A DNA stretch of 64,000 bases, taken from positions 21,579,919 through 21,643,918 of the forward strand of contig CM055279.1 of assembly GCA_029237695.1 (NCBI GenBank), written 5' to 3'. The stretch is from Conchocele bisecta (lineage: Eukaryota; Mollusca; Bivalvia; Lucinida; Thyasiridae). Both the position numbers and the translations under genes were made by a program. Positions 1-64,000 of the stretch are shown here, piece after piece; position 1 is the stretch's first letter, and each line of letters starts with the position of its first letter. A model generated the notes under the pieces. The model made no database searches. It saw nothing but the letters and a program-made list of their open reading frames with translations, and was not told the origin of the DNA.

Positions 1-214
1 TGCATATTCCGATGAGCTACAGGAGAAAAATGAGGAGTTTAAGGTACAGAAACAATACGCGGACAAACTGCTGTACCAGATGTTGCCGCAGTACGTGGCA
101 ACGCAGCTCATACAAAACAAGTCGGTGCCAGCCGAATCGTTCGACTCCGTGACGATATTCTTTTCGGACATAGTCGGGTTTACGGAAATATCCGCAAACA
201 GCACGCCTATGCAG
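1..214 (+). CDS. Guanylate cyclase exon (linker and start of cyclase core)
   Basis: Open in frame 2 from base 2 ([13 protein letters not shown]...) to ...SANSTPMQ, 71 codons, then a perfect gtaagt donor at 215. Phase 0. The true 5' exon boundary is at or left of the window edge. Carries the dimerisation coiled coil and the first metal-binding Asp. Confidence 0.93.
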
Positions 215-3200
215 GTAAGTTATTGAATACTAAACGTATATTGCTTCAAACGAGTTAAATACAATGTGCATGGTCACGTGGTTACAATAACAACAACAAT
301 GGATGAAAGTGTTGAAAGCGCGCCCACTCCAAAATAATTATTATTTGATATTTTCCTTAATAGACGTGATTTTGATGAAATATGGCGCAGCAAACGCGTC
401 AATCATGAGCTGCAGTTGGTGGTCCCGGGAGTTCGGCACATACTTATGTCGTTTTTGCGACAGATGTTTGGGCCAAAGTACCGAGACCACGAAATGCAGC
501 TTAACAAGATGTGTTTGTTGCGCCATATTTCATCAACATCCGTTACATAATAAGGACAAAATAAAAGAATACGTACTTTGGATCGGAGGGCTTCTGGTTG
601 TTTCAGTACGTGTTGTTGTTGTTGTAACCACATGATCATACACCTTGTAAATAACCAGTCTGGAATTATTTTCTTAATACAGAAATATTAGCGGTTTGGG
701 TAACTATGCCGACGCGTTTCATCAACATCTTATAGACTGGTTTTATCCAACATTTATGAACAACATGCAGCATTGGTAGCTTACACATGTGCAGTGAACC
801 TCTCTAAACCGGACACCCTGGGTCCCCAGGGTGTCCGGCTTAGAGAGGTTTCACTGTAAATCAGACATGTTATCCTTCTGAGCCATAGTTATGGGCTCTG
901 CGATCACGAACATACATCATCACCTGAGATAAATGACCAAGAACTCCGTTAAAGCAGGTACATGTACATATGACGGTGTCAGTGCAAGTGCTAACTGACG
1001 CATGGCGTTTGTCCACTTCTTGCACTGTCCCCTTCATATATATACTGGTACGATGCACGTCACCATGCATATGTTTACGTCACCATGCATATGTTTACGT
1101 CACCATGCATATGTTTACGTCACCATGTATATGTTTACGTCACCATGCATATGTTTACGTCACCATGCATATGTTTTCTTGGTAGTCACATGGCGGGAAA
1201 TATTCTATCAGTGGACTGTGTACAACACAGGTGGAAGACTCGGACCTATGACACCAAAAAAATGCCTATTAAAAAAAATCCCATTACCCCACCCACTTGG
1301 TCTCATACATTACCATCTTATAGCTATAACTAGAAGATGGTAATGTACGAGACCAAGTGGGTGGGTAATGGGATTTTTTTTTAATAGGCATATTTTTGGT
1401 GTCATAGGTCCGAGTCTTCCACCTGTGTGTACACACAGGTTGAAGCAACGGACCGAGGTCTATAAATACATTAAATATGTCTAAAAACATCAATAAACGA
1501 AAAAAAAATAAGCTAAACAATTTGTTTTTACTCCCTCCATATACTCCATATAGAAGGTTGCCAAGTTTTAATAGGCCGAACCCGGACGGCCTCGAGACAA
1601 CGGACTCTCACGAAACGTCAACCGAGTTATATCATTGTCGCCTATTGCAGAAGTTGGGACAATGTTAGTACTCCGCAACGATATATTCCCCGATGCGCTA
1701 TGTCAACGCGTTTTCGAGCTATCGATTGTTTTGTTTTAAAAAAATTTAGCATCATTGCTAGGTCGTAAAAGATCGGACACATTTCCGAGGCCAATACTGC
1801 TATAATTCGTTCCCACGAAGTAACAATTCGTACCCTCAATTTAACAATTCGTTCCCTCGAATTAACAATTCGTTCCAACAAAATGACAATTCGTTCCCCC
1901 AATTTAACAATTCGTTCCTTCGAATTAACAATTCGTTCCCACGATATAACAATTCGTTCCCTCGAATTAACAATTCGTTCCCATGATATAACAATTCGTT
2001 CCCTCGAATTAACAATTCGTTCCAACAAAATGACAATTCGTTCCCCCAATTTAACAATTCGTTCCCTCGAATTAGCAGTTCGTTCCCACGATATAACAAT
2101 TCGTTCCCACGAATTGTTAAATTGAGGGAAAGAATTGTTAATAATTGTTAATAAATTGTTAATAAAAAAATAATGTTACGTCCACTGCGGGGTTCCGTAC
2201 CTATGCATATTGTTATTTTTACCCATAATCCTATAACACTATGTAATATGTGACTATAATTCCAGCACAAAAATATTTACACAATTCCTTAACATTTGAT
2301 TGGCCCGTACCAAGTCTCTGTCCAAAATTTATATCCCAATAAACTCCCATGCCGAACTACTTTCCGTAACCGTCAGGCGCAGTTAAAATAGTTCTTAAGA
2401 AAACGGAAAATAAACACATTTTCTTGATTAATTTATTTAAAATGCTGGAATTATAAGGAATGACTGGCATTTTTGTTGAATTTATCGGGGATCTAAACTT
2501 GGAAAAGTCGCGGGAATACTGGACGAGGCCTTCCGGCCTTCGTCCAGTATTCCCGCGACCTTTCCAAGTTTATACCCCGATAAATTGCACAAAAAGGCCA
2601 TTCATTCCTATAGTAACTATTTACACTGTCCTTACATGTACATTCATAATGGAAACGCCCATTCAATGTATTGCATTCATATCCCAGTACATTACATTAG
2701 CCCCACGTGACGTCGCGCGACGTTGTTGATTCGTTAAAGTTTGTTTGACGTCATTAAAATACATGACGTTCATCGTCGTTGTCAATAACGTTACGCTATT
2801 GACTGGCAACGTCGCTGTTCCAGCAATTGCGACAAAATGACGTAAAGCAATATTATTCTTAATTTAACGCCATATTTGCTTATTTACATTTTTGAATCTA
2901 TCAGAAAATGCAGTGTAAATAGAAGTAAGAAAACCGTGGGCTTTTGCGTTTATTGTGGTGCATAATACATTTGGTCTGTTTCGGATTCCACACACTTTAA
3001 ACAGACAAAATATCTTGGTGCTGGGCGCATTATGTTCATTTTGGAATGTGGCAAAATAGCGTGATTGTTATGTGACATGGTGCTACACATGTCTGCTATT
3101 GCAGGTGGTTTCATTGCTCAACGACCTTTACTCGACGTTCGATGTGCGAATCGAGACGTACGACGTATATAAAGTGGAAACTATAGGTGACGCGTATATG

Positions 3201-6200
3201 GTTGCCAGCGGGGTACCGCAGCGGAACGGCGGGAAGGTAGGCTATTTATAGAAGGACATGCATACATGGTGATGTACACAAGAAGTTACCACAGTGGAAC
3301 ATACGGAGCCCCGCAGGGGACATGGATTTTTTTTATTAATTCGTTCCCACGAAGTAACAATTCGTTCCCTCAGTATAACAATTCGTTCCCTCGAATCAAC
3401 AATTCGTTTTCCCACGAAATTACAATTCGTTCCCTCAATTTAACAATTCGTTCCCTCGAATTAACAATTAGTTCCCACGAAATGCCAATTCGTTCCCTCA
3501 ATTTAACAATTCGTTCCCACAATATAACAATTCGTTCCCACGAATTAACAATTCGTTCCTATGGGAACGAAGAGTTAAATGGAGGGAACGAATTGTTAAT
3601 TCGTGGGAACGAATTGTTAAATTGAGGGAACGAATTGTTATTTCGTGGAAACGAATTAATAAAAAACGAATTCTACGTCCCCTGCGGGGCTCCGTAGGGA
3701 CAAACTTATGTTAAATGATATCTGGAAGTTATTGTCAAGCGTTGGAACACTGGGATGTCTCCAGGATTGTCGGTTTCAAAAGCTTTCATGATTGTATTTC
3801 ACGTATATTATTGAGTATTTCGCGCCATGTTTTGACCTTTGCGATCATGGACAGACTTCAATATTATACAATTATTGCCTTTTTATGAGGTGTACATGAG
3901 ATTTACGGACATGAGAAAGGTGGTGTTCACCGACGCCGAAGGCATCACTTTTCGAAGGGGAGGTGAACATCACTTTTCGAAGGCGGAGGTGAACATCACT
4001 TTTCGAAGGTCCGTAAATCTCATGTACACCGACTCAAAAGACTATAATTGTTTTATTATATGACCCTTACCACGATTTCCCTCTCACAAAATAATTTTTT
4101 TGCAAACTTCTCCAGAAATAAATGGTGTGTTTCAAAGCAATATTTGAATAATCTTTACATGAATAAACACTTCTCGGACCGGTCTCGCGGTTCGAGAGTG
4201 CCTATTCGTGTAAAAAAAACTACATGCAATTTGTAAATAATCACGTGGTCGTGTTTCGGCCAATGAGAATGGCTGAAATACATAGTCATATAATAATAAG
4301 CTTTGCACAACTCAGCTGTACGCGGAGCGTGAGCAAGTATTGCCACCAAAGCAGCGATACTCGTCTAGCAGCCGTTTCAATGTTATAACCGTCTCATATA
4401 CAGAACATACTATCTTCACTGAAATTGTACGTGGCAAAATATGATTAAGCATTAACCCTTTCAACCCTAAGGAACTGGAATGGACTGTGATATGCTAATG
4501 TTCCGACCAATCCAATGGTCACAAAATGATTTTCAGATTCGTCCATTTATGAAAAGGGGGTGTTTTTGTTCTAAGAAATATTAAAATTACTTTCAAAAAA
4601 GTGCAGATCCTGATGAGACGGCTCGTTACGAGCCGGCTCATCTGGATCTGCACTTTTTGCCTAAACCGCTATAGCGGGATTTCGGGTTCAACGGACTAAG
4701 TTCGCTCATGCGCTGTTAGTTATTTACCTATCACCGTCATTCACACGATTACCGTGCTAACACGCACACGCGGAGTGCCGTGGCGGATTGCCATTTGTGT
4801 CAGATTCTCATTAGTAGAGCTTATCCTGTTATCACTCTAAGAAATGAATACAGTTGCTAATGCGCCACCGACTGAGAGAACGTACGTTAAGCCGTTTGCA
4901 GCAAGAAGTGTAGACTCTTACACATTCACGTGGTCTAATAGTCGTGATGACGACAGTAAATGTACTTCTGATCAGTGAATGAATGGCAAACAGCGTGGGC
5001 AGTCTGGATGCGCAGTCTGATCAGGGTCTACGCTGCTTGAAAACATCGCAATGTCTGTTTGTCAGCCGCCGAAAAAGAAACTACTGACGTTCCTAATCAC
5101 GCAGCGCAGATGTATACATATATGGTAAGGGTTCATTTAACAGTAGATCTGCATGTACGGTTATTTTAAACACGTAATTTAGTTCCTTCAGAAATACAGT
5201 ATAATCTCTCCAATACGGACATTCTTACAGGTATGCCACTCATAAGGCTGAACGACCTCTACATCATATTTGCGTGATGTTACCATATAGACTATACATG
5301 TAACTTGCGGAGTTAGAACACTACAAACGGCCATGTTTCTGGCAAAATGCAAACAAATTGCTCAAACTGGGGTTTGGGTTTATGCTCTCAAACTGGGGTT
5401 TAGTGAATTATTGTGCATTTGGCGAGTCCACACTAAGATTTGAGAAGCCTAAACTAGCATTTAAGCTCCAAACCATGGTTTATGGAAGGATTGTGCATTT
5501 GGCTTGCCATACAGATTTCCAACTGAGTCAGATTGGTCCGAAGAAATAGTAGTCATATGTACATGTAGTATATATATTAATGTGTCACATGTCATTTGTA
5601 CAATATATAAAAGATCGGTAATATATTGCACGTCATATGAAATGACAGCCAGTCATAGTTAACTTAGGAGACACTATGTCACAGTACTCCATTACACGAG
5701 TTTACTTACACGATAGGTCATACAAAACACTACGTTATTCACTACAGTGACAACAGTGCAGAATATACTAGGCTCGGCTTTCAATTTATGTGTTTTATTT
5801 TATTTTTGCATTACTACATGATTGTGCTACTTAGACACTTGTACATGTCAAGATGGTGATTGTTTTGCTTGCCAACGTGTATGTATGGTAATCTGTATTT
5901 CATCCAAAGTTAGAAGAGTACACATTTATGAACTACATATACATGGCAACACTATTTACAAACCACATGTAAAGTAATCTTTCAGCGACACTTGATGACA
6001 CCTTAGGAATCAACCAGCTTCACTGAATCAAACCGAGTATATGCCGCTGAGGGCACGTGAACACCGTGTTATGGACCAGCATTCCAAGAGCACATGCTGA
6101 TCTTGTCTTTTCGAAAAGGATTGAGCCACTTTAACACAGAAGTGATGCACTGTTTCTATAGTTTGTGTATGTTGGCTCCAGATATATAGAATAGTAGGTT

Positions 6201-9200
6201 AGTGCCGTGAATTGGAAAAAATATCTGGCAAGGCTCAGGAAACGGGATGGGCGAGGCTCTGCCGAGCACATCCCGTTTCCGTGCCGCGCCAGATATGTTT
6301 TCCCATTCACGGCACTAACCTACTATTCTATTTATCCCGTCAACACCTACAAATGGCTGTAAAATGCAAAAATAGTATTGACTGGATATCAAAAATGTTT
6401 CACGGCACCGTGTTTCACGGCACATACGCACTGTGTTGACGGGATAAATATTGTTTCACAATGCACAGCCGTATAGGGCGAGCGACAGAACGATCGTCCG
6501 GTTGAGTTTTAGCGCCGTAATTGGATTAAGGTTGTCATGGTGACGGCCTGCGTTCGCCAGTATCAGGAATGTGTCGCGGTACGACTGCACTACCGCGTCA
6601 ATGCTACCCGGCCGTACCAAGGTGTTTGTACCGGGCTGTTTCACGGATTGTTGCCGATCCATAGGTCCATTGTCGTAAATGTTTCGAATAGTTACGCATG
6701 GATTCTCTTAAGACGATAATCGCACGTGGCCCGTTTCACTAAACTTCATACGACTGAAATGTTCGTAAGTGCAAATTTAGAATCGTCTGGAAATTTCAAT
6801 TGATGGATTTACATTTATTGAGCATAGGCTGCATATGCAGCCTATGCTCAATAAATGTAAACCCATTAATTGTTTATAAGAAAACATCGTTAATGTGAAA
6901 TTTACAGACTATCATAATTGTTGACATACGAACATTTTAGTAGTACGAAGTTTAGTGAAATGGCCCTCAGGTGCCCCCACTGGGTGCATACAAGTTGGCG
7001 ATGCATTGTCACCAGTCATGCAAACATGCACAAGTACCAGCCATGCATACACGTAGTCTACATGTATACATCGAAATATGTACACCTTCTATAAATTCAT
7101 AATGCAAACGCCCATAAGACGTATTGCGTTTACATACCAATACAATCAATTAGACACACGCGACGTCGCGCGATGTTGTTGCAAGTTCGCAACGTCGCTG
7201 TTCCAGGAATGACGTAAAAAAAGATTTTTGTTAATTTTAACGCCATATTTGGTTATTTGTTTGTTTGTTTATTGGTGTTTATCGGCCTATCAACTGCTAA
7301 GGTCATGTAAGGCCGAGCAAACGGGTTCGATCCCGTTTTAACCTGCTGCATTGGGGGGGGGGGGGGGGGGGTGGTGGAATCCCAAAATCAGAACGGAATA
7401 TTTACATCCAGAAACAATATTTTCAGCCCTGAAATTAGAACAACCTGACCTGGTGCGAGGTCCATACCACACCAAAGTCACTTGGCCCCTTCCCCTAAAA
7501 TAGAATTACGAATAATCGTAATACTGACATAAGGGGTATAACCAGATTCAACTGTCACATACAAAATTCCAAAGACGTATGTGAGGGCCAAACCAAGTCT
7601 CCAGTCGGAATTCCGGTAAGGATGAACCCCGATCGTTAAATTACCCATCGCGTGCTCCCACCTGCCACCCACATTTGGTTATTTACATTTTTGAAACTAT
7701 CAGAAAATGTAGTGTAAATATAAGTAATACAACCATGGGCTGTTGCATTCACTGGGGTGGACAATATAGTTGGTCTGTTTAAAGATTTCGAGGAGTCCTT
7801 CGGACTACACGCACTTTAAACAGCTAAAACATATTATTCACCCCAGTAAAACACAACAGCCCATGATTGTAAGTAAATAACGATTCGTGTCAAACTACAG
7901 TTGAGCGAGCTTGCATTGCTATAGAAACGAAACTGTTCATAAACTGTTCCGATATTGTAGGAACACACACGCTTTTCTCGCCCACCCCCCCCACGGAAAA
8001 TGGGCAGACATTTAATTCCTATATGCGGGAAATAGACATTACATTTCAATATTTATAAATCCCTGCTACATGCCCGTTGCGGATGGGTATACATCTATAG
8101 GTGCATACATGCCGCTTCTAGGGCATTGAAATCGACTTTTCGGGCGACTTACATAACGCATCAAAAGTAACGCAATGGAGACCAGTGAGTTATATATTGT
8201 TGACTTAAGGAATACAACAATGGGCTGTTGTGTTTACTGGGGTGTAGAATACAGTTGGTCTGTTTAAAGTTTTCACTAATGTATTATACACCACAATAAA
8301 CGAAACAGCCCATGGTTTTATTACTTATATTTACACTGCATTTTCTGATAGGTTCAAAAATGTAAATAACTAAATGTGGCGATAAAATTAAGAATAATAT
8401 TGTGTTACGTCATTTTGTCGCACTTCTTGGAACAGTGACGTTGCCGGTCAATAGCATGCCGTTGTTGACAACCTCATGGAAATTAATGAAACGAACATGA
8501 ACCGATCAACAACATCGCGCGACGTCACGTGGCGCTGATGTATTGTATTGGGATGTAAACGCAACTCGTCGAATGGACATTTCCATTATGAATTTATGGA
8601 ATGTGTAAATATTTATTGGTAAAACTGACATTATAATCTATAACTCGCTATTTGCCTTGAATTTCGCAATAATTTGGCTCTTTATTATCTAATCACACAG
8701 TCACACATATGGGGGCGACAAAAGTAAACATGTTCCATTTCCAAACAGAGCCATATGATCACATACAATACTATCATAATACATGTATATGTACTTGTGA
8801 TATTCTCTTGTAATTTTTGTTTTTAATTTGGAAAAAATATTTTTCCTAATAATCTTGTTTGCACTTTACGTATAACGCATACATGTACTAGGTGACTGAA
8901 ACAATCACATGTCAGTATCGCCTCTAGTACACGAACTGTGTAATTGATATTAGAAACTAGATACTCAGTAGTTCTGAGTACATAACTCTAATTACATTTA
9001 ATTACACTGCATTGCATAATTGTTATGTTATTTGTTTACTTTATACTTCGTGAAGAGTGACCGAAGACGTTTGTTAATACACACTTTTAGGTAAGTTTAT
9101 GGTAATATTTGTGTGTCATATTGTAGAATTGTCTCTCAATAACAATATAGCGAAGTATAAATGTCAACGCCCTGCAGGTTTTTTCTATATTTTGGTGGCG

Positions 9201-12200
9201 AAGTGTAAATGCTATTACGCACATTTTACTGTGTAGCGTGGTGTAGCGATATAGTGCAACTGGTATTAGCGTGACATAAACAGGCGCAGTAACTTCCGGC
9301 TCCGTGTCTCGTTGTGTCGTTGTCGGATATATAACTGGCTCAAAGAAGATAATGACTTCCTTCAAATGACAGTTGGACAAGATTGGGAGACATATGTTGC
9401 CGTATTGCGTAGGAGGATTTGTCAATGGTGAATTTGAATATTTTCATCATACAGCGGAACCTCTCTACACCGGACACCAATAAAACTGTTGCTATCTAAT
9501 TTTGATGGCGTTCTAGATCATTTATTTCAGGCGATAATGCCTGTTCATGATCGCAAAGCACACAACTGTGGATCGGATTGATCTAATACCTGATTAAAGT
9601 GAAACCTCTCTAAGTCGAACACCTTGGGAGGATTTACAGTGAAAACTCCCTAAATCGGACACCCTGGGAGGTCACACCCGATTTAGAGAGGTTTCACTGT
9701 ATTTGATAAATAACGTATTATAAGGTAAACGGTTGACACAGCTGTCAGAGGACACGATACATTTTACATGTACTCAAACTATTTTATCATATTCAACACC
9801 ATTTGTTTATAGAAATGCGGCTTATGAATATTTCAACCAGCGTAGACCCAGATCAGCCTGAGCAGTGTCGGTCAGTGAATCACCCGAAATACATCTGACA
9901 AACGTTATAGATGCTTATCATGACGTACATGTACATGTAGTAGTCATGCACGTGTGTACCAGAAAATATAGACTGAGCTAAATGGACAGCGCATGCCATA
10001 AGCCCAATCTCTTCAGTCACAGTTACGTTCATATCAATTGTCTGTGACTGGAGAAATGGGGCTTATGGCATGTGTGGTCAGTCTAGCTTCTAGCCTGCTA
10101 GCCAACTCATGCTACCAGATAGTGATCCCTACTGTCTGTTGTACGTATGCCACACAGTGCAGACCCTGATCAGGGGCGGATCCAGCATTTGAGGAACGGG
10201 GGGTTGTCTAGTTGCGAAGGTAACTCTTGCAATCTACTCCCGTACCGTTCGTAGCTAGCTACGGACGGTACGGGAGTAATTGCAAGAGTTACCGTTCGCA
10301 AATAGGGGTTGTCCTATTTCTGAGCTATTTGAAATGCACTTTCCTGTGTTTTACGGCATTTAAATTCAGACTCCAACTGGTGGTAAACTGTGATCTATCT
10401 AAACTCCGTGGCAGAACGGGGGGGGGGGTGCGGGGGGAAGGGGGGGGGGGGGGGTGTTGCAACCCCGGACCCCCCCCCCTCCAGATCCACCCCTGATGAT
10501 TAAACCTAGATGCGTTTTTATGCCCCAGATGCGATAGCATGCAGGATATCGTCGACGAAATGCCAAAAGGTCGTATCCGCATTTTTCACAATTTTCAGGA
10601 AAACAAAAACAGTAAATATTTGTTTACATATTACTTCTACGGTCATACTTTTTTTTATTTGAATATATTGTCTAATATTTAGGACGGACACAGACAGATA
10701 GCCCGAATCCAGTATACCCACACAACCTGTTGTGGGCCTATAACTAACAGAACATCAAAATAGAGTAATCGATATTAACATTGAAAACATATTTCAAACT
10801 ACGACACATGTCAAACTCTGCATTACACTTTAGAATATATTGTAGTTATTAGTTTAAATTTCCTGTGTGGAGCAGAGAATCATATAATGTGTGGTAGTCC
10901 GCATGAATGACGTGCTTCAGTTGTTGCAGATGATTATATTTCGTCTGCTTTATGGCCAATGAACCTGCATGTAGAAGGCCTGGCTCCATGACGCCTTCAC
11001 CGCGTTGTACATACATCCGGTAATTGATTCCTTGCCTTCCGTGGAAGGCCAGATTAGTCATCATCGAATTTCAGTTTGTACTTTATCCCGTCAACAGAGT
11101 GCGTATGTGCCGTGAAACACGGTGCTGTGAAACATTGTTGATATCCTGTCAATACGACCTACTCACTGCGTATGAATATGTGCGGTTGCTGGGATTATTT
11201 ATTTGCATTTTAAAGCAATTTGTATGTGTTGACGGGATAAATATAATAGTAGGTTAGTGCCGTGAATGGGAAAACATATCTGGCGCGGCACGGAAACGGG
11301 ATGTGCTCGGCAGAGCCTCGCCCATCCCGTTTCCTGAGCCTATTTGAGATATTTGTTCCCATTCACGGCACTAACCTACTATTCTCTATTTATTTCACCA
11401 TTTGGGCTGTAGTTGAGCACTTTATTGTCACGACCACATGGTCACCGACTTTTATTCCCAGACGAATTGAATTGTAATATTTTAACTGCGAGTACTTTTG
11501 AAAGAAGTTGTGATTGACATAGTCAACACTATACGGTTGACTGGTACGAGCATTATAAGGTTTGATCATGTCCACCCGTGTGCAAACACCATGTTTGGCC
11601 ACAACGTCACCATTTGAACAATCTTGAACGACCTCGAGGTAGCAATCATTCTTGCAAACTTTCAAATAATCCACCAATATAAGGATTGATCATGTCCAGT
11701 CGTGTGCAAACGTTTGCTGTGGCCCGAGGGAATTGTTTGAACCCAAGGCCGCAGGCAGGCCTTGGGTTCAAACAGTTCCCTCGGGCCACAACAAACGTTT
11801 GCACACGGCTGGACATGATCACAGGCCTTGGGTTCAAACAGTTCCCTCGGGCCACAGCAAACGTTTGCACACGACTGGACATGATCAAACGTTATTGTTA
11901 CATTTCCAACAAAAAACTGATATAATTTAAGCATTATATTCAGTATTTTCAGTACTTTTATCTATCGTCCCATTCACGTAGATAATTTTCGGTATTCATA
12001 TTCCGGGGCCGCGTCATGAACGTCATGCACGCCATGAAGTAGTGACGTCATGAAGGCACTTCCGCGTACTGACGTCATGAAGGCACTTGGTCTACGCGCG
12101 GCCCCGGAATGAGCATTGCCTAAAGTCATATGCAAACAGCACGCGCTATATATGTGCAAACAAAGGAAACCATGTAACAATTTATATTACATCCACATAA

Positions 12201-15200
12201 TTTTGCGGTACGTATATTGGTTTCCGTTTTAATTTTCACTCGATCACACTATGAACACTGTCGACCTCCATTTGAGTGTGGCCCATTTCAAGATATTTCT
12301 GACTGATCATAATGTTATGCTTTCTCGCCAAGTGACAGAGCGTGTTGGACATTGTAATATTTCTATTTTGGTATGTGCATCCATCAGAGTAGAAAATAAA
12401 CCGTTTCACATCGTTTTCTTCCCTAAAAATGCCTTCAATGCAATTTGCTACACACGACACAAACGAATCGGCTTTCAGGTCACCTTGGGACTCATTCCAA
12501 GAATAACATTTCACATGCTTTGTTTTCAGATCATAAATGGTAAAGTTGTGACATGACAACTTGGTCTTGTAATAGAGTGAACTTGCATTCAACCGCGGAC
12601 ACCGTTAATACCTTAATAGAGCTGTCTGTCGTTGCAGAATATTTGTCCTTGGTTTTTTCGCTTCTTGCAGAATCTTTGTTAGCGATGTGGGAATTATATT
12701 CTTCCGCTGACAGATTTCCCGATTGAAACGCACAGCAAGTATCAGACTGATCTTTTTTAGGATTATAGATACTTAAATTCATGTCATCGAAAACAATGTC
12801 TTGGACAAACCAGAATACAAAGTGGTTATTTTGTTTTAACACACAGTCATTGTGATTGTGCATCTAATTTTATGTAAATGTCAAAACATCGTAAGTATAA
12901 TTTACTGCAATTATTAGTCAATGTCATTTATTACAGTGGGGTCAGCGTGTAAGTGCACACACGAACGAACACGACAGGTTGGAACCAACCTGTCGTGTTC
13001 GTTTGTGTGTGCACTTACACGCTGACCCCACTGTAATAGGTTTACAGGTCGTAACTACATGTCAATCGAAACGATAGACTGTCATACAGAGAAATGTTTT
13101 CTTTTGTGTATTTTAGTTCATTAACATATCGATACTATAACAATAATCATTGCAATTCTTATCTGACGATCTACTAAAACAGAGTTTGATCATGTCTGCA
13201 ATTAAATTAAAATGTCAAAAGGTCATTACTGCATCAGGATGATAAAATCTAGAAAATCTACTCAAATTAGTTATAAAAAGCTGGACATGCATCACAATGA
13301 ATAGTTGATACACACGTACCTACGATACATTTAGATATGTGACAACAAAAATAAACTTACAAAACTGTAATTTAGCACCTTTGCCACACTTCAAACTAAC
13401 TCCAGACACAAACTTTGTGTAAATATGGCCTTTTGACATTTTGTTTATGGAACCAATTACAGTACGCCCTTTTGTCACGTGACAGTTAACCACTTTCTGA
13501 TTGGCCAGTAAATACGGCATTTTAACACAAGCAGAGTATTACAATTCTAACTCTACAACTGCCAAAAAGTGATTTTGCAGCAAATTGAAGTTACGACCTT
13601 TTGACATTTCGTCGACGATATTGCTTTACTCTTGAGGCTCCATACGTCACGGTAACGTTCAGGTTTTTTTTCGTTTATTCCTTAAATGTGACTGTGATTA
13701 GAGAAATGGGGCTTATTTGTTTGCGACCAGTGTAGATCCGGATCAGCATGTGCATTCACAAAGTCTGATCAGGATCTTCACCGTCCGTATTTGATCAATT
13801 AAATGAAACACCCGTCACGCTTCTGACAATCAATACGGATCGCTATCAGGCTACATGCTACAATTTGATCAGGAGCTACACTGGTCACAAGTCCCATAAA
13901 CCCCATGTTTGCAGTCACAGTACTAAACAGTGCGGACAGTCCCAGAGACCAGGGGCCCGTTTCACCAAACTTCGTACGACTAAAATGTTCGTAAGTGCAA
14001 AATTATGATAGTCTGTAAATGTCACATTAACAATGTTTTTTTGTAAACAATTATTGGATTTACATTTATTGAGCATAGGCTGCATATGCAGCCTATGATC
14101 AATAAATGTAAATCCATCAATTAAAATTTCCAGACGATCCTAAATTTGCACTTACGAACATTTTAGTCGTACGAAGTTTAGTGAAACGGGCCGCAGCCAT
14201 CTATTAATGCCAACGTTATATTGGGGCTTATGGGTTTTGTGACCGGTGTCGCTTCCGATTAAATATCACACTCCTGTAGCATGGTACCGATCTACATTGC
14301 TTGTTAGAAGCATGACGGGTGTTTCATTGATGAAATAATGAACAGTGGATATCCTGATCAGACTGTGTGGATGCACAGGCTGATCTGGATCTACACTGGT
14401 CGCACAACCCATAATCCCCATTTCCGCAGACCCACAGAAACGGGCCATCTGTGAATGCCAACGTTATATTCTAGCACGTGGAGGAGATAGCCACAATGTC
14501 CATAGACCTGCTGGCCGCCATTAAACAGGTGAAACACCCACACTCGCAACAGAAGAACATCGAGATCAGGGTCGGCATACACACAGGTAAACCTCAGGTC
14601 CTGCAGACATGGTTTCTCTTAGGACGTACACAAAAGTATTAACGGCAGCATGTTGAAGCACTCGACACTTTCCTGGTCTCCAGTTGTGTTATCGTCAACC
14701 AGCAATTCGCGGAATTACAAAGTTTAGTATAAAGTCTCAGCGACCAACCATCAACGTGTATTGCTAGTTATAACACAAACACATCTGACACAGCACTGGG
14801 TTAATCAAAAGTAAATGTAAACACTATTGATACCAACAATGGGCAAAATGTGTATAACTCTCGAAGTGACAGTCGTGCTCAATGACGACTGAGATTGCGA
14901 ACATTGGGAATAATATCACTGAAGATTCTTAGCCTTGTTATTTATTCTTAAAATATCGTAAATGTACTAATACAGTTTCTATAATGCCTAGGCTATTAAT
15001 GTACTATATATATGAAAAAGAAATATCTAAATTGCATCACTGCTGCAATAAGAGAAGTGCGCCAATGACACCATGTAATTATAATAGAGAAGCTGTAACA
15101 CCGTGGTAGTTGCGGGAAGTAGCTCTACAATACTACAATATACTACGGTACCGTTTATAGCATACTAACATCATGGTAAAGCTATCAATTGGTAACATTA

Positions 15201-16974
15201 CTTTCATACACTAACGTCGCCCGTCATAGGTAGTACATTGTACCTATTTCATATTAACTTTAAGGTAGACGCCCATGCAATATGTATTGGGAAGCTTCAC
15301 TGAATATGTATGATATAAATGTACATTACATGCTACCCAGTGATTTATTTGAAGGAAATATTTCCTACTAGACGTTCGCGAGACGTAATTGATGTCATTT
15401 CCGGCAAAGAAACAATTCATATGCTGACGCGAAATTATGAATTTTGGTACCATTATAATAATATAAGCTGGTCTAAAAGCAAATTTCAAATTTTCCGAAG
15501 AGCATGAAATATACAATTTATTCCAATACCAATTTGAAATACTGTATTTATTTCCATTGACATCTGCTCCGCACTCGTTTCTTTGTCGAATTTCCAGATG
15601 TCTTGGGAAATAAATCCGGTATTTCAAAATGGCAGTTGAATAAACTCTATATTTCAGGTCCGTGTTGCGCGGGTATCGTCGGTATCACCATGCCGCGGTA
15701 CTGTCTCTTCGGGGACACAGTGAACGTGGCCAGCAGGATGGAGTCCACGAGCATGCGTAAGTAATATGTATTATAGTATGTACGTTGGTTTCCCATTGAA
15801 ACACATTGCAACGCAAGACGTCAATATTCTTTCCATATTGACGTCTCGTGAGTTCATATTGGTTAGTGCCGGTGTCATATAGAAAAATGACCCCCCTGAA
15901 AAATGACCCGCGGGTCATTATTCCGCTATAGAATATTGACCCGGGGTCATAATTCCGCTATAGAATATTGACCCCCCCTGTGGTAAAATGACCCCCCCCC
16001 CCACTATGTAATTTTTTTTGTCACAAAGTTACCGAAAGTGTATGGTATCATGTACAAACATAAAAAAACACACTTGCGACCCCTAGCACCAGGGAGGGTG
16101 GGGGGTCAATATTCTATGGCCGTGGTAAAATGACCCACCCCCCCCCATGCAAAGATTTATTTGGGTTCTTATGGGTCACAATTAATTCTAATTGATAATA
16201 CAAACATAAAAAACACACACTTGGGATCCCCAGCACCAGGGAGGTGGGGGGGGGGGGGGTGGGGGGGGGGCGGGTCAATATTCTATGGACGTGGTAAAAT
16301 GACCCCCCCCCCCCCCCCCACCTATGTAAAGATATGTTTTTGGTCTTATGGGTCACAATTCATTCTAATTGATAATAAAGAGTTCTGAAAGTGTATGGTA
16401 TCATGTACAAACATAAAACACACACACTTGGGACCCCCAGCACCAGGGAGGGGGTGTGGGGGGGGGGTCAATATTCTATGGCCGTGGTAAAATGACCCAC
16501 CCCATGTAAAGATTTATTTGTGTTCTTATGGGTCACACGTAATTCTAATTGATAATACAAAGTTCCGAAAGTGTATGGTATCATGTACAAACATAAGAAA
16601 CACACACTTGGGACCCCCAGCACCAGGGATGGGGGGTCAATATTCTATGGCCGTGGTAAAATGACCCCCCCCCCCCCCCCCCATGTAAAGATTTATTTAG
16701 GTTATTATGGGTCACAATTAATTCTAATTGTTTATACAAAGTTCCGAAAGTGTATGGTATTATGTACAAACATAAGAAACACACACTTGGAACCCCCAAC
16801 ACCAGGGAGGTCAATATTCTATGGCCGTGGTAAAATGACCCACCCCCATGTAAAGATTTATTTGGATTCTTATGGGTCACAATTAATTCTAATTGATAAT
16901 ACAAAGTTCCGAAAGGGTATGGTATCATGTAAAAACATTAAAAACACACACTTGGGACCCCCAGCACCAGGGAT

Positions 16975-17006
<32 letters not shown>

Positions 17007-20000
17007 CAATATTCTATGGCCGTGGTAAAATGACCCACCCCATGTAAAGATTTATTTGTGTTCTTATGGGTCACACTTAATTCTAATTGATAATACAAAG
17101 TTCCGAAAGTGTATGGTATCATGTACAAACATAAGAAACACACTTGGAACCCCCAACACCAGGGAGGGAGGTCAATATTCTATGGCCGTGGTAAAATGAC
17201 CCACCCCCATGTAAAGATTTATTTGGGGGGGGGGGTCAATTTTCTATGGCCGTGGTAAAATGACCCCCCCCCCCCATGTAAAGATTTATTTAGGTTACTA
17301 TGGGTCACAATTAATTCTAATTGTTTATACAAAGTTCCAAAAGTGTATGGTATCATGTACAAACATAAGAAACACACACTTGGAACCCCCAACACCAGGG
17401 AGGGGGGTGGGGGGGGGTCAATATTCTATGGCCGTGGTAAAATGACCCACCCCATGTAAAGATTTATTTGGGTTCTTATGGGTCACAATTAATTCTAATT
17501 GATAATACAAAGTTCCGAAAGTGTATGGTATCATGTACAAACATTAAAAACACACACTTTCACCAGGGTACCGTTTCACTAAACTTCGTACGACTAAAAT
17601 ATTCGTAAGTGCAAATTTAGGATTGTCTGGAAATTTCAATTGATGGATTTACATGTATTGAGCATAGGCTGCATATGCAGCCTATGCTCAATAAATGTAA
17701 GTCCAACAATCGTTGACTAGAAAACATGGTTAATGTGAAATTTGCAGGCCATCATAAGTCATACGAATTTTAGTGAAACGGCCCCCAGAACCGATATATA
17801 TGTACATATATGCAAAACGGCTATAAATGGTCTTAGTAGCTGAATTGTCAATAGTGTCGCTAAAACTTGTATTCTTGTGAACACGTATGGAATGGATCCC
17901 TCATTTTCTAGATCTGAACTAGTTGTAGTATTTTCATGTGGAGGGTTTGCGAAAGGAAGGAAGTAATTCCATCAGCAAATTAGAAACAATTGAGGAGATA
18001 AACTGAACTGCTCCAGAAAATAGGACTCAGATTTGTGTGAATATCAGAATTTTACGGAGCCCCGCATGGGACATGGATTTTTATTTTTATTAATTCGTTC
18101 CCACGGAATATCAATTCGTTCCCTCAATTTAATAATTCGTTCCCTCGAATTAACAATTCGTTCCCACGATATAGCAATTCGTTCCCACGATATAACAATT
18201 CGTTCCCGTGGGAACGAATTGTTATTTCGTGGGAACGAATTGTTAACTTGAGGGAACGAATTGTTAATTTGTGGGAACGAATTGTTAAATTGAGGGAACG
18301 AATTGTTATTTCGTGGGAACGAATTAATAATAAAAAAAAATTCTACGTCCCCTACGGGGCTCCGTAGAATTTTAAAAGACCGGCGACGGCGTGTTATGTG
18401 AAAAATGGACACACATTTTGAAACTAATGTATATCGTACTACTACTACTAGATACATATGTGTTTCCTGAATATTACATTACTTGAAAAATGGTGAATAA
18501 TTACATTTTATTCTCTGAATGATTACTATTATTTACTTGTTTACAGATAGGTCCCAAAGTGGGAACATACATTTTGAACCACCCTGTATACCAGCTTGAA
18601 GTATTATATATTGCAAATGGTATATACTGGCTAACCATTTTTGTCGCATATAATATGCCAATGTGCATGGACATACACATGCTATATTAGTCATGATCGC
18701 CGTTGTTCTATATTTGCCAGCATTGAAGATACACGTGAGCAAGGAGACCCAAAACATTCTCAAGGAGACCGGCAACTACGAGCTGTCTTCTCGCGGCTTC
18801 ACCGACATCAAGGTACCGTAATAACGCAACATATTCGGACACATTTTGTTTTGGGTTAAACCGCTATAAATTAGGGTTTTCCCAAAGCAAATTGTATCCA
18901 AATACATCGTTATTGTGATAAGCAAGTACGACAAAAGTAACTGTGAATATTTGGAAATTCATTGCTGTGAGACACCATATAGTAACATAGCTCCAGATAC
19001 GCTTTGTGTCTAAAGCGTACTATGCCCCCCTGATTTCAAAATCATTGCGTAATCTACTTTTACAAATGCATTATTGATTTTCTTCATTACTAAATAGTGA
19101 ACAAATGATAACAAATATAACAAATTGAAACATTCACTTCTTTGAGCTGCAAAAAGCAAACAGATGCAATATTCATCAACATATTGTTACAGTAATGGTG
19201 AATAAGGATCAGAAAACAAGCTCACAGAGCTTAATATGTGAATTATTCTCCTTGAGTAAAGCATCAGTAAATGGGAATGTGACAAAAATGCATATAATGT
19301 ATACGTATGGAAGTTTTGTTAACTAATTGAAGGAAAAAAAGGAAGATATCCCGAACATGTGCTCCGAACCATTGGCATTGTTCTGAAGTGTTATAACGAT
19401 ACGTGTACTCAACTAGCAGTTGAGCTGCTATTGGTAAGTTACAAGGGAAACATTACAAACCGATCAGTCGCAAGGGCAGTCTCCCGGCATGCAGTGAAAC
19501 GTTTAGAGGCAATGATGAACTCTTAAACCCTTTGGAATACAAGGCTGTTTTCATTGTAGTTTAAGAATTCGCTGCCGTAAATTAGGTTATTAAGGATCGG
19601 TGGACAAGGAAGAGATGACAACTATCGTTGTCTTTGATTTGTACAAAGGGGACATGAAATAATGTAATGCATGTTGCACTGTTAATTATTGATTTCCGGA
19701 ATAAGTCGTAGTTAAGAGCACTACACCCTAGCCGGATACAAGTCAGGGCCCGGTTGTTCAAAACATCAGTTAGCTTAACGGATTGTTAAATCCTTAACTG
19801 AATGGTTAAAATCTCTGTTAAAACAGAGATTTCAACCATTCAGTTAAGGATTTAACAGTCCGTTAAGCTAACGGATGTTTTGAGCAACCGGGCCCAGGAG
19901 AATTGGGCCTTGTCGATTAGTAGCTGTGTAGTAGTATGGTTGTGGTTTACGCCAGTTAACATTTAGTACATTCTTAAACGAGTTAAGGGTTGGGCTGTTT

Positions 20001-23000
20001 CGTATATTCGATGATAGGGAATTCTATTCGTTTATGGTAGATCGAAGAAATGAATCTTGATACAGTTTAGTACGTGTGTGTATTAATGGAATGTCTTCGT
20101 CGTTTCTTAGCCTGTATCGAGTTTGTGTTTGATCTGGGATTAAGTTACTGAGATAAATTGGTGTCAAATTGTGTTTAGTTTTGTAGACACAACTTTATTT
20201 GTGTTTCCTTCGCTTTGCGAGGCTTTCCCATTGGGCTTCTGCGTAATTTCTTTTTCTAAACTGTGTAGTTTAGTGGCACCAGTAACAATTGAAAAATCAC
20301 TATATCCGAGCAAGGGACGTATGAGGGAGCAGAATGCTTTTTCTAGAGACTTTTTATGTAATGTAAACTTTAAACAACGAAGCAATTCAATACGTTGCCA
20401 CGCGCGACAAATAACCGATGAAATGTGAGGCTGTCATTTGCCAGTATCGGAAATACGATACTTATGTGTTTATTATATTCAGCTTCTTTTATTACGGTAT
20501 TATTCATAAGACGGGGCGGATGAAGTCGTCTATTTTGTGTTCTGGATATCAACATAGCCACTGGCTTAAAATCTACAAGCCCAATCGTCGACCCAGGTGC
20601 GGATCTGGAGAGGGGTGGTTCCGCCCCCCCCCCCCCCGTTCAGCCACGGATTTTAGATAGATCACAGCTTACCACCAGTTGGAGTCTGAATTTAAATGCC
20701 GTAAAACACAGGAAAGTGCATTTCGAAGAGCTCAACAATAGGACAACCCCCTAGTTGCGAACGGTAACTCTTGCAATTACTCCCGTACCGTCCGTAGCTA
20801 GCTACTATGGGAGTAGATTGCAAGAGTTACCTTCGCAACCAGACAACCGCCCGTTCGTCAAATGCTGGATGCGCCCCTGCGACCAGTTAAGTATTTTGTC
20901 ACGGTCGTCGTTTAGAATACGTGCAGGAGTGATTGGTTCTTCAACTATAAAACAAAGAATTGTGTCGTCAGCGAATAATCATATGTTGGAATTAATCTCA
21001 TTAACTATGTCATTAATATATATGAGAAATAAGAGTGGCCCTAAAATTGAACCGTGTGGTACACCAGCATTACTGTTTTTCCTAAGACTGTTTGCTATGT
21101 ATTACTACACGCTGTTGTCGTGTGGAAAGATAGGAAGAGAACCATTTATGAAGGTTGCCGATAATGCCTATTGATGAGAGTTTCGCTAGTAATCCCCGAT
21201 GCCAAATTCGGTCGAATGCCTTTGAAATGTCGCAGAAAACTACCCAAATGTGTTTACCTTCAAGTAATTATATAAGTGTTTCGCTACATCGCTCCATGAT
21301 TTTACCAATACAGCTAAGTAGTGATATTGGTCGGTAGTTCGTGGCATCTGCCGAGTTATATTTATTTTATATCAAAGTAACATTGGCCATTTTCCATACC
21401 AGTGGGAACTGACAAGTAGAAATTCATAGTTTAAAATGTTTGCTAGTGGTGTTGGACGTTCGTTCACACATTTTCTTAACCCTTCCAACCCTAAGGAACT
21501 GGAATGGACTGTGAAATGCTAATGTTCCGACCAATCCAATGGTCACAAAATGATTTTCAGATTCGTCCATTTATGAAAATGGGGTGTTTTTGTTCTAAGA
21601 AATATTAAAATTACTTTCAAAAAGTGCAGATCCTGATGAGACGGCTCGTTACGAGCCGGCTCAACTGGATCTTCATTTTTTGCATAAAGCGCTATAGCGG
21701 GATTTCGGGTTCAAAGGGTTAACAGTCGAGGTCTTATTGCATCGGGGCCAGATGCCTTCGAGGCGTTCATTTGCAAAATTGCATATTTTACTTCCTGGTT
21801 TATAAACTATAGTTGGCAGTGAGTGAGTTATTAGTAAATGTTACGACATGTAACTGCGGTCGTTTTTAGTTGTTATCATCTACGTTTCAACAATACTTAG
21901 TTTCCTTTGTCTTTATCTGCGTACGCAGTGGTGTCGTTCTGATTTAGTGTCGGTATCTGATTACTCGAATTAGCACTCAGTCTGCTTATTAAGGGTTTAG
22001 CCATGTTAAACCAGTTTTTAGCTGTTATATTGTCTTGATTAATTTTATCTATTATCTACATGTTTTGTTACTTCATTTCTCTTGTTTCTGAAAGTTATTT
22101 TGCCTTCCCAGTTTGTATTATGCAGTTGTTGTCGATATTTAGCCACCTTGAACATCATATTTCCAAATGCGACATCTGAATGAGGTGGGCTTATGGTTAG
22201 GGAATGTGAGAACTACTGCTATAGGCGAGTGGTACCTTATAAGATCCGGACGGATCCGTTACATAACTCGTGAGAACGATGCGTGAATTCTTTACGATGA
22301 TGTGGTCTATTAGAGTTTGTGAGTGTTCGGTGAAATGTGTTGGTTCTGAAATTAGTTAATTAAATTTATATTAAAATCGCCAGTGATTATGATGCTGTTA
22401 ATTGATGTATTATACCCTCTGTACGGTACCCTCTGGCATTAATTGTGGCCGTGACTGGCGAAATGTGTGTTTATGGGATTTATGACAAGAGTAGCTCCTG
22501 ACCAATAGCATATTCATGTAGCATGATAGCGATCTATATTGTTTGTAAGAAGTAAGAGTATGTTTCATTGGTGATGGCGAACAGTGCAACCTGATCAGAC
22601 TGCGCGGATAAACAGGCTGATCTGCATCTACACTGGTCGCAAAACCCTTATGCCCCATGTCTCCACCACATATACGTTATCAGTTTAGTATGTGGTTGTT
22701 TACTCTGGTATTGTACAGTGCTTGTTCTGAGCATTTCTTTGATAATACATAGGTTAAAATGTGACAACAAATCAGAAGATATGTATTTGGTCTATTATTA
22801 TTGCGAAGTCAATTTACCGACATATCATGTTTATTTCGAAATTAATACATGTAACTGCGAACACATAGTTCGCAGTTACATGTATTAATTACGAAATAAA
22901 TAGGATATGTCGGTAAATACAGAAACTATCAATGAATGGCATAACTTGCTTCAGGGAAAGGGAGCACTGGAGACGTTCTGGCTGCACACCCGTGACGACA

Positions 23001-23749
23001 TGTCGGAGGTCAACCAGAGCATGGTGTGTAAATACGTCCCGGGGGCGAGGCGGAAACACGCCAAGGTGCTGCGCACCCTGGGCTCGATGACGAACCTCCA
23101 GTCAGGCACGTCCAACTCCATCGGCAGTTACACATCGATAAGCCACTTGGAGGAACAGGGTCTGCCATCCACCAGCGGGACGTTCAGTGAGCCCCAGCCG
23201 CCGAAAAACCTACCGGGGACACCGACACACGCGAACTATCTAGACGACGGTCTCTGTTTAAAGGCAGCGGCATTACCGGGCGATATTGCCTATACACTGA
23301 ATGACGCATGTGATGGCAGGACAGATATAGCTCCACAGCGGACAGGCTTGCACGCCGGAATTAATGACGCGCATGGTTTCAAAGTGTCGGGCAACCCTAC
23401 AGATGGAGAGGCGCTACTGTCTGGCTTATCTGAAGCACGTATTGATAATAGCATAGCTGGCTGTATGGAAGCAATCAAACCACACAACACACCGATTCAA
23501 ATAAACGTGTCATGTACATCAAACGACCCAGGTTGTGTGAAGGAACGTGATAATTTACCAATAACTACGAACCCACCTCAGTTACAAGGAAGGCAATGCC
23601 ATCCAACAGACAGTAAAGAAGTATTCACTTCAGAAATCGCATCTAGAAAAGAAGTGACTGACTCGTTGAATACTATCACGACAGACTTTCAGGAAATAAG
23701 CATACATGTGTCGCCGATACAAGATAATAGATTACCAACCATATTGTGA
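1..23749 (+). CDS. Receptor-type guanylate cyclase, catalytic half (5' end outside window)
   Basis: Makes cGMP from GTP at the cytoplasmic face of the plasma membrane, if it follows the receptor (particulate) cyclase family. Six exons join in frame into 480 residues (numbered from the first complete codon in the window). Residues 1-35 are a charged linker coiled coil ending in LLYQMLP. The class III cyclase core runs from about 36 to 227: FSDIVGF with metal-binding D56, VETIGDAY with guanine-selecting E96 and second metal D100, YCLFGDTVN with guanine-selecting C168, and N175/R179 for the transition state. E plus C at the specificity positions argues for guanylate rather than adenylate cyclase. 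The domain closes with [11 protein letters not shown] and is followed by a ~250-residue tail. Ligand-binding, transmembrane and kinase-like regions must lie upstream of base 1. All catalytic residues are intact, so it looks functional. The subtype (natriuretic-peptide-like, retinal-like or other) cannot be told from this half. Confidence 0.93.
262..647. mobile_element. Family F foldback element, complete
   Basis: About 386 bp with inverted ends CAAGGTG(C/T)ATGATCACGTGG followed by (TTG)n/(CAA)n. The interior repeats inverted blocks around ATATGGCGC. Each end has, or nearly has, a CACGTG E-box. Non-coding; lies in guanylate cyclase intron 1. Confidence 0.8.
792..857. mobile_element. Family H palindrome (short)
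   Basis: A 66-bp near-perfect palindrome: CAGTGAACCTCTCTAAACC ... AGAGAGGTTTCACTG, centre GGGTCCCC. Confidence 0.8.
1061..1175 (+). repeat. 20-bp minisatellite with CRE-like motif
   Basis: Five full and one partial copies of CACCATGCATATGTTTACGT, one with a single substitution. Unit junctions create TTACGTCA, a CREB/ATF-like octamer. Confidence 0.9.
1221..1431. mobile_element. Family N palindrome
   Basis: Arms of about 100 bp with few mismatches: CACAGGTGGAAGACTCGGAC ... and its complement near 1405-1428. Also holds an A7-8/T9-10 tract pair. A second copy lies at 58488. Confidence 0.85.
1803..2202. repeat. Family A foldback (21-bp units)
   Basis: About 15 units of 21 bp, each AACAATTCGTTCCC plus a 7-base spacer (TCGAATT, TCAATTT, ACGATAT and similar), then a short inverted arm. 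The right end retains the terminal TACGTCC...GGTTCCGTA; the left end is missing. A five-unit block occurs twice inside. Confidence 0.9.
2253..2618. mobile_element. Family J element, bipartite
   Basis: Left module 2254-2458 is bounded by CTATAATTCCAGCA and its complement. Right module to 2618 is a palindrome centred on GAGGCCTTCCGGCCT with CAGTATTCCCGCGAC arms. Confidence 0.8.
2620..3040. mobile_element. Family P element
   Basis: Shares its order of blocks with 7076-7880 and 8195-8612 (the last inverted): ACGTGACGTCGCGCGACGTT, CGCCATATTTG.TTATTT, and TTGGTCTGTTT...AAACAG. It ends only about 65 bases before guanylate cyclase exon 2. Confidence 0.7.
3105..3236 (+). CDS. Guanylate cyclase exon (VETIGDAY block)
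   Basis: Acceptor tattgcag ends at 3104 and donor gtaggc starts at 3237. 44 codons, phase 0 on both sides, reading [12 protein letters not shown]...[12 protein letters not shown]. Contains E96 (guanine recognition) and D100 (metal). Confidence 0.95.
3303..3697. repeat. Family A foldback, complete with both ends
   Basis: Terminal TACGGAGCCCCGCAGGGGAC at 3303 and its complement at 3674-3697. The left arm has about 10 units, the right arm 4 inverted units, turning over at CGTTCCTATGGGAACG. Confidence 0.92.
3889..4030. mobile_element. Small foldback with 22-bp ends
   Basis: GGTGTACATGAGATTTACGG and its exact complement bound an interior holding repeats of GGTGAACATCACTTTTCGAA. Confidence 0.8.
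4453..4697. mobile_element. Family I foldback
   Basis: Begins TTAACCCTTTCAACCC; central palindrome AGTGCAGATCCTGATGAGAC with centre GCTCGTTACGAGC. Two further copies at 21478 and 50408. Confidence 0.85.
4950..5050. mobile_element. Family U fragment
   Basis: Holds the CAGTCTGATCAGGGTCTAC block that in fuller copies lies near GAGAAATGGGGCTTATGG. Confidence 0.6.
5051..5340. other. Intronic sequence, nothing recognised
   Basis: AT-rich intron 2 sequence without a repeat match or convincing frame. Confidence 0.5.
5341..5513. mobile_element. Family M element
   Basis: Repeats of CAAACTGGGGTTT/AAACTAGCATTTAAG bounded by ATTTGGC and TTTGGCTTGCCATAC. Partner copy at 58645. Confidence 0.7.
5514..6187. 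other. Intronic sequence, nothing recognised
   Basis: No coding potential or repeat family found. Confidence 0.5.
6188..6449. mobile_element. Family C bipartite MITE
   Basis: Module 1 is a palindrome with ends AGAATAGTAGGTTAGTGCCG; module 2 is bounded by ATTTATCCCGTCAACAC and its complement and includes GTTTCACGGCAC repeats. In other copies the two modules occur in the opposite order, as expected for an inverted insertion. Confidence 0.85.
6450..6710 (-). pseudogene. LINE reverse transcriptase fragment (post-RT region)
   Basis: Minus strand reads ...[16 protein letters not shown], then [24 protein letters not shown], the segment after the RT thumb in jockey/CR1-like LINEs. A KHLG motif just upstream is in another frame, so the copy is broken. 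About 85 codons survive, between a C element and a B element. Confidence 0.7.
6728..6966. mobile_element. Family B MITE
   Basis: About 240 bp. Ends GGCCCGTTTCACTAAACTTC and complement; sub-terminal ATGTTCGTAAGTGCAAA; centre is the perfect palindrome AGGCTGCATATGCAGCCT flanked by TTTACATTTATTGAGCAT. Confidence 0.92.
7076..7880. mobile_element. Family P element split by a V retroposon
   Basis: P sequence to 7258 resumes at 7673 after the V insertion. The ATTTGGTTATTT block is present on both sides, as a target-site duplication. Confidence 0.75.
7259..7672 (-). mobile_element. Family V SINE-like retroposon, complete
   Basis: Flanked by 12-bp direct repeats ATTTGGTTATTT (7247-7258 and 7673-7684). 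Read on the minus strand it has a head with GGGGTTCATCC (box-B-like) near the 5' end and a 3' end CCTTA...GATAGGCCGATAAACACC followed by an (AAAC)n tail. A 20-base G run interrupts the body near 7356-7370. Confidence 0.8.
8195..8612. mobile_element. Family P element, inverted copy
   Basis: Same blocks as 2620-3040 in reverse order, ending ACATCGCGCGACGTCACGTG then CATTATGAATTTATGGAATG. Confidence 0.7.
8613..9450. other. Intronic sequence, nothing recognised
   Basis: A 112-codon minus frame (9087-9425) lacks any recognisable motif and is likely chance. Confidence 0.5.
9451..9701. mobile_element. Family H element, long form
   Basis: Three inverted copies of the CTCTCTAAAYCGGACACC block enclose a spacer with GATCATTTATTTCAGGCG. 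Confidence 0.8.
9835..10170. mobile_element. Family U pieces
   Basis: Contains CAGCGTAGACCCAGATCAGC and an inverted pair TCTCTTCAGTCACAG / CTGTGACTGGAGAAATGGGG. Confidence 0.65.
10171..10495. mobile_element. Family K element (hAT-like ends)
   Basis: Ends CAGGGGCGGATCCAG and GGATCCACCCCTG. Interior hairpin GTAACTCTTGCAAT with centre TAGCTAGCTA, then G- and C-tracts. Flanks CTGAT/ATGAT match at 4 of 5 bases of a presumed 5-bp duplication. Confidence 0.8.
10496..11081. other. Intronic sequence, nothing recognised
   Basis: No frame or repeat match stands out. Confidence 0.5.
11082..11387. mobile_element. Family C MITE, full length
   Basis: TTTATCCCGTCAACA module first, then the ATAGTAGGTTAGTGCC palindrome with GGCTCTG/CAGAGCC-type centre. 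Confidence 0.85.
11560..11905. mobile_element. Family W foldback
   Basis: Three inverted copies of TTGATCATGTCCAGTCGTGT ... GTTCCCTCGGGCCAC around CCTTGGGTTCAAACAG. Same family at 48396. Confidence 0.85.
11990..12118. repeat. Hairpin with CCGGGGCC ends following W
   Basis: TTCATATTCCGGGGCCGCG and CGCGGCCCCGGAATGA are inverted around repeated GACGTCATGAAGGCACTT. A counterpart follows the other W copy at 48730. Confidence 0.75.
12236..12863 (-). pseudogene. Transposase-like (DUF7869-type) protein fragment, frameshifted
   Basis: Two overlapping minus-strand frames form one protein with a frame break near 12560-12590. The upstream part (12863 to 12531) contains [17 protein letters not shown]; the downstream part (12592 to 12236) reads [31 protein letters not shown] and [19 protein letters not shown]. 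These motifs are typical of uncharacterised invertebrate proteins with an RNase-H/DDE-like domain, probably transposon-derived; the SDGC Asp and the MEVDS acidic residues could be catalytic. It lies antisense in a guanylate cyclase intron, lacks N-terminal and C-terminal portions and is not expected to work. Family assignment is from memory of motifs. Confidence 0.7.
12932..13037. mobile_element. Family D palindrome
   Basis: 106 bp with two ~52-bp arms differing at one or two bases: TACAGTGGGGTCAGCGTGTA ... centre GTTGGAACCAAC. Confidence 0.92.
13038..13687. other. Intronic sequence, nothing recognised
   Basis: AT-rich; no supported feature. Confidence 0.5.
13688..13925. mobile_element. Family U element
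   Basis: GTGACTGTGATTAGAGAAAT at the left and an inverted match at the right (CCATGTTTGCAGTCACAG), with TGATCAGGATCT blocks between. Confidence 0.75.
13952..14192. mobile_element. Family B MITE
   Basis: Complete; one arm reads CCTATGATCAATAAATG, a single change in the centre arm. Confidence 0.92.
14222..14440. mobile_element. Family U element
   Basis: GGGGCTTATGGGTTTTGTGA at left, CACAACCCATAATCCCCAT at right. It ends about 35 bases before guanylate cyclase exon 3, so it abuts the branch-point region. Confidence 0.75.
14475..14586 (+). CDS. Guanylate cyclase exon (RVGIHT block)
   Basis: Acceptor tattctag ends at 14474; donor gtaaac at 14587. Reads [15 protein letters not shown]...IRVGIHTG, the helix and strand that normally precede GPCCAGIVG. 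Ends in phase 1 and joins cleanly to the next exon. Confidence 0.93.
14587..15657 (+). other. Guanylate cyclase intron 3
   Basis: No repeat family recognised; AT-rich. A 127-codon minus frame inside (15244-15627) has no motif. Confidence 0.6.
15658..15756 (+). CDS. Guanylate cyclase exon (CLFGDTVN block)
   Basis: Acceptor atttcag ends at 15657; donor gtaagt at 15757. Reads [15 protein letters not shown] then [18 protein letters not shown]. Carries C168 for guanine specificity and N175/R179. Phase 1 in and phase 1 out. Confidence 0.95.
15883..17560 (+). repeat. Family S satellite with long G/C tracts
   Basis: Nine starts of GTCAATATTCTATGGCCGTG (or a close variant) at about 16105, 16275, 16468, 16638, 16811, 17005, 17172, 17236 and 17418; most units 165-195 bp. 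Each has GGTAAAATGACC, TATGGGTCACAATTAATTC and ACACACTTGGGACCCCCAG. Unit length varies mainly by C runs after TGACC and G runs before GTCAAT (up to about 30 G near 16975-17005). The 5' edge (15883-16000) carries shorter TGACC/GGTCA palindromes. Entirely in guanylate cyclase intron 4. Confidence 0.92.
17571..17786. mobile_element. Family B MITE
   Basis: Abuts the S satellite; the right arm lacks part of the TTCGTAAGTGC block. Confidence 0.88.
18054..18367. repeat. Family A foldback, both ends present
   Basis: TACGGAGCCCCGCATGGGAC at left and the complement at right; turns over at CGTTCCCGTGGGAACG. Confidence 0.92.
18721..18812 (+). CDS. Guanylate cyclase exon ([12 protein letters not shown] block)
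   Basis: Acceptor ttgccag ends at 18720; donor gtaccg at 18813. Reads [18 protein letters not shown] then [13 protein letters not shown], the last helices of the cyclase fold. Ends in phase 0. Confidence 0.93.
18813..19479 (+). other. Start of guanylate cyclase intron 5
   Basis: AT-rich, no repeat family or frame recognised. Confidence 0.5.
19746..19895. mobile_element. Family Z palindrome in the LINE
   Basis: 150-bp near-perfect palindrome: GGGCCCGGTTGTTCAAAACA at left, complement at right, centre TCTGTTAAAACAGA. Inserted in the 3' part of the dead LINE. Confidence 0.9.
20594..20879. mobile_element. Family K element inserted in the LINE
   Basis: Flanked by exact 5-bp duplications CGACC (20589-20593 and 20880-20884). 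Removing it restores contiguous RT-like sequence (...DKILNWS + DDWACRF...). Confidence 0.9.
21478..21723. mobile_element. Family I foldback inserted in the LINE
   Basis: Bounded by TTAACCCTTCCAACCC and GGTTCAAAGGGTTAA. Confidence 0.88.
22440..22662. mobile_element. Family U element
   Basis: GTGACTGGCGAAATGTGTGT at left, CTGATCTGCATCTACACTGG and CTTATGCCCCATGTCTCC at right. Confidence 0.75.
22813..22918. repeat. Perfect-arm hairpin beside the last cyclase acceptor
   Basis: TTACCGACATATC...AATTAATACATGTAACTGCG and its complement; the right arm ends 36 bases before the AG at 22953-22954. Confidence 0.85.
22955..23749 (+). CDS. Guanylate cyclase terminal exon with long C-terminal tail
   Basis: Acceptor tgcttcag ends at 22954; the reading frame stops at TGA 23747-23749 (264 residues). 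The first residues, [10 protein letters not shown], finish the catalytic domain. A basic stretch [16 protein letters not shown] follows, then ~235 Ser/Thr/Pro/Asn-rich residues with no domain I recognise, probably disordered. The tail is longer than the short one usual in vertebrate receptor cyclases. No AATAAA appears within about 400 bases of the stop, and a family A foldback begins 63 bases downstream, so it may lie in the 3' UTR. Confidence 0.92.
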   Translation, partial: GKGALETFWLHTRDDMSEVNQSMVCKYVPGARRKHAKVLRTLGSMTNLQSGTSNSIGSYTSISHLEEQGLPSTSGTFSEPQPPKNLPGTPTHANYLDDGLCLKAAALPGDIAYTLNDACDGRTDIAPQRTGLHAGINDAHGFKVSGNPTDGEALLSGLSEARIDNSIAGCMEAIKPHNTPIQINVSCTSNDPGCVKERDNLPITTNPPQLQGRQCHPTDSKEVFTSEIASRKEVTDSLNTITTDFQEISIHVSPIQDNRLPTIL

Positions 23750-23811
23750 TGATGGATGTAACTACATGGCAAATTCTAGTGGTGGTAATGACAAGCTACA
23801 CGTTTAAACTT

Positions 23812-24116
23812 CGTTCCCTCAATTTAACAATTCGTTCCCTCAATTTAACAATTCAATTTAACAATTCGTTCCCTCGAATTAACAATTCGTTTCCATGAAA
23901 TAACAATTCGTTCTCTCGCATTGACAATTCGTTCCCACGAAATAACAATTGGTTCCCACGATATAGCAATTCGTTCCCTCGTGGGAACCAATTGTTAATT
24001 CGTAGGAACGAATTGTTAAATTGAGGGAACAAATTGTTATTTCGTGGGAACGAATAGTTATTTCGTGGGAATTAATTTAAAAAAAGAAATTGCTGCGTCC
24101 CCTGTAGGGCTCCGTA
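23812..24116. repeat. Family A foldback, possibly in the cyclase 3' UTR
   Basis: Units begin 63 bases after the stop codon. The left terminal block is missing; the right one is CTGCGTCCCCTGTAGGGC. Confidence 0.9.
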
Positions 24117-24190
24117 TAAACTTGCATGTTCGCGAAGTTCACCGAATACAAATCAGCGTTAACTTATAGTTCGGAATGATGTTTATAAAT

Positions 24191-24479
24191 AGAGAATAGT
24201 AGGTAGTGCCGTGAATGGGAAAAATATCTGGCAAGGCTTAGGAAACGGGATCGGCGAGGCTCTGCCGAGCACATCCCGTTTTCGTGCCGAGCCAGATATG
24301 TTTTCCCCATTCACGGCACTAACTTACTATTCTAATTATCCCGTCAACACCTACAAATGTCTTTAAAATGCACACCACACATATTCATACGCAGTGATTA
24401 GGTCGTATTGACAGGATATCAAAAATGTTTCACGGCACCGTGTTTCACGGCACATACGCACTGTCTTGACGGGATAAAG
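24191..24479. mobile_element. Family C MITE
   Basis: Palindromic module first, CCCGTCAACAC module second. Confidence 0.85.
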
Positions 24480-24841
24480 ATAGATTTCCTGCTGACAAAA
24501 CTGGCAATATAATAGTTTCAATCAATGAACGTATATCACATCAGATACTTGGATATTTGTAGACCCGAGATTGGGCTGAACGACGACTTGCAGCAGTGTA
24601 AAGAAGCTCCACAATCTCCCCGATAACGGACTGACTGATCCTACAATTTTAAATGTAAATGCTTGGATTTAACGACGGCACTGGCTGGATGACCTTGCAT
24701 GTCGTCTCCCGAGAAGGGGACAAAGGAAGGAGATGGATACAGAGGAAACCGGCTCAGGGGGCTAGCTCTACTTACGATTCGGCTTATATTTAAGGGTGGA
24801 AATTGGCTCGAACACCTTCCATACCAGGTTGTACACTAATG

Positions 24842-25065
24842 TGTCGCAGACACGGAAATCGATTCTTCGCAAAAACGACAGAAGTTTGGGCGCAAATACA
24901 GAGACCACCAAATGCAGCTTGACAAGACGCGTTTGATGCGCCATATTTCATCAAAATTCGTTAAGTAATAAGGACACTATAAAAGAATACGTACTTTGAA
25001 TCAGATGGATTCTGGAAATTTCAGTACTTGTTGTTGTTGTTAGTACCACGTGGTCATACACCTTG
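24842..25065. mobile_element. Family F, right half only
   Basis: From GACACGGAAATCGATTCTTC to CCACGTGGTCATACACCTTG. Confidence 0.75.
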
Positions 25066-25177
25066 ATATAGTATTGGAATTCGACGGATGACACTCTATT
25101 GTCCTTGAGAATTTTCCAAAATCCAGCATGGCGTCCAGCATGGCTGCCAAAAACAACAAAACCAAACACTGTGTCTG

Positions 25178-25467
25178 TAGCCTATTTCACCAACATTGCA
25201 AAGTATGCTTATCTGGCAAAGAATAGTTTGAGGGAATAATCAAAATGCATTATTTAATATAGAACTAACGACTGCATATATTTGATGATTAAAAGTATGC
25301 AGCATTATTATACTGAATTTATTACATTATCACAGCCAAAATGATTGTGATAATGTAATAAATTCAGTATAATCAAAATTAATAAATTTATGATTAAATT
25401 TAAAATTTCTACCCCAACGTATACTTTGCTGGATAAGTATACTTTGCAATGTTGGTGAAATAGGCTA
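25178..25467. mobile_element. Family G MITE
   Basis: Ends TAGCCTATTTCACCAACATT and complement, centre ATTATCACAGCC...GTGATAATG. Flanked by CTG on both sides. Confidence 0.88.
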
Positions 25468-25613
25468 CTGATCTATTAATGGTACACTCGCCATCGATTG
25501 TGTAAGTTGTCATTTACAATGTAACATACTTGATTACACATTTGTATGTAATTTCCCGTTGCTACCTGTCCTCCATTTCAAGCATGTCTGTAAACAATTG
25601 TATGGAAGCGTCC

Positions 25614-25876
25614 TGGTGCAAATGCTAAAATATATAGGAGATAATAATATCTCCTAATTAGGACTTAGTATCTCCTAATAATAACTCCTAATTAGGAGGT
25701 AGTAGCTCCTAATTAGGATATAGTATATCCTAATTAGGAGTTGGTATCTCCTAATTAGGACTTACTATCTCCTAATTTGGAGTTAGTATCTCATAATTAG
25801 GTTAAATTGTTTTAACATTGAAACAGATATTAATTCATAATTAGGAGATACTTAGTCATAATAAGGAGATCATAAG
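25614..25876. repeat. Family R foldback with 21-bp units
   Basis: Left end GGTGCAAATGCTAAAATATA, then alternating orientation of a 21-bp unit built on the palindrome CCTAATTAGG. The right end has decayed. Confidence 0.85.
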
Positions 25877-26104
25877 TCGAAAATGTGAAATCCCGGATCT
25901 CGTTCGTAAATACTTTAGGACACATAAAGCACACAGTATACTACTGTCTCTACCACGTTTTCCTTTTGGCTATTAAACACATTAAATCTAAAAAAATATT
26001 TAAATGTAAGTACTTTTTAATCAATAACAAAAAAAGTTACCCTCCCCAAATGTTTTTATTTTATGAAATTCTATCAAATATTGATTCTATTGCGAAAAAA
26101 ATTA

Positions 26105-27300
26105 TTTTCCTATAGGAATTTAACATGGAGGAAAAGGAGGTGGAGGGAGGATTAAAGAAAACGAAAAAGGTGTGTAAATTGACTCCGAAATCTGGTTAGA
26201 TAACTTGGAAATGATGTAACTAAGAAAACAAAAGTTAAATTTTCAAAATTGGTCCACTGTTTCTGAAAATTAGAAAAATGTCCCCATGTTAAATCCCCAT
26301 AGACATCTTCACTCTGTGAACATGTCTATGGGGATTTAACATGGGGAAATTGTTCTTTTCGCAATAAAATCAATATTGGACCAACTTTCACGAAATAAAC
26401 AGAAGGTTCATTCTAACATTTTGATAAGATTTAATATTATTGAAAAAAAGTATTGTTTTTGCATTGTTTATATATCCGTAAAATTTGGGCAGGTTTCGTA
26501 AAAGAGACAGTATCAGAAAATGATAGGTCGGAAAATCTGTTTAATGGCAATGCGGGTAACCTATTTCTAATGCACTCCTTTACTACTGACGTGGGAATAC
26601 ATATTGAAATTAATTTACGACCGTTCAGCAACAATGATACATGTATACTGTAATGTATGACCATCAGCCAATCAGATTGCGTGAAATTTATAGAGTGCAG
26701 TAGAAATGACAATGAACCTATAAAAAAAAAATACTGTTTCGCGAAAGCTGCCCAAATTTTGCGGCCATATAAACAATTCAAAAACAATATTTTTTTCGAT
26801 AATATTAAATTAAAGGAAAATTTAAGAATGTGCTTTATTTTTATTTCATGAAATTTGGTCAAATATTTATTTTATTGCGAAAAAACAATTTCCCCATGTT
26901 AAATCCCCATAGACATCTTTACAGAGTGAAGATGTCTATGTGGATTTAACAAAGGGAATTTTTTTTAAATTTCAGAAATACAGGACCGATTTTTAAAATT
27001 TAACTTTTGTTTTCTTAGTTAGATAATTTCCAAGCTATTTAGCTAGGTTTCGGAGTCAATTTCCAAATGTTTTCGTTGTTTGACTCCTCCCACAACTCCT
27101 CTACCTCTTTTTCCACCATGTTAAATTCCCATAGAGAAATCAATTTTTCGTAATAAAACCAATATTTGACCAAATTTCACGAAATAAAAAGTAGGCTGAT
27201 TGTTAAATTTTCCTTTAATTTAATATTATCGAAAAAAATAATGTTTTTGAATTGTTTATATGGCCGTAAAATTTTGGCAGCTTTCGTGAAACAGACAGTA
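26105..27300. repeat. Family Q large nested foldback
   Basis: Inverted blocks: TTGACTCCGAAATCTGG (26178) against TTTCGGAGTCAATTT (27048), and CATGTTAAATCCCCATAGAC repeated in both orientations at about 26285, 26320, 26890 and 26930. AATATTAT.GAAAAAAA plus TGTTTATATGGCCGTAAAAT occurs three times in alternating orientation. Confidence 0.75.
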
Positions 27301-27498
27301 GTAGTCTGACGAATGGCGAGTGCTACATTAAGCATAATGTATTAGGTAACAAGGTCACAGTTAACTACAGTTGCATGTCAATATATATCATGGGATTTGA
27401 CCGAAAACATCACTTGTCGTGGTCATCTGCCAACATACATCGTAGAAACTAAGTAGCGTGTCTACGCACAGTGTGGTCCCAGGTCAGTATGCGAATCT

Positions 27499-27708
27499 GG
27501 GGGGCGTTTCACTAAACTTCGTACGAATACAATGTTCGTAAGTGCAAACGTATGATGGTCTGTACATTTTACATTAACAACGTTTGCTTGTAAACAAGTA
27601 TTGGTTTTACATTTATTGAGCATAGGCTGCATCTGCAGCCTATGCTCAATAAATGTAAATCCATCAATTGAAATTTTAGTCGTACGAAGTTTAGTGAAAC
27701 GGACACCT
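27499..27708. mobile_element. Family B MITE
   Basis: Right arm shortened: the acetate-like spacer after AAATTTTAGTCG is lost relative to other copies. Confidence 0.88.
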
Positions 27709-27728
27709 GCTATGGAGCTACACTATTC

Positions 27729-28253
27729 TACGGAGCCCCGCAGGGGACGTATAATTATTTTTTTTATTAATTCGTTCCCACGAAATAACAATTCGTTCCC
27801 TCAATTTAACAATTCGTTCCAACGAATTGTTATATCGTGGGAACGAATTGTTAATTCGAGGGAACGAATTGTTAAGTTGAGGGAACGAATTGTCATCTCG
27901 TGGGAACTAATTGTTTATTCGCGGGAGTGAATTGTTATATGGAGGGAACGAATTGTTAAATTGATGGAACGAATTGTTTAAACTTTATTTATTTTACAAC
28001 GATTACAAGCAAGCGCGATAGCACTTATACAAATGCTTTCATTAGCACAGATGTGGCGTAAGGGCGGTCATTAATGTGGGAGGAAACCGGAGTACCCGGA
28101 GAAAACCCACCTGTCTGGCGACCACTATACCATCTCACATATTGCCCCTGCCGAGGATCGAACCGGGGCCGCATTGGTGAGAAGCCCGCTCGTTACCGAT
28201 TGCGCTAACCTGAACGAATTGTTATTTCATGGGAACGATTTAATAAAAAAAAT
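27729..28253. repeat. Family A foldback split by a SINE
   Basis: Left terminal block TACGGAGCCCCGCAGGGGAC present. Array interrupted at 27979-28211 and resumes with GAACGAATTGTTATTTCATG. Confidence 0.9.
27979..28211 (-). mobile_element. tRNA-derived SINE
   Basis: On the minus strand the head has box A TAGCGCAATCGG and box B GGTTCGATCC at tRNA spacing, then the widespread core GGGTTTTCTCCGGGTACTCC, and an A-rich 3' end AAAATAAATAAAG. GAACGAATTGTT flanks both sides (27967-27978, 28212-28223), consistent with a target-site duplication, although that word is also part of the host repeat. The core resembles MetaSINE-type invertebrate SINEs (from memory). Confidence 0.88.
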
Positions 28254-28348
28254 AAGCCATGTCAGTGAGAAATTAATGCAAAATGCTCACGTGTATACTG
28301 TGCTCTGAACAGGACAGCGTGGAGACGGGCGCTATATGTACGGCGTGG

Positions 28349-28749
28349 AGAAATTTCCAGAAGTCATCCGATTCAAATTACGTATTCTTTTATTGGCTTT
28401 GTCCTTATTATGTAACGGATTTTGATTACATATGGCGCATCAAACGCGTCTTGTTAAGCTGCATTTGGTGGTCTCGGTACTTTGGCACAAAGCTCTGTCG
28501 TATTTGCGAAGAATCGATTTCCGTGTCTACTAACACTGAAATCGATTCTTTGCAAAAACGACATAAGTATGTGCCGAACTCCCGGGACCACCAAATGCAA
28601 CTCATGAAGACGAATTTGATGCGCCATATTTAATCAAAAGCCGTTGCCTATTAAGGAAAATATCTAATAATACTTACTTTGGAGTGGGCGCGCTTTCAAC
28701 ACTTTCAGCCCTTGTTGTTGTTTTTGTAACCACGTGATTATGCACCTTG
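28349..28749. mobile_element. Family F, nearly complete
   Basis: Left terminal E-box end is missing; right end CCACGTGATTATGCACCTTG is intact. Confidence 0.8.
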
Positions 28750-29109
28750 AAATATAACCAGAGCACAAATGCGACTCGTTCGATAAATCATACATGTACA
28801 TGTATCTGTACATTACGTGTTACTAAAAAGCAAACGTACTTTGCCCATCGCTGCATATATTACGTAAAGTGGCAAATTATTTGTTACGCTAATTGGGTGA
28901 ACGTGTCACATAGTAGGCCCGGGGCGGGCATTGTTGCAGCTATCGTTGCGTTTGACGGCCAGCCGTTTATAAGACAATGAAAACGTCACATGTGTCATAT
29001 TTGGCCCACACATCGGAATTGGGACGTTTAGTGATTTCATACCAGTGTATAGTTTAACCAATCAAAAGAGTTCGATGTGATCATATACAATTTATGTATA
29101 CATCAATGA
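28750..29109. other. Intergenic, nothing recognised
   Basis: No frame or repeat match. Confidence 0.5.
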
Positions 29110-29222
29110 TGCGTTACTGATGGAGCACCGACCTGTGTAGCCTCTGATCAGCCTGCGCATCAGCGCAGTCTGATCAGGGGCTACACTGGTCGGTGCTCCG
29201 TCGGGGACTATGCTGGCCGTAA
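29110..29222. mobile_element. Family U fragment with palindromic core
   Basis: GACCTGTGTAGCCTCTGATC inverted against GATCAGGGGCTACACTGGTC around GCGCATCAGCGC. Confidence 0.7.
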
Positions 29223-29351
29223 ACCGTTAAAGCCCTTTCTATCGTTGCGACAACGTGTGACAGATCGTAAACTATTTGACCTAATCGCGGATTCGACAGT
29301 GTAGATCCCGATCCGTTGGAAAACCTGCTGAGGCCTGGCATATTTGAAGCG

Positions 29352-29595
29352 AATGAATATTTATTTTACTGATAGTCACTCGCGGTGGTATCAAGATATT
29401 TTCATATGCAAATGAGGCATGATGTTTTTTAAGTATTTATACTAATTAAATGCGTTAGCTGAAAAAATAATATTTTCAACAGATTATAAAGTATGATCAT
29501 TGCACATCAAAATAAATGCAGAGAATAAATAGTAATGTACGTTAACATTTTAAGGAAACACGGTTATCGCCCCTGATATCAGTGTGGAAATGTAC
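29352..29595. mobile_element. Family E, internal fragment
   Basis: ATTTTACTGATAGTCACTCG to ATCGCCCCTGATATCAGTGT. Confidence 0.75.
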
Positions 29596-30034
29596 TGGAT
29601 GCGAGATTTGCCAAAATTGCCACAGTCTACTAGACGTCATTTCCCCCGCTATAGTTACGTATTACGAGTAAACGGTTTGGCCACAGTTGTTTCGCTCCTT
29701 GGAATGCCAATGTGGCATATGTATACATTTTATCATGAATTACGAGACGGAAGTCTTTTACAGCCATTATTTGGAATGACACATGTCGACCACCATAGGA
29801 CAGGACCAGCTCCATTTCTGTTGCCATGGTGAGCTACAGGCCCGTAAACTGGCCAGTCTAAGACTCCACCAGTCCCATTTCCACGTGACGTGTTACATAT
29901 GGGCTGCCCCTTTGAGAAAAGGCACCTTCTAGATAATCCACACAACACGATTAGAATGTCATTGTCTAGCTGATTCCTGCTGCCCTACTACAATGACTAA
30001 ATGCACAGCGTCGACCCAGACCAGTTGATATGCC
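29596..30034. other. Intergenic, unassigned
   Basis: Open in several frames for 60-80 codons (for example + 29584-29832) but with no motif I recognise. Not matched elsewhere in the window. Confidence 0.4.
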
Positions 30035-30320
30035 TTAAAGGTGCATGCCCACTCAGTAGGTACAACATGTTCTTTATTGGAATTAAATAAGTGTCACTAT
30101 TCCACAGGTTCTAAAAATTACGAGTGCACGCTATACAGATATAATCATTTAGTAATATTTGTTTTACTGATTGTGACTCGCGGTGGTATCAGGCTATTTT
30201 CATATGCAAATGATGCATGCTATTTTATTTATACTAAGTATATGCGTCATCTGAACAAAACATATTTTAAAATGATTATAAAGTATGATCATTGCACATC
30301 AGAAAAGAAATACAGATAAT
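30035..30320. mobile_element. Family E, left half
   Basis: Starts TTAAAGGTGCATGCCCACTC; ends inside the interior at ATACAGATAAT. Confidence 0.78.
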
Positions 30321-30479
30321 TTTAGGTGGTTGAATCGACGTCTAGATAATTTAAATTATCAACTAGTTAACTAGTGAAACATGCAATTGAAAACCACAAT
30401 AAATGCCATATTTGTAAACGTAAAATGTTTCAATAGTTGATTCACTGTGATTTTCCAGTCTTGCGTGCAGAAGCCTTAT

Positions 30480-30554
30480 TGTCCCCACAGCTCAGATGGT
30501 AGATAGTAGGTAAATGTATTTCTTTTGTGCGAGTTCGAGCCTCGCACAAATCTT
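30480..30554 (+). pseudogene. tRNA-like remnant or SINE head
   Basis: AGCTCAGATGGTAGA (box A like) and a well-formed T arm GCGAG-TTCGAGC-CTCGC followed by a T8 run. The D stem does not pair and the anticodon stem is unclear, so not a working tRNA. Confidence 0.4.
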
Positions 30555-30746
30555 TTTTTTGATGTGCAGTCTGATCTGTGTCCACTCTGTTCGCAAAACT
30601 CATTTTTTGTGCTATTCAGAAAGAAATAAGACCGGATCTCTATAAACAGATATAAAAAGCGAAAACACCACATATATATGTTTTGTATCGAATAACTGAT
30701 ACATCATACGAGGGACATCATATTTTATTAATAACTACCATGATAG

Positions 30747-31233
30747 TAAAGGTACATGCCCACTCAGTAGGCACAAACTGTTCTTTATAGGAATTAAATA
30801 AGTGTATAATTGTGTCACTATTCCACCAGTTCTAAACATTACGAGTTCCCGCTATACATATACAATCATTTAGTAATGTTTATTTTACTGATAGTAACGC
30901 GCGTTGGTATCAGGCTATTTTCATATGCTAATGAGGCATGGTATTTTTTAATTATTTATACTAACTAAATGCGTCACATGAAAAAATAATATTTTCGACC
31001 GATAATTAAGTATGATCATTGCACATAAAAAATAAATACAGAGTATAAATAATAATGTCCGTTAACATTTTAAGGAAACAAGGTTATCGCCCCTGATATC
31101 AATGTAGAGATTTACGTATGTATAATAATGCCAATCAATACGTGGGGTAATGGTGAATGCATGTTTATTTTGCCAGAACATGTCTCAGATGATGTCTACA
31201 TGTGTGCCTACTGAGTGGGCATGTACCTTTAAA
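30747..31233. mobile_element. Family E element, complete
   Basis: Inverted ends AAAGGTACATGCCCACTCAG and complement at 31205-31233. Interior has CGCCCCTGATATCA and TTTTCATATGC blocks. 487 bp. Confidence 0.88.
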
Positions 31234-31413
31234 GTATAACCAAATTCGATCCTCGGTGTACACATCGACCACATATATCTGTGTGGAATAACATGGCAAT
31301 ACTTCGTTTTAATCCAATTATTTAATAACAAACGTAAATGATTTTAATGAACTGAATGAATTTCCATTCAATCATTTAGCACACTACTTGATGTTCGCCA
31401 CGTGCAAAACACT

Positions 31414-31655
31414 GGGGCCGCTTCACTAAACTTCGTACGACTAAAATGTTCGTAAGTGCAAAATTGTGATCGTCTACAAATTTCACAATGACAACGTTTT
31501 CTTGTAAACAATTATCGGATTTACATTTATTGAGCATAGGCTGCATATGCAGCCTATGCTCAATAAATGTAAATCCATCAATTGAAATTTCCGGACGATC
31601 CTAAATTTGCACTTACGAACATTTTAGTCGTGCGAAGTTTAGTGAAACGGGCCCC
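31414..31655. mobile_element. Family B MITE
   Basis: Complete 242 bp with perfect central palindrome. Confidence 0.93.
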
Positions 31656-31908
31656 AGCAGTAATGTACATGTATTCTGCCTATCAAAGGCGATGCACATA
31701 TGCCGCTGACGGATGATCGATGTAAAATTAAAACACAAAAAAATAGTCTTAATGTTTTGCAATTATAATGAGAACAGCAAATGTACGATCGCTCGAAAAG
31801 GCGGGCATTATTACATTCATCCAAATACAATAGGATACGGAAAAAACGTTTCATGCTAACCATACATTATTGTTACATGGACATTTTTATTTGTATTAAT
31901 ACTCACCA

Positions 31909-32153
31909 GGGGGCCGTTTCACTAAACTTCGTACGACTAAACTGTTCGTAAGTGTTCGTAATTATGATAGTCTGTAAATTTCACAATAACATTGTGTTCT
32001 TGTAAACAAGTATTGGATTTACATTTATTGAGCATAGGCTGCACATGCAGCCTATGCTCAATAAATGTAAATCCATCAATTGAAATGTACAGACTATTCT
32101 AAATCTGCACTTACGAACAGTTTAGTCGTAAGAAGTTTAGTGAAACGGGCCCC
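31909..32153. mobile_element. Family B MITE
   Basis: Complete; centre reads GGCTGCACATGCAGCC. Confidence 0.93.
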
Positions 32154-32289
32154 AGACGTATACGATCTAACTGATCGTATACTTGTACGTCTCGTGAGAA
32201 ATAATAACCTAACGCGATCTACATAAACTCAAATAAGAATTAATAGCTATCATTTGAAGAGCACTCTAAATGATTTGGAGATATCTCTA

Positions 32290-32385
32290 AATATTTAATG
32301 CTAGCGCTGATTATTTAATTATTAATTATTTATAGCTAGCATTAATTAATTATTTAGAGCTAGCATTAATTATTTGAGTTTATGT
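32290..32385 (+). repeat. AT-rich short repeats around GCTAGCATTAATTA
   Basis: Three imperfect copies of AGCTAGCATTAATTATTTA-like sequence. Confidence 0.7.
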
Positions 32386-32552
32386 ATATTTGGCGTTCCA
32401 TAGATCTCGGAATACAGAGATGTCAGCTGGGGTTAATATGCCGCCCCCATACATAGTTGGATCTTTATCACCAAACGGTAAGTCTGCATCTCCGAATAGA
32501 TCGAACAGTTCGTTGTATTGGTGGCAAGAGCGTGACGGTCATGTACATGCAT

Positions 32553-32607
32553 GTATGTGTGCGTGTACCTGTATGTGTGCGTGTACCTGTATGTGTGCGT
32601 GTACCTG
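32553..32607 (+). repeat. 18-bp tandem repeat
   Basis: Three copies of GTATGTGTGCGTGTACCT. Confidence 0.9.
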
Positions 32608-32839
32608 GGGGCCGTTTCACTAAACTTCGTACGACTAAAATGTTTGTAAGTGCAAACTTATGATTGTCTGTAAATTTCACATTAACAATGTATTATTGGA
32701 AACAAATATTGGATTTACATTAATTGAGCATATACTGTATATGCAGCCTATGTTCAATAAATCAATTGAAATGTACAGACTATTCTAAATTTGCATTTAC
32801 GAACATTTTAGTCGTACGAAGTTTAATGAAACGGGCCCC
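32607..32839. mobile_element. Family B MITE, diverged
   Basis: Central palindrome decayed to ATACTGTATATGCAGCC and part of the right arm lost. Confidence 0.88.
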
Positions 32840-32888
32840 TGGTATTTATTGCATAAAATTGGCTTTCGCTGTGTATTAACACCCACTA

Positions 32889-33247
32889 TAATTCCAGCAC
32901 AACAATATTTACACAATTCCCTAACAAATTGATTGGCCTGTAGCAAGTCTCTGTCCAAAATTTATATCCCTGTAAACTCCAATGCCGAACTACTTTCCGT
33001 AACCGTCAGGCGCAGTTAAAATAATTCTTAAGAAAACGGAAAATAAACACATTTTCTTGATGAATTTATTTCAAATGCTGGAATTATAAGGAATGAATGG
33101 CCTTTCTGTGGAATCTATCGGGGATATAAACTTGAAAAAGTCGCGGGAATACTGGACGAGGCCTTCCGGCCTTCGTCCAGTATTCCCGCGACATTTCCAA
33201 GTTTATACCCCGATAAATTCCACAAAAAGGCCATTCATTCCTATAGT
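32889..33247. mobile_element. Family J element
   Basis: Both modules present, ending GGCCATTCATTCCTATAGTA. Confidence 0.85.
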
Positions 33248-33359
33248 AATAAAACATGATACACACGCTTAATAAATATGCAACCAAGCCCACCACAGAA
33301 AACATGTTAGGTAGCCAGTACATCTTCAAAACATGCCCACAGTATGCACACACTGTACT

Positions 33360-33653
33360 TTACATCAGAGACATCATCTGAGACATTTTCTGGAAAAATA
33401 AACATTCATTCACCATGATCCCACGTTTCGCTTGGCATTATTATACATTTTATATCAGACGTAAATTTTCACACTGATATCAGGGGCGATAACCACCGCG
33501 AGTCACTATCAGTAAAATAAATATTACTAAATGATTATATCTGTAATGTAGACATGTAATCGTGAACGACTGTTATTTTGCCAGAAAATGTCTCCGATGA
33601 TGTCTCTGATATAAAGAACAGTTTGTGCCTACTGAGTGGGCATACACCTTTAA
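33360..33653. mobile_element. Family E, rearranged copy
   Basis: Blocks in mixed orientation; the end CACTCAGTAGGCACAAAC lies on the minus strand at 33621-33653. Confidence 0.7.
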
Positions 33654-34638
33654 TGACCAACTATATACCTGCTCATCGTTTGATTCAAAGATAATTGCTT
33701 CGTAAATGTGATGTAATATATGTATAACATAGATCTATATGTGAACACTGCCTCGTTACTGTATCCTATACGGCACATGGGGTGGCCAAGTCGGTCATCT
33801 CTGTGTTTTCCAGCCATCAGCCAGTTTCACCTGTTATGCCGTTTGACAAAGAACTCAACATGTGAAGTAGAACATATGATATAATGTAGCTAATCACATG
33901 TAGAAAAGCCAGGAGAACGGACTCCTATCAATTATATTACACGAAACTGTCACATATGTCAGTTTTCTGGACAGGTTTGTGCCTGTGTTTTTAACAACAT
34001 GAACCACCATTATAAATAGCTTCGTACACAGAAAATTATACAGTGTATCACTTTTACCTGGCAAACCACACACCACATACCATATATACCCATTATTATA
34101 CTATGTTATTAGCTATCAAATCCAGTGACATGTAAGCAGTTACCTTAGTGTATTGTCCCTGGTGTCTACTCACCTACTATGCGAGTAAATATGGCTTTAC
34201 CTGTGGGTAACGTGTACACTAGCATAGGCTGTACATCAGATTGGAAAGTTTACACGTTGACATTTATTTTGAGATTGATGGGAGAAATGCCTCAGATATC
34301 TCGTCTTTTGTATTGTTTTCTGGCATAATATTTATAGCTTACCGTTCTCATATATCGATGCTTTAGCATAGCAGTTACGACCTTATGTTACTAAACCATC
34401 GATATGTCTATTATTTATTGCACCAAATTTCATTTGGTTTACTGTCATAGTATTTGCTGTTTGTGTCAAACGCACGAAGTGCTGAAACTATACGATTGCT
34501 TGCACATACAACGATGGCGGAGATAGCAACTCAATGCTCCATATATTATACAGTAACAAGACAATATTCACATATGTTATATTCATATATCACATCACTC
34601 TTATGAAGCAATTATCATTGAAGTCAAGTGTATCTATC
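33654..34638. other. Intergenic, nothing recognised
   Basis: About 1 kb without repeat family or gene signal. Confidence 0.5.
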
Positions 34639-34986
34639 TTTATCCCGTCAACACAGTGCGTATGTGCCGTGAAACACATTGCCGTGAAACATTTTTGATA
34701 TCCAGTCAATACAATTGTTGCATTTTACATCCATTTGTAGGTGTTGACGGGATAAATAGAATAGTAGGTAAGTATTTTTTTTCCCATTCACGGCACTAAC
34801 CTACTATTCTCTATCTATTTTCATTATTTCTGAACCAAAGTATATGTTGTGACCACTCATTTGAAACGTCTCGGCGAGACGGTTCAAATGAGTGGTCACA
34901 ACATATACTTCTGATGAGAAATAAAGAAATTGTTCAGCCTTGCCGGATATTTTCTCCCATTCACGGCACTAACCTACTATTCTCTA
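34639..34986. mobile_element. Family C composite carrying an X hairpin
   Basis: C modules, shortened, followed by an X hairpin and a second GCCTTGCCGGATATTTT...ACTAACCTACTATTCT end. The same composite occurs at 37410-37896. Confidence 0.82.
34839..34910. repeat. Family X hairpin
   Basis: AAGTATATGTTGTGACCACT and complement around CGTCTCGGCGAGACG. Confidence 0.88.
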
Positions 34987-35145
34987 TATTACCTAATACC
35001 TTAAGGTTCATCTTATTAGCCGGCGGCCCACATACAGGCGCGTTGCATATGTATGACCGGGATTTTGCTTCCTCTCTAAGAGGACCCCGTAGGCGGTTCG
35101 ACGAGGGTTTACTTCTGGTTACACAATGCTATGTTAGAGCTATTA

Positions 35146-35228
35146 CAAGGTGCATGATCACGTGGTTACACCAACAACAACAAAGGTTGAAAGTGTTGAA
35201 AGCGCGCCCACTCCAAAGTAAGTATTAT
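35146..35228. mobile_element. Family F, left end
   Basis: CAAGGTGCATGATCACGTGG to GCGCCCACTCCAAAG; the matching right end is at 35442-35506 with unrelated sequence between. Confidence 0.75.
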
Positions 35229-35441
35229 TGTTTATTATATACCTACCCATGAAATACATAGTTATACGATGTAAATAAAAATCATATGTTCTCATCGACT
35301 GCCGGACTGCAAATAGGCTGCACATACATATTTATTACCTTATACAGTCTAAAAAACAGCTAATTTCTATGGAGCGGTATATAATAAATAGAATATTCAT
35401 ATTTTTGCAACGGATATGACATATATGTTCATCTCGTGGTG

Positions 35442-35506
35442 TGAATCGGAGGGCTTCTGGAAGTTTCAGTACTTGTTGTTGTTGTTGTAACCACGTGATC
35501 ATTACC
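35442..35506. mobile_element. Family F, right end
   Basis: GAATCGGAGGGCTTCTGG to AACCACGTGATCATTACC. Confidence 0.72.
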
Positions 35507-36152
35507 TAGTAAATGTAAGGAAAAGTGGAGCAACGAAGCGTAAACTACATGTAGGGGCTGCATGCGTTATTCTTACTGACATCGAGCTACGGTCGGAAAC
35601 GGCTACGGCTATGGAGACAACATCATCGACATGTCAACACTGTACATATAGGTTCCCTGGAAACTGCGCCTTATCAAACAAACAACAACAACAAAAACTA
35701 TTCCAAGAGTGGTGTCCAGACAGTAAGTATGTATGTGATGTACTTTGCTTGCCACTCAAATGCGTCAAAATCAGTATACTAACTAGCATACAAGTGTGGT
35801 CGTTCCTGTCCGAACACGAGGCACGATTATATTATATACATGTAATTTGCTACACTGTAGCTACATGCATGCGTGTTACAGGGCCTCCAATGGTATGTTA
35901 ATAAAGCGACAGTGACTGACACCATAGACAATTGAAATAGACGTTTTCGGTGTCATACGTTGACAACGTCATGTGTCACGTGGTACGCCATTAATCACGA
36001 TACTATTGATAGCCAACGTCGGGCCGGAATAGGGAGTATTGTTGGTGCATTGGAATTCTGTAGTTTTCGATCTATTACATCTGGAGTTCAACAATCAGCG
36101 CTAAATTTTGTATTCGCTATGTACTTCTGATTGTTTGTGCTTCACAACGACA
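35507..36152. other. Upstream region of the Reeler gene
   Basis: Single-copy within the window, which fits a promoter-proximal region spared by insertions. A 96-codon plus frame (35611-35901) has no motif. Confidence 0.4.
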
Positions 36153-36217
36153 GTTGCATATATTCGGATTAACCAGTTTCCGGACGCGAACTAAATCATC
36201 CAATCCATTTCCACAAT
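36153..36217 (+). promoter_or_regulatory. Candidate core promoter and short 5' UTR of the Reeler gene
   Basis: A TATA-like GCATATATTC lies about 55 bases before the ATG. The ATG is followed directly by a convincing signal peptide, so translation starts here. Whether transcription starts just upstream or in a remote non-coding exon cannot be seen. Confidence 0.3.
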
Positions 36218-36428
36218 ATGAAGGAACTATATTTCGCGTGTATTCTGGTGTCAATGTTATGCTACGTGCACAGCAAGCCGAATGGCGCTCCACAGGACTC
36301 GTGTTTCTATATGACACCGCGGCATTTTCATCCACACACGTTTAGAAAAGTCTGGCCGACTCAAGCAAACGGACTTTATAACATAACCACATCGGCGGAC
36401 ATATTTCGTCCTGACCGACCAATCAGAG
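36218..36428 (+). CDS. Reeler gene exon 1 (signal peptide, domain start)
   Basis: Starts at ATG 36218, chosen because it opens a signal peptide. Ends ...DIFRPDRPIR plus one base; donor gtacgt at 36429. Phase 1. Confidence 0.9.
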
Positions 36429-39400
36429 GTACGTATGGATGCAGACGTTGAGCTTCCTTTATGGTTATATTACGCATTAACCCTTTTAAAGGTACATGAC
36501 CACTCAGTAGGCACAAACTGTTCTTTATAGGAATTAAATATGTGTATACGTGTGTCATTACTCCATCAGTTCTAAAAATTACTAGTGCCCGCTATACAGA
36601 TATAATCATTTAGTAATCTTTATTTTACTGATAGTGACGCGCGGTGGTATCAGTCTATTGTCATATACAAATGAGGCATGCTATTTTTAATTATTTATAC
36701 TAATTAAATGCGCCACCTGAAAACAAAAATATTTTCGAAAGATTATAAAGTATGATCATTGCACATCAAAAATAAATACAGATAATAAATACAAATGTCC
36801 GTTAACATTTTAAGGAAACACATTTATCGCCCCTGACATCTGATATAAAATGCAAATAATGCCAATCAATACGTGGGGTAATGGTGAATGAATGCTTATT
36901 TTGCCAGAAAATAGCTCAGTAGCCTATTTCACCAACATTGCAAAGTATACTTTATTAGCAAAGTATACTTTGAGGGAGAAATTTTCAATTTTAGGATAAA
37001 TTTATTAATTTTTATTATACTGAATTTATTACATTATCACAGCCATTTTGGCTGTGATAATGTAATACATTCAGTATAATAATTCTGCATAGTTTTAATC
37101 ATCAAATATATGCAATCGTTAGTTCTGCATGAAATAATGCATTTCGGAAAAATCAATGATTGCTCCCTCAAAGTATACTTTGCTAGGAAAGTATACTTTG
37201 CAATTTTGATGAAATCGGCTACAGATGATGTCTCTGACATGTTATGTCTACTGAGTCGGCAAGAACATTTAACAATGCAGGCGGATTCCAAGCAGCATTT
37301 CTCACCATTATCCACAGTTTGTCATTAATGGAATAGTCCGATATTAAATAGTATGAACTATCCAATTTATGATATCCAGGGTTGAACAGGTTAAAGGCAA
37401 AACTATAATAGTATCCCGTCAACACAGTGCAGTGCGTATGTGTCGTGAAACACGGTGCCGTGAAACATTTTTTATATCCTGTCAATACGACCTAATCACT
37501 GCGTATGAATATTTGCGGTGACTGGGGTTATTTATTTTTGCATTTTAAAGCAATTTGTAGGTGATGACGGGATAAATAGAATAGTAGGGTAATGCCGTGA
37601 ATGGGAAAACATATCTGGCGCGGCACGGAAACGGGATGTGCTTGACAGAGCCTCGCCACACCCGTTTCCAGATCATTGCCAGATAGTTTTTCCCATTCAC
37701 GGCACTAACCTACTATTCTCTATCTATTTACCTTATTTCTGAACCAAAGTATATGTTGTGACCATTCATTTGAACCGTCTCGGCGAGACGGTTCAAATGA
37801 GTGGTCACAACATATACTTCTGATAAGAAATAAAGAAATTATTGAGCCTTGCCGGATATTTTTTCCCATTCACGGCACTAGCCTACTATTCTCTATATAT
37901 AAGTCAATCTTGACAAGTATGTTCCTAGGCAGGGGCATCGGAACAGATCCGGCAGGTCCGGCAACTGCCGGATCAATAATTTTAACATATTTGTAATATT
38001 ATTCATGTATACAAAAACGGAATGTAAATATTTTTCTGCAAATTTTTTCATTTCTTATCAAAAGTGTATGTTGTTACCACTCAGTTGAACCGTGAATGCG
38101 GGTGCGCGAGGGTTTGTCAATTCACGTGGAATTAGGCTCATTCTGACTTCGACTGTCAAACTCCTGACTCCCGCAGTTGGCTTAAACATATACATGTATA
38201 CGTTATTTGTGATATACTTTGTAATCGTGGGGGGGGGGGGGGGGTGGGGGGGTGGGTGGGGTGGAGTGATCGCGGGGCCGCCATACATATGATATCAGTC
38301 ATTATATGAATGAGAGTGGAAAAACCTTAAATGCCGTCCACGTGTCTTCACTAGACTACATGCTTCCGGAATATGGAGGTAAAGTGCCATTTGTGACCAT
38401 CCTAACTCCGGCTCCGCTAGCATCTCATGGAGCAGTATGTGGTTTATTGTTGTTTTCTTAGAGCATGACGGGCGTTTCACTGACTAAATGACGAACACTA
38501 TAGGCCCTGATCACGCGCGCAATCTAAACTGTGTTTATCCCGTCAACACAGTGCGTATGTGCCGTGAAACACGGTGTCGTGAAACATTGTTGATATCCTG
38601 GCAATACGACCTAATCACTGCGTATGAATATGTGCGGTGGCTGGGTTACTTTTTTTTTGCATTTAAAGCCATTTGTAGGTGTTGACGGGATAAATAGAAT
38701 AGTAGGTAAGTGCCGTGAATGGGAAAAAATATCTGGCGCGGCACGGAAACGGGATGTGCTTGGCAGAGCCTCGCCCATCCCGTTTCCTGAGCCTTGCCAG
38801 TTATTTTTTCCCATTTCAGTCCTTGTTGTTGTTGTTAGTACCACGTGATCATACACCTTGGTAGTGTAGACTATCATTATTATAGACTAGCACATCATGT
38901 TCTAAGGGGTGCTAAACATAAACATAATAAAGGCGGGCCAAAGGTCGTTAAATCGGATTTATATAATAAAATATCTGACCTCTCTTCAGAAACATTGATC
39001 TTCATTGTATGGAACCGAAGCGTCTGGTGCCAATGGTAAAATATTTGTATCTCCTCATTAGGACTTAGTATCTCCTAATTAGGACTTAGTATCTCCTAAT
39101 CAGGATATAGTAATTAGGAGATAATAACTCCTAATTAGGATATCGTATCTCCTAATTAGGACTTAGTATGTTCTAATTAGGACTTAGTATCTCCGAATCA
39201 GGAGATAGTAATTAGGAGATAATAACTCCTAATTAGGATATAGTATCTCCTAATTAGGACTTAGTATCTCCTAATTCTAATTAGGAGATACATATATTTT
39301 AGCATTGGCACCAGTAGCCGATTTCATCAAAATTGCAAAGCATACTTATCTAGCAAAGTGTACTTTGGGGAATAATCATTTATTTTTCCCGAAATGCATT

Positions 39401-42400
39401 ATTTCATTTAGAACTAACGACTGCATATATTTGATGAGTAAAAGAATGCAGAATTATTATACTGAATTTATTACATTATCACAGTGTGATAACGTAATAA
39501 CTTCAGTATAATAAATCCTTAAATTGAAAATTTCTCTCTCAAAGTGTACTCAGCAAGATAAGTATACTTTTCAATGTTGGTGAAATCAGCTACTGGACGC
39601 TTCCATAGTATTGTCACGGTGACTGCAACATTCCGCTGAACCTAATCGTGCACATGTACACGGACTTATTCACGGTCGTTGTACCATCATTGTACGACCA
39701 TCAAATGACAAAGCGGCCAGGTAAATAATATGTTTACATGTTGCGCCTGTCACTCTACACGTAGAGTTGTTCATCAAACGGCACTTAATACCGGACTAGA
39801 CTGACACCTTCTGACATCTACATTTGTATACCCTGTATATTAAGCGTTCCCACAGTTTACCAAAACCTACCTACGTATCTGGTAAAAACAAACAAGGCCT
39901 TGAAAAAACGAAGATACATTTATCTTAAAAACTTCCTCAGGCATTTGTAGTCGGGAAGTTTATAGCATAACTTTAAATTTCCGCCTGCAAACTTTAGAAA
40001 CAAATAAGAAGAGAATATTATAATTAAACTCAGTATGTGTACACTCATGAACGGATATAAAACGCGCCAAGTTCCCAATCAGTTTTCACATTACTTCACC
40101 AGTAAATAGAGTCAAATACGTACAGTGGGGTCAGCGTGTTCCAACCTGTCGTGTTCGTTCGTGTGTGCACTTACACGCTGACCCCACTGTAATTCATGTA
40201 TACAATAAATGTAAATATTTTTATGCATTTTTTCTCATTTCGCATCAAAAGTGTATGTTGTTACCACTCAGTTGAACCGTCTCGGCGAGACGGTTCAACT
40301 GAGTGGTAACAACATACACTTTGGGTGGGTAGCGAACCAACCTGTCGTGTTCGTTCGTGTGTGCACCTACACGCTGACCCCACTGTAATTCATGTATAAA
40401 ATAAATGTAAATATTTTTCTGCATTTTTTCTCATTTCGCATCAAAAGTGTATGTTGTTACCACTCAGTTGAACCGTCTCGGCGAGTTATAATCATTTACT
40501 AATATTTAGTTTGCTGACAGTGACGCGCGGTGGTATCAGGCTATTTTCATATGCAAATGAGGCATGATATTTTTAATTGAATACGTCACCTGAAAAAATA
40601 ATATCTTCGACAGATTATAAATTATGATCATTGCACATCCAAAAATAAATACAGAGAATAAATAGTAATGTCCGTTAACATTTTAAGGAAACACGGTTAA
40701 CGCCCCTGATATCTGTGTGGAAATTTACATCTGATATGAAATGTATAATAATGTCAATCAATACGTGGGGTAATCATGGTAATGGTGAATGCATGTTTAA
40801 TTTGCCAGAATATACAAAACTATCTGTCTCATTTAATAGGTACATTGCAATGCTCCAGATAAGCTGCGTAGTTGCTTAAATACCCAATTAAAATTGCCCA
40901 AAACCAAATTTAAATCAGAAGTAGCGAGTATCAGAAAGCAATAACAATTTTGTGGTACCTTTATCATGCTGCAGAAAACAATAAACAGACCACAAACATA
41001 GCATATTTTTCTTACTTTTCCATGAAAACACATATTGGTATTTCATTTGAATTGTCTCCAAGGAGACAATTCCAATGAAATGCCAAGACATGTTTTCATT
41101 TAGAAGCAAACTATTCAGTAATTGCGGTCTGCTGATGTGTAAACAGTAGTGTGATTTTATTTTAACCAATTACAATTTTGAAATACCCAATTGCTTCAGA
41201 CATGATGGAGTGACAATACTCAAATAGTAATTCCTTATCTGGAGCCTGCATTGTATATGCTACTTGATTGATGTGTATCGTACGCTGTTTCTAAAATATG
41301 GGACAACTTCACTGTGGAACAGCAGGGGGCCGTTTCACTAAACTTCGTACGACTAAAATGTTCGTAAGTGCAAATTTAGAATAGTCTGGAAATTTCAATT
41401 AATTAATTAATTAATTAACTCCAATAATCGTTGACAAGAAAACATTGTTAATGTGAACTTTTCAGACTACCATAAGTTTGTACTTACGAACATTTTAGTC
41501 GTACGAAGTTTAGTGAAACGGACCCCAGGTGTGTGGTACCGGCAATGATAATCCACCATCTATTATTTCAGTGGAACCTCTCTAAACCTCACACAAAGAA
41601 AATATATGTTGAGAGGTTGGTTTCTTGGTAACGCATCACAGATGATAACGCATGTTCATGATTGCAAAAGACATAAGTATTTCCCAGAATGGCCATGTGC
41701 CTGATTAACAGTGGAACCTCTCTAAACCGGACAGCCTGGGGACCTCCCAGCGTGTCCGGTTTAGAGAGTTTTCACCGTATACATTAGTGAACATCTATGA
41801 GTTGTAAAAATCGCAGTTTTATTTTGCACTTAGTTGGAAACGTTATAACCCATGCCAGCTATCACACATGTTACCGTTGTCTACATTAAAGGTGCATGCC
41901 CACTCACTAGGCACAATATGAGCTTTATATCAGAGTCACTATCAGTAAAATAAATGTTACTAAATGATTATATCTGTATAGCGGTGGTGAATAGTAATAC
42001 AAGTTTACACTTATTTAATTCCCATAAAGAACATTTACCTTTAACCATTCGAACCTTCCTTTATATACAGTGACAGTATATATCTGCCAGAAAATAGATG
42101 CTTTCTTAATGAATGTGCAAAGCAACAAGCTATACCATACTTATTACGTTTGTATTGCATACATGTATACTTATTAATATACTATTACATGCTCAGCAAC
42201 TTGGGACAACATGCATTTAATTTTCGTATCCGTTAGTGATACAGTGGAAGCTCTCTAAACCGGACACCCTGGGAGGTCCCCAGGGTGTCCGGTTTAGAGA
42301 GCTTCCACTGTTATAAACAATCAATGACCAATTTGTGTCATTTTCAGTCATGGCGTCCACTGCTATAAACAATAAATGATCAATTCTTGTCATTTTCAGT

Positions 42401-45400
42401 CATGAACAGACAGGACTATGAATAAATTACATGGAAGCCGTCTAAATTAAGCACACAGTGGTCCCCAGGGTTTCGGGTTTAGAGGGGTTCCACTGTACAT
42501 GTAGCAACACTTAACTGCTATCATGTGCGCATCTATTCATTTACATGAATCACCCAATTCATGTAAATGGCAGCCATATTGGATTTCTGCATATTGTATT
42601 CGGTTTCTAACCGACTAATCGAGTTTCGGTAGCGTATCGAGTATTAAATCTTTGACGTTGGTCGGTCTTTGCATTACTATTTTCTAAAACTGCTTTCACA
42701 ATACGGCATGGTGAAAGCAATTTTCAAAATGCAAATAGATAATTATGTTTTTTTCACAACCAGCGGCCCATCTGAGTTTGTCTGAAAACCGTGTCCATAT
42801 TGTTTGCAGTGACCAGTGGCCTAACTGAGTTTGGTTGATACTCATGCCCATACTGTATGTAGTGACGTTATGGGACCCGCCATAAAACAGCGGCCTAACT
42901 GAGTTTGTGTGACACTCATGCCCATATTGTTTGTAGTGACGTTATGGGGCTCGCCATAAATCAGCAGCCTAACTTAGTTTGTGCGATACTTATGCCCATA
43001 TTGTTTGCAGTGACGTTATGGGGCCCGCCATAAATCAGCAGCCTAACTTAGTTTGTGTGATACTTATGCCCATATTGTTTGCAGTGACGTTATGGGGCTC
43101 GCCATAAATCAGCAGCCTAACTGAGTTTGTGCGATACTTATGCCCATATTGTTTGCAGTGACGTTATGGGGCCCGCCATAAATCAGCAGCCTAACTTAGT
43201 TTGTGCGATACTTATGCCATATTGTTTGTAGTGACGTTATGGGGCCCGCCATAAATCAGCAGCCTAAATTAGTTTGTGTGATACTTATGCCCATATTGTT
43301 TGCAGTGACGTTATGGGGCGCGCCATAAACCAGCAGCCTAACCGAGTTTGTGTGACACTCATGCCCATATTGTTTGTAGTGACGTTATGGGGCCCGCCGT
43401 TCAAGGGGTTCATGATAGCGGCGGCCGAGGAGGGCTCAAAGGACTGGCCGAGCGGCATCTTCTACAGCGAGGACGGCGCGGCCAAGCCAATGACGTGCCT
43501 CGGGCGGGGCGACACGGCCACCCACACGAACAACTCGTACAAGGACAGCGTCTCCATACTGTGGTACGGGCCGCAAAACATGCTGTCGGAGCAGGTCCAG
43601 TTTGTGTAAGTATAGAAGCTGGTGTGCATGCTCCAGATAAGGCGCATATTGGCGTATTTTACGCTCTTATTTTAGCTGAATACGCATTGATTATCAACAG
43701 TGGGAGTACAAGCTACTCACAGCAATGTGACAATACGCATTGGTTTTAATATTGAGAAGCGCATGTTCAACTATATTACTGTATAAATAAGTAATACTAC
43801 ACCAGGGCTCCAGATAAGGAATTAATAATTGAGTATTGTCACTCCATCATTTCTGAAGCAATTGGGTATTTCAAAATTGAAATTGTGTAAAATAGAATCA
43901 ACTACTAGATACACATCAGCAGACCGCACTTATTGAATAGTATGCTTCTAAATGAAACACATCTTTGTATTTCATTAGAATTGTCTCCTTGGTGACAATT
44001 CTAATGAAATACCAAGATGTGTTTTCATGGAAAAATAAGAAAATATGCTATATTTGTGGGCTGTTTATTGTTTTCTGCACCATGATAAAGATACCGCAAA
44101 TTTTACATTGCTTTTTGATATTCACTACTTCTGATTTCAATGGATTTTTGGCAATTTTAATTGGGTATTTACGCAAATACGCACCTTATCTGGAGCGCTG
44201 CTACACTGAAATAAGCGAATTGTTAAATTTGTTTTATGGTTTGATCATTTGTTCCCTATTTAATAATAAAGAAAATCAATAATCCATTTGTGAACAAATA
44301 AATACGCATTTATTTTGAGATCCGGGAATACAATACTTTTTAGATACAACGCTTATCTGGAGCTCTGGATGTAACACTTCAGGGGGCCGTTTCACTAAAC
44401 TAAAGTGCAAACTTATGATAGTCTGTAAATTTCATATTAACACTATTTTCTTGTAAACGATTATTGGATTTTCATTTATTGAGCTTAGGCTGCATATGCT
44501 CAATAAATGTAAATCCATCAATCGAAATTTCCAGACGATCCTAAATTTACACTTACGAACATTTTAGTCGTACGAAGTTTAGTGAAACGGGCCTCAGATG
44601 TTCCCATACCGCCCGTACCAGACGTCGATATGAGTATTTGAGTTACTTGTCTGGAGTTATCAACTCTCTGAGCAAGTACAGTCTATGTAAGTATCAAGGT
44701 GTATGATCACGTGGTACTAACAACAACAACAACAAGTACCGATTCAAAGTACGTATTATTTTATAGTGTCCTTATTACGTAACGGATTTTGATGTAATAT
44801 GGCGCATCAAACGCGTCTTGTTAAGTTGCATTTGGTGGTCTTTGTATGTTCGCCCAAACTTCTGTCGTTTTTGCGAATAATCGATTTCCGTGTCTCTGTC
44901 TCCGACACGGAAATCGATTCTTCGCAAAAACGACATAAGTCTGTGCCAAACTCCCTAGACCACCAAATGCAGCTCATGAGGACGCGTTTGATGCGCCATA
45001 TTTCATCAAAATCCGTTACGTAATACGGACACTATAAACGAATACGTACTTTTAATCGGTACGTATTGTTGTTGTTAGTACCACGTGATCATACACCTTG
45101 CATATGGGTGGTGGGGTGTGCCAAATAGCTCTGGAATACGATCCTGCTCAATGTACTGTAGTGGACATGTAGGCGTGTGGCGTGTAATTGTGAAAACGTC
45201 ACTCTCCAAATAAAAGACAGACTATATGGAAGTATTTGAGTTACGTTTGCGAATCTTTAATCAATTTGTGTACAGCATCTTTCCTTGCTCACAGTCATGT
45301 CCATGTTGTACGGCGACAAGGATTTATTTTATTATTTCGTTCCCACGAAATAACAATTCGTTCCCTCGTATTAACAATTCGTTCCCTCGAATTAACAATT

Positions 45401-48400
45401 CGTATTAACAATTCGTTCCCTCGAATTAACAATTCGTTCCCTCGAATTAACATTTCGTTCCCTCAATTTGACAATTCGTTCCCTCGAATTAACAATTCGT
45501 TCCCACGATATAACAATTCGTTCCCACGAATTAACAATTCGTTCCCATGGGAACGAATTGTTATTTCGTAGGAACGAATTGTTAAATTCAGGGAACAAAA
45601 TTGTTATTTCGTGGGAACGAATTGTTCACTTGAGGGAACGAATTGTTAATTCGAGGGAACGAATCTAGTACGTAATTTGTAAACAACAAACATGTTTGTT
45701 ACAGAGCGACAGTGGTGGTGAATAAGTCGATATACTACACGAACATAAAGTCCAACTTCGTTCGACTGGACGCTACGCTTCTTCAAGGTAAGTCACCATA
45801 ATTGTACAGGGCTCCGGATAAGGAATTTGTAATTAAGTATTGTCACTCAATCATTTCTGAAGCAATTTGGTATTTCAAAATTTTAATTGGGTATAATACA
45901 ATCCTACTACTGTTTACACATCAAGAGACATTGTAATGAAATACCAAGATGTGTTATCATGGAAAATAAGAAAAATATGCTATATTTGTGGTCTGTTTAT
46001 TGTTTTCGGCAACATGATAAAGGTACCACAATTTTTTTTTTTTTTTTTATACTTGCTACTTCTGATTTCAATTGGGTCTTTGGCAACTTTAATCGGGTAA
46101 TAATTCCAGCACAAAAATATTTACACAATTCCCTAACATTTGATTGGTCCGTAGCAAGTCTCTGTCCAAAATTTATATCCCAGTAAACTCCCACGCCGAA
46201 CTAGTTTCCGTAACCGTGAGGCGCAGTTAAAATAATTCTTAACAAAACGGAAAATAAACACATTTTCTTGATGAATTTATTTCAAATGCTGGAATTATAA
46301 GGAATGAACGGCCTTTTTTTGGAATTTATCGGGGATATAAACTTGGAAAAGTCGCGGGAATACTGGACGAGGCCTTCCGGCCATCGTCCAGTATTCCCGC
46401 GACTGTTCCAAATTTATACCCCGATAAATTCCACAAAATGGCCATTCATTCCTATAGTAAAGGCACAGGTAGAGACACGGTTTGTCCGCATGTACGGGGA
46501 GATAATTCCAAGTTTATACCCCGATAAATTCCACAAAAAGGCCATTCATTCCTATAGTAGGCACAGTAGAGACACGGTTTGTCCGCATGTACGGAGAGAT
46601 AATTCCAAGTTTATACCCCGATAAATTCCACAAAAAGGCCATTCATTCCTATAGTAAAGGCACAGGTAGAGACACGGTTTGACCGCATGTACGGAGAGAT
46701 AATTCCAAGTTTATACCCCGATAAATTCCACAAAAAGGCCATTCATTCCTATAATAAACATGGCGTCCCTGGTATTACATATACAGCAAAAACTCTCCAA
46801 AGCCCGTGTCCTGGGCAGTCACCATGGTACCCGGTTTGGAGCGGTGTGTTTCGGCTTTCATCGGTAGAACTCTATATATAGTTACGCTCGCTACGAAATT
46901 ACTGATTTATAAAACATTCAATATGTGAACTATAACTATTACATCTAATGTGGCACATACTTACACTGCTTGCATGTGTTTCAAATTGTTATCGATAGTT
47001 AGCACAATCATTGGCACACATCTAGCATCGTTGATCATGCTTCACGATGCTACTAAATAAAGTAAAACACGATTTCATTGTAGACCAAGAAGGCGATTTT
47101 GTAAACATTTTGCATTTAGTTTTGCATTTTAATTGACACATTACACCGAATACAAACTGTACAATGCTTGACTCATGATCACATATATTATTAACATCTG
47201 ACGGAACATCTTCTTCAGAAGGACGATATTCATGCATACTAGACAGCGATTGCCGTTTATTGTATAATCTGGTATATAAATGCCATTCAATTTGTATTCA
47301 TGACTGCTGTAACTATTGTTGTTAATACATATAGCCCGAAACCATTGTCATTATATTACAATATATGATGCATATTCTAAGAAAATACTTTCGTTAAAAC
47401 AAAATGCATATATTATACAGTATACGTGTATATTAAATAACGTCCTGCATTTCATTGACTTTTCCCATGTGCGTGGTATCCTTGCTACAGATTTATCCCG
47501 TCAACACAGTGCGTATCTGCCGTGAAACACGGTGCCGTGAAACATTTTTGATATCCTGCCAATACGACCTAATATCTGCGTGTGAATATGTGCCGTGGCT
47601 GGGGTTATTTTTAGATATTATAGAGAATAGTAGGTTGGTGCCGTGAATGGGAAAAACATCTGGCGCGGCACGGAAACGCGATGTGCTCGGTAGAGCCTCG
47701 CCAACCCGTTTCCTAAGCCTTGCCAGATAGTTTTTCCCATTCACGGCACTAATCTACTATTCTCTATAATATCGCATCCAATAAATGTGTATTATGCATG
47801 CGAATTGTTTAACATGTTATATTACATTCATATCGAATTGCCATCGCGTAGGAGCACCATAAATTGAGAATAGTAGGTTAGTGCCGTGAATGGGAAAAAT
47901 ATCTGGCAAGGCTCAGGAAACGGGATGGGCGAGGCTCTGCCGAGCACATCCTGTTTCCGTGCCGCGCCAGATATGTTTTCCCATTCACGACACTAACCTA
48001 CTATTCTATTTATCCCGTCAACACCTTCAAATGGCTGTAAAATGCAAAAATTGTATTGACTGGATATCAAAAATGTTTCACGGCACCGTGTTTCACGACA
48101 CATACGCACTGTGTTGACGGGATAAGTAGGCCGGTATCTGTGGGCCGTTTCACTAAACTTCGTACGACTAAAATGTTCGTAAGTGTAAAATTATGATAGA
48201 CTGTAAATTGCACATCAACACTGTTTTCTTGTAAACAATTATTGGATTTACATTTATTGAGCATAGGCTGAATATGCAGCCTATGCTCAATAAATGTAAA
48301 TCCATCAATTGAAATTTCTAGACGATCCTAAATTTGCGCTTGCGAACATTTTAGTCGTAAGAAGCTTAGTGAAACGGGCCCCAGGAACATATAGTTCAAT

Positions 48401-51400
48401 ATAAGGTTCGACCATGTCCAACCGTGGGTAAACGTTTGCCGTGGGACGAGTGAACTCTTTGAATCCCAAGGCTGTATGCCGCGGGTTCAAACAGTTCACG
48501 AGTGCCTCCAGCCGTGGGTAAACGTTTGCCGTGGCACGAGGGAACTGTTTGAAGCCCAAGGCCGTAGGCCGCGCGTTTAAACAGTTCCCGAGTGCCACGG
48601 CAAACGTATACCAATGGCTGAACATGGTCAAACGTTATTGTTACATTTCCATTGCTTACTTTGAGAATATTTGCAGTATTTTCGGTACATTGCTCCACTC
48701 AAACAGCTGATTTACACATACATGTACATATTCCGGGGCCACAGTACACGTCGCGTCATTCAGCCGCATCAATTTCAAAATTGCGACCGTTGTCGACTGG
48801 TCTAGTGACGTAATGGCTCGTTCTGAGACACATGCATTACGTTGGTGTTGGCTTGGCCCCGAAATGAGCATTGTCTACAGCACCCACCCACCGTACGGTT
48901 GAACACGGCGGTGAGCGGTGTCGAAAAACGGCAGTCATGTAACAATACAAGGTAGCCAGAACGCGGTCTGGCTAATTGAGTCTTAAAACCTTATTTAATA
49001 AGGAAAACTACTTCATTCGCTTGTAACATTTATTTAGAATACACGTTTCCTTTCATGGACTTGTCAGGGCCGTTTGAAACATTTTGTTCTGTCTATTTTT
49101 GTCATGGAACGATTGGCATGACATAATATCATCGAGCATACGTGCAACTATGGAACAAATGCGATGAACTGTGGACAGGCATTTATCGTCTACACTGTTC
49201 CGTTCTTCGTGTCCTAGTCATTACTGCTACCTCGAATGAACACTTACACAATGCATAAGTGCATGTCGGACTTAGGCTGCACATGCTTGCAATATGATAT
49301 GTAACCACTTTGGTCTCAAACTTAACACAAACATAGTTTGTCATGGTGTCTCATGATTTCACGATGGATAATACTGGGGGCCGTTTCACTAAACATCGTA
49401 CGACTAAAATGTACGTAAGTGCAAATGTTGGATCGTCTGGAAATTACAATTTATGGATTTACATGTATTGAGCATAGGCTGCATATGCAGCCTATGCTCA
49501 ATACATGTAAATCCAGTAAGTGTGTACTAGAAAACATTGTTAATATGAACATTACAGACTATCATAATTTTGCACTTACGAACATTTTAGTCGCACGAAG
49601 TTGAGTGAAACGGCTCCAAGGTGAACAATAGTATGCATCGAGTGTCGATTCTACTACAGTTGCATGCGTCTAACATGGCCCTATAGTTATGTCCCGTCTT
49701 GCCACGTCAAGCGTAAGTTGGTTGGTGTGCGAATAGTATCAAGGTGTATGATCACAATATGTTACAATAACAACAACGAGTACTGAAGCTTATAGAAGCC
49801 CTCCGATTCAAAGAACATATTCTTGTATTCTTACATTTGAGTGGGCAACACTTTCATCCATTGTTGTTGTGGTTGTAACCACGTGATCGTGCACCTTGAG
49901 TTTAACGCCAGATCAGACCGCACGTCTTTGAAGTCTAATCAGGACATACGCCACATCTACTCGAATTTGCCATGACGTCGGGAAACATTGCTAAAGCAGA
50001 TAATAAACAGTTGCCAGTATGTTTTGTTGGAGAAGATCGTACCGAGTTACTAAATAAATACACTCAGTTTGCTCAAAGTCCAGGGGGCGTTTCACTAAAC
50101 TTCGTACGACTAAAATCTTCGTAAGCGCAAATTTAGAATCGTCTGGAAATTTCAATATAGGCTGCATATGCAGCCTATGCAGCCTATGCTCAATAAATGT
50201 AAATCCAATAATTGTTTACAGGAAACACTGTTAATGTGAATTTACAGACTATCATAAGTTTGAACTTACGAACATTATAGTTTAGTTTAGTGAAACGGGC
50301 CCCAGAAGTCTGAGGAAAATCCTTTTTTGTTTGATCAATTGAGTCATTATATACGAAAACATGTATTTGCGACCAATAATTTGACATATTTATCAGTAGA
50401 TTGACTTAACCCTTTCAACCCTAAGGAACTGGAATGGACTGTGACATGCCAATGTTCCGACCAATCCAATGGTCACAAAATGATTTTCAGATTCGTCCAT
50501 TTATGAAAAGGGGGTGTTTTTGTTCTAAAAAATATGAAAATTACGTTCAAAAAGTGCAGATCCTGATGAGACGGCTCGTTACGAGCCGGCTCATCTGGAT
50601 CTGCACTTTTTGCATAAACAGCTATAGCGGGATTTCGGGTTCAAAGGGTTAAGACAGTTTGAGTATGTACTGTAATTCAATATTAAATGTAAATTTGCCG
50701 TGGCAAAATGGGGTATAAAAATGAAGGGTCTATGGAAGAAGGTGCTTAGTCCCTTTCTTCCACTGATCTTTTCAAAAATAATGGGTTCAGTAGAAGAAGG
50801 GAAGTTAGTCCACTGATCCATCCAATTACACACTAAACACAGTGACAATTTGTTTCCAATGCCATCAGGTCAAGCGGGCGCAGAAGGAGGCGCCAACGTG
50901 CTGTCGGCCACCGTGGATCCCTGGCTATCCGATCAGACCATGACTACAGCGGCGCCCTGGGGCGGAAACAGGTGGGGCTCCAGCAACAGATGGGGATCCA
51001 ATACCGGTGGTGGTCGCCGCTGGGATAGAGCTGGAGGCGGTGGAGGCGGCTGGGGAAATTCCCAATCAGGAGGTGGCGGCCGATGGAGGAATTCCCAATC
51101 CGGAGGTGGCGGCGGATGGGGGAATTCCCAGTCCGGAGGCACTTGGGAAAGTACAGGCGGATCTTCCGGCGCGACTTCCGACAGACCTTGGGGAAATTCC
51201 GGCTGGCAGTCACGTGGGCAGGGATCGAGCTGGGAGCAGCCCCCTTCATCTGGTTCCGGCTCAAGTTGGGGATCAAGCGGCGAAAGCTCCAGGGGTCAGC
51301 AGAGTCAATCAAGCTGGGGAAACAATCCCAGTAGTTGGGGCAGCAATCCCACATCGACAGCGACGCCGGCAGATGTCGCTGGCACGACACTGGATACCGG

Positions 51401-51626
51401 CACTGCGAATGCAGCGGTGTATCACGATCACGGTCCGAGCGGGAGCGGCACGCAGACGAGCGGGGGTTCAGTCGGCCCGGTCGGCCCGGTCGGCACTGGC
51501 AGCAGTAGTGACATTTGGAATGTAGTGTCGGGAATGTCGCCGGCCACAATCGCCCGGATGTTGCGCGCGCTGACGTCCGCCGGTGGCTCCGGGACGGCGA
51601 CAACGACAGCGGTGCCGGCCAAGTAG
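36218..51626 (+). CDS. Secreted Reeler-domain protein with RGD motif and Gly/Ser/Trp-rich tail
   Basis: Four exons join in frame (211+226+83+758 nt = 425 residues plus stop). Residues 1-19 form a signal peptide (MKELYFACILVSMLCYVHS). Residues 20-173 match the Reeler fold: GAPQDSCFYMTPRH at the start, VTLWGPPFKGFMIAAA in the middle, QVQFVATVVVNKSIYY near the end, with C29 and C110 placed for the family disulfide. Sequons lie at N55, N121 and N152, and R113-G114-D115 is an RGD tripeptide. Residues 174-425 are Gly/Ser/Asn/Gln-rich with 16 tryptophans, mostly as WG, including an 11-residue repeat around WGNSQSGGGG. Reeler proteins include Hdd11-type insect defence proteins, ferric-chelate-reductase-like proteins and reelin. 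A secreted Reeler with a WG-rich tail could be an immune, adhesive or matrix (shell) protein; the sequence does not decide. No transmembrane segment follows the Reeler domain, so it is not the FRRS1 type. Confidence 0.9.
36484..37273. mobile_element. Family E element split by a G element
   Basis: E runs 36484-36919 and resumes at 37222 (ATGATGTCTCTGACATG). The join matches the unbroken order in 31185-31210 and 53305-53335. In Reeler intron 1. Confidence 0.85.
36920..37221. mobile_element. Family G MITE inside E
   Basis: 302 bp, ends TAGCCTATTTCACC and complement, flanked by CAG on both sides (36917-36919, 37222-37224). Confidence 0.9.
37410..37896. mobile_element. Family C composite carrying an X hairpin
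   Basis: Full C element, then the X hairpin (37747-37819), then a second C terminus, as at 34639-34986. Confidence 0.85.
37930..38095. mobile_element. Family X, left half
   Basis: GGGGCATCGGAACAG ... ATTCATGTATACAAA ... AGTGTATGTTGTTACCACTC; stops before the hairpin turn. Confidence 0.65.
38360..38515. mobile_element. Family U, decayed
   Basis: Holds CATGACGGGCGTTTCACTGA and GGCCCTGATCACGCGCGC blocks related to 14310-14370. Confidence 0.5.
38534..38812. mobile_element. Family C MITE
   Basis: Both modules; the right terminus is replaced by an F end. Confidence 0.85.
38813..38860. mobile_element. Family F, right end
   Basis: CAGTCCTTGTTGTTGTTG to CACGTGATCATACACCTTG, directly joined to C. 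Confidence 0.75.
39028..39312. repeat. Family R foldback, complete
   Basis: Inverted ends TGGTGCCAATGGTAAAATAT and complement (39294-39312) around about 11 units of 21 bp based on CCTAATTAGG in both orientations. Confidence 0.9.
39315..39592. mobile_element. Family G MITE
   Basis: Starts 2 bases after R. The central hairpin is shortened (ATTATCACAGTGTGATAACG). Confidence 0.87.
39593..40120. other. Reeler intron 1, nothing recognised
   Basis: No repeat family or frame seen. Confidence 0.5.
40121..40193. mobile_element. Family D, left arm deleted
   Basis: TACAGTGGGGTCAGCGTGTT joins directly to CCAACCTGTCGTGTTCG; the right arm is complete. Confidence 0.85.
40196..40325. mobile_element. Family X element
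   Basis: TTCATGTATACAATAAATG lead, then a hairpin with perfect 30-base arms AAAGTGTATGTTGTTACCAC around CGTCTCGGCGAGACG. Confidence 0.85.
40333..40389. mobile_element. Family D, right arm
   Basis: GAACCAACCTGTCGTGTTCG to CCCCACTGTAA. Starts a duplicated D-X segment of about 196 bp. Confidence 0.8.
40391..40489. mobile_element. Family X, truncated
   Basis: Repeats 40196-40292 almost exactly and stops at CGTCTCGGCGAG, where an E fragment begins. Confidence 0.8.
40490..40812. mobile_element. Family E, internal fragment
   Basis: TATAATCATTTACTAATATT to TTTAATTTGCCAGAAT. Confidence 0.78.
40852..41247. mobile_element. Family L foldback
   Basis: Ends GCTCCAGATAAG and CTTATCTGGAGC; TACCCAATT...GAAATACC blocks and centre AATTGTCTCCAAGGAGACAA. 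Confidence 0.85.
41327..41527. mobile_element. Family B MITE, centre deleted
   Basis: The central palindrome is replaced by (AATT)n. Confidence 0.88.
41569..41781. mobile_element. Family H element
   Basis: CAGTGGAACCTCTCTAAACC at both sides, spacer with CATGTTCATGATTGCAAA. Confidence 0.8.
41885..42044. mobile_element. Family E, terminal fragments fused
   Basis: Left end TTAAAGGTGCATGCCCACTC joins inverted interior and ends AACATTTACCTTTAA. Confidence 0.7.
42240..42312. mobile_element. Family H palindrome, perfect
   Basis: ACAGTGGAAGCTCTCTAAAC and complement around CTGGGAGGTCCCCAG. Confidence 0.9.
42438..42497. mobile_element. Family H palindrome, decayed
   Basis: TCTAAATTAAGCACACAGTG against GGTTTAGAGGGGTTCCACTG. 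Confidence 0.65.
42798..43379 (+). repeat. 74-bp tandem array duplicating a 3' splice site
   Basis: TGACGTTATGGG starts at 42863, 42937, 43011, 43085, 43159, 43232 and 43306, and the eighth, at 43380, is the true exon 2 start. A diverged unit precedes at 42810. Each unit is about 55 bases of intron end (CCCATATTGTTTG(C/T)AG) plus the first 19 exon bases, then CATAAA. Spacing is 74 bases (once 73). Confidence 0.95.
43380..43605 (+). CDS. Reeler gene exon 2 (core, RGD loop)
   Basis: Acceptor ttgtttgtag ends at 43379; donor gtaagt at 43606. Restores V71 across the junction and reads TLWGPPFKGFMIAAAEEG...MTCLGRGDTATH...MLSEQVQF. The first 19 bases are also present in each upstream tandem unit (42863-43324). 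GC-rich compared with the surrounding intron. Confidence 0.93.
43806..44202. mobile_element. Family L foldback
   Basis: GGCTCCAGATAAGGAATTAA to CCTTATCTGGAGCG with centre AATTGTCTCCTTGGTGACAA. In Reeler intron 2. Confidence 0.87.
44382..44594. mobile_element. Family B MITE
   Basis: Left CGTACGAC block deleted; centre half lost (TGCATATGCTCAATAAATG). Confidence 0.88.
44695..45100. mobile_element. Family F element, complete
   Basis: 406 bp, CAAGGTGTATGATCACGTGG at left and exact complement at right; centre CGTGTCTCTGTCTCCGACACG. Confidence 0.9.
45320..45666. repeat. Family A foldback without terminal blocks
   Basis: About 11 forward and 5 inverted units; turns over at CGTTCCCATGGGAACG. It ends 38 bases before Reeler exon 3. 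Confidence 0.9.
45705..45787 (+). CDS. Reeler gene exon 3 (last strand of the domain)
   Basis: Acceptor ttgttacag ends at 45704; donor gtaagt at 45788. Reads V-ATVVVNKSIYYTNIKSNF then VRLDATLLQ. Phase 2 in, phase 1 out. The intronic family A foldback ends about 40 bases upstream. Confidence 0.92.
45812..46097. mobile_element. Family L, truncated by J
   Basis: GGGCTCCGGATAAGGAATTT left end, then inverted arm to AACTTTAATCGGGTA. T18 run at 46030. Confidence 0.8.
46098..46757. mobile_element. Family J element with amplified right arm
   Basis: Complete J to about 46458, then three more copies of the arm CCAAGTTTATACCCCGATAA...CATTCATTCCTATAGTA separated by GAGACACGGTTTG.CCGCAT, spacing about 96-104 bp. 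Confidence 0.88.
46758..47490. other. Reeler intron 3, nothing recognised
   Basis: AT-rich; a 71-codon minus frame (47022-47237) lacks known motifs. Confidence 0.5.
47491..47767. mobile_element. Family C MITE
   Basis: CCCGTCAACAC module shortened (loses its own right end at TTATTTTTAGATATT), palindrome module complete. Confidence 0.85.
47867..48126. mobile_element. Family C MITE
   Basis: Near-identical to 6188-6449, including the internal deletion, so a close relative. Confidence 0.88.
48144..48382. mobile_element. Family B MITE
   Basis: Complete, 18 bases after C. Confidence 0.93.
48396..48640. mobile_element. Family W foldback
   Basis: TTCGACCATGTCCAACCGTG with inverted GTGCCACGGCAAACG blocks; more diverged than 11560-11905. 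Confidence 0.82.
48730..48868. repeat. Hairpin with CCGGGGCC ends following W
   Basis: ATATTCCGGGGCCA and TGGCCCCGAAATGAGCATT bound an interior unlike 11990-12118 except for GTGACGTAATG. Confidence 0.65.
48869..49374. other. Reeler intron 3, nothing recognised
   Basis: Only a weak GTAGCCAGAACGCGGTCTGG hairpin near 48950. Confidence 0.5.
49375..49618. mobile_element. Family B MITE
   Basis: Complete; arms use TACATGTATTGAGCAT. Confidence 0.92.
49740..49898. mobile_element. Family F, internally deleted
   Basis: Both ends present; about 250 bases of the centre missing. Confidence 0.8.
50082..50304. mobile_element. Family B MITE
   Basis: Left inner arm deleted; GCAGCCTATGCAGCCTATG is duplicated at the centre. 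Confidence 0.9.
50408..50653. mobile_element. Family I foldback
   Basis: TTAACCCTTTCAACCC to GGTTCAAAGGGTTAA, exact inverted ends; about 215 bases upstream of Reeler exon 4. Confidence 0.9.
50869..51626 (+). CDS. Reeler gene exon 4 (Gly/Ser/Trp-rich tail)
   Basis: Acceptor gccatcag ends at 50868; stop TAG at 51624-51626. After GQAGAEGGANVLSATVDPW come repeated WG/WGSN blocks and three 33-bp repeats (about 51047-51142) coding WGNSQSGGGG-like units, then a more hydrophobic end (IWNVVSGMSPATIARML). GC-rich and CpG-rich, so spurious long frames also open on the opposite strand. Confidence 0.9.
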
Positions 51627-52475
51627 GTGTGGCTAGGTGACGTCACAAACACATGCATCGAACGTCAACATAGGTTCATATAGGTCACACATGGATAAAC
51701 AGAGCCCGGTATATAATCACCCTAACCACAACCATTAATCAAAGTACTTAAAGTACTGAAATATGTTATATCCACAAAAACTGATCACTTGCGGAATTAG
51801 AGACTGAAAGTTGCATATTTTCTCAATCATCATCCACAGGCAAATGTACTGTGATGGTGCAAACCCATTCCTCCCATACATAGTTTTCTCTAGAATAATT
51901 TACTGTTTGAAACTCCGAGAACAAACTTGTACCAAACTGGCGGCTAACTGTTCACTGCTACCTAACTGTGAGAACTAAAGGTAATAGCTGCTGTATTCAT
52001 ACTCACGAAATGTCTCGATTCGTATTTTCCAGAATTTGACTGATAAACTGAGCACAAAACTGTGAAAACTATGAGAATAGCCTATGTAGAGTGTTAGATA
52101 CAAAGCAAGACAGACCATAACGCCATAGGATTAGTTGGCACAGCGCACTATTTTCTTGGTCGTACTCGCCGTTTAGGCGTAGCACGATCAATGGCTGCCC
52201 CCATAGAAATGTGCGTGACATAATATGCTATCTCAAGGGAGATAACATATACAAATGATTTCGCGCTTAACTAATGAATACACCAATTGAATGTGTACAC
52301 AAATATGTGCATGTCTACTTGCATATTAAACCTGGTCTGACAAAACGGGGCTTATATCTCTGATCACCAATGGCTGATGCCAAACAGAAACAATAAATAT
52401 AGCAAACGAAGGCTCCCAAGCGGTAGCAGTGGGCGGGCTGATGAGGATCTATACTGATGCGGAGTGAAATAAGTT
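51627..52475. other. 3' flank of the Reeler gene
   Basis: Single-copy within the window; presumably 3' UTR and downstream sequence. No other gene signal. Confidence 0.45.
52392..52397 (+). terminator. Possible polyadenylation signal of the Reeler gene
   Basis: First AATAAA I see downstream of the stop, about 765 bases away. Non-canonical closer signals cannot be excluded. Confidence 0.25.
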
Positions 52476-52568
52476 AGTTGCGAACAGTAACTATTGCAAT
52501 CTACTCCCTTACCGTCCGTAGCCTACGGACGGTACGGGAGTAGATTGTAAGAGTTACTGATCGCAACT
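52476..52568. mobile_element. Family K core hairpin, solo
   Basis: AGTTGCGAACAGTAACTATT and complement around GTCCGTAGCCTACGGAC, without the CAGGGGCGGATC outer ends. Confidence 0.85.
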
Positions 52569-52846
52569 ATAACTAAGCCTGTTATCAGAATTGGGCGCAT
52601 TGGTGTAATACAGTGATATTATGGCATAGTTCGGCCATCTAAGTATGTGATAGTTATGTCGTCTTAGCTTACTTTATAAGTCGTTGTCTTAACTGCATAC
52701 GTATCGAGTTCAGAATAATAAAATAAAATATGTCACTAATGGTCAGTATCACATCTTTGACACAATTTTGTGTTAGAAATCTCTTCATACTTATCACGTC
52801 AGGTGTTGACCAGTTAGCAATACGTCTTGGCGCGATAGTTATGTAG

Positions 52847-53363
52847 TTAAAGGTACATGCACACTCAGTAGGCACAAACTGTTCTTTAAATAGGAATTAA
52901 ATAAGTGTATAAGTGTGTAACTATTCCACCAGTTATACAAATTACAAGTGCCCACTATACAGATATATTCATTTAGTAATATTTATTTTACTGATAGTGA
53001 CGCGCGGGTGTATCAGGCTATTTTCATATGCAAATGAGACATGGTATTTATTATATAGTTAGTTATACTAATTAAATGCGTCACCTAAAAATATTAATAT
53101 TTTCGACAGATTATAAAGTATGATAATTGCACATCATAAAATAAATACAGATAATAAATAGTAATATCCGTTAACATTTTAATGAAACACGGTTATCGCC
53201 CCCGATATCAGTGTGGAAATTTACGTAAAATATGAAATGTATAATAATGCCATTAATACGTGGGGTAATGGTGAATGAATGTCTATTTTGCCAGAAAGTG
53301 TCTCAGATAATGTCTCTGATATGAACAACATGTTGTGCCTACTGAGTGGGCATGTACCTTTAA
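52847..53363. mobile_element. Family E element, complete
   Basis: Inverted ends TTAAAGGTACATGC and complement; contains the intact GTCTCAGATAATGTCTCTG site that in 36484-37273 is split by G. Confidence 0.9.
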
Positions 53364-53441
53364 GGTTGCTGTACCCTTCTTGTGGACCCATGTAGAGTCC
53401 ATGGAAAGCGCTACTCATAATATATATATATAACCCATAGC

Positions 53442-53545
53442 TACAGTGGGGTCAGCGTGTAAGTGCACACACGAACGAACACGACAGGTTGGAACCAACC
53501 TGTCGTGTTCGTTCGTGTGTGCACTTACACGCTGACCCCACTGTA
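53442..53545. mobile_element. Family D palindrome, perfect
   Basis: 104 bp of two arms that read as exact complements, centre GGTTGGAACCAACC. Confidence 0.93.
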
Positions 53546-54099
53546 CTTACACAAATAAACCACATATATGTTTATGCAGATGCTGCCAGCAAGGAAATCA
53601 TACCATATGCTATATTTAGAAAATAGTAAGCACATTTTGGTGTTTTACATGTACAATTTGGCTCCTACACACCTGTGTAGAGACATAAATATACAAATCC
53701 TACAACACATTTGGTGTATTATCTGGATATTAAAGGTGTGTGCGCATTTGTATTGGTAACAGTATCTGCATAAACACTTACTGATCGCATCCATATGGCT
53801 TATTTATGTAAACAGCTATTGTTTTATTAGTAAGGTTTTTTATTAGATTTCCATAGACTTTACATTGGGCCACAAGAAGGATACAACTACCTAAGGAACA
53901 CGCATAAGGTGTATTAAGACGACTTGGCTATCAGTAATCATATGTTCAATAGAAGGCCAACATATGTCGTCGTAAACTAACCTTATGTCTGCATTCTCTG
54001 TGTTGTGTTTCTGAACTTTTCAATGAACATCGCACCGTATAACAAATTGAACCGCGGTCGTATATACGCCATTGAATACTGCAGTGCACGAAGTCGTAA
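53546..54099. other. Intergenic, nothing recognised
   Basis: No repeat family or gene signal. Confidence 0.5.
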
Positions 54100-54735
54100 T
54101 TTACGGACCACCGCAGGGGACGTAAAATTCGTTTTTTTATTAATTTGTTCCCACGAAATAACAATTCGTTCCCATGAAATAACAATTCGTTCCCTCAATT
54201 TAACAATTCGTTCCCAAAAAGATAACAATTCGTTCCCACGAATTAACAATTCGTTCCCTCAATTGAACAATTCGTTCCCACGAAATAACAATTCGTTCCG
54301 ACGGGAACGAATTGTTAATTCGTGGGAATGATTTGTTATAACGTGGAAACGAATTGTTTCGGTGGAACGAATTGTTAAATTGAGGGAATGAATAGTTATT
54401 TCGTGGGAACGAATTGTTAATTCGAGGGAACGAATTGTTATACCGTGGGAACGAATTGTTAATTCGAGGGAACGAATTGTTAAATTGAGGGAACGAATTG
54501 TTATTTCGTGGGAACGAATTAATAAACTAGATGGCCGCGGCCTGCATGTCGCGCCTTGTGGCAGGCATGGACACTAACAAAAGAGATATAGTATAACGAA
54601 AAACTTTAACCAAAAAACTTTAACCAAACACTTTAACCGGACACACGTACGTACGTACGCCAAAGTGCCGACTATATCGCGCTTTCCGACGCGGGCGCGA
54701 CACAAACATTCCATGTCCCTACGGGGCTCCATAGT
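54100..54735. repeat. Family A foldback with insertion near right end
   Basis: TTACGGACCACCGCAGGGGAC at left; right terminal CATGTCCCTACGGGGCTCC at 54711-54735, displaced by about 185 bases of unrelated sequence (from CTAGATGGCCGCGGCC). Eight forward and nine inverted units. Confidence 0.88.
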
Positions 54736-54812
54736 AATATACTCATGCCTACAAACGAAACAATAGCACGTGATCCTTATATACTGTGTCCATTGCACTG
54801 GTTACACCACAG

Positions 54813-55056
54813 GGGGGCCGTTTCACTAAACTTCGTACGACTAAAATGTTCGTAAGTGCAAAATTAGGATCGTCTGGAAATTTCAATAGATGGATCTACA
54901 TGTATTCAGCATAGGCTGCTTATGCAGCCTATGCTCAATAAATGTAAATCCAATGATTGTTTACAAGAAAGCATTGTTAATGTGAAATTTACAGACTTTC
55001 ATAACTTTGCATTTACGAACATTTTAGTCGTACGAATTTTAGTGAAACGGGCCCCA
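54813..55056. mobile_element. Family B MITE
   Basis: Complete; centre GGCTGCTTATGCAGCC. Confidence 0.92.
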
Positions 55057-55667
55057 GGTGATGGGAAGAAATAATCATGGGCTGATAATCTCTCATTGAA
55101 TAAACAATAATATACTATATATACTGTCATGTGATTTTTCCCCCGTCACCTGTGGATTAGACTGAGTATGTTTCTATATAATGTTAAGACACTATACGTT
55201 GACACAAATGGTTATTGCATAGTATATTATTACATGTAACAAAAGCTATTGTTTTAACTTATAAAAAAAGAATACAAGTTCAATGTGTGTACTATTTTAC
55301 TTTATTACCCAATTACATTTTTAATACAGCTCGATTGACCTATTTGCAATCACAGGTGATTCTAGCGTGTCTTGGATGATCAATTATTGTTTGTATATAC
55401 ATGAAAGACCTTTCTAAACAATGTACAAAACAATTAAAATGCGCCCTGGTCGTCATCGTTACTTGTGCGCCCAAGTCGTCATCGTTACTCGCTTATACAA
55501 TGTGTTACAGCGTGTCGAAACCGTTGCTTGGGGTGGGTTTTCGGCATAGATTTTACAGTTGCTAAGACATTAACATAAATCTCAAAGATTTCCGAGTGTA
55601 GACTGCACTAAAAACGCGTCTCACTAACCTAAATTCGCTTTTTAAAATTTGGTTGGCTAATGGGAAA
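55057..55667. other. Intergenic, nothing recognised
   Basis: Includes a short direct repeat GTCGTCATCGTTACT (55449 and 55474). An E end fragment follows at 55671-55740. Confidence 0.5.
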
Positions 55668-55802
55668 TGACGTCAGTCTCAGATGATGTATCTGATATAA
55701 ACATTTATGTTTGTCTACTGAGCGGGCATGCACATTTAACTACTAGTACAAGTACATCCACATACATACTACCATATCTTAGCACAAGATTACCACGGGT
55801 GG

Positions 55803-56005
55803 TTTGTTTGTTTCTTTGTTTGTTTGTTTCTTGGGGTTAATCGGCCGATCAAGAGCTAATGTCATTTAAGGCCGGGTCAATGGGTTTACTACTAAATCTC
55901 ATAGTTTTCAGGGTAGTAAGTATAACTCGCTTTATTGTGGGATCGAACCTGTTGGCCCGGTTTTACATGACCTTAGATGTTGATAGGCCGTTAAACACGA
56001 ATCAG
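55803..56005. mobile_element. Family V 3' ends in inverted pair
   Basis: (GTTT)n-GGGTTAATCGGCCGATCAAG at left and ACCTTAGATGTTGATAGGCC-GTTAAACACGAATCA at right, so two SINE 3' ends face each other around a GATCGAACC motif. Confidence 0.65.
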
Positions 56006-56097
56006 TCAAATCAAATTGTGTTCCACTGCACCACAATCTGGCGCAAACGGCCAATAGTTTTGACGTTCATATCGCCATTTCCAGGGGCGTTGGAACA

Positions 56098-56302
56098 GGG
56101 GGCCGTTTCATTAAACTTCTTACGACTAAAATGTTCGTTAGTGCAAATTTAGAATCGTCTGGAAATTGCAATTGATGGATTTACATTATTGAGCATAGGC
56201 TGCATAAGCAGCATATGCTCAATAAATGTAAATCCAATAATTGTTTCATAATTTTGCACTTACAAATATTTTAGTCGTACAAAGTTTACTGAAACGGCCC
56301 CA
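56098..56302. mobile_element. Family B MITE
   Basis: Right arm shortened between TAATTGTTT and CATAATTTTGC. Confidence 0.9.
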
Positions 56303-56357
56303 AGGTCCAGCGACAGCCGAATCAATAATTTCGACATATTTGGAATGGATATATAAA

Positions 56358-57349
56358 ACAAGAGGGCCATTGTGGCCCTATATCGCTCACCTGGTTATTA
56401 TATATATGCAAGTAAATCTGAGAGAGCTTTATACATTCACTTGTCGACACCACTCTGGTGATTATAATGGGAAGACATTCTTAAAGATTTTGTTAAACTT
56501 TATAAGGCGGCCATCTTGGATTATGAGACGATCTCCAATTTAAAATAAAATCTGTAAATGTTTCATCGAAATACAATAACTATGAAATTTGTCCCGCATC
56601 GGTAAAGCGGTTAGTAAGAAAAGATTGTTTGAAAAATATAATAAAAAGATACCGGTTTGACCTTTCGGTGGCCATTTTGGATGACATAATCATCCGACAA
56701 AGTAAGACAAAACATGATCCAGAGTGATCGTCTACTCAATACCTTCGATTTGTTATATGACATATTCGGTCAAATGTGAAATGTTACCATTGGTTGACAC
56801 CCGCCCATTTTTTACCCATGGGTCATCATTTTTACAAATCTGAAAGAGCATTGACTGTCGATCATTCCTGTCACGTTTCTTTGAAATCTGTCTGGCGGTT
56901 CATGAGAAGAAGATTTTAAGAATTTAACCTACTTTTCCACGGCGACCATCTTGGATTATGCGACGACCTCCAATTTAAAAAAAATATGATGTTGCCCCAC
57001 CAATATATCATCCCTGTGAAGTTTGACCAACATTGGCAAAGCGGTTCATGAGGAAGAAGACGGTTGGAACTCTCTAATTAAAGGATGACCGTTCGACCTA
57101 TCGGCGGCCATCTTGGATGAGTTAATCATCCGATTTCGACAAGATATGATCCAGAGTGATCGTCTCCTCGATGCCTTCGAATTGATATACGACTCGACCA
57201 AATTCAATCAAATGTGAAATTTGACCCCTAGTTGAACCCCGGGCCCCGCCCATTTTTTACCACCGAGTCACCATTTTTACAAATCTGAAAGAGCATTGAC
57301 TGTCGATTATTCCTGTCATGTTTTGTTGAAATCTGTCTGGCGGTTCGTT
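56358..57349. repeat. GAGGGCC...GGCCCT repeat with ~443-bp tandem duplication
   Basis: Starts ACAAGAGGGCCATTGTGGCC-CTATATCGCTCACCTG, a start I associate with molluscan repeats. The stretch CATTTTTTACC...TCACCATTTTTACAAATCTG...CTGTCTGGCGGTTC at 56808 recurs at 57251. GGC.GCCATCTTGGAT occurs four times. No long frame. Confidence 0.75.
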
Positions 57350-57648
57350 TTAACCTGCTGCATTGGGAGGGGGGATCCCAAAATCAGAACGGACGGAATA
57401 TTTACATCGGAAAAAAAATATTCACCCCTGAAATTAGAATAACCTGACCTGGTGCGTCAGGTCCATACCACACCAGTCACTTGACCCCTTCCCCTAAAAT
57501 ACTCAAATAAAGGGTATAAACAGGTTCAACTGTCACATACAAGAATGCCAAAGACGTACATGAGGGCCAAACACGGTAAGGAAGAATCCCGATCGTTAAA
57601 TTACCCATCGCATGCTCCCACCTGCCCACCACCATATGGATCAATATC
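57350..57648 (-). mobile_element. Family V SINE-like retroposon, 3' truncated
   Basis: Minus strand: head GGTGGGCAGGTGGGAGCATG through GGTATGGACCTGACGC to CCCAATGCAGCAGGTTAAAA. Confidence 0.8.
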
Positions 57649-57668
57649 AGGCTCCATAACGTTACCAG

Positions 57669-57883
57669 GGCCCGTATCACGAAACTTCGTACAACTAAAA
57701 TGTTCGGAAGTGCAAATTTAGGATCGACTGGAAATTTCAATTAATGGATTTACATTAAATGTCAATAAATGTAAATCCGATAATTGTTTACAAGAAAACA
57801 TTGTTATTGAGAAATGTATAGACGATCATAAGTTTGCACTTACGAACATTTTAGTCGCACGAAGTTTAGTGAAACGACACCCA
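57669..57883. mobile_element. Family B MITE
   Basis: Centre palindrome deleted, leaving TTACATTAAATGTCAATAAA. Confidence 0.9.
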
Positions 57884-57895
57884 GATGATCAGCAG

Positions 57896-58129
57896 GGGGC
57901 CGTTTCATTAAACTTCGTACGATTCGTAAGTGCAAAATTATGATAGTCTGTAAATTTCATATTAACATTGTTTTCTTGTAAATAATTATTGGATTTACAT
58001 TTATTGAGCATAGGCTGCATACGCAGCCTATGCTCAATAAATGTAAATCCATAAATTTAAATTTACAGACGATCTTAAACTTGCACTTACGAACATTTTA
58101 GTCGTAAGAAGTTTAGTGAAATGGGCCCC
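57896..58129. mobile_element. Family B MITE
   Basis: Thirteen bases after the previous copy; centre GGCTGCATACGCAGCC. Confidence 0.92.
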
Positions 58130-58231
58130 TGTTATACTGTTCAGAATCGCCATCAACCCGAGGTACCCTGATTGTTTGAACAGGGCTTTGTCATATTTAA
58201 ATTGGCTAAACAGCAAGGTCATAATTATGTG

Positions 58232-58450
58232 TCTGTAACTGGAGAAATGGGGCTTATGGCATTTGTGGATATTCACATATTTCATCTAGAGCACTCCTCA
58301 AACACGATAAGGATCAAAACTAGAAGTTAGAAGCATTACATGTGTTTCTTCGACTGAATGGCGAACAGTGTATCCCTGATCAGGCTACGCGGAAGCGCAG
58401 ACTGGTCTGGTTTTACACTGGTCGAACTGACCATAATCCTCAATTTTCCA
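58232..58450. mobile_element. Family U element
   Basis: GTCTGTAACTGGAGAAATGG at left; GCGCAGACTGGTCTGG and TTTTCCAGTCAGA at right. Confidence 0.72.
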
Positions 58451-58487
58451 GTCAGATTGGAATGCATCTGTATGGGGGGATTATTGC

Positions 58488-58638
58488 CACAGGTGGAAGA
58501 CTCGAACCTAAGACCCAATAAATGGCTCATTTGAAAGTGAAAAGGCTATACTGTATAGACTATAGTGAATGGAACTGAGTGGGTCGGGTAAAGTTTTTCA
58601 AATTAGCCATTTATTGGATCCTACATCCGAATCTTCCA
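58488..58638. mobile_element. Family N palindrome
   Basis: CACAGGTGGAAGACTCGAAC and GAATCTTCCACCTGTG; interior AAATGGCT.A.TT inverted pair, shorter than 1221-1431. Confidence 0.82.
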
Positions 58639-58644
58639 CCTGTG

Positions 58645-58862
58645 AACATTGCATATTTATGGCAAGCCAAATGCACAATAATTCCTTAAACCCGGTGGTT
58701 TGAGCTGCCAAGTGCACAATAATTGCTCAAACCAGGGTTTAAGAAAACTACCATTTGGGATCTCAAATGGCAGTTTAAGCCCAAACTAGGGTTTGAAGAG
58801 CCTAAACTAGGGTTTAAGCTCCAAACCATGGTTTAGGGAATTATTGGTCATTTGGCTTGCCA
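58645..58862. mobile_element. Family M element
   Basis: TATGGCAAGCCAAATGCACA and inverse at right; multiple AAACTAGGGTTTAAGC/GGGTTTAAG units. Confidence 0.8.
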
Positions 58863-58927
58863 TACATATTCAGCATGGACATTACAAAGTGAAGTGTCAG
58901 CCCCTGAAACCACAATATCCTGATCTG

Positions 58928-59230
58928 TAGCCCATTTCACCAACATTGCAAAGTATACTTTTCTAGCAAAGTATACTTTGAGGGAGTAATCATTTATTTT
59001 TCCTGAAATGCATTATTTCATATAGAACTAACAAATGCATATATTTCATGATTAAAAGTATGCAGAATTATTATACTGAATTTATTACATTATCACAGCC
59101 ATAATGGCTGTGATAATGTAATAAATTCAGTATAATAAAAATTAATCAATTTATCATAAAATTTAAAATTTCTCCCTCAAAGTATACTTTGCTACTAAAG
59201 TATACTTTGCAATGTTGATGAAATAGGCTA
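58928..59230. mobile_element. Family G MITE
   Basis: Complete, centre ATTATCACAGCCATAATGGC. Flanks CTG and CAG. Confidence 0.9.
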
Positions 59231-59420
59231 CAGGTACCAGGTATATTAGACCCACGTGGGAAACCATAACTAATGAGTCTCTGAAACACAAGAGGAAAAT
59301 CAAAGGAAACCCAATATTCAGCAAAAAGTTATATTCGTTATATATTATACCTTTTACATATATGCAATTCGCTGTGACAAAAAGAGACGTATTGACTTTG
59401 CAATTTGAGACTTTTGAGAC

Positions 59421-59767
59421 TTTTATTATGTAACGGATTTTGATGAAATATGGCGCATCAAACGCGTCTTGTTAAGCTGCATTTGGTGGTCTCAGTACTT
59501 TGGCCCAAACTTCTGTCGTTTTTGCGAAGAATCAATTTCCGTGTCTACCAACACGAAAATCCATTCTTCGCAAAAACGACATAAGTCAAAGCCGAACTCC
59601 CGGGACCACCAAATGCAGCTCATGTTGACGCGTTTGATGCGCCATATGTCATCAAAATCCGTTGCATATTAAGGAAAACATCAAATAATACTGACTTTCG
59701 AGTGGGCAAGCTTTCAACTCTTTCAGCCATTGTTGTTGTTGTTGTAACCACGTGATCATGCACCTTG
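59421..59767. mobile_element. Family F, left end missing
   Basis: Starts in TTATTATGTAACGGATTTTG; right end CCACGTGATCATGCACCTTG. Confidence 0.82.
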
Positions 59768-60034
59768 CTGTCTCATTTTATTGTAAGTACATGTAAATCA
59801 GCAAATAGCTACCAAATATCACAACGCAAACAAAATATACAACATATATCTTTGGTGTAAACTAAACTCAATAAAGTATGAATGAACATATATGCTATCA
59901 CAACATAAAGAGAACAAAAAAGTAAAAATAAGTTCAAAGACAATAATGGCATGATGATCCACCTACCATATGCAAATGTACTTGTAGAAACATAACATAA
60001 TACTCTTTATTTTCCGATACCAACTGTAGCATAC

Positions 60035-60342
60035 CAGGGGCGGATCTGGAGGGGGTGGTGGGGTTCCAGGGTTCCAACCCTCCCCCACCCCGTTCATCCA
60101 CGGAGTTTACATAGATCACAGTTTACCACCAGTTGGAGTCTGAATTTAAATACCGTAAAACACAGGAAAATGCATTTCGAAGAGCTCAAAAATAGGACAA
60201 CCCCCTAGTTGCGAACGTTAACTCTTGCAATTACTCCCATACCGTCCGTAGCTAGCTACGGACGGTACGGGAGTAGATTGCAAGAGTTACCTTCGCACCT
60301 AGACAACCCCCCGTTCCTCAAATGCTGGATCCACCACCCCTG
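60035..60342. mobile_element. Family K element, complete
   Basis: CAGGGGCGGATCTGG to GGATCCACCACCCCTG, flanked by exact 5-bp duplications CATAC (60030-60034, 60343-60347). Contains the solo-type core hairpin. Confidence 0.92.
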
Positions 60343-60587
60343 CATACAGACGGTAAGGGATTATAAAGTTGTGTTACGTTTCCGCAACTATAGTAACAGC
60401 TTAATGGCAACAAGAAACACATGTTTAAAACACAGATGATACAAGTTATTGCAACCCAAATGTTCTGACTGTCACTCAGGCCACGTGAAGTCGCCTGTGT
60501 GACAGCCAAAGCATTTGGGTAACAATTGTACAATTATACAGGTTATTGCAGACTAGAAATAAGCACTGGGTAGGCAGGGACTTCATT

Positions 60588-60965
60588 ATACAGTGCAACC
60601 TCTCTACAACAGCCACGCATGGGAAGACGCAAAAGTGGCTGTTATAGAGAGGTGGCTGTTGTAGGGAGGTTAATGCTGAATTAAATTTTAACGTCCGATG
60701 TTTATTTATTTTCTTCAATAATTCTCAATAAAAACATGTTTTGACAGCATTTTAGAATCATTTCCAATGGAAATGATTCTAAAATGCTGTCAAAACATGT
60801 TTTTATTGAGAAAGAATGCAAAATCAACATCAGACGACAATTTTCATGCTCAGCAGTCTAAGGGTTAGATATGGAGGAAATCATCCATTTGGGATATAAA
60901 ATAGCGGCTGTTACAGAGAGGGTGTTGTTGTAGAGAGATGGCCGTTCGGGGAGGTTCGACTGTAG
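60588..60965. mobile_element. Family H-like element with internal palindrome
   Basis: Ends TACAGTGCAACCTCTCTACA and GGGGAGGTTCGACTGTA with GTGGCTGTTRTAGAGAGG repeats. Encloses 60722-60812. Confidence 0.78.
60722..60812. repeat. Perfect 91-bp palindrome
   Basis: Two 45-base arms, exact complements, with a single-base centre (TCATTTCCAATGGAAATGA). Confidence 0.95.
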
Positions 60966-61080
60966 TTACATCAAAGCCCTGTTTTTATTCTAAAAATCCA
61001 TATTTGGTCATGGGTTCATCCTCCGATCTTTTGTTTCACGCTAGTTGCAAACATCACATTATGCTTACTGGCACTTGTTT

Positions 61081-61556
61081 GTTTGTTTGTTGGTGTTTAA
61101 CGGCCTATCAACAGCTAACGGCCAACGGGTTCGATTCCGTATTTAACCTGCTACATTGGGGGGAAAATCCAAAAATCAGAACGGAATGTTTACATTGCGA
61201 AAAATGTATATTCAGCCCTGAAATTAGAATAACCTGAATTGGTGACAGGTCCATACCACACAAGAATGCCAAAGACATCTGAGGGCCAAACCAGTCTCCA
61301 GTCGGGATGAAAAGTGAAAAGGGAAATGGTTTAACATCCCAGCTAAGGTCATATAGAGACGAGGACATCAGTTTAAAGTCTCGTCCGACAGACGAGTGGG
61401 ATGGAAATACTATGAAAGTTGTTTGGTGCCACAACCTCCGGAGTGGAAGTCAGGTGTTCTAACCCCTAGGTCACAACCCATCCCCACCGGTAAGGATGAA
61501 CCCCGAACGTCAAAATACCTATCACATGCTCCCAGCCACCCACCACTACTGGCACT
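61081..61556 (-). mobile_element. Family V SINE-like retroposon with nested SINE
   Basis: On the plus strand (TGTTTGTT)n then GGTGTTTAACGGCCTATCAA, GGGTTCGATTCC, ... to CCAGCCACCCACCACTACTG. Interrupted at about 61310-61487. Confidence 0.8.
61310..61487 (-). mobile_element. Second SINE-like insertion
   Basis: Minus strand starts GGGGATGGGTTGTGACCTAG with a box-A-like GACCTAGGGGTTAG, box-B-like GGAGGTTGTGG, and 3' end TGACCTTAGCTGGGATGTTA-AACCA, an end shared with V. Confidence 0.65.
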
Positions 61557-64000
61557 ACATGCAGGTAAGTAGCATGAATCCTGATTGTCAAAATACCTAT
61601 CACATGTTCCCAGCCACCCACCACTACTGACACTACATGCAGGTAAGTAGGATGAATCCTGATTGTCAAAATACCTATCACATGCTCCCAGCCACCCACC
61701 ACTACTGACACTACATGCAGGTAAGTAGCATGAATCCAGATTGTCAAAATACCTATCACATGTTCCCAGCCACCCACCACTACTGGCACTACATGCAGGT
61801 AAGTAGGATGAATCCTGATTGTCAAAATACCTATCACATGCTCCCAGCCACCCACCACTACTGACACTACATGCAGGTAAGTAGCATGAATCCAGATTGT
61901 CAAAATACCTATCACATGTTCCCAGCCACCCACCACTACTGGCACGACATGCAGGTAAGTAGGATGAATCCTGATTGTCAAAATACCTATCACATGTTCC
62001 CAGCCACCCACCACTACTGACACTACATGCAGGTAAGTAGGATGAATCCTGATTGTCAAAATACCTTCAGATACTATGCACATTGTCATCCACACACTAC
62101 TGGCGTACATGCAGGTAAGTAGGATGAATCTGATTGTCAAAATACCTATCACATGTCCCAGCCACCCACACTACTGGCGCTACATGCAGGTAAGTAGGAT
62201 GAATCCTGATTGTCAAAATACCTATCACTATCACAGCTTCCCAGCCACCCACATACTGACACTACATGCAGGTATAGGATGAATCCTGATTGTCCAAAAT
62301 ACCTATCACGATTGCTCCCAAAAGCCACCCACCACCTACCTGACACTACAATCAGGTAAGTTTAGCCCATGAACCAGATTGTCCCAAAATACCTATCACA
62401 TGTTCCCCACCCACCCAACCACTAAACGGGCACTCACATGCAGGTAAGTAGGATGAATCCTGAATTGTCAAAATACCTATCACATGCTTTCCCACCACCC
62501 ACCACTACTGACCACCCTACCATGCCAGGTAAGTAGCAAGGAATACAGATTGTCAAAATACCTATCACATGTTCCCAGGCCAACCCACCACTAACTGGCA
62601 CGACATGCAGGTAAGTAAGGAAATAAATCCTGATTGTCAAAATACCTTATCACCATGTTCCCTAGCCCACCCACCACTACTGACCACCAACCAATGCAAG
62701 GTAAGTAGGAATAATCCTGATTGTCAAAATACCTATCACATGTTCCCAAGCCACCCACCACTACTGGCGCTACATAGTCAGGTAAGTAGGATGAATCCTG
62801 ATTGTCAAAATACCTATCACCATGTCCACAGCCACCCACCACTACTGGGCGCTACAGCAGGAAGTTGGATTGAATCCCTGATTGTCCAAAATACCCTAAT
62901 CACCATGTCCCAGCCACCCACCACTACTGGCGCTAACATGCGGTAAAGTAGGATAATCCTGATTGTCAAAATACCTATCACATGGCTCCCAAGCCACCCA
63001 CCACTACTGGAACACTCACATGCGATATGTAGGTGAAATCCTGATTGTCAAAAGACTAATCCACATGTTCCCAAGCCACCCACCACTACTGACACTACCC
63101 ATTGCAGGTAAAGTAGGATAATCCGGATTGTCCCAAAATACCTTTCAACATGTTCCCAGCCACCCACCACTACTGACACACATGCAGGTAATAGATGAAT
63201 CCTGATTGAAAATCCTATGTTCCCATACCTATCACCATTCAAAACCACACAGTTTCCCACCACCCACCACTACTGACTCAATGCAGGTAATAGATGAATC
63301 CTATTGCAAAATACCTATGCACTCCCAGCCTGACACCTACACTGACACTACATCAGGTAAGTAGGATGAATCCTGATTGTCAAAACCTATCACTGCTCCC
63401 AGCCACCCACCACTGACACTACATGCAGGTAAGTAGGAGAATCCCGATTGTCAAAACCTATCACATCCCAGCCACCCACCACTACTGGCGATACATGCAG
63501 GTAAGTAGCATGAATCCTGATTGTCAAAAAATTTACATATCACATGTCAGCCTACCACAACTACCTGGACCACCCACACTACTGAAATTCCATTGCATTT
63601 ACAGTTAGCAATGAATCAGATTGTCCAAAAATTACCTATCCTGCTCCCAGCCTCCCAACCACCTACTGGCATACATGCAGGTCTCAGTAGCATGTAATCC
63701 ACAGATTGTCATTAAATACCTATCACATGTTCCCAGCCACCCACCACTAACTGACACTACATGCAGGTAAGTAGGATGAATCCTGATTGTCAAAATACCT
63801 ATCACATGCTCCCAGCCACCCACCACTACTGACACTACATGCAGGTCAGTAGGATGAATCCAGATTGTCAAAATACCTATCACATGCTCCCAGCCACCCA
63901 CCACTACTGGCACTACATGCAGGTAAGTAGCATGAATCCAGATTGTCAAAATACCTATCACATGCTCCCAGCCACCCACCACTACTGACACTACATGCAG
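61490..64000 (-). repeat. 78-bp satellite derived from the V head
   Basis: More than 30 units to the window edge. Plus-strand unit: GGATGAATCCTGATTGTCAA, AATACCTATCACATG, CTCCCAGCCACCCACCACTA, CTGACACTACATGCAG, GTAAGTA. The same sequence, in the same order, forms the 5' head of the adjacent V element. 78 is divisible by 3, so a 228-codon minus frame opens (61466-62152) without being a gene. Confidence 0.95.

Follow-up and report, generated by a model that had tools for sequence, protein, structure and literature searches.

The closest described systems are human. In the CBS gene, a 31-bp VNTR (Lievers et al. 2001, whose title links the minisatellite to reduced CBS activity) reportedly straddles an exon/intron border and increases the number of donor sites, and for a second CBS variant, 844ins68, G runs are said to aid the choice of splice site. 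In the latter, c.844_845ins68, 52 nt from the end of intron 7 and 16 nt from the start of exon 8 are duplicated (PMC7490669, in excerpt). Its distal site is strongly favoured according to the excerpted text of PMC2630376, which calls this acceptor a splice donor, and another transcript is said to occur only in nuclear traces (PMC1334203, in excerpt); TGGGGT lies at c.834_839, near the duplicated exon start (excerpt of PMC2630376). A different kind of system is provided by decoy exons in OGT and SF3B1, which, in the part of PMC12017769 available, are described as recognised yet seldom spliced in, and as a cause of intron retention.

The minisatellite in front of exon 2 of a Reeler gene in the bivalve Conchocele bisecta is a higher-copy variant of the human two-copy junction duplication. 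It lies in a 64,000-nt stretch of contig CM055279.1 (assembly GCA_029237695.1; “the window” denotes this whole stretch). Both are tandem duplications of a 3′ splice junction, of 52 + 16 nt in CBS (in the excerpts cited above) and 55 + 19 nt in the bivalve, and the unit keeps the native order of intron end, AG and exon start, as in duplications of the 844ins68 type; both also have a G run near the exon start, TGGGGT in CBS (PMC2630376, in excerpt) and GGGG from exon base 10 in the array. They differ in that 844ins68 is one extra copy, a human polymorphism whose splicing has been measured, whereas the array has eight extra copies in one assembly, with markedly diverged outer copies. Anatomically the two run closely parallel, and the bivalve may use the same factors. 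The first-pass annotation knew of no described minisatellite made of a 3′ splice site with built-in stop codons, and this needs correcting, 844ins68 being a two-copy precedent (PMC7490669 and PMC2630376, both in excerpt). With two copies, however, 844ins68 is not a minisatellite, and what is unusual here is the copy number, with its eight decoys, in a gene to which the genome search gave no close second copy. A search of the literature on repeat-type splice sites, using narrow terms and with partial journal coverage, found no minisatellite with multiple copies of a 3′ splice site. Lectins of prawn, which have tandem repeats and alternative acceptors, were considered as a precedent and set aside, their repeats being inside exon 2 and their alternative acceptor in exon 5 (PMC7536079, in excerpt).

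The 31-bp VNTR of CBS resembles the array as a minisatellite at a splice junction and differs in that it reportedly multiplies donors rather than acceptors. Poison exons, which are cassettes with both splice sites and are often conserved, resemble it, as does NMD-coupled splicing, in that use of a decoy in the array would bring an early stop; they differ in those two properties, neither of which is shown by the array. The OGT and SF3B1 decoy exons likewise consist of recognisable intronic splice sites, but are exon-like and have donors (PMC12017769, in excerpt), whereas the array has acceptors only, apparently from tandem duplication.

The gene itself is intact. Its four coding exons on the + strand (Table 1), joined by script through the true acceptor, give an open frame of 1278 nt or 425 amino acids, without a frame break in any exon and with GT-AG borders at all three introns. 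Pfam Reeler (PF02014) matches at full length (profile 1–131 of 131, 83 bits against a curated cut-off of 21, E 3.5e-23). As annotated, exon 1, of 211 nt, ends in phase 1. The N-terminus looks, by eye, like a signal peptide. A search of solved structures by sequence gave no match at E ≤ 0.1. In the reading frame surrounding exon 4 no Pfam family was found at E ≤ 1, and exon 4 carries a Gly/Trp-rich coding repeat with a 33-bp unit at 51035–51139.

Table 1. Array copies and coding exons of the Reeler gene (positions in the window; for each decoy, the acceptor trinucleotide and the first exonic base are given).
Feature	Positions	Strand	Remarks
Nine-copy minisatellite	42755..43398	+	74-bp unit; adjoins and includes exon 2 start
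u0, decoy	42755..42813	+	CAG; 42810; stop TGA; shortened copy
u1, decoy	42814..42881	+	TAG; 42863; u0 deletion extends over its first six bases
u2, decoy	42882..42955	+	TAG; 42937; nearest to true copy
u3, decoy	42956..43029	+	CAG; 43011
u4, decoy	43030..43103	+	CAG; 43085
u5, decoy	43104..43177	+	CAG; 43159
u6, decoy	43178..43250	+	TAG; 43232; 73 bp, one C lost
u7, decoy	43251..43324	+	CAG; 43306; without branch-like CTAAC
u8, true junction	43325..43398	+	TAG; exon 2 starts 43380
Exon 1, coding part	36218..36428	+	Start codon, start of Reeler domain; donor GAG/GTACGT
Exon 2	43380..43605	+	226 nt, GC 0.63, middle of Reeler domain; donor TGT/GTAAGT
Exon 3	45705..45787	+	Reeler domain end
Exon 4	50869..51626	+	Gly/Ser/Trp-rich C-terminus, stop TAG

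A minisatellite consists of head-to-tail copies of a unit of about 10–100 bp, and the array is one by this definition. Tandem Repeats Finder reports a period of 74, 7.9 copies and 92% matches over 42819–43398; cut by acceptor, the array resolves into nine copies, eight decoys and the true acceptor as the last, with acceptor spacings along it of 53, 74, 74, 74, 74, 73, 74 and 74. The proposal that the unit is itself the intron 1/exon 2 junction is borne out by this cutting, the full unit of 74 bp being 55 nt of intron 1 end and 19 nt of exon 2 start. The first-pass annotation had listed seven decoys (u1–u7), all of them real and with their first exonic bases exact, but overlooked the eighth in the shortened copy u0, so that the array is slightly larger than described. 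This first copy has lost 21 bp just 3′ of its own acceptor, which leaves the spacing of 53 in place of 74. GC content is 0.46 in the array, against 0.63 in exon 2 and 0.38 in intron 1.

The elements of a 3′ splice site are largely retained from copy to copy. AG followed by TGAC is kept in 9/9 copies; the acceptor is CAG in four of the seven listed decoys and TAG at the true site, as annotated, or CAG in 5/8 when u0 is included. A branch-like CTAAC lies 38–39 nt upstream of AG in 7/8 of u1–u8 (6/7 of the decoys u1–u7, u7 being the exception), and a further branch-like motif, CTTAT or CTCAT, lies 18–19 nt upstream in all eight, and so in all seven of these decoys. The G run starts at exon base 10, as GGGA in u1 and GGGG in u2–u8. 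The most diverged copy, u0, has neither the CTAAC, CTTAT and CTCAT motifs nor the G run.

Tandem repeats other than the junction array cover 9.4% of window positions 1–61492 (Tandem Repeats Finder rows merged by hand), which gives a probability of about 0.45 that some tandem repeat touches at least one of the six gene junctions; for some repeat to touch some junction of this gene is therefore not improbable. Elsewhere in the window, arrays of a 21-bp unit (AATTCGTTCCCACGAATTAAC and variants) occur at 1804–2115, 3338–3657, 18092–18325, 23803–24071, 27769–27980, 45336–45664 and 54142–54520. Six of these seven are followed by their own reverse complement and so could fold back, and the array at 45336–45664 ends about 40 nt before exon 3. 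Short inverted-repeat elements in introns 1 and 2 (42250–42310, 41690–41770 and 44850–44950) resemble, by eye, small non-autonomous transposons.

Joining exon 1 by script to each of the seven listed decoys gives VTLW(G/D)(P/S/A)P and then a stop in every case, as the annotation had it, and joining it to the u0 decoy gives VTSGLTEFG and then a stop; read by eye on the sequence, the stop is TAA in seven decoys and TGA in one (u0). The TAA stands at the unit joint because the coding start is there followed by intron sequence, and the decoy stops as such follow from that joint together with a unit length, 74, that is not a multiple of 3. An open frame with the full Reeler domain arises only through the last copy. 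Exons started at a decoy would be 300–796 nt long, compared with 226 nt for the true exon 2. All eight decoy stops lie 277–767 nt upstream of the exon 2–3 junction, beyond the distance of about 50 nt before an exon junction that the stop of a poison exon calls for. These eight stops favour a reading in which the array serves as a sink, either regulated or dependent on copy number: a substantial share of the transcripts would go to the decoys and be destroyed, and allele length would set the output. That the stops follow from unit joint and unit length counts against it.

Acceptors were scored with an approximate vertebrate-style matrix, meant for gross comparison only, on which the true site reaches 3.78 and the eight decoys 1.41 to 5.48. 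On this matrix five of the eight decoys score higher than the true TAG site, two are equal and one is lower; with seven of eight at or above the true site, the scores speak for the sink, and they speak against a passive array in that splice-site strength, on these scores, does not favour the true copy. The earlier suggestion that some decoys outscore the real acceptor thus holds for five of them, but does not single them out: among 325 AGs of intron 1 (first 40 nt excluded), 56 equal or exceed the true site on the same matrix, 49 of them non-decoy, which means that local score by itself does not account for the use of the true site, array or not. The tract before AG is weak in the array and, judged from the residues, looks weaker than in three relatives (P0004, P0005 and P0010), which appear more T-rich there; a weak tract could make acceptor choice leaky, a further point against a passive array. 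An RNA hairpin hiding the decoys was considered and rejected: CCCAUA/UAUGGG can pair around AG, but z-scores are −0.65 to 0.43 (5/9 copies folded). In a wider fold, the predicted unpaired probability around AG is 0.014 at the true site and 0.001–0.009 at the eight decoys, making the true site the least closed, yet all values are near zero and the difference carries no weight.

Divergence within the array indicates some depth of time. Differences from the true copy number 4/74 in u2, 9/68 (13%) in u1 and 14/59 (24%) in u0, while the inner copies u3–u7 differ from one another by a mean of 3.4% and from the true copy by 9.2%. This pattern fits an older duplication with a later or recent expansion of the array's middle, and, because u0 and u1 differ by 24% and 13% from the true copy, decoys and gene have probably long coexisted; both statements are made with no rate calibrated. 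The apparently recent expansion of the inner copies, which implies that copy number probably varies, would suit the sink. No conservation of the decoy features beyond chance was detected, which tells against it: variable columns are 14/55 in the intron-derived and 2/19 in the exon-derived part (Fisher p 0.21, u0 left out and the first bases of u1 masked), or p 0.13 in the same comparison with the shortened end of u1 counted and u0 left out. Unchanged AG columns are likewise expected at the array's divergence (P about 0.61); the tuned, poison-exon-like output proposed in the first-pass annotation finds no support here. Nothing in these columns shows that the decoys are kept by selection or excludes it, the sites being too few.

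A 131-base query from the array end, searched against the 1.89-Gb assembly, gave at least 8 matches, all inside the array. Origin from a dispersed repeat was rejected: the unit matches the array alone in the window and in the genome search, and VTLWGPPFKGF is a part of the Reeler domain that relatives also have. Searched with the 173-aa domain, the genome yielded three matches at E ≤ 0.01, all of them exons of the Reeler gene; no close second copy was found by this search of the 1.89-Gb genome, and hence none can stand in for it. A search with the Reeler profile found this gene and four more distant loci (L014–L017), which were dismissed as paralogues carrying the array, the 3.2–3.3 kb examined at each being without it. 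One of them, L016, has a 24-bp repeat inside the profile match and a 29-bp array after it.

Among named proteins of the database, relatives come from Potamilus (65% identity over 92% of the query), Gigantidas (50% over 88%), Mytilus (46% over 91%) and Pinctada (34% over 82%). Exon-1 frames of relatives (P0006–P0009) match up to RPIRG or a variant of it and then diverge, and what can be read of the relatives agrees with the same phase-1 junction. Exon-2 frames of relatives reach into the intron by 135 nt (P0004), 72 nt (P0005), 54 nt (P0010), 30 nt (P0012) and 9 nt (P0015). In the 135 nt of intron end in P0004, the sole relative in which the readable intron exceeds one unit length, no preceding unit was seen, a further point against the sink; its best tblastn match to the array region has E 6.1, and the array peptide gave no match among the relatives at E ≤ 10.

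On this basis, we consider it probable, if by no great measure, that the array is a junction-spanning minisatellite mostly ignored by splicing, a tolerated passenger with some leakage to NMD. The minisatellite would have begun when the native intron 1/exon 2 junction was duplicated in tandem, and its middle would have expanded later. The spliceosome would normally use the last copy, probably by exon definition, since the exon behind this copy, and behind no other, is short (226 nt), GC-rich and has its donor close by; the upstream copies would open onto 300–796 nt, among them intron-like units richer in AT. The G run from exon base 10 may add to the choice of the last copy, as is said for human CBS 844ins68, but, being common to the decoys u1–u7 and the true copy, cannot decide it alone. 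Leaky use of a decoy would lead to a stop and to removal of the mRNA by NMD, and the array, mainly a tolerated passenger, would be free to drift in copy number. The exon definition and NMD invoked here are carried over from other animals. What argues for the passenger reading, and lifts it somewhat above even odds in our judgement, is the intact frame through the last copy alone, the agreement of the relatives' frames, the lack of a close second copy among the genome matches, the apparent age of the outer copies and the contrast in GC and exon length; the human two-copy case, of near-identical layout and with its distal site favoured, supports use of the last copy by analogy, as far as the excerpted sources go.

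The sink, on the whole of the evidence given above, is unlikely, the more doubtful in that its two-copy human analogue is described as nearly silent (excerpts of PMC2630376 and PMC1334203). Alternatives in which decoys regulate output are nevertheless possible, with anatomy as their support. A stronger form, in which this is a mutable splice-site minisatellite whose length, in a natural population, would act as an inherited rheostat for productive splicing, we regard as quite unlikely; if true, each added unit would be another acceptor with a built-in stop, setting the output of a single gene.

That the array is damaging and the gene mostly mis-spliced and heading for loss is very unlikely: a weak tract and eight competitors could lead there, but all four exons are undamaged and unbroken in frame, their borders are GT-AG, and the outer copies look old, so that lasting damage should have broken the exons by now. 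Highly improbable, too, is that the decoys assemble early complexes without being spliced, leaving intron 1 retained or detained, as for the OGT and SF3B1 decoy exons. Known decoys are indeed recognised but rarely spliced in, yet the 5′ splice site of the OGT decoy matters (both from the excerpted PMC12017769), and donor-like sites in the array score at best 3.3, the repeated ones at most 1.9, compared with 8.8, 4.6 and 11.9 for the gene's donors, on a rough matrix. The best of them comes near the weakest real donor on this matrix; because it still falls short of it (3.3 against 4.6), the decoys seem unlikely to serve as cassette poison exons. A separate minisatellite with a 78-bp unit, at 61493–64000 and continuing to L012:1389, has a perfect donor motif, CAGGTAAGT, in its unit, with 19 exact + strand copies in the part of it within the window and 1 in the rest of the window. 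Two last readings are barely credible: that the repeats act as DNA, for example as an intronic enhancer made of a cluster of bZIP-like TGACG half sites (CRE/ATF-like, and present in 8/9 copies, u0 having TGACC), TGACG being simply the start of the coding exon; and that the copy number is an assembly error, a collapsed or inflated repeat, since, although a single assembly and one genome place are at hand, every copy differs from each of the others (by substitutions, with a single 1-bp gap) and the array is only 0.64 kb long.

Nine similar 3′ splice sites before one exon amount to a natural competition experiment. Since the inner and last copies differ little locally, the winner would be set largely by position or by the downstream exon; RNA reads from the Reeler gene would show how faithfully splicing chooses among near-equal acceptors, and a comparison of alleles that differ in length, should there be any, would tell whether it matters how many competitors are present. 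The array offers an attractive natural test of how a 3′ splice site is chosen, but does not demonstrate a mechanism, and it suggests that a gene can stay intact while tolerating repeat expansion across one of its splice junctions.
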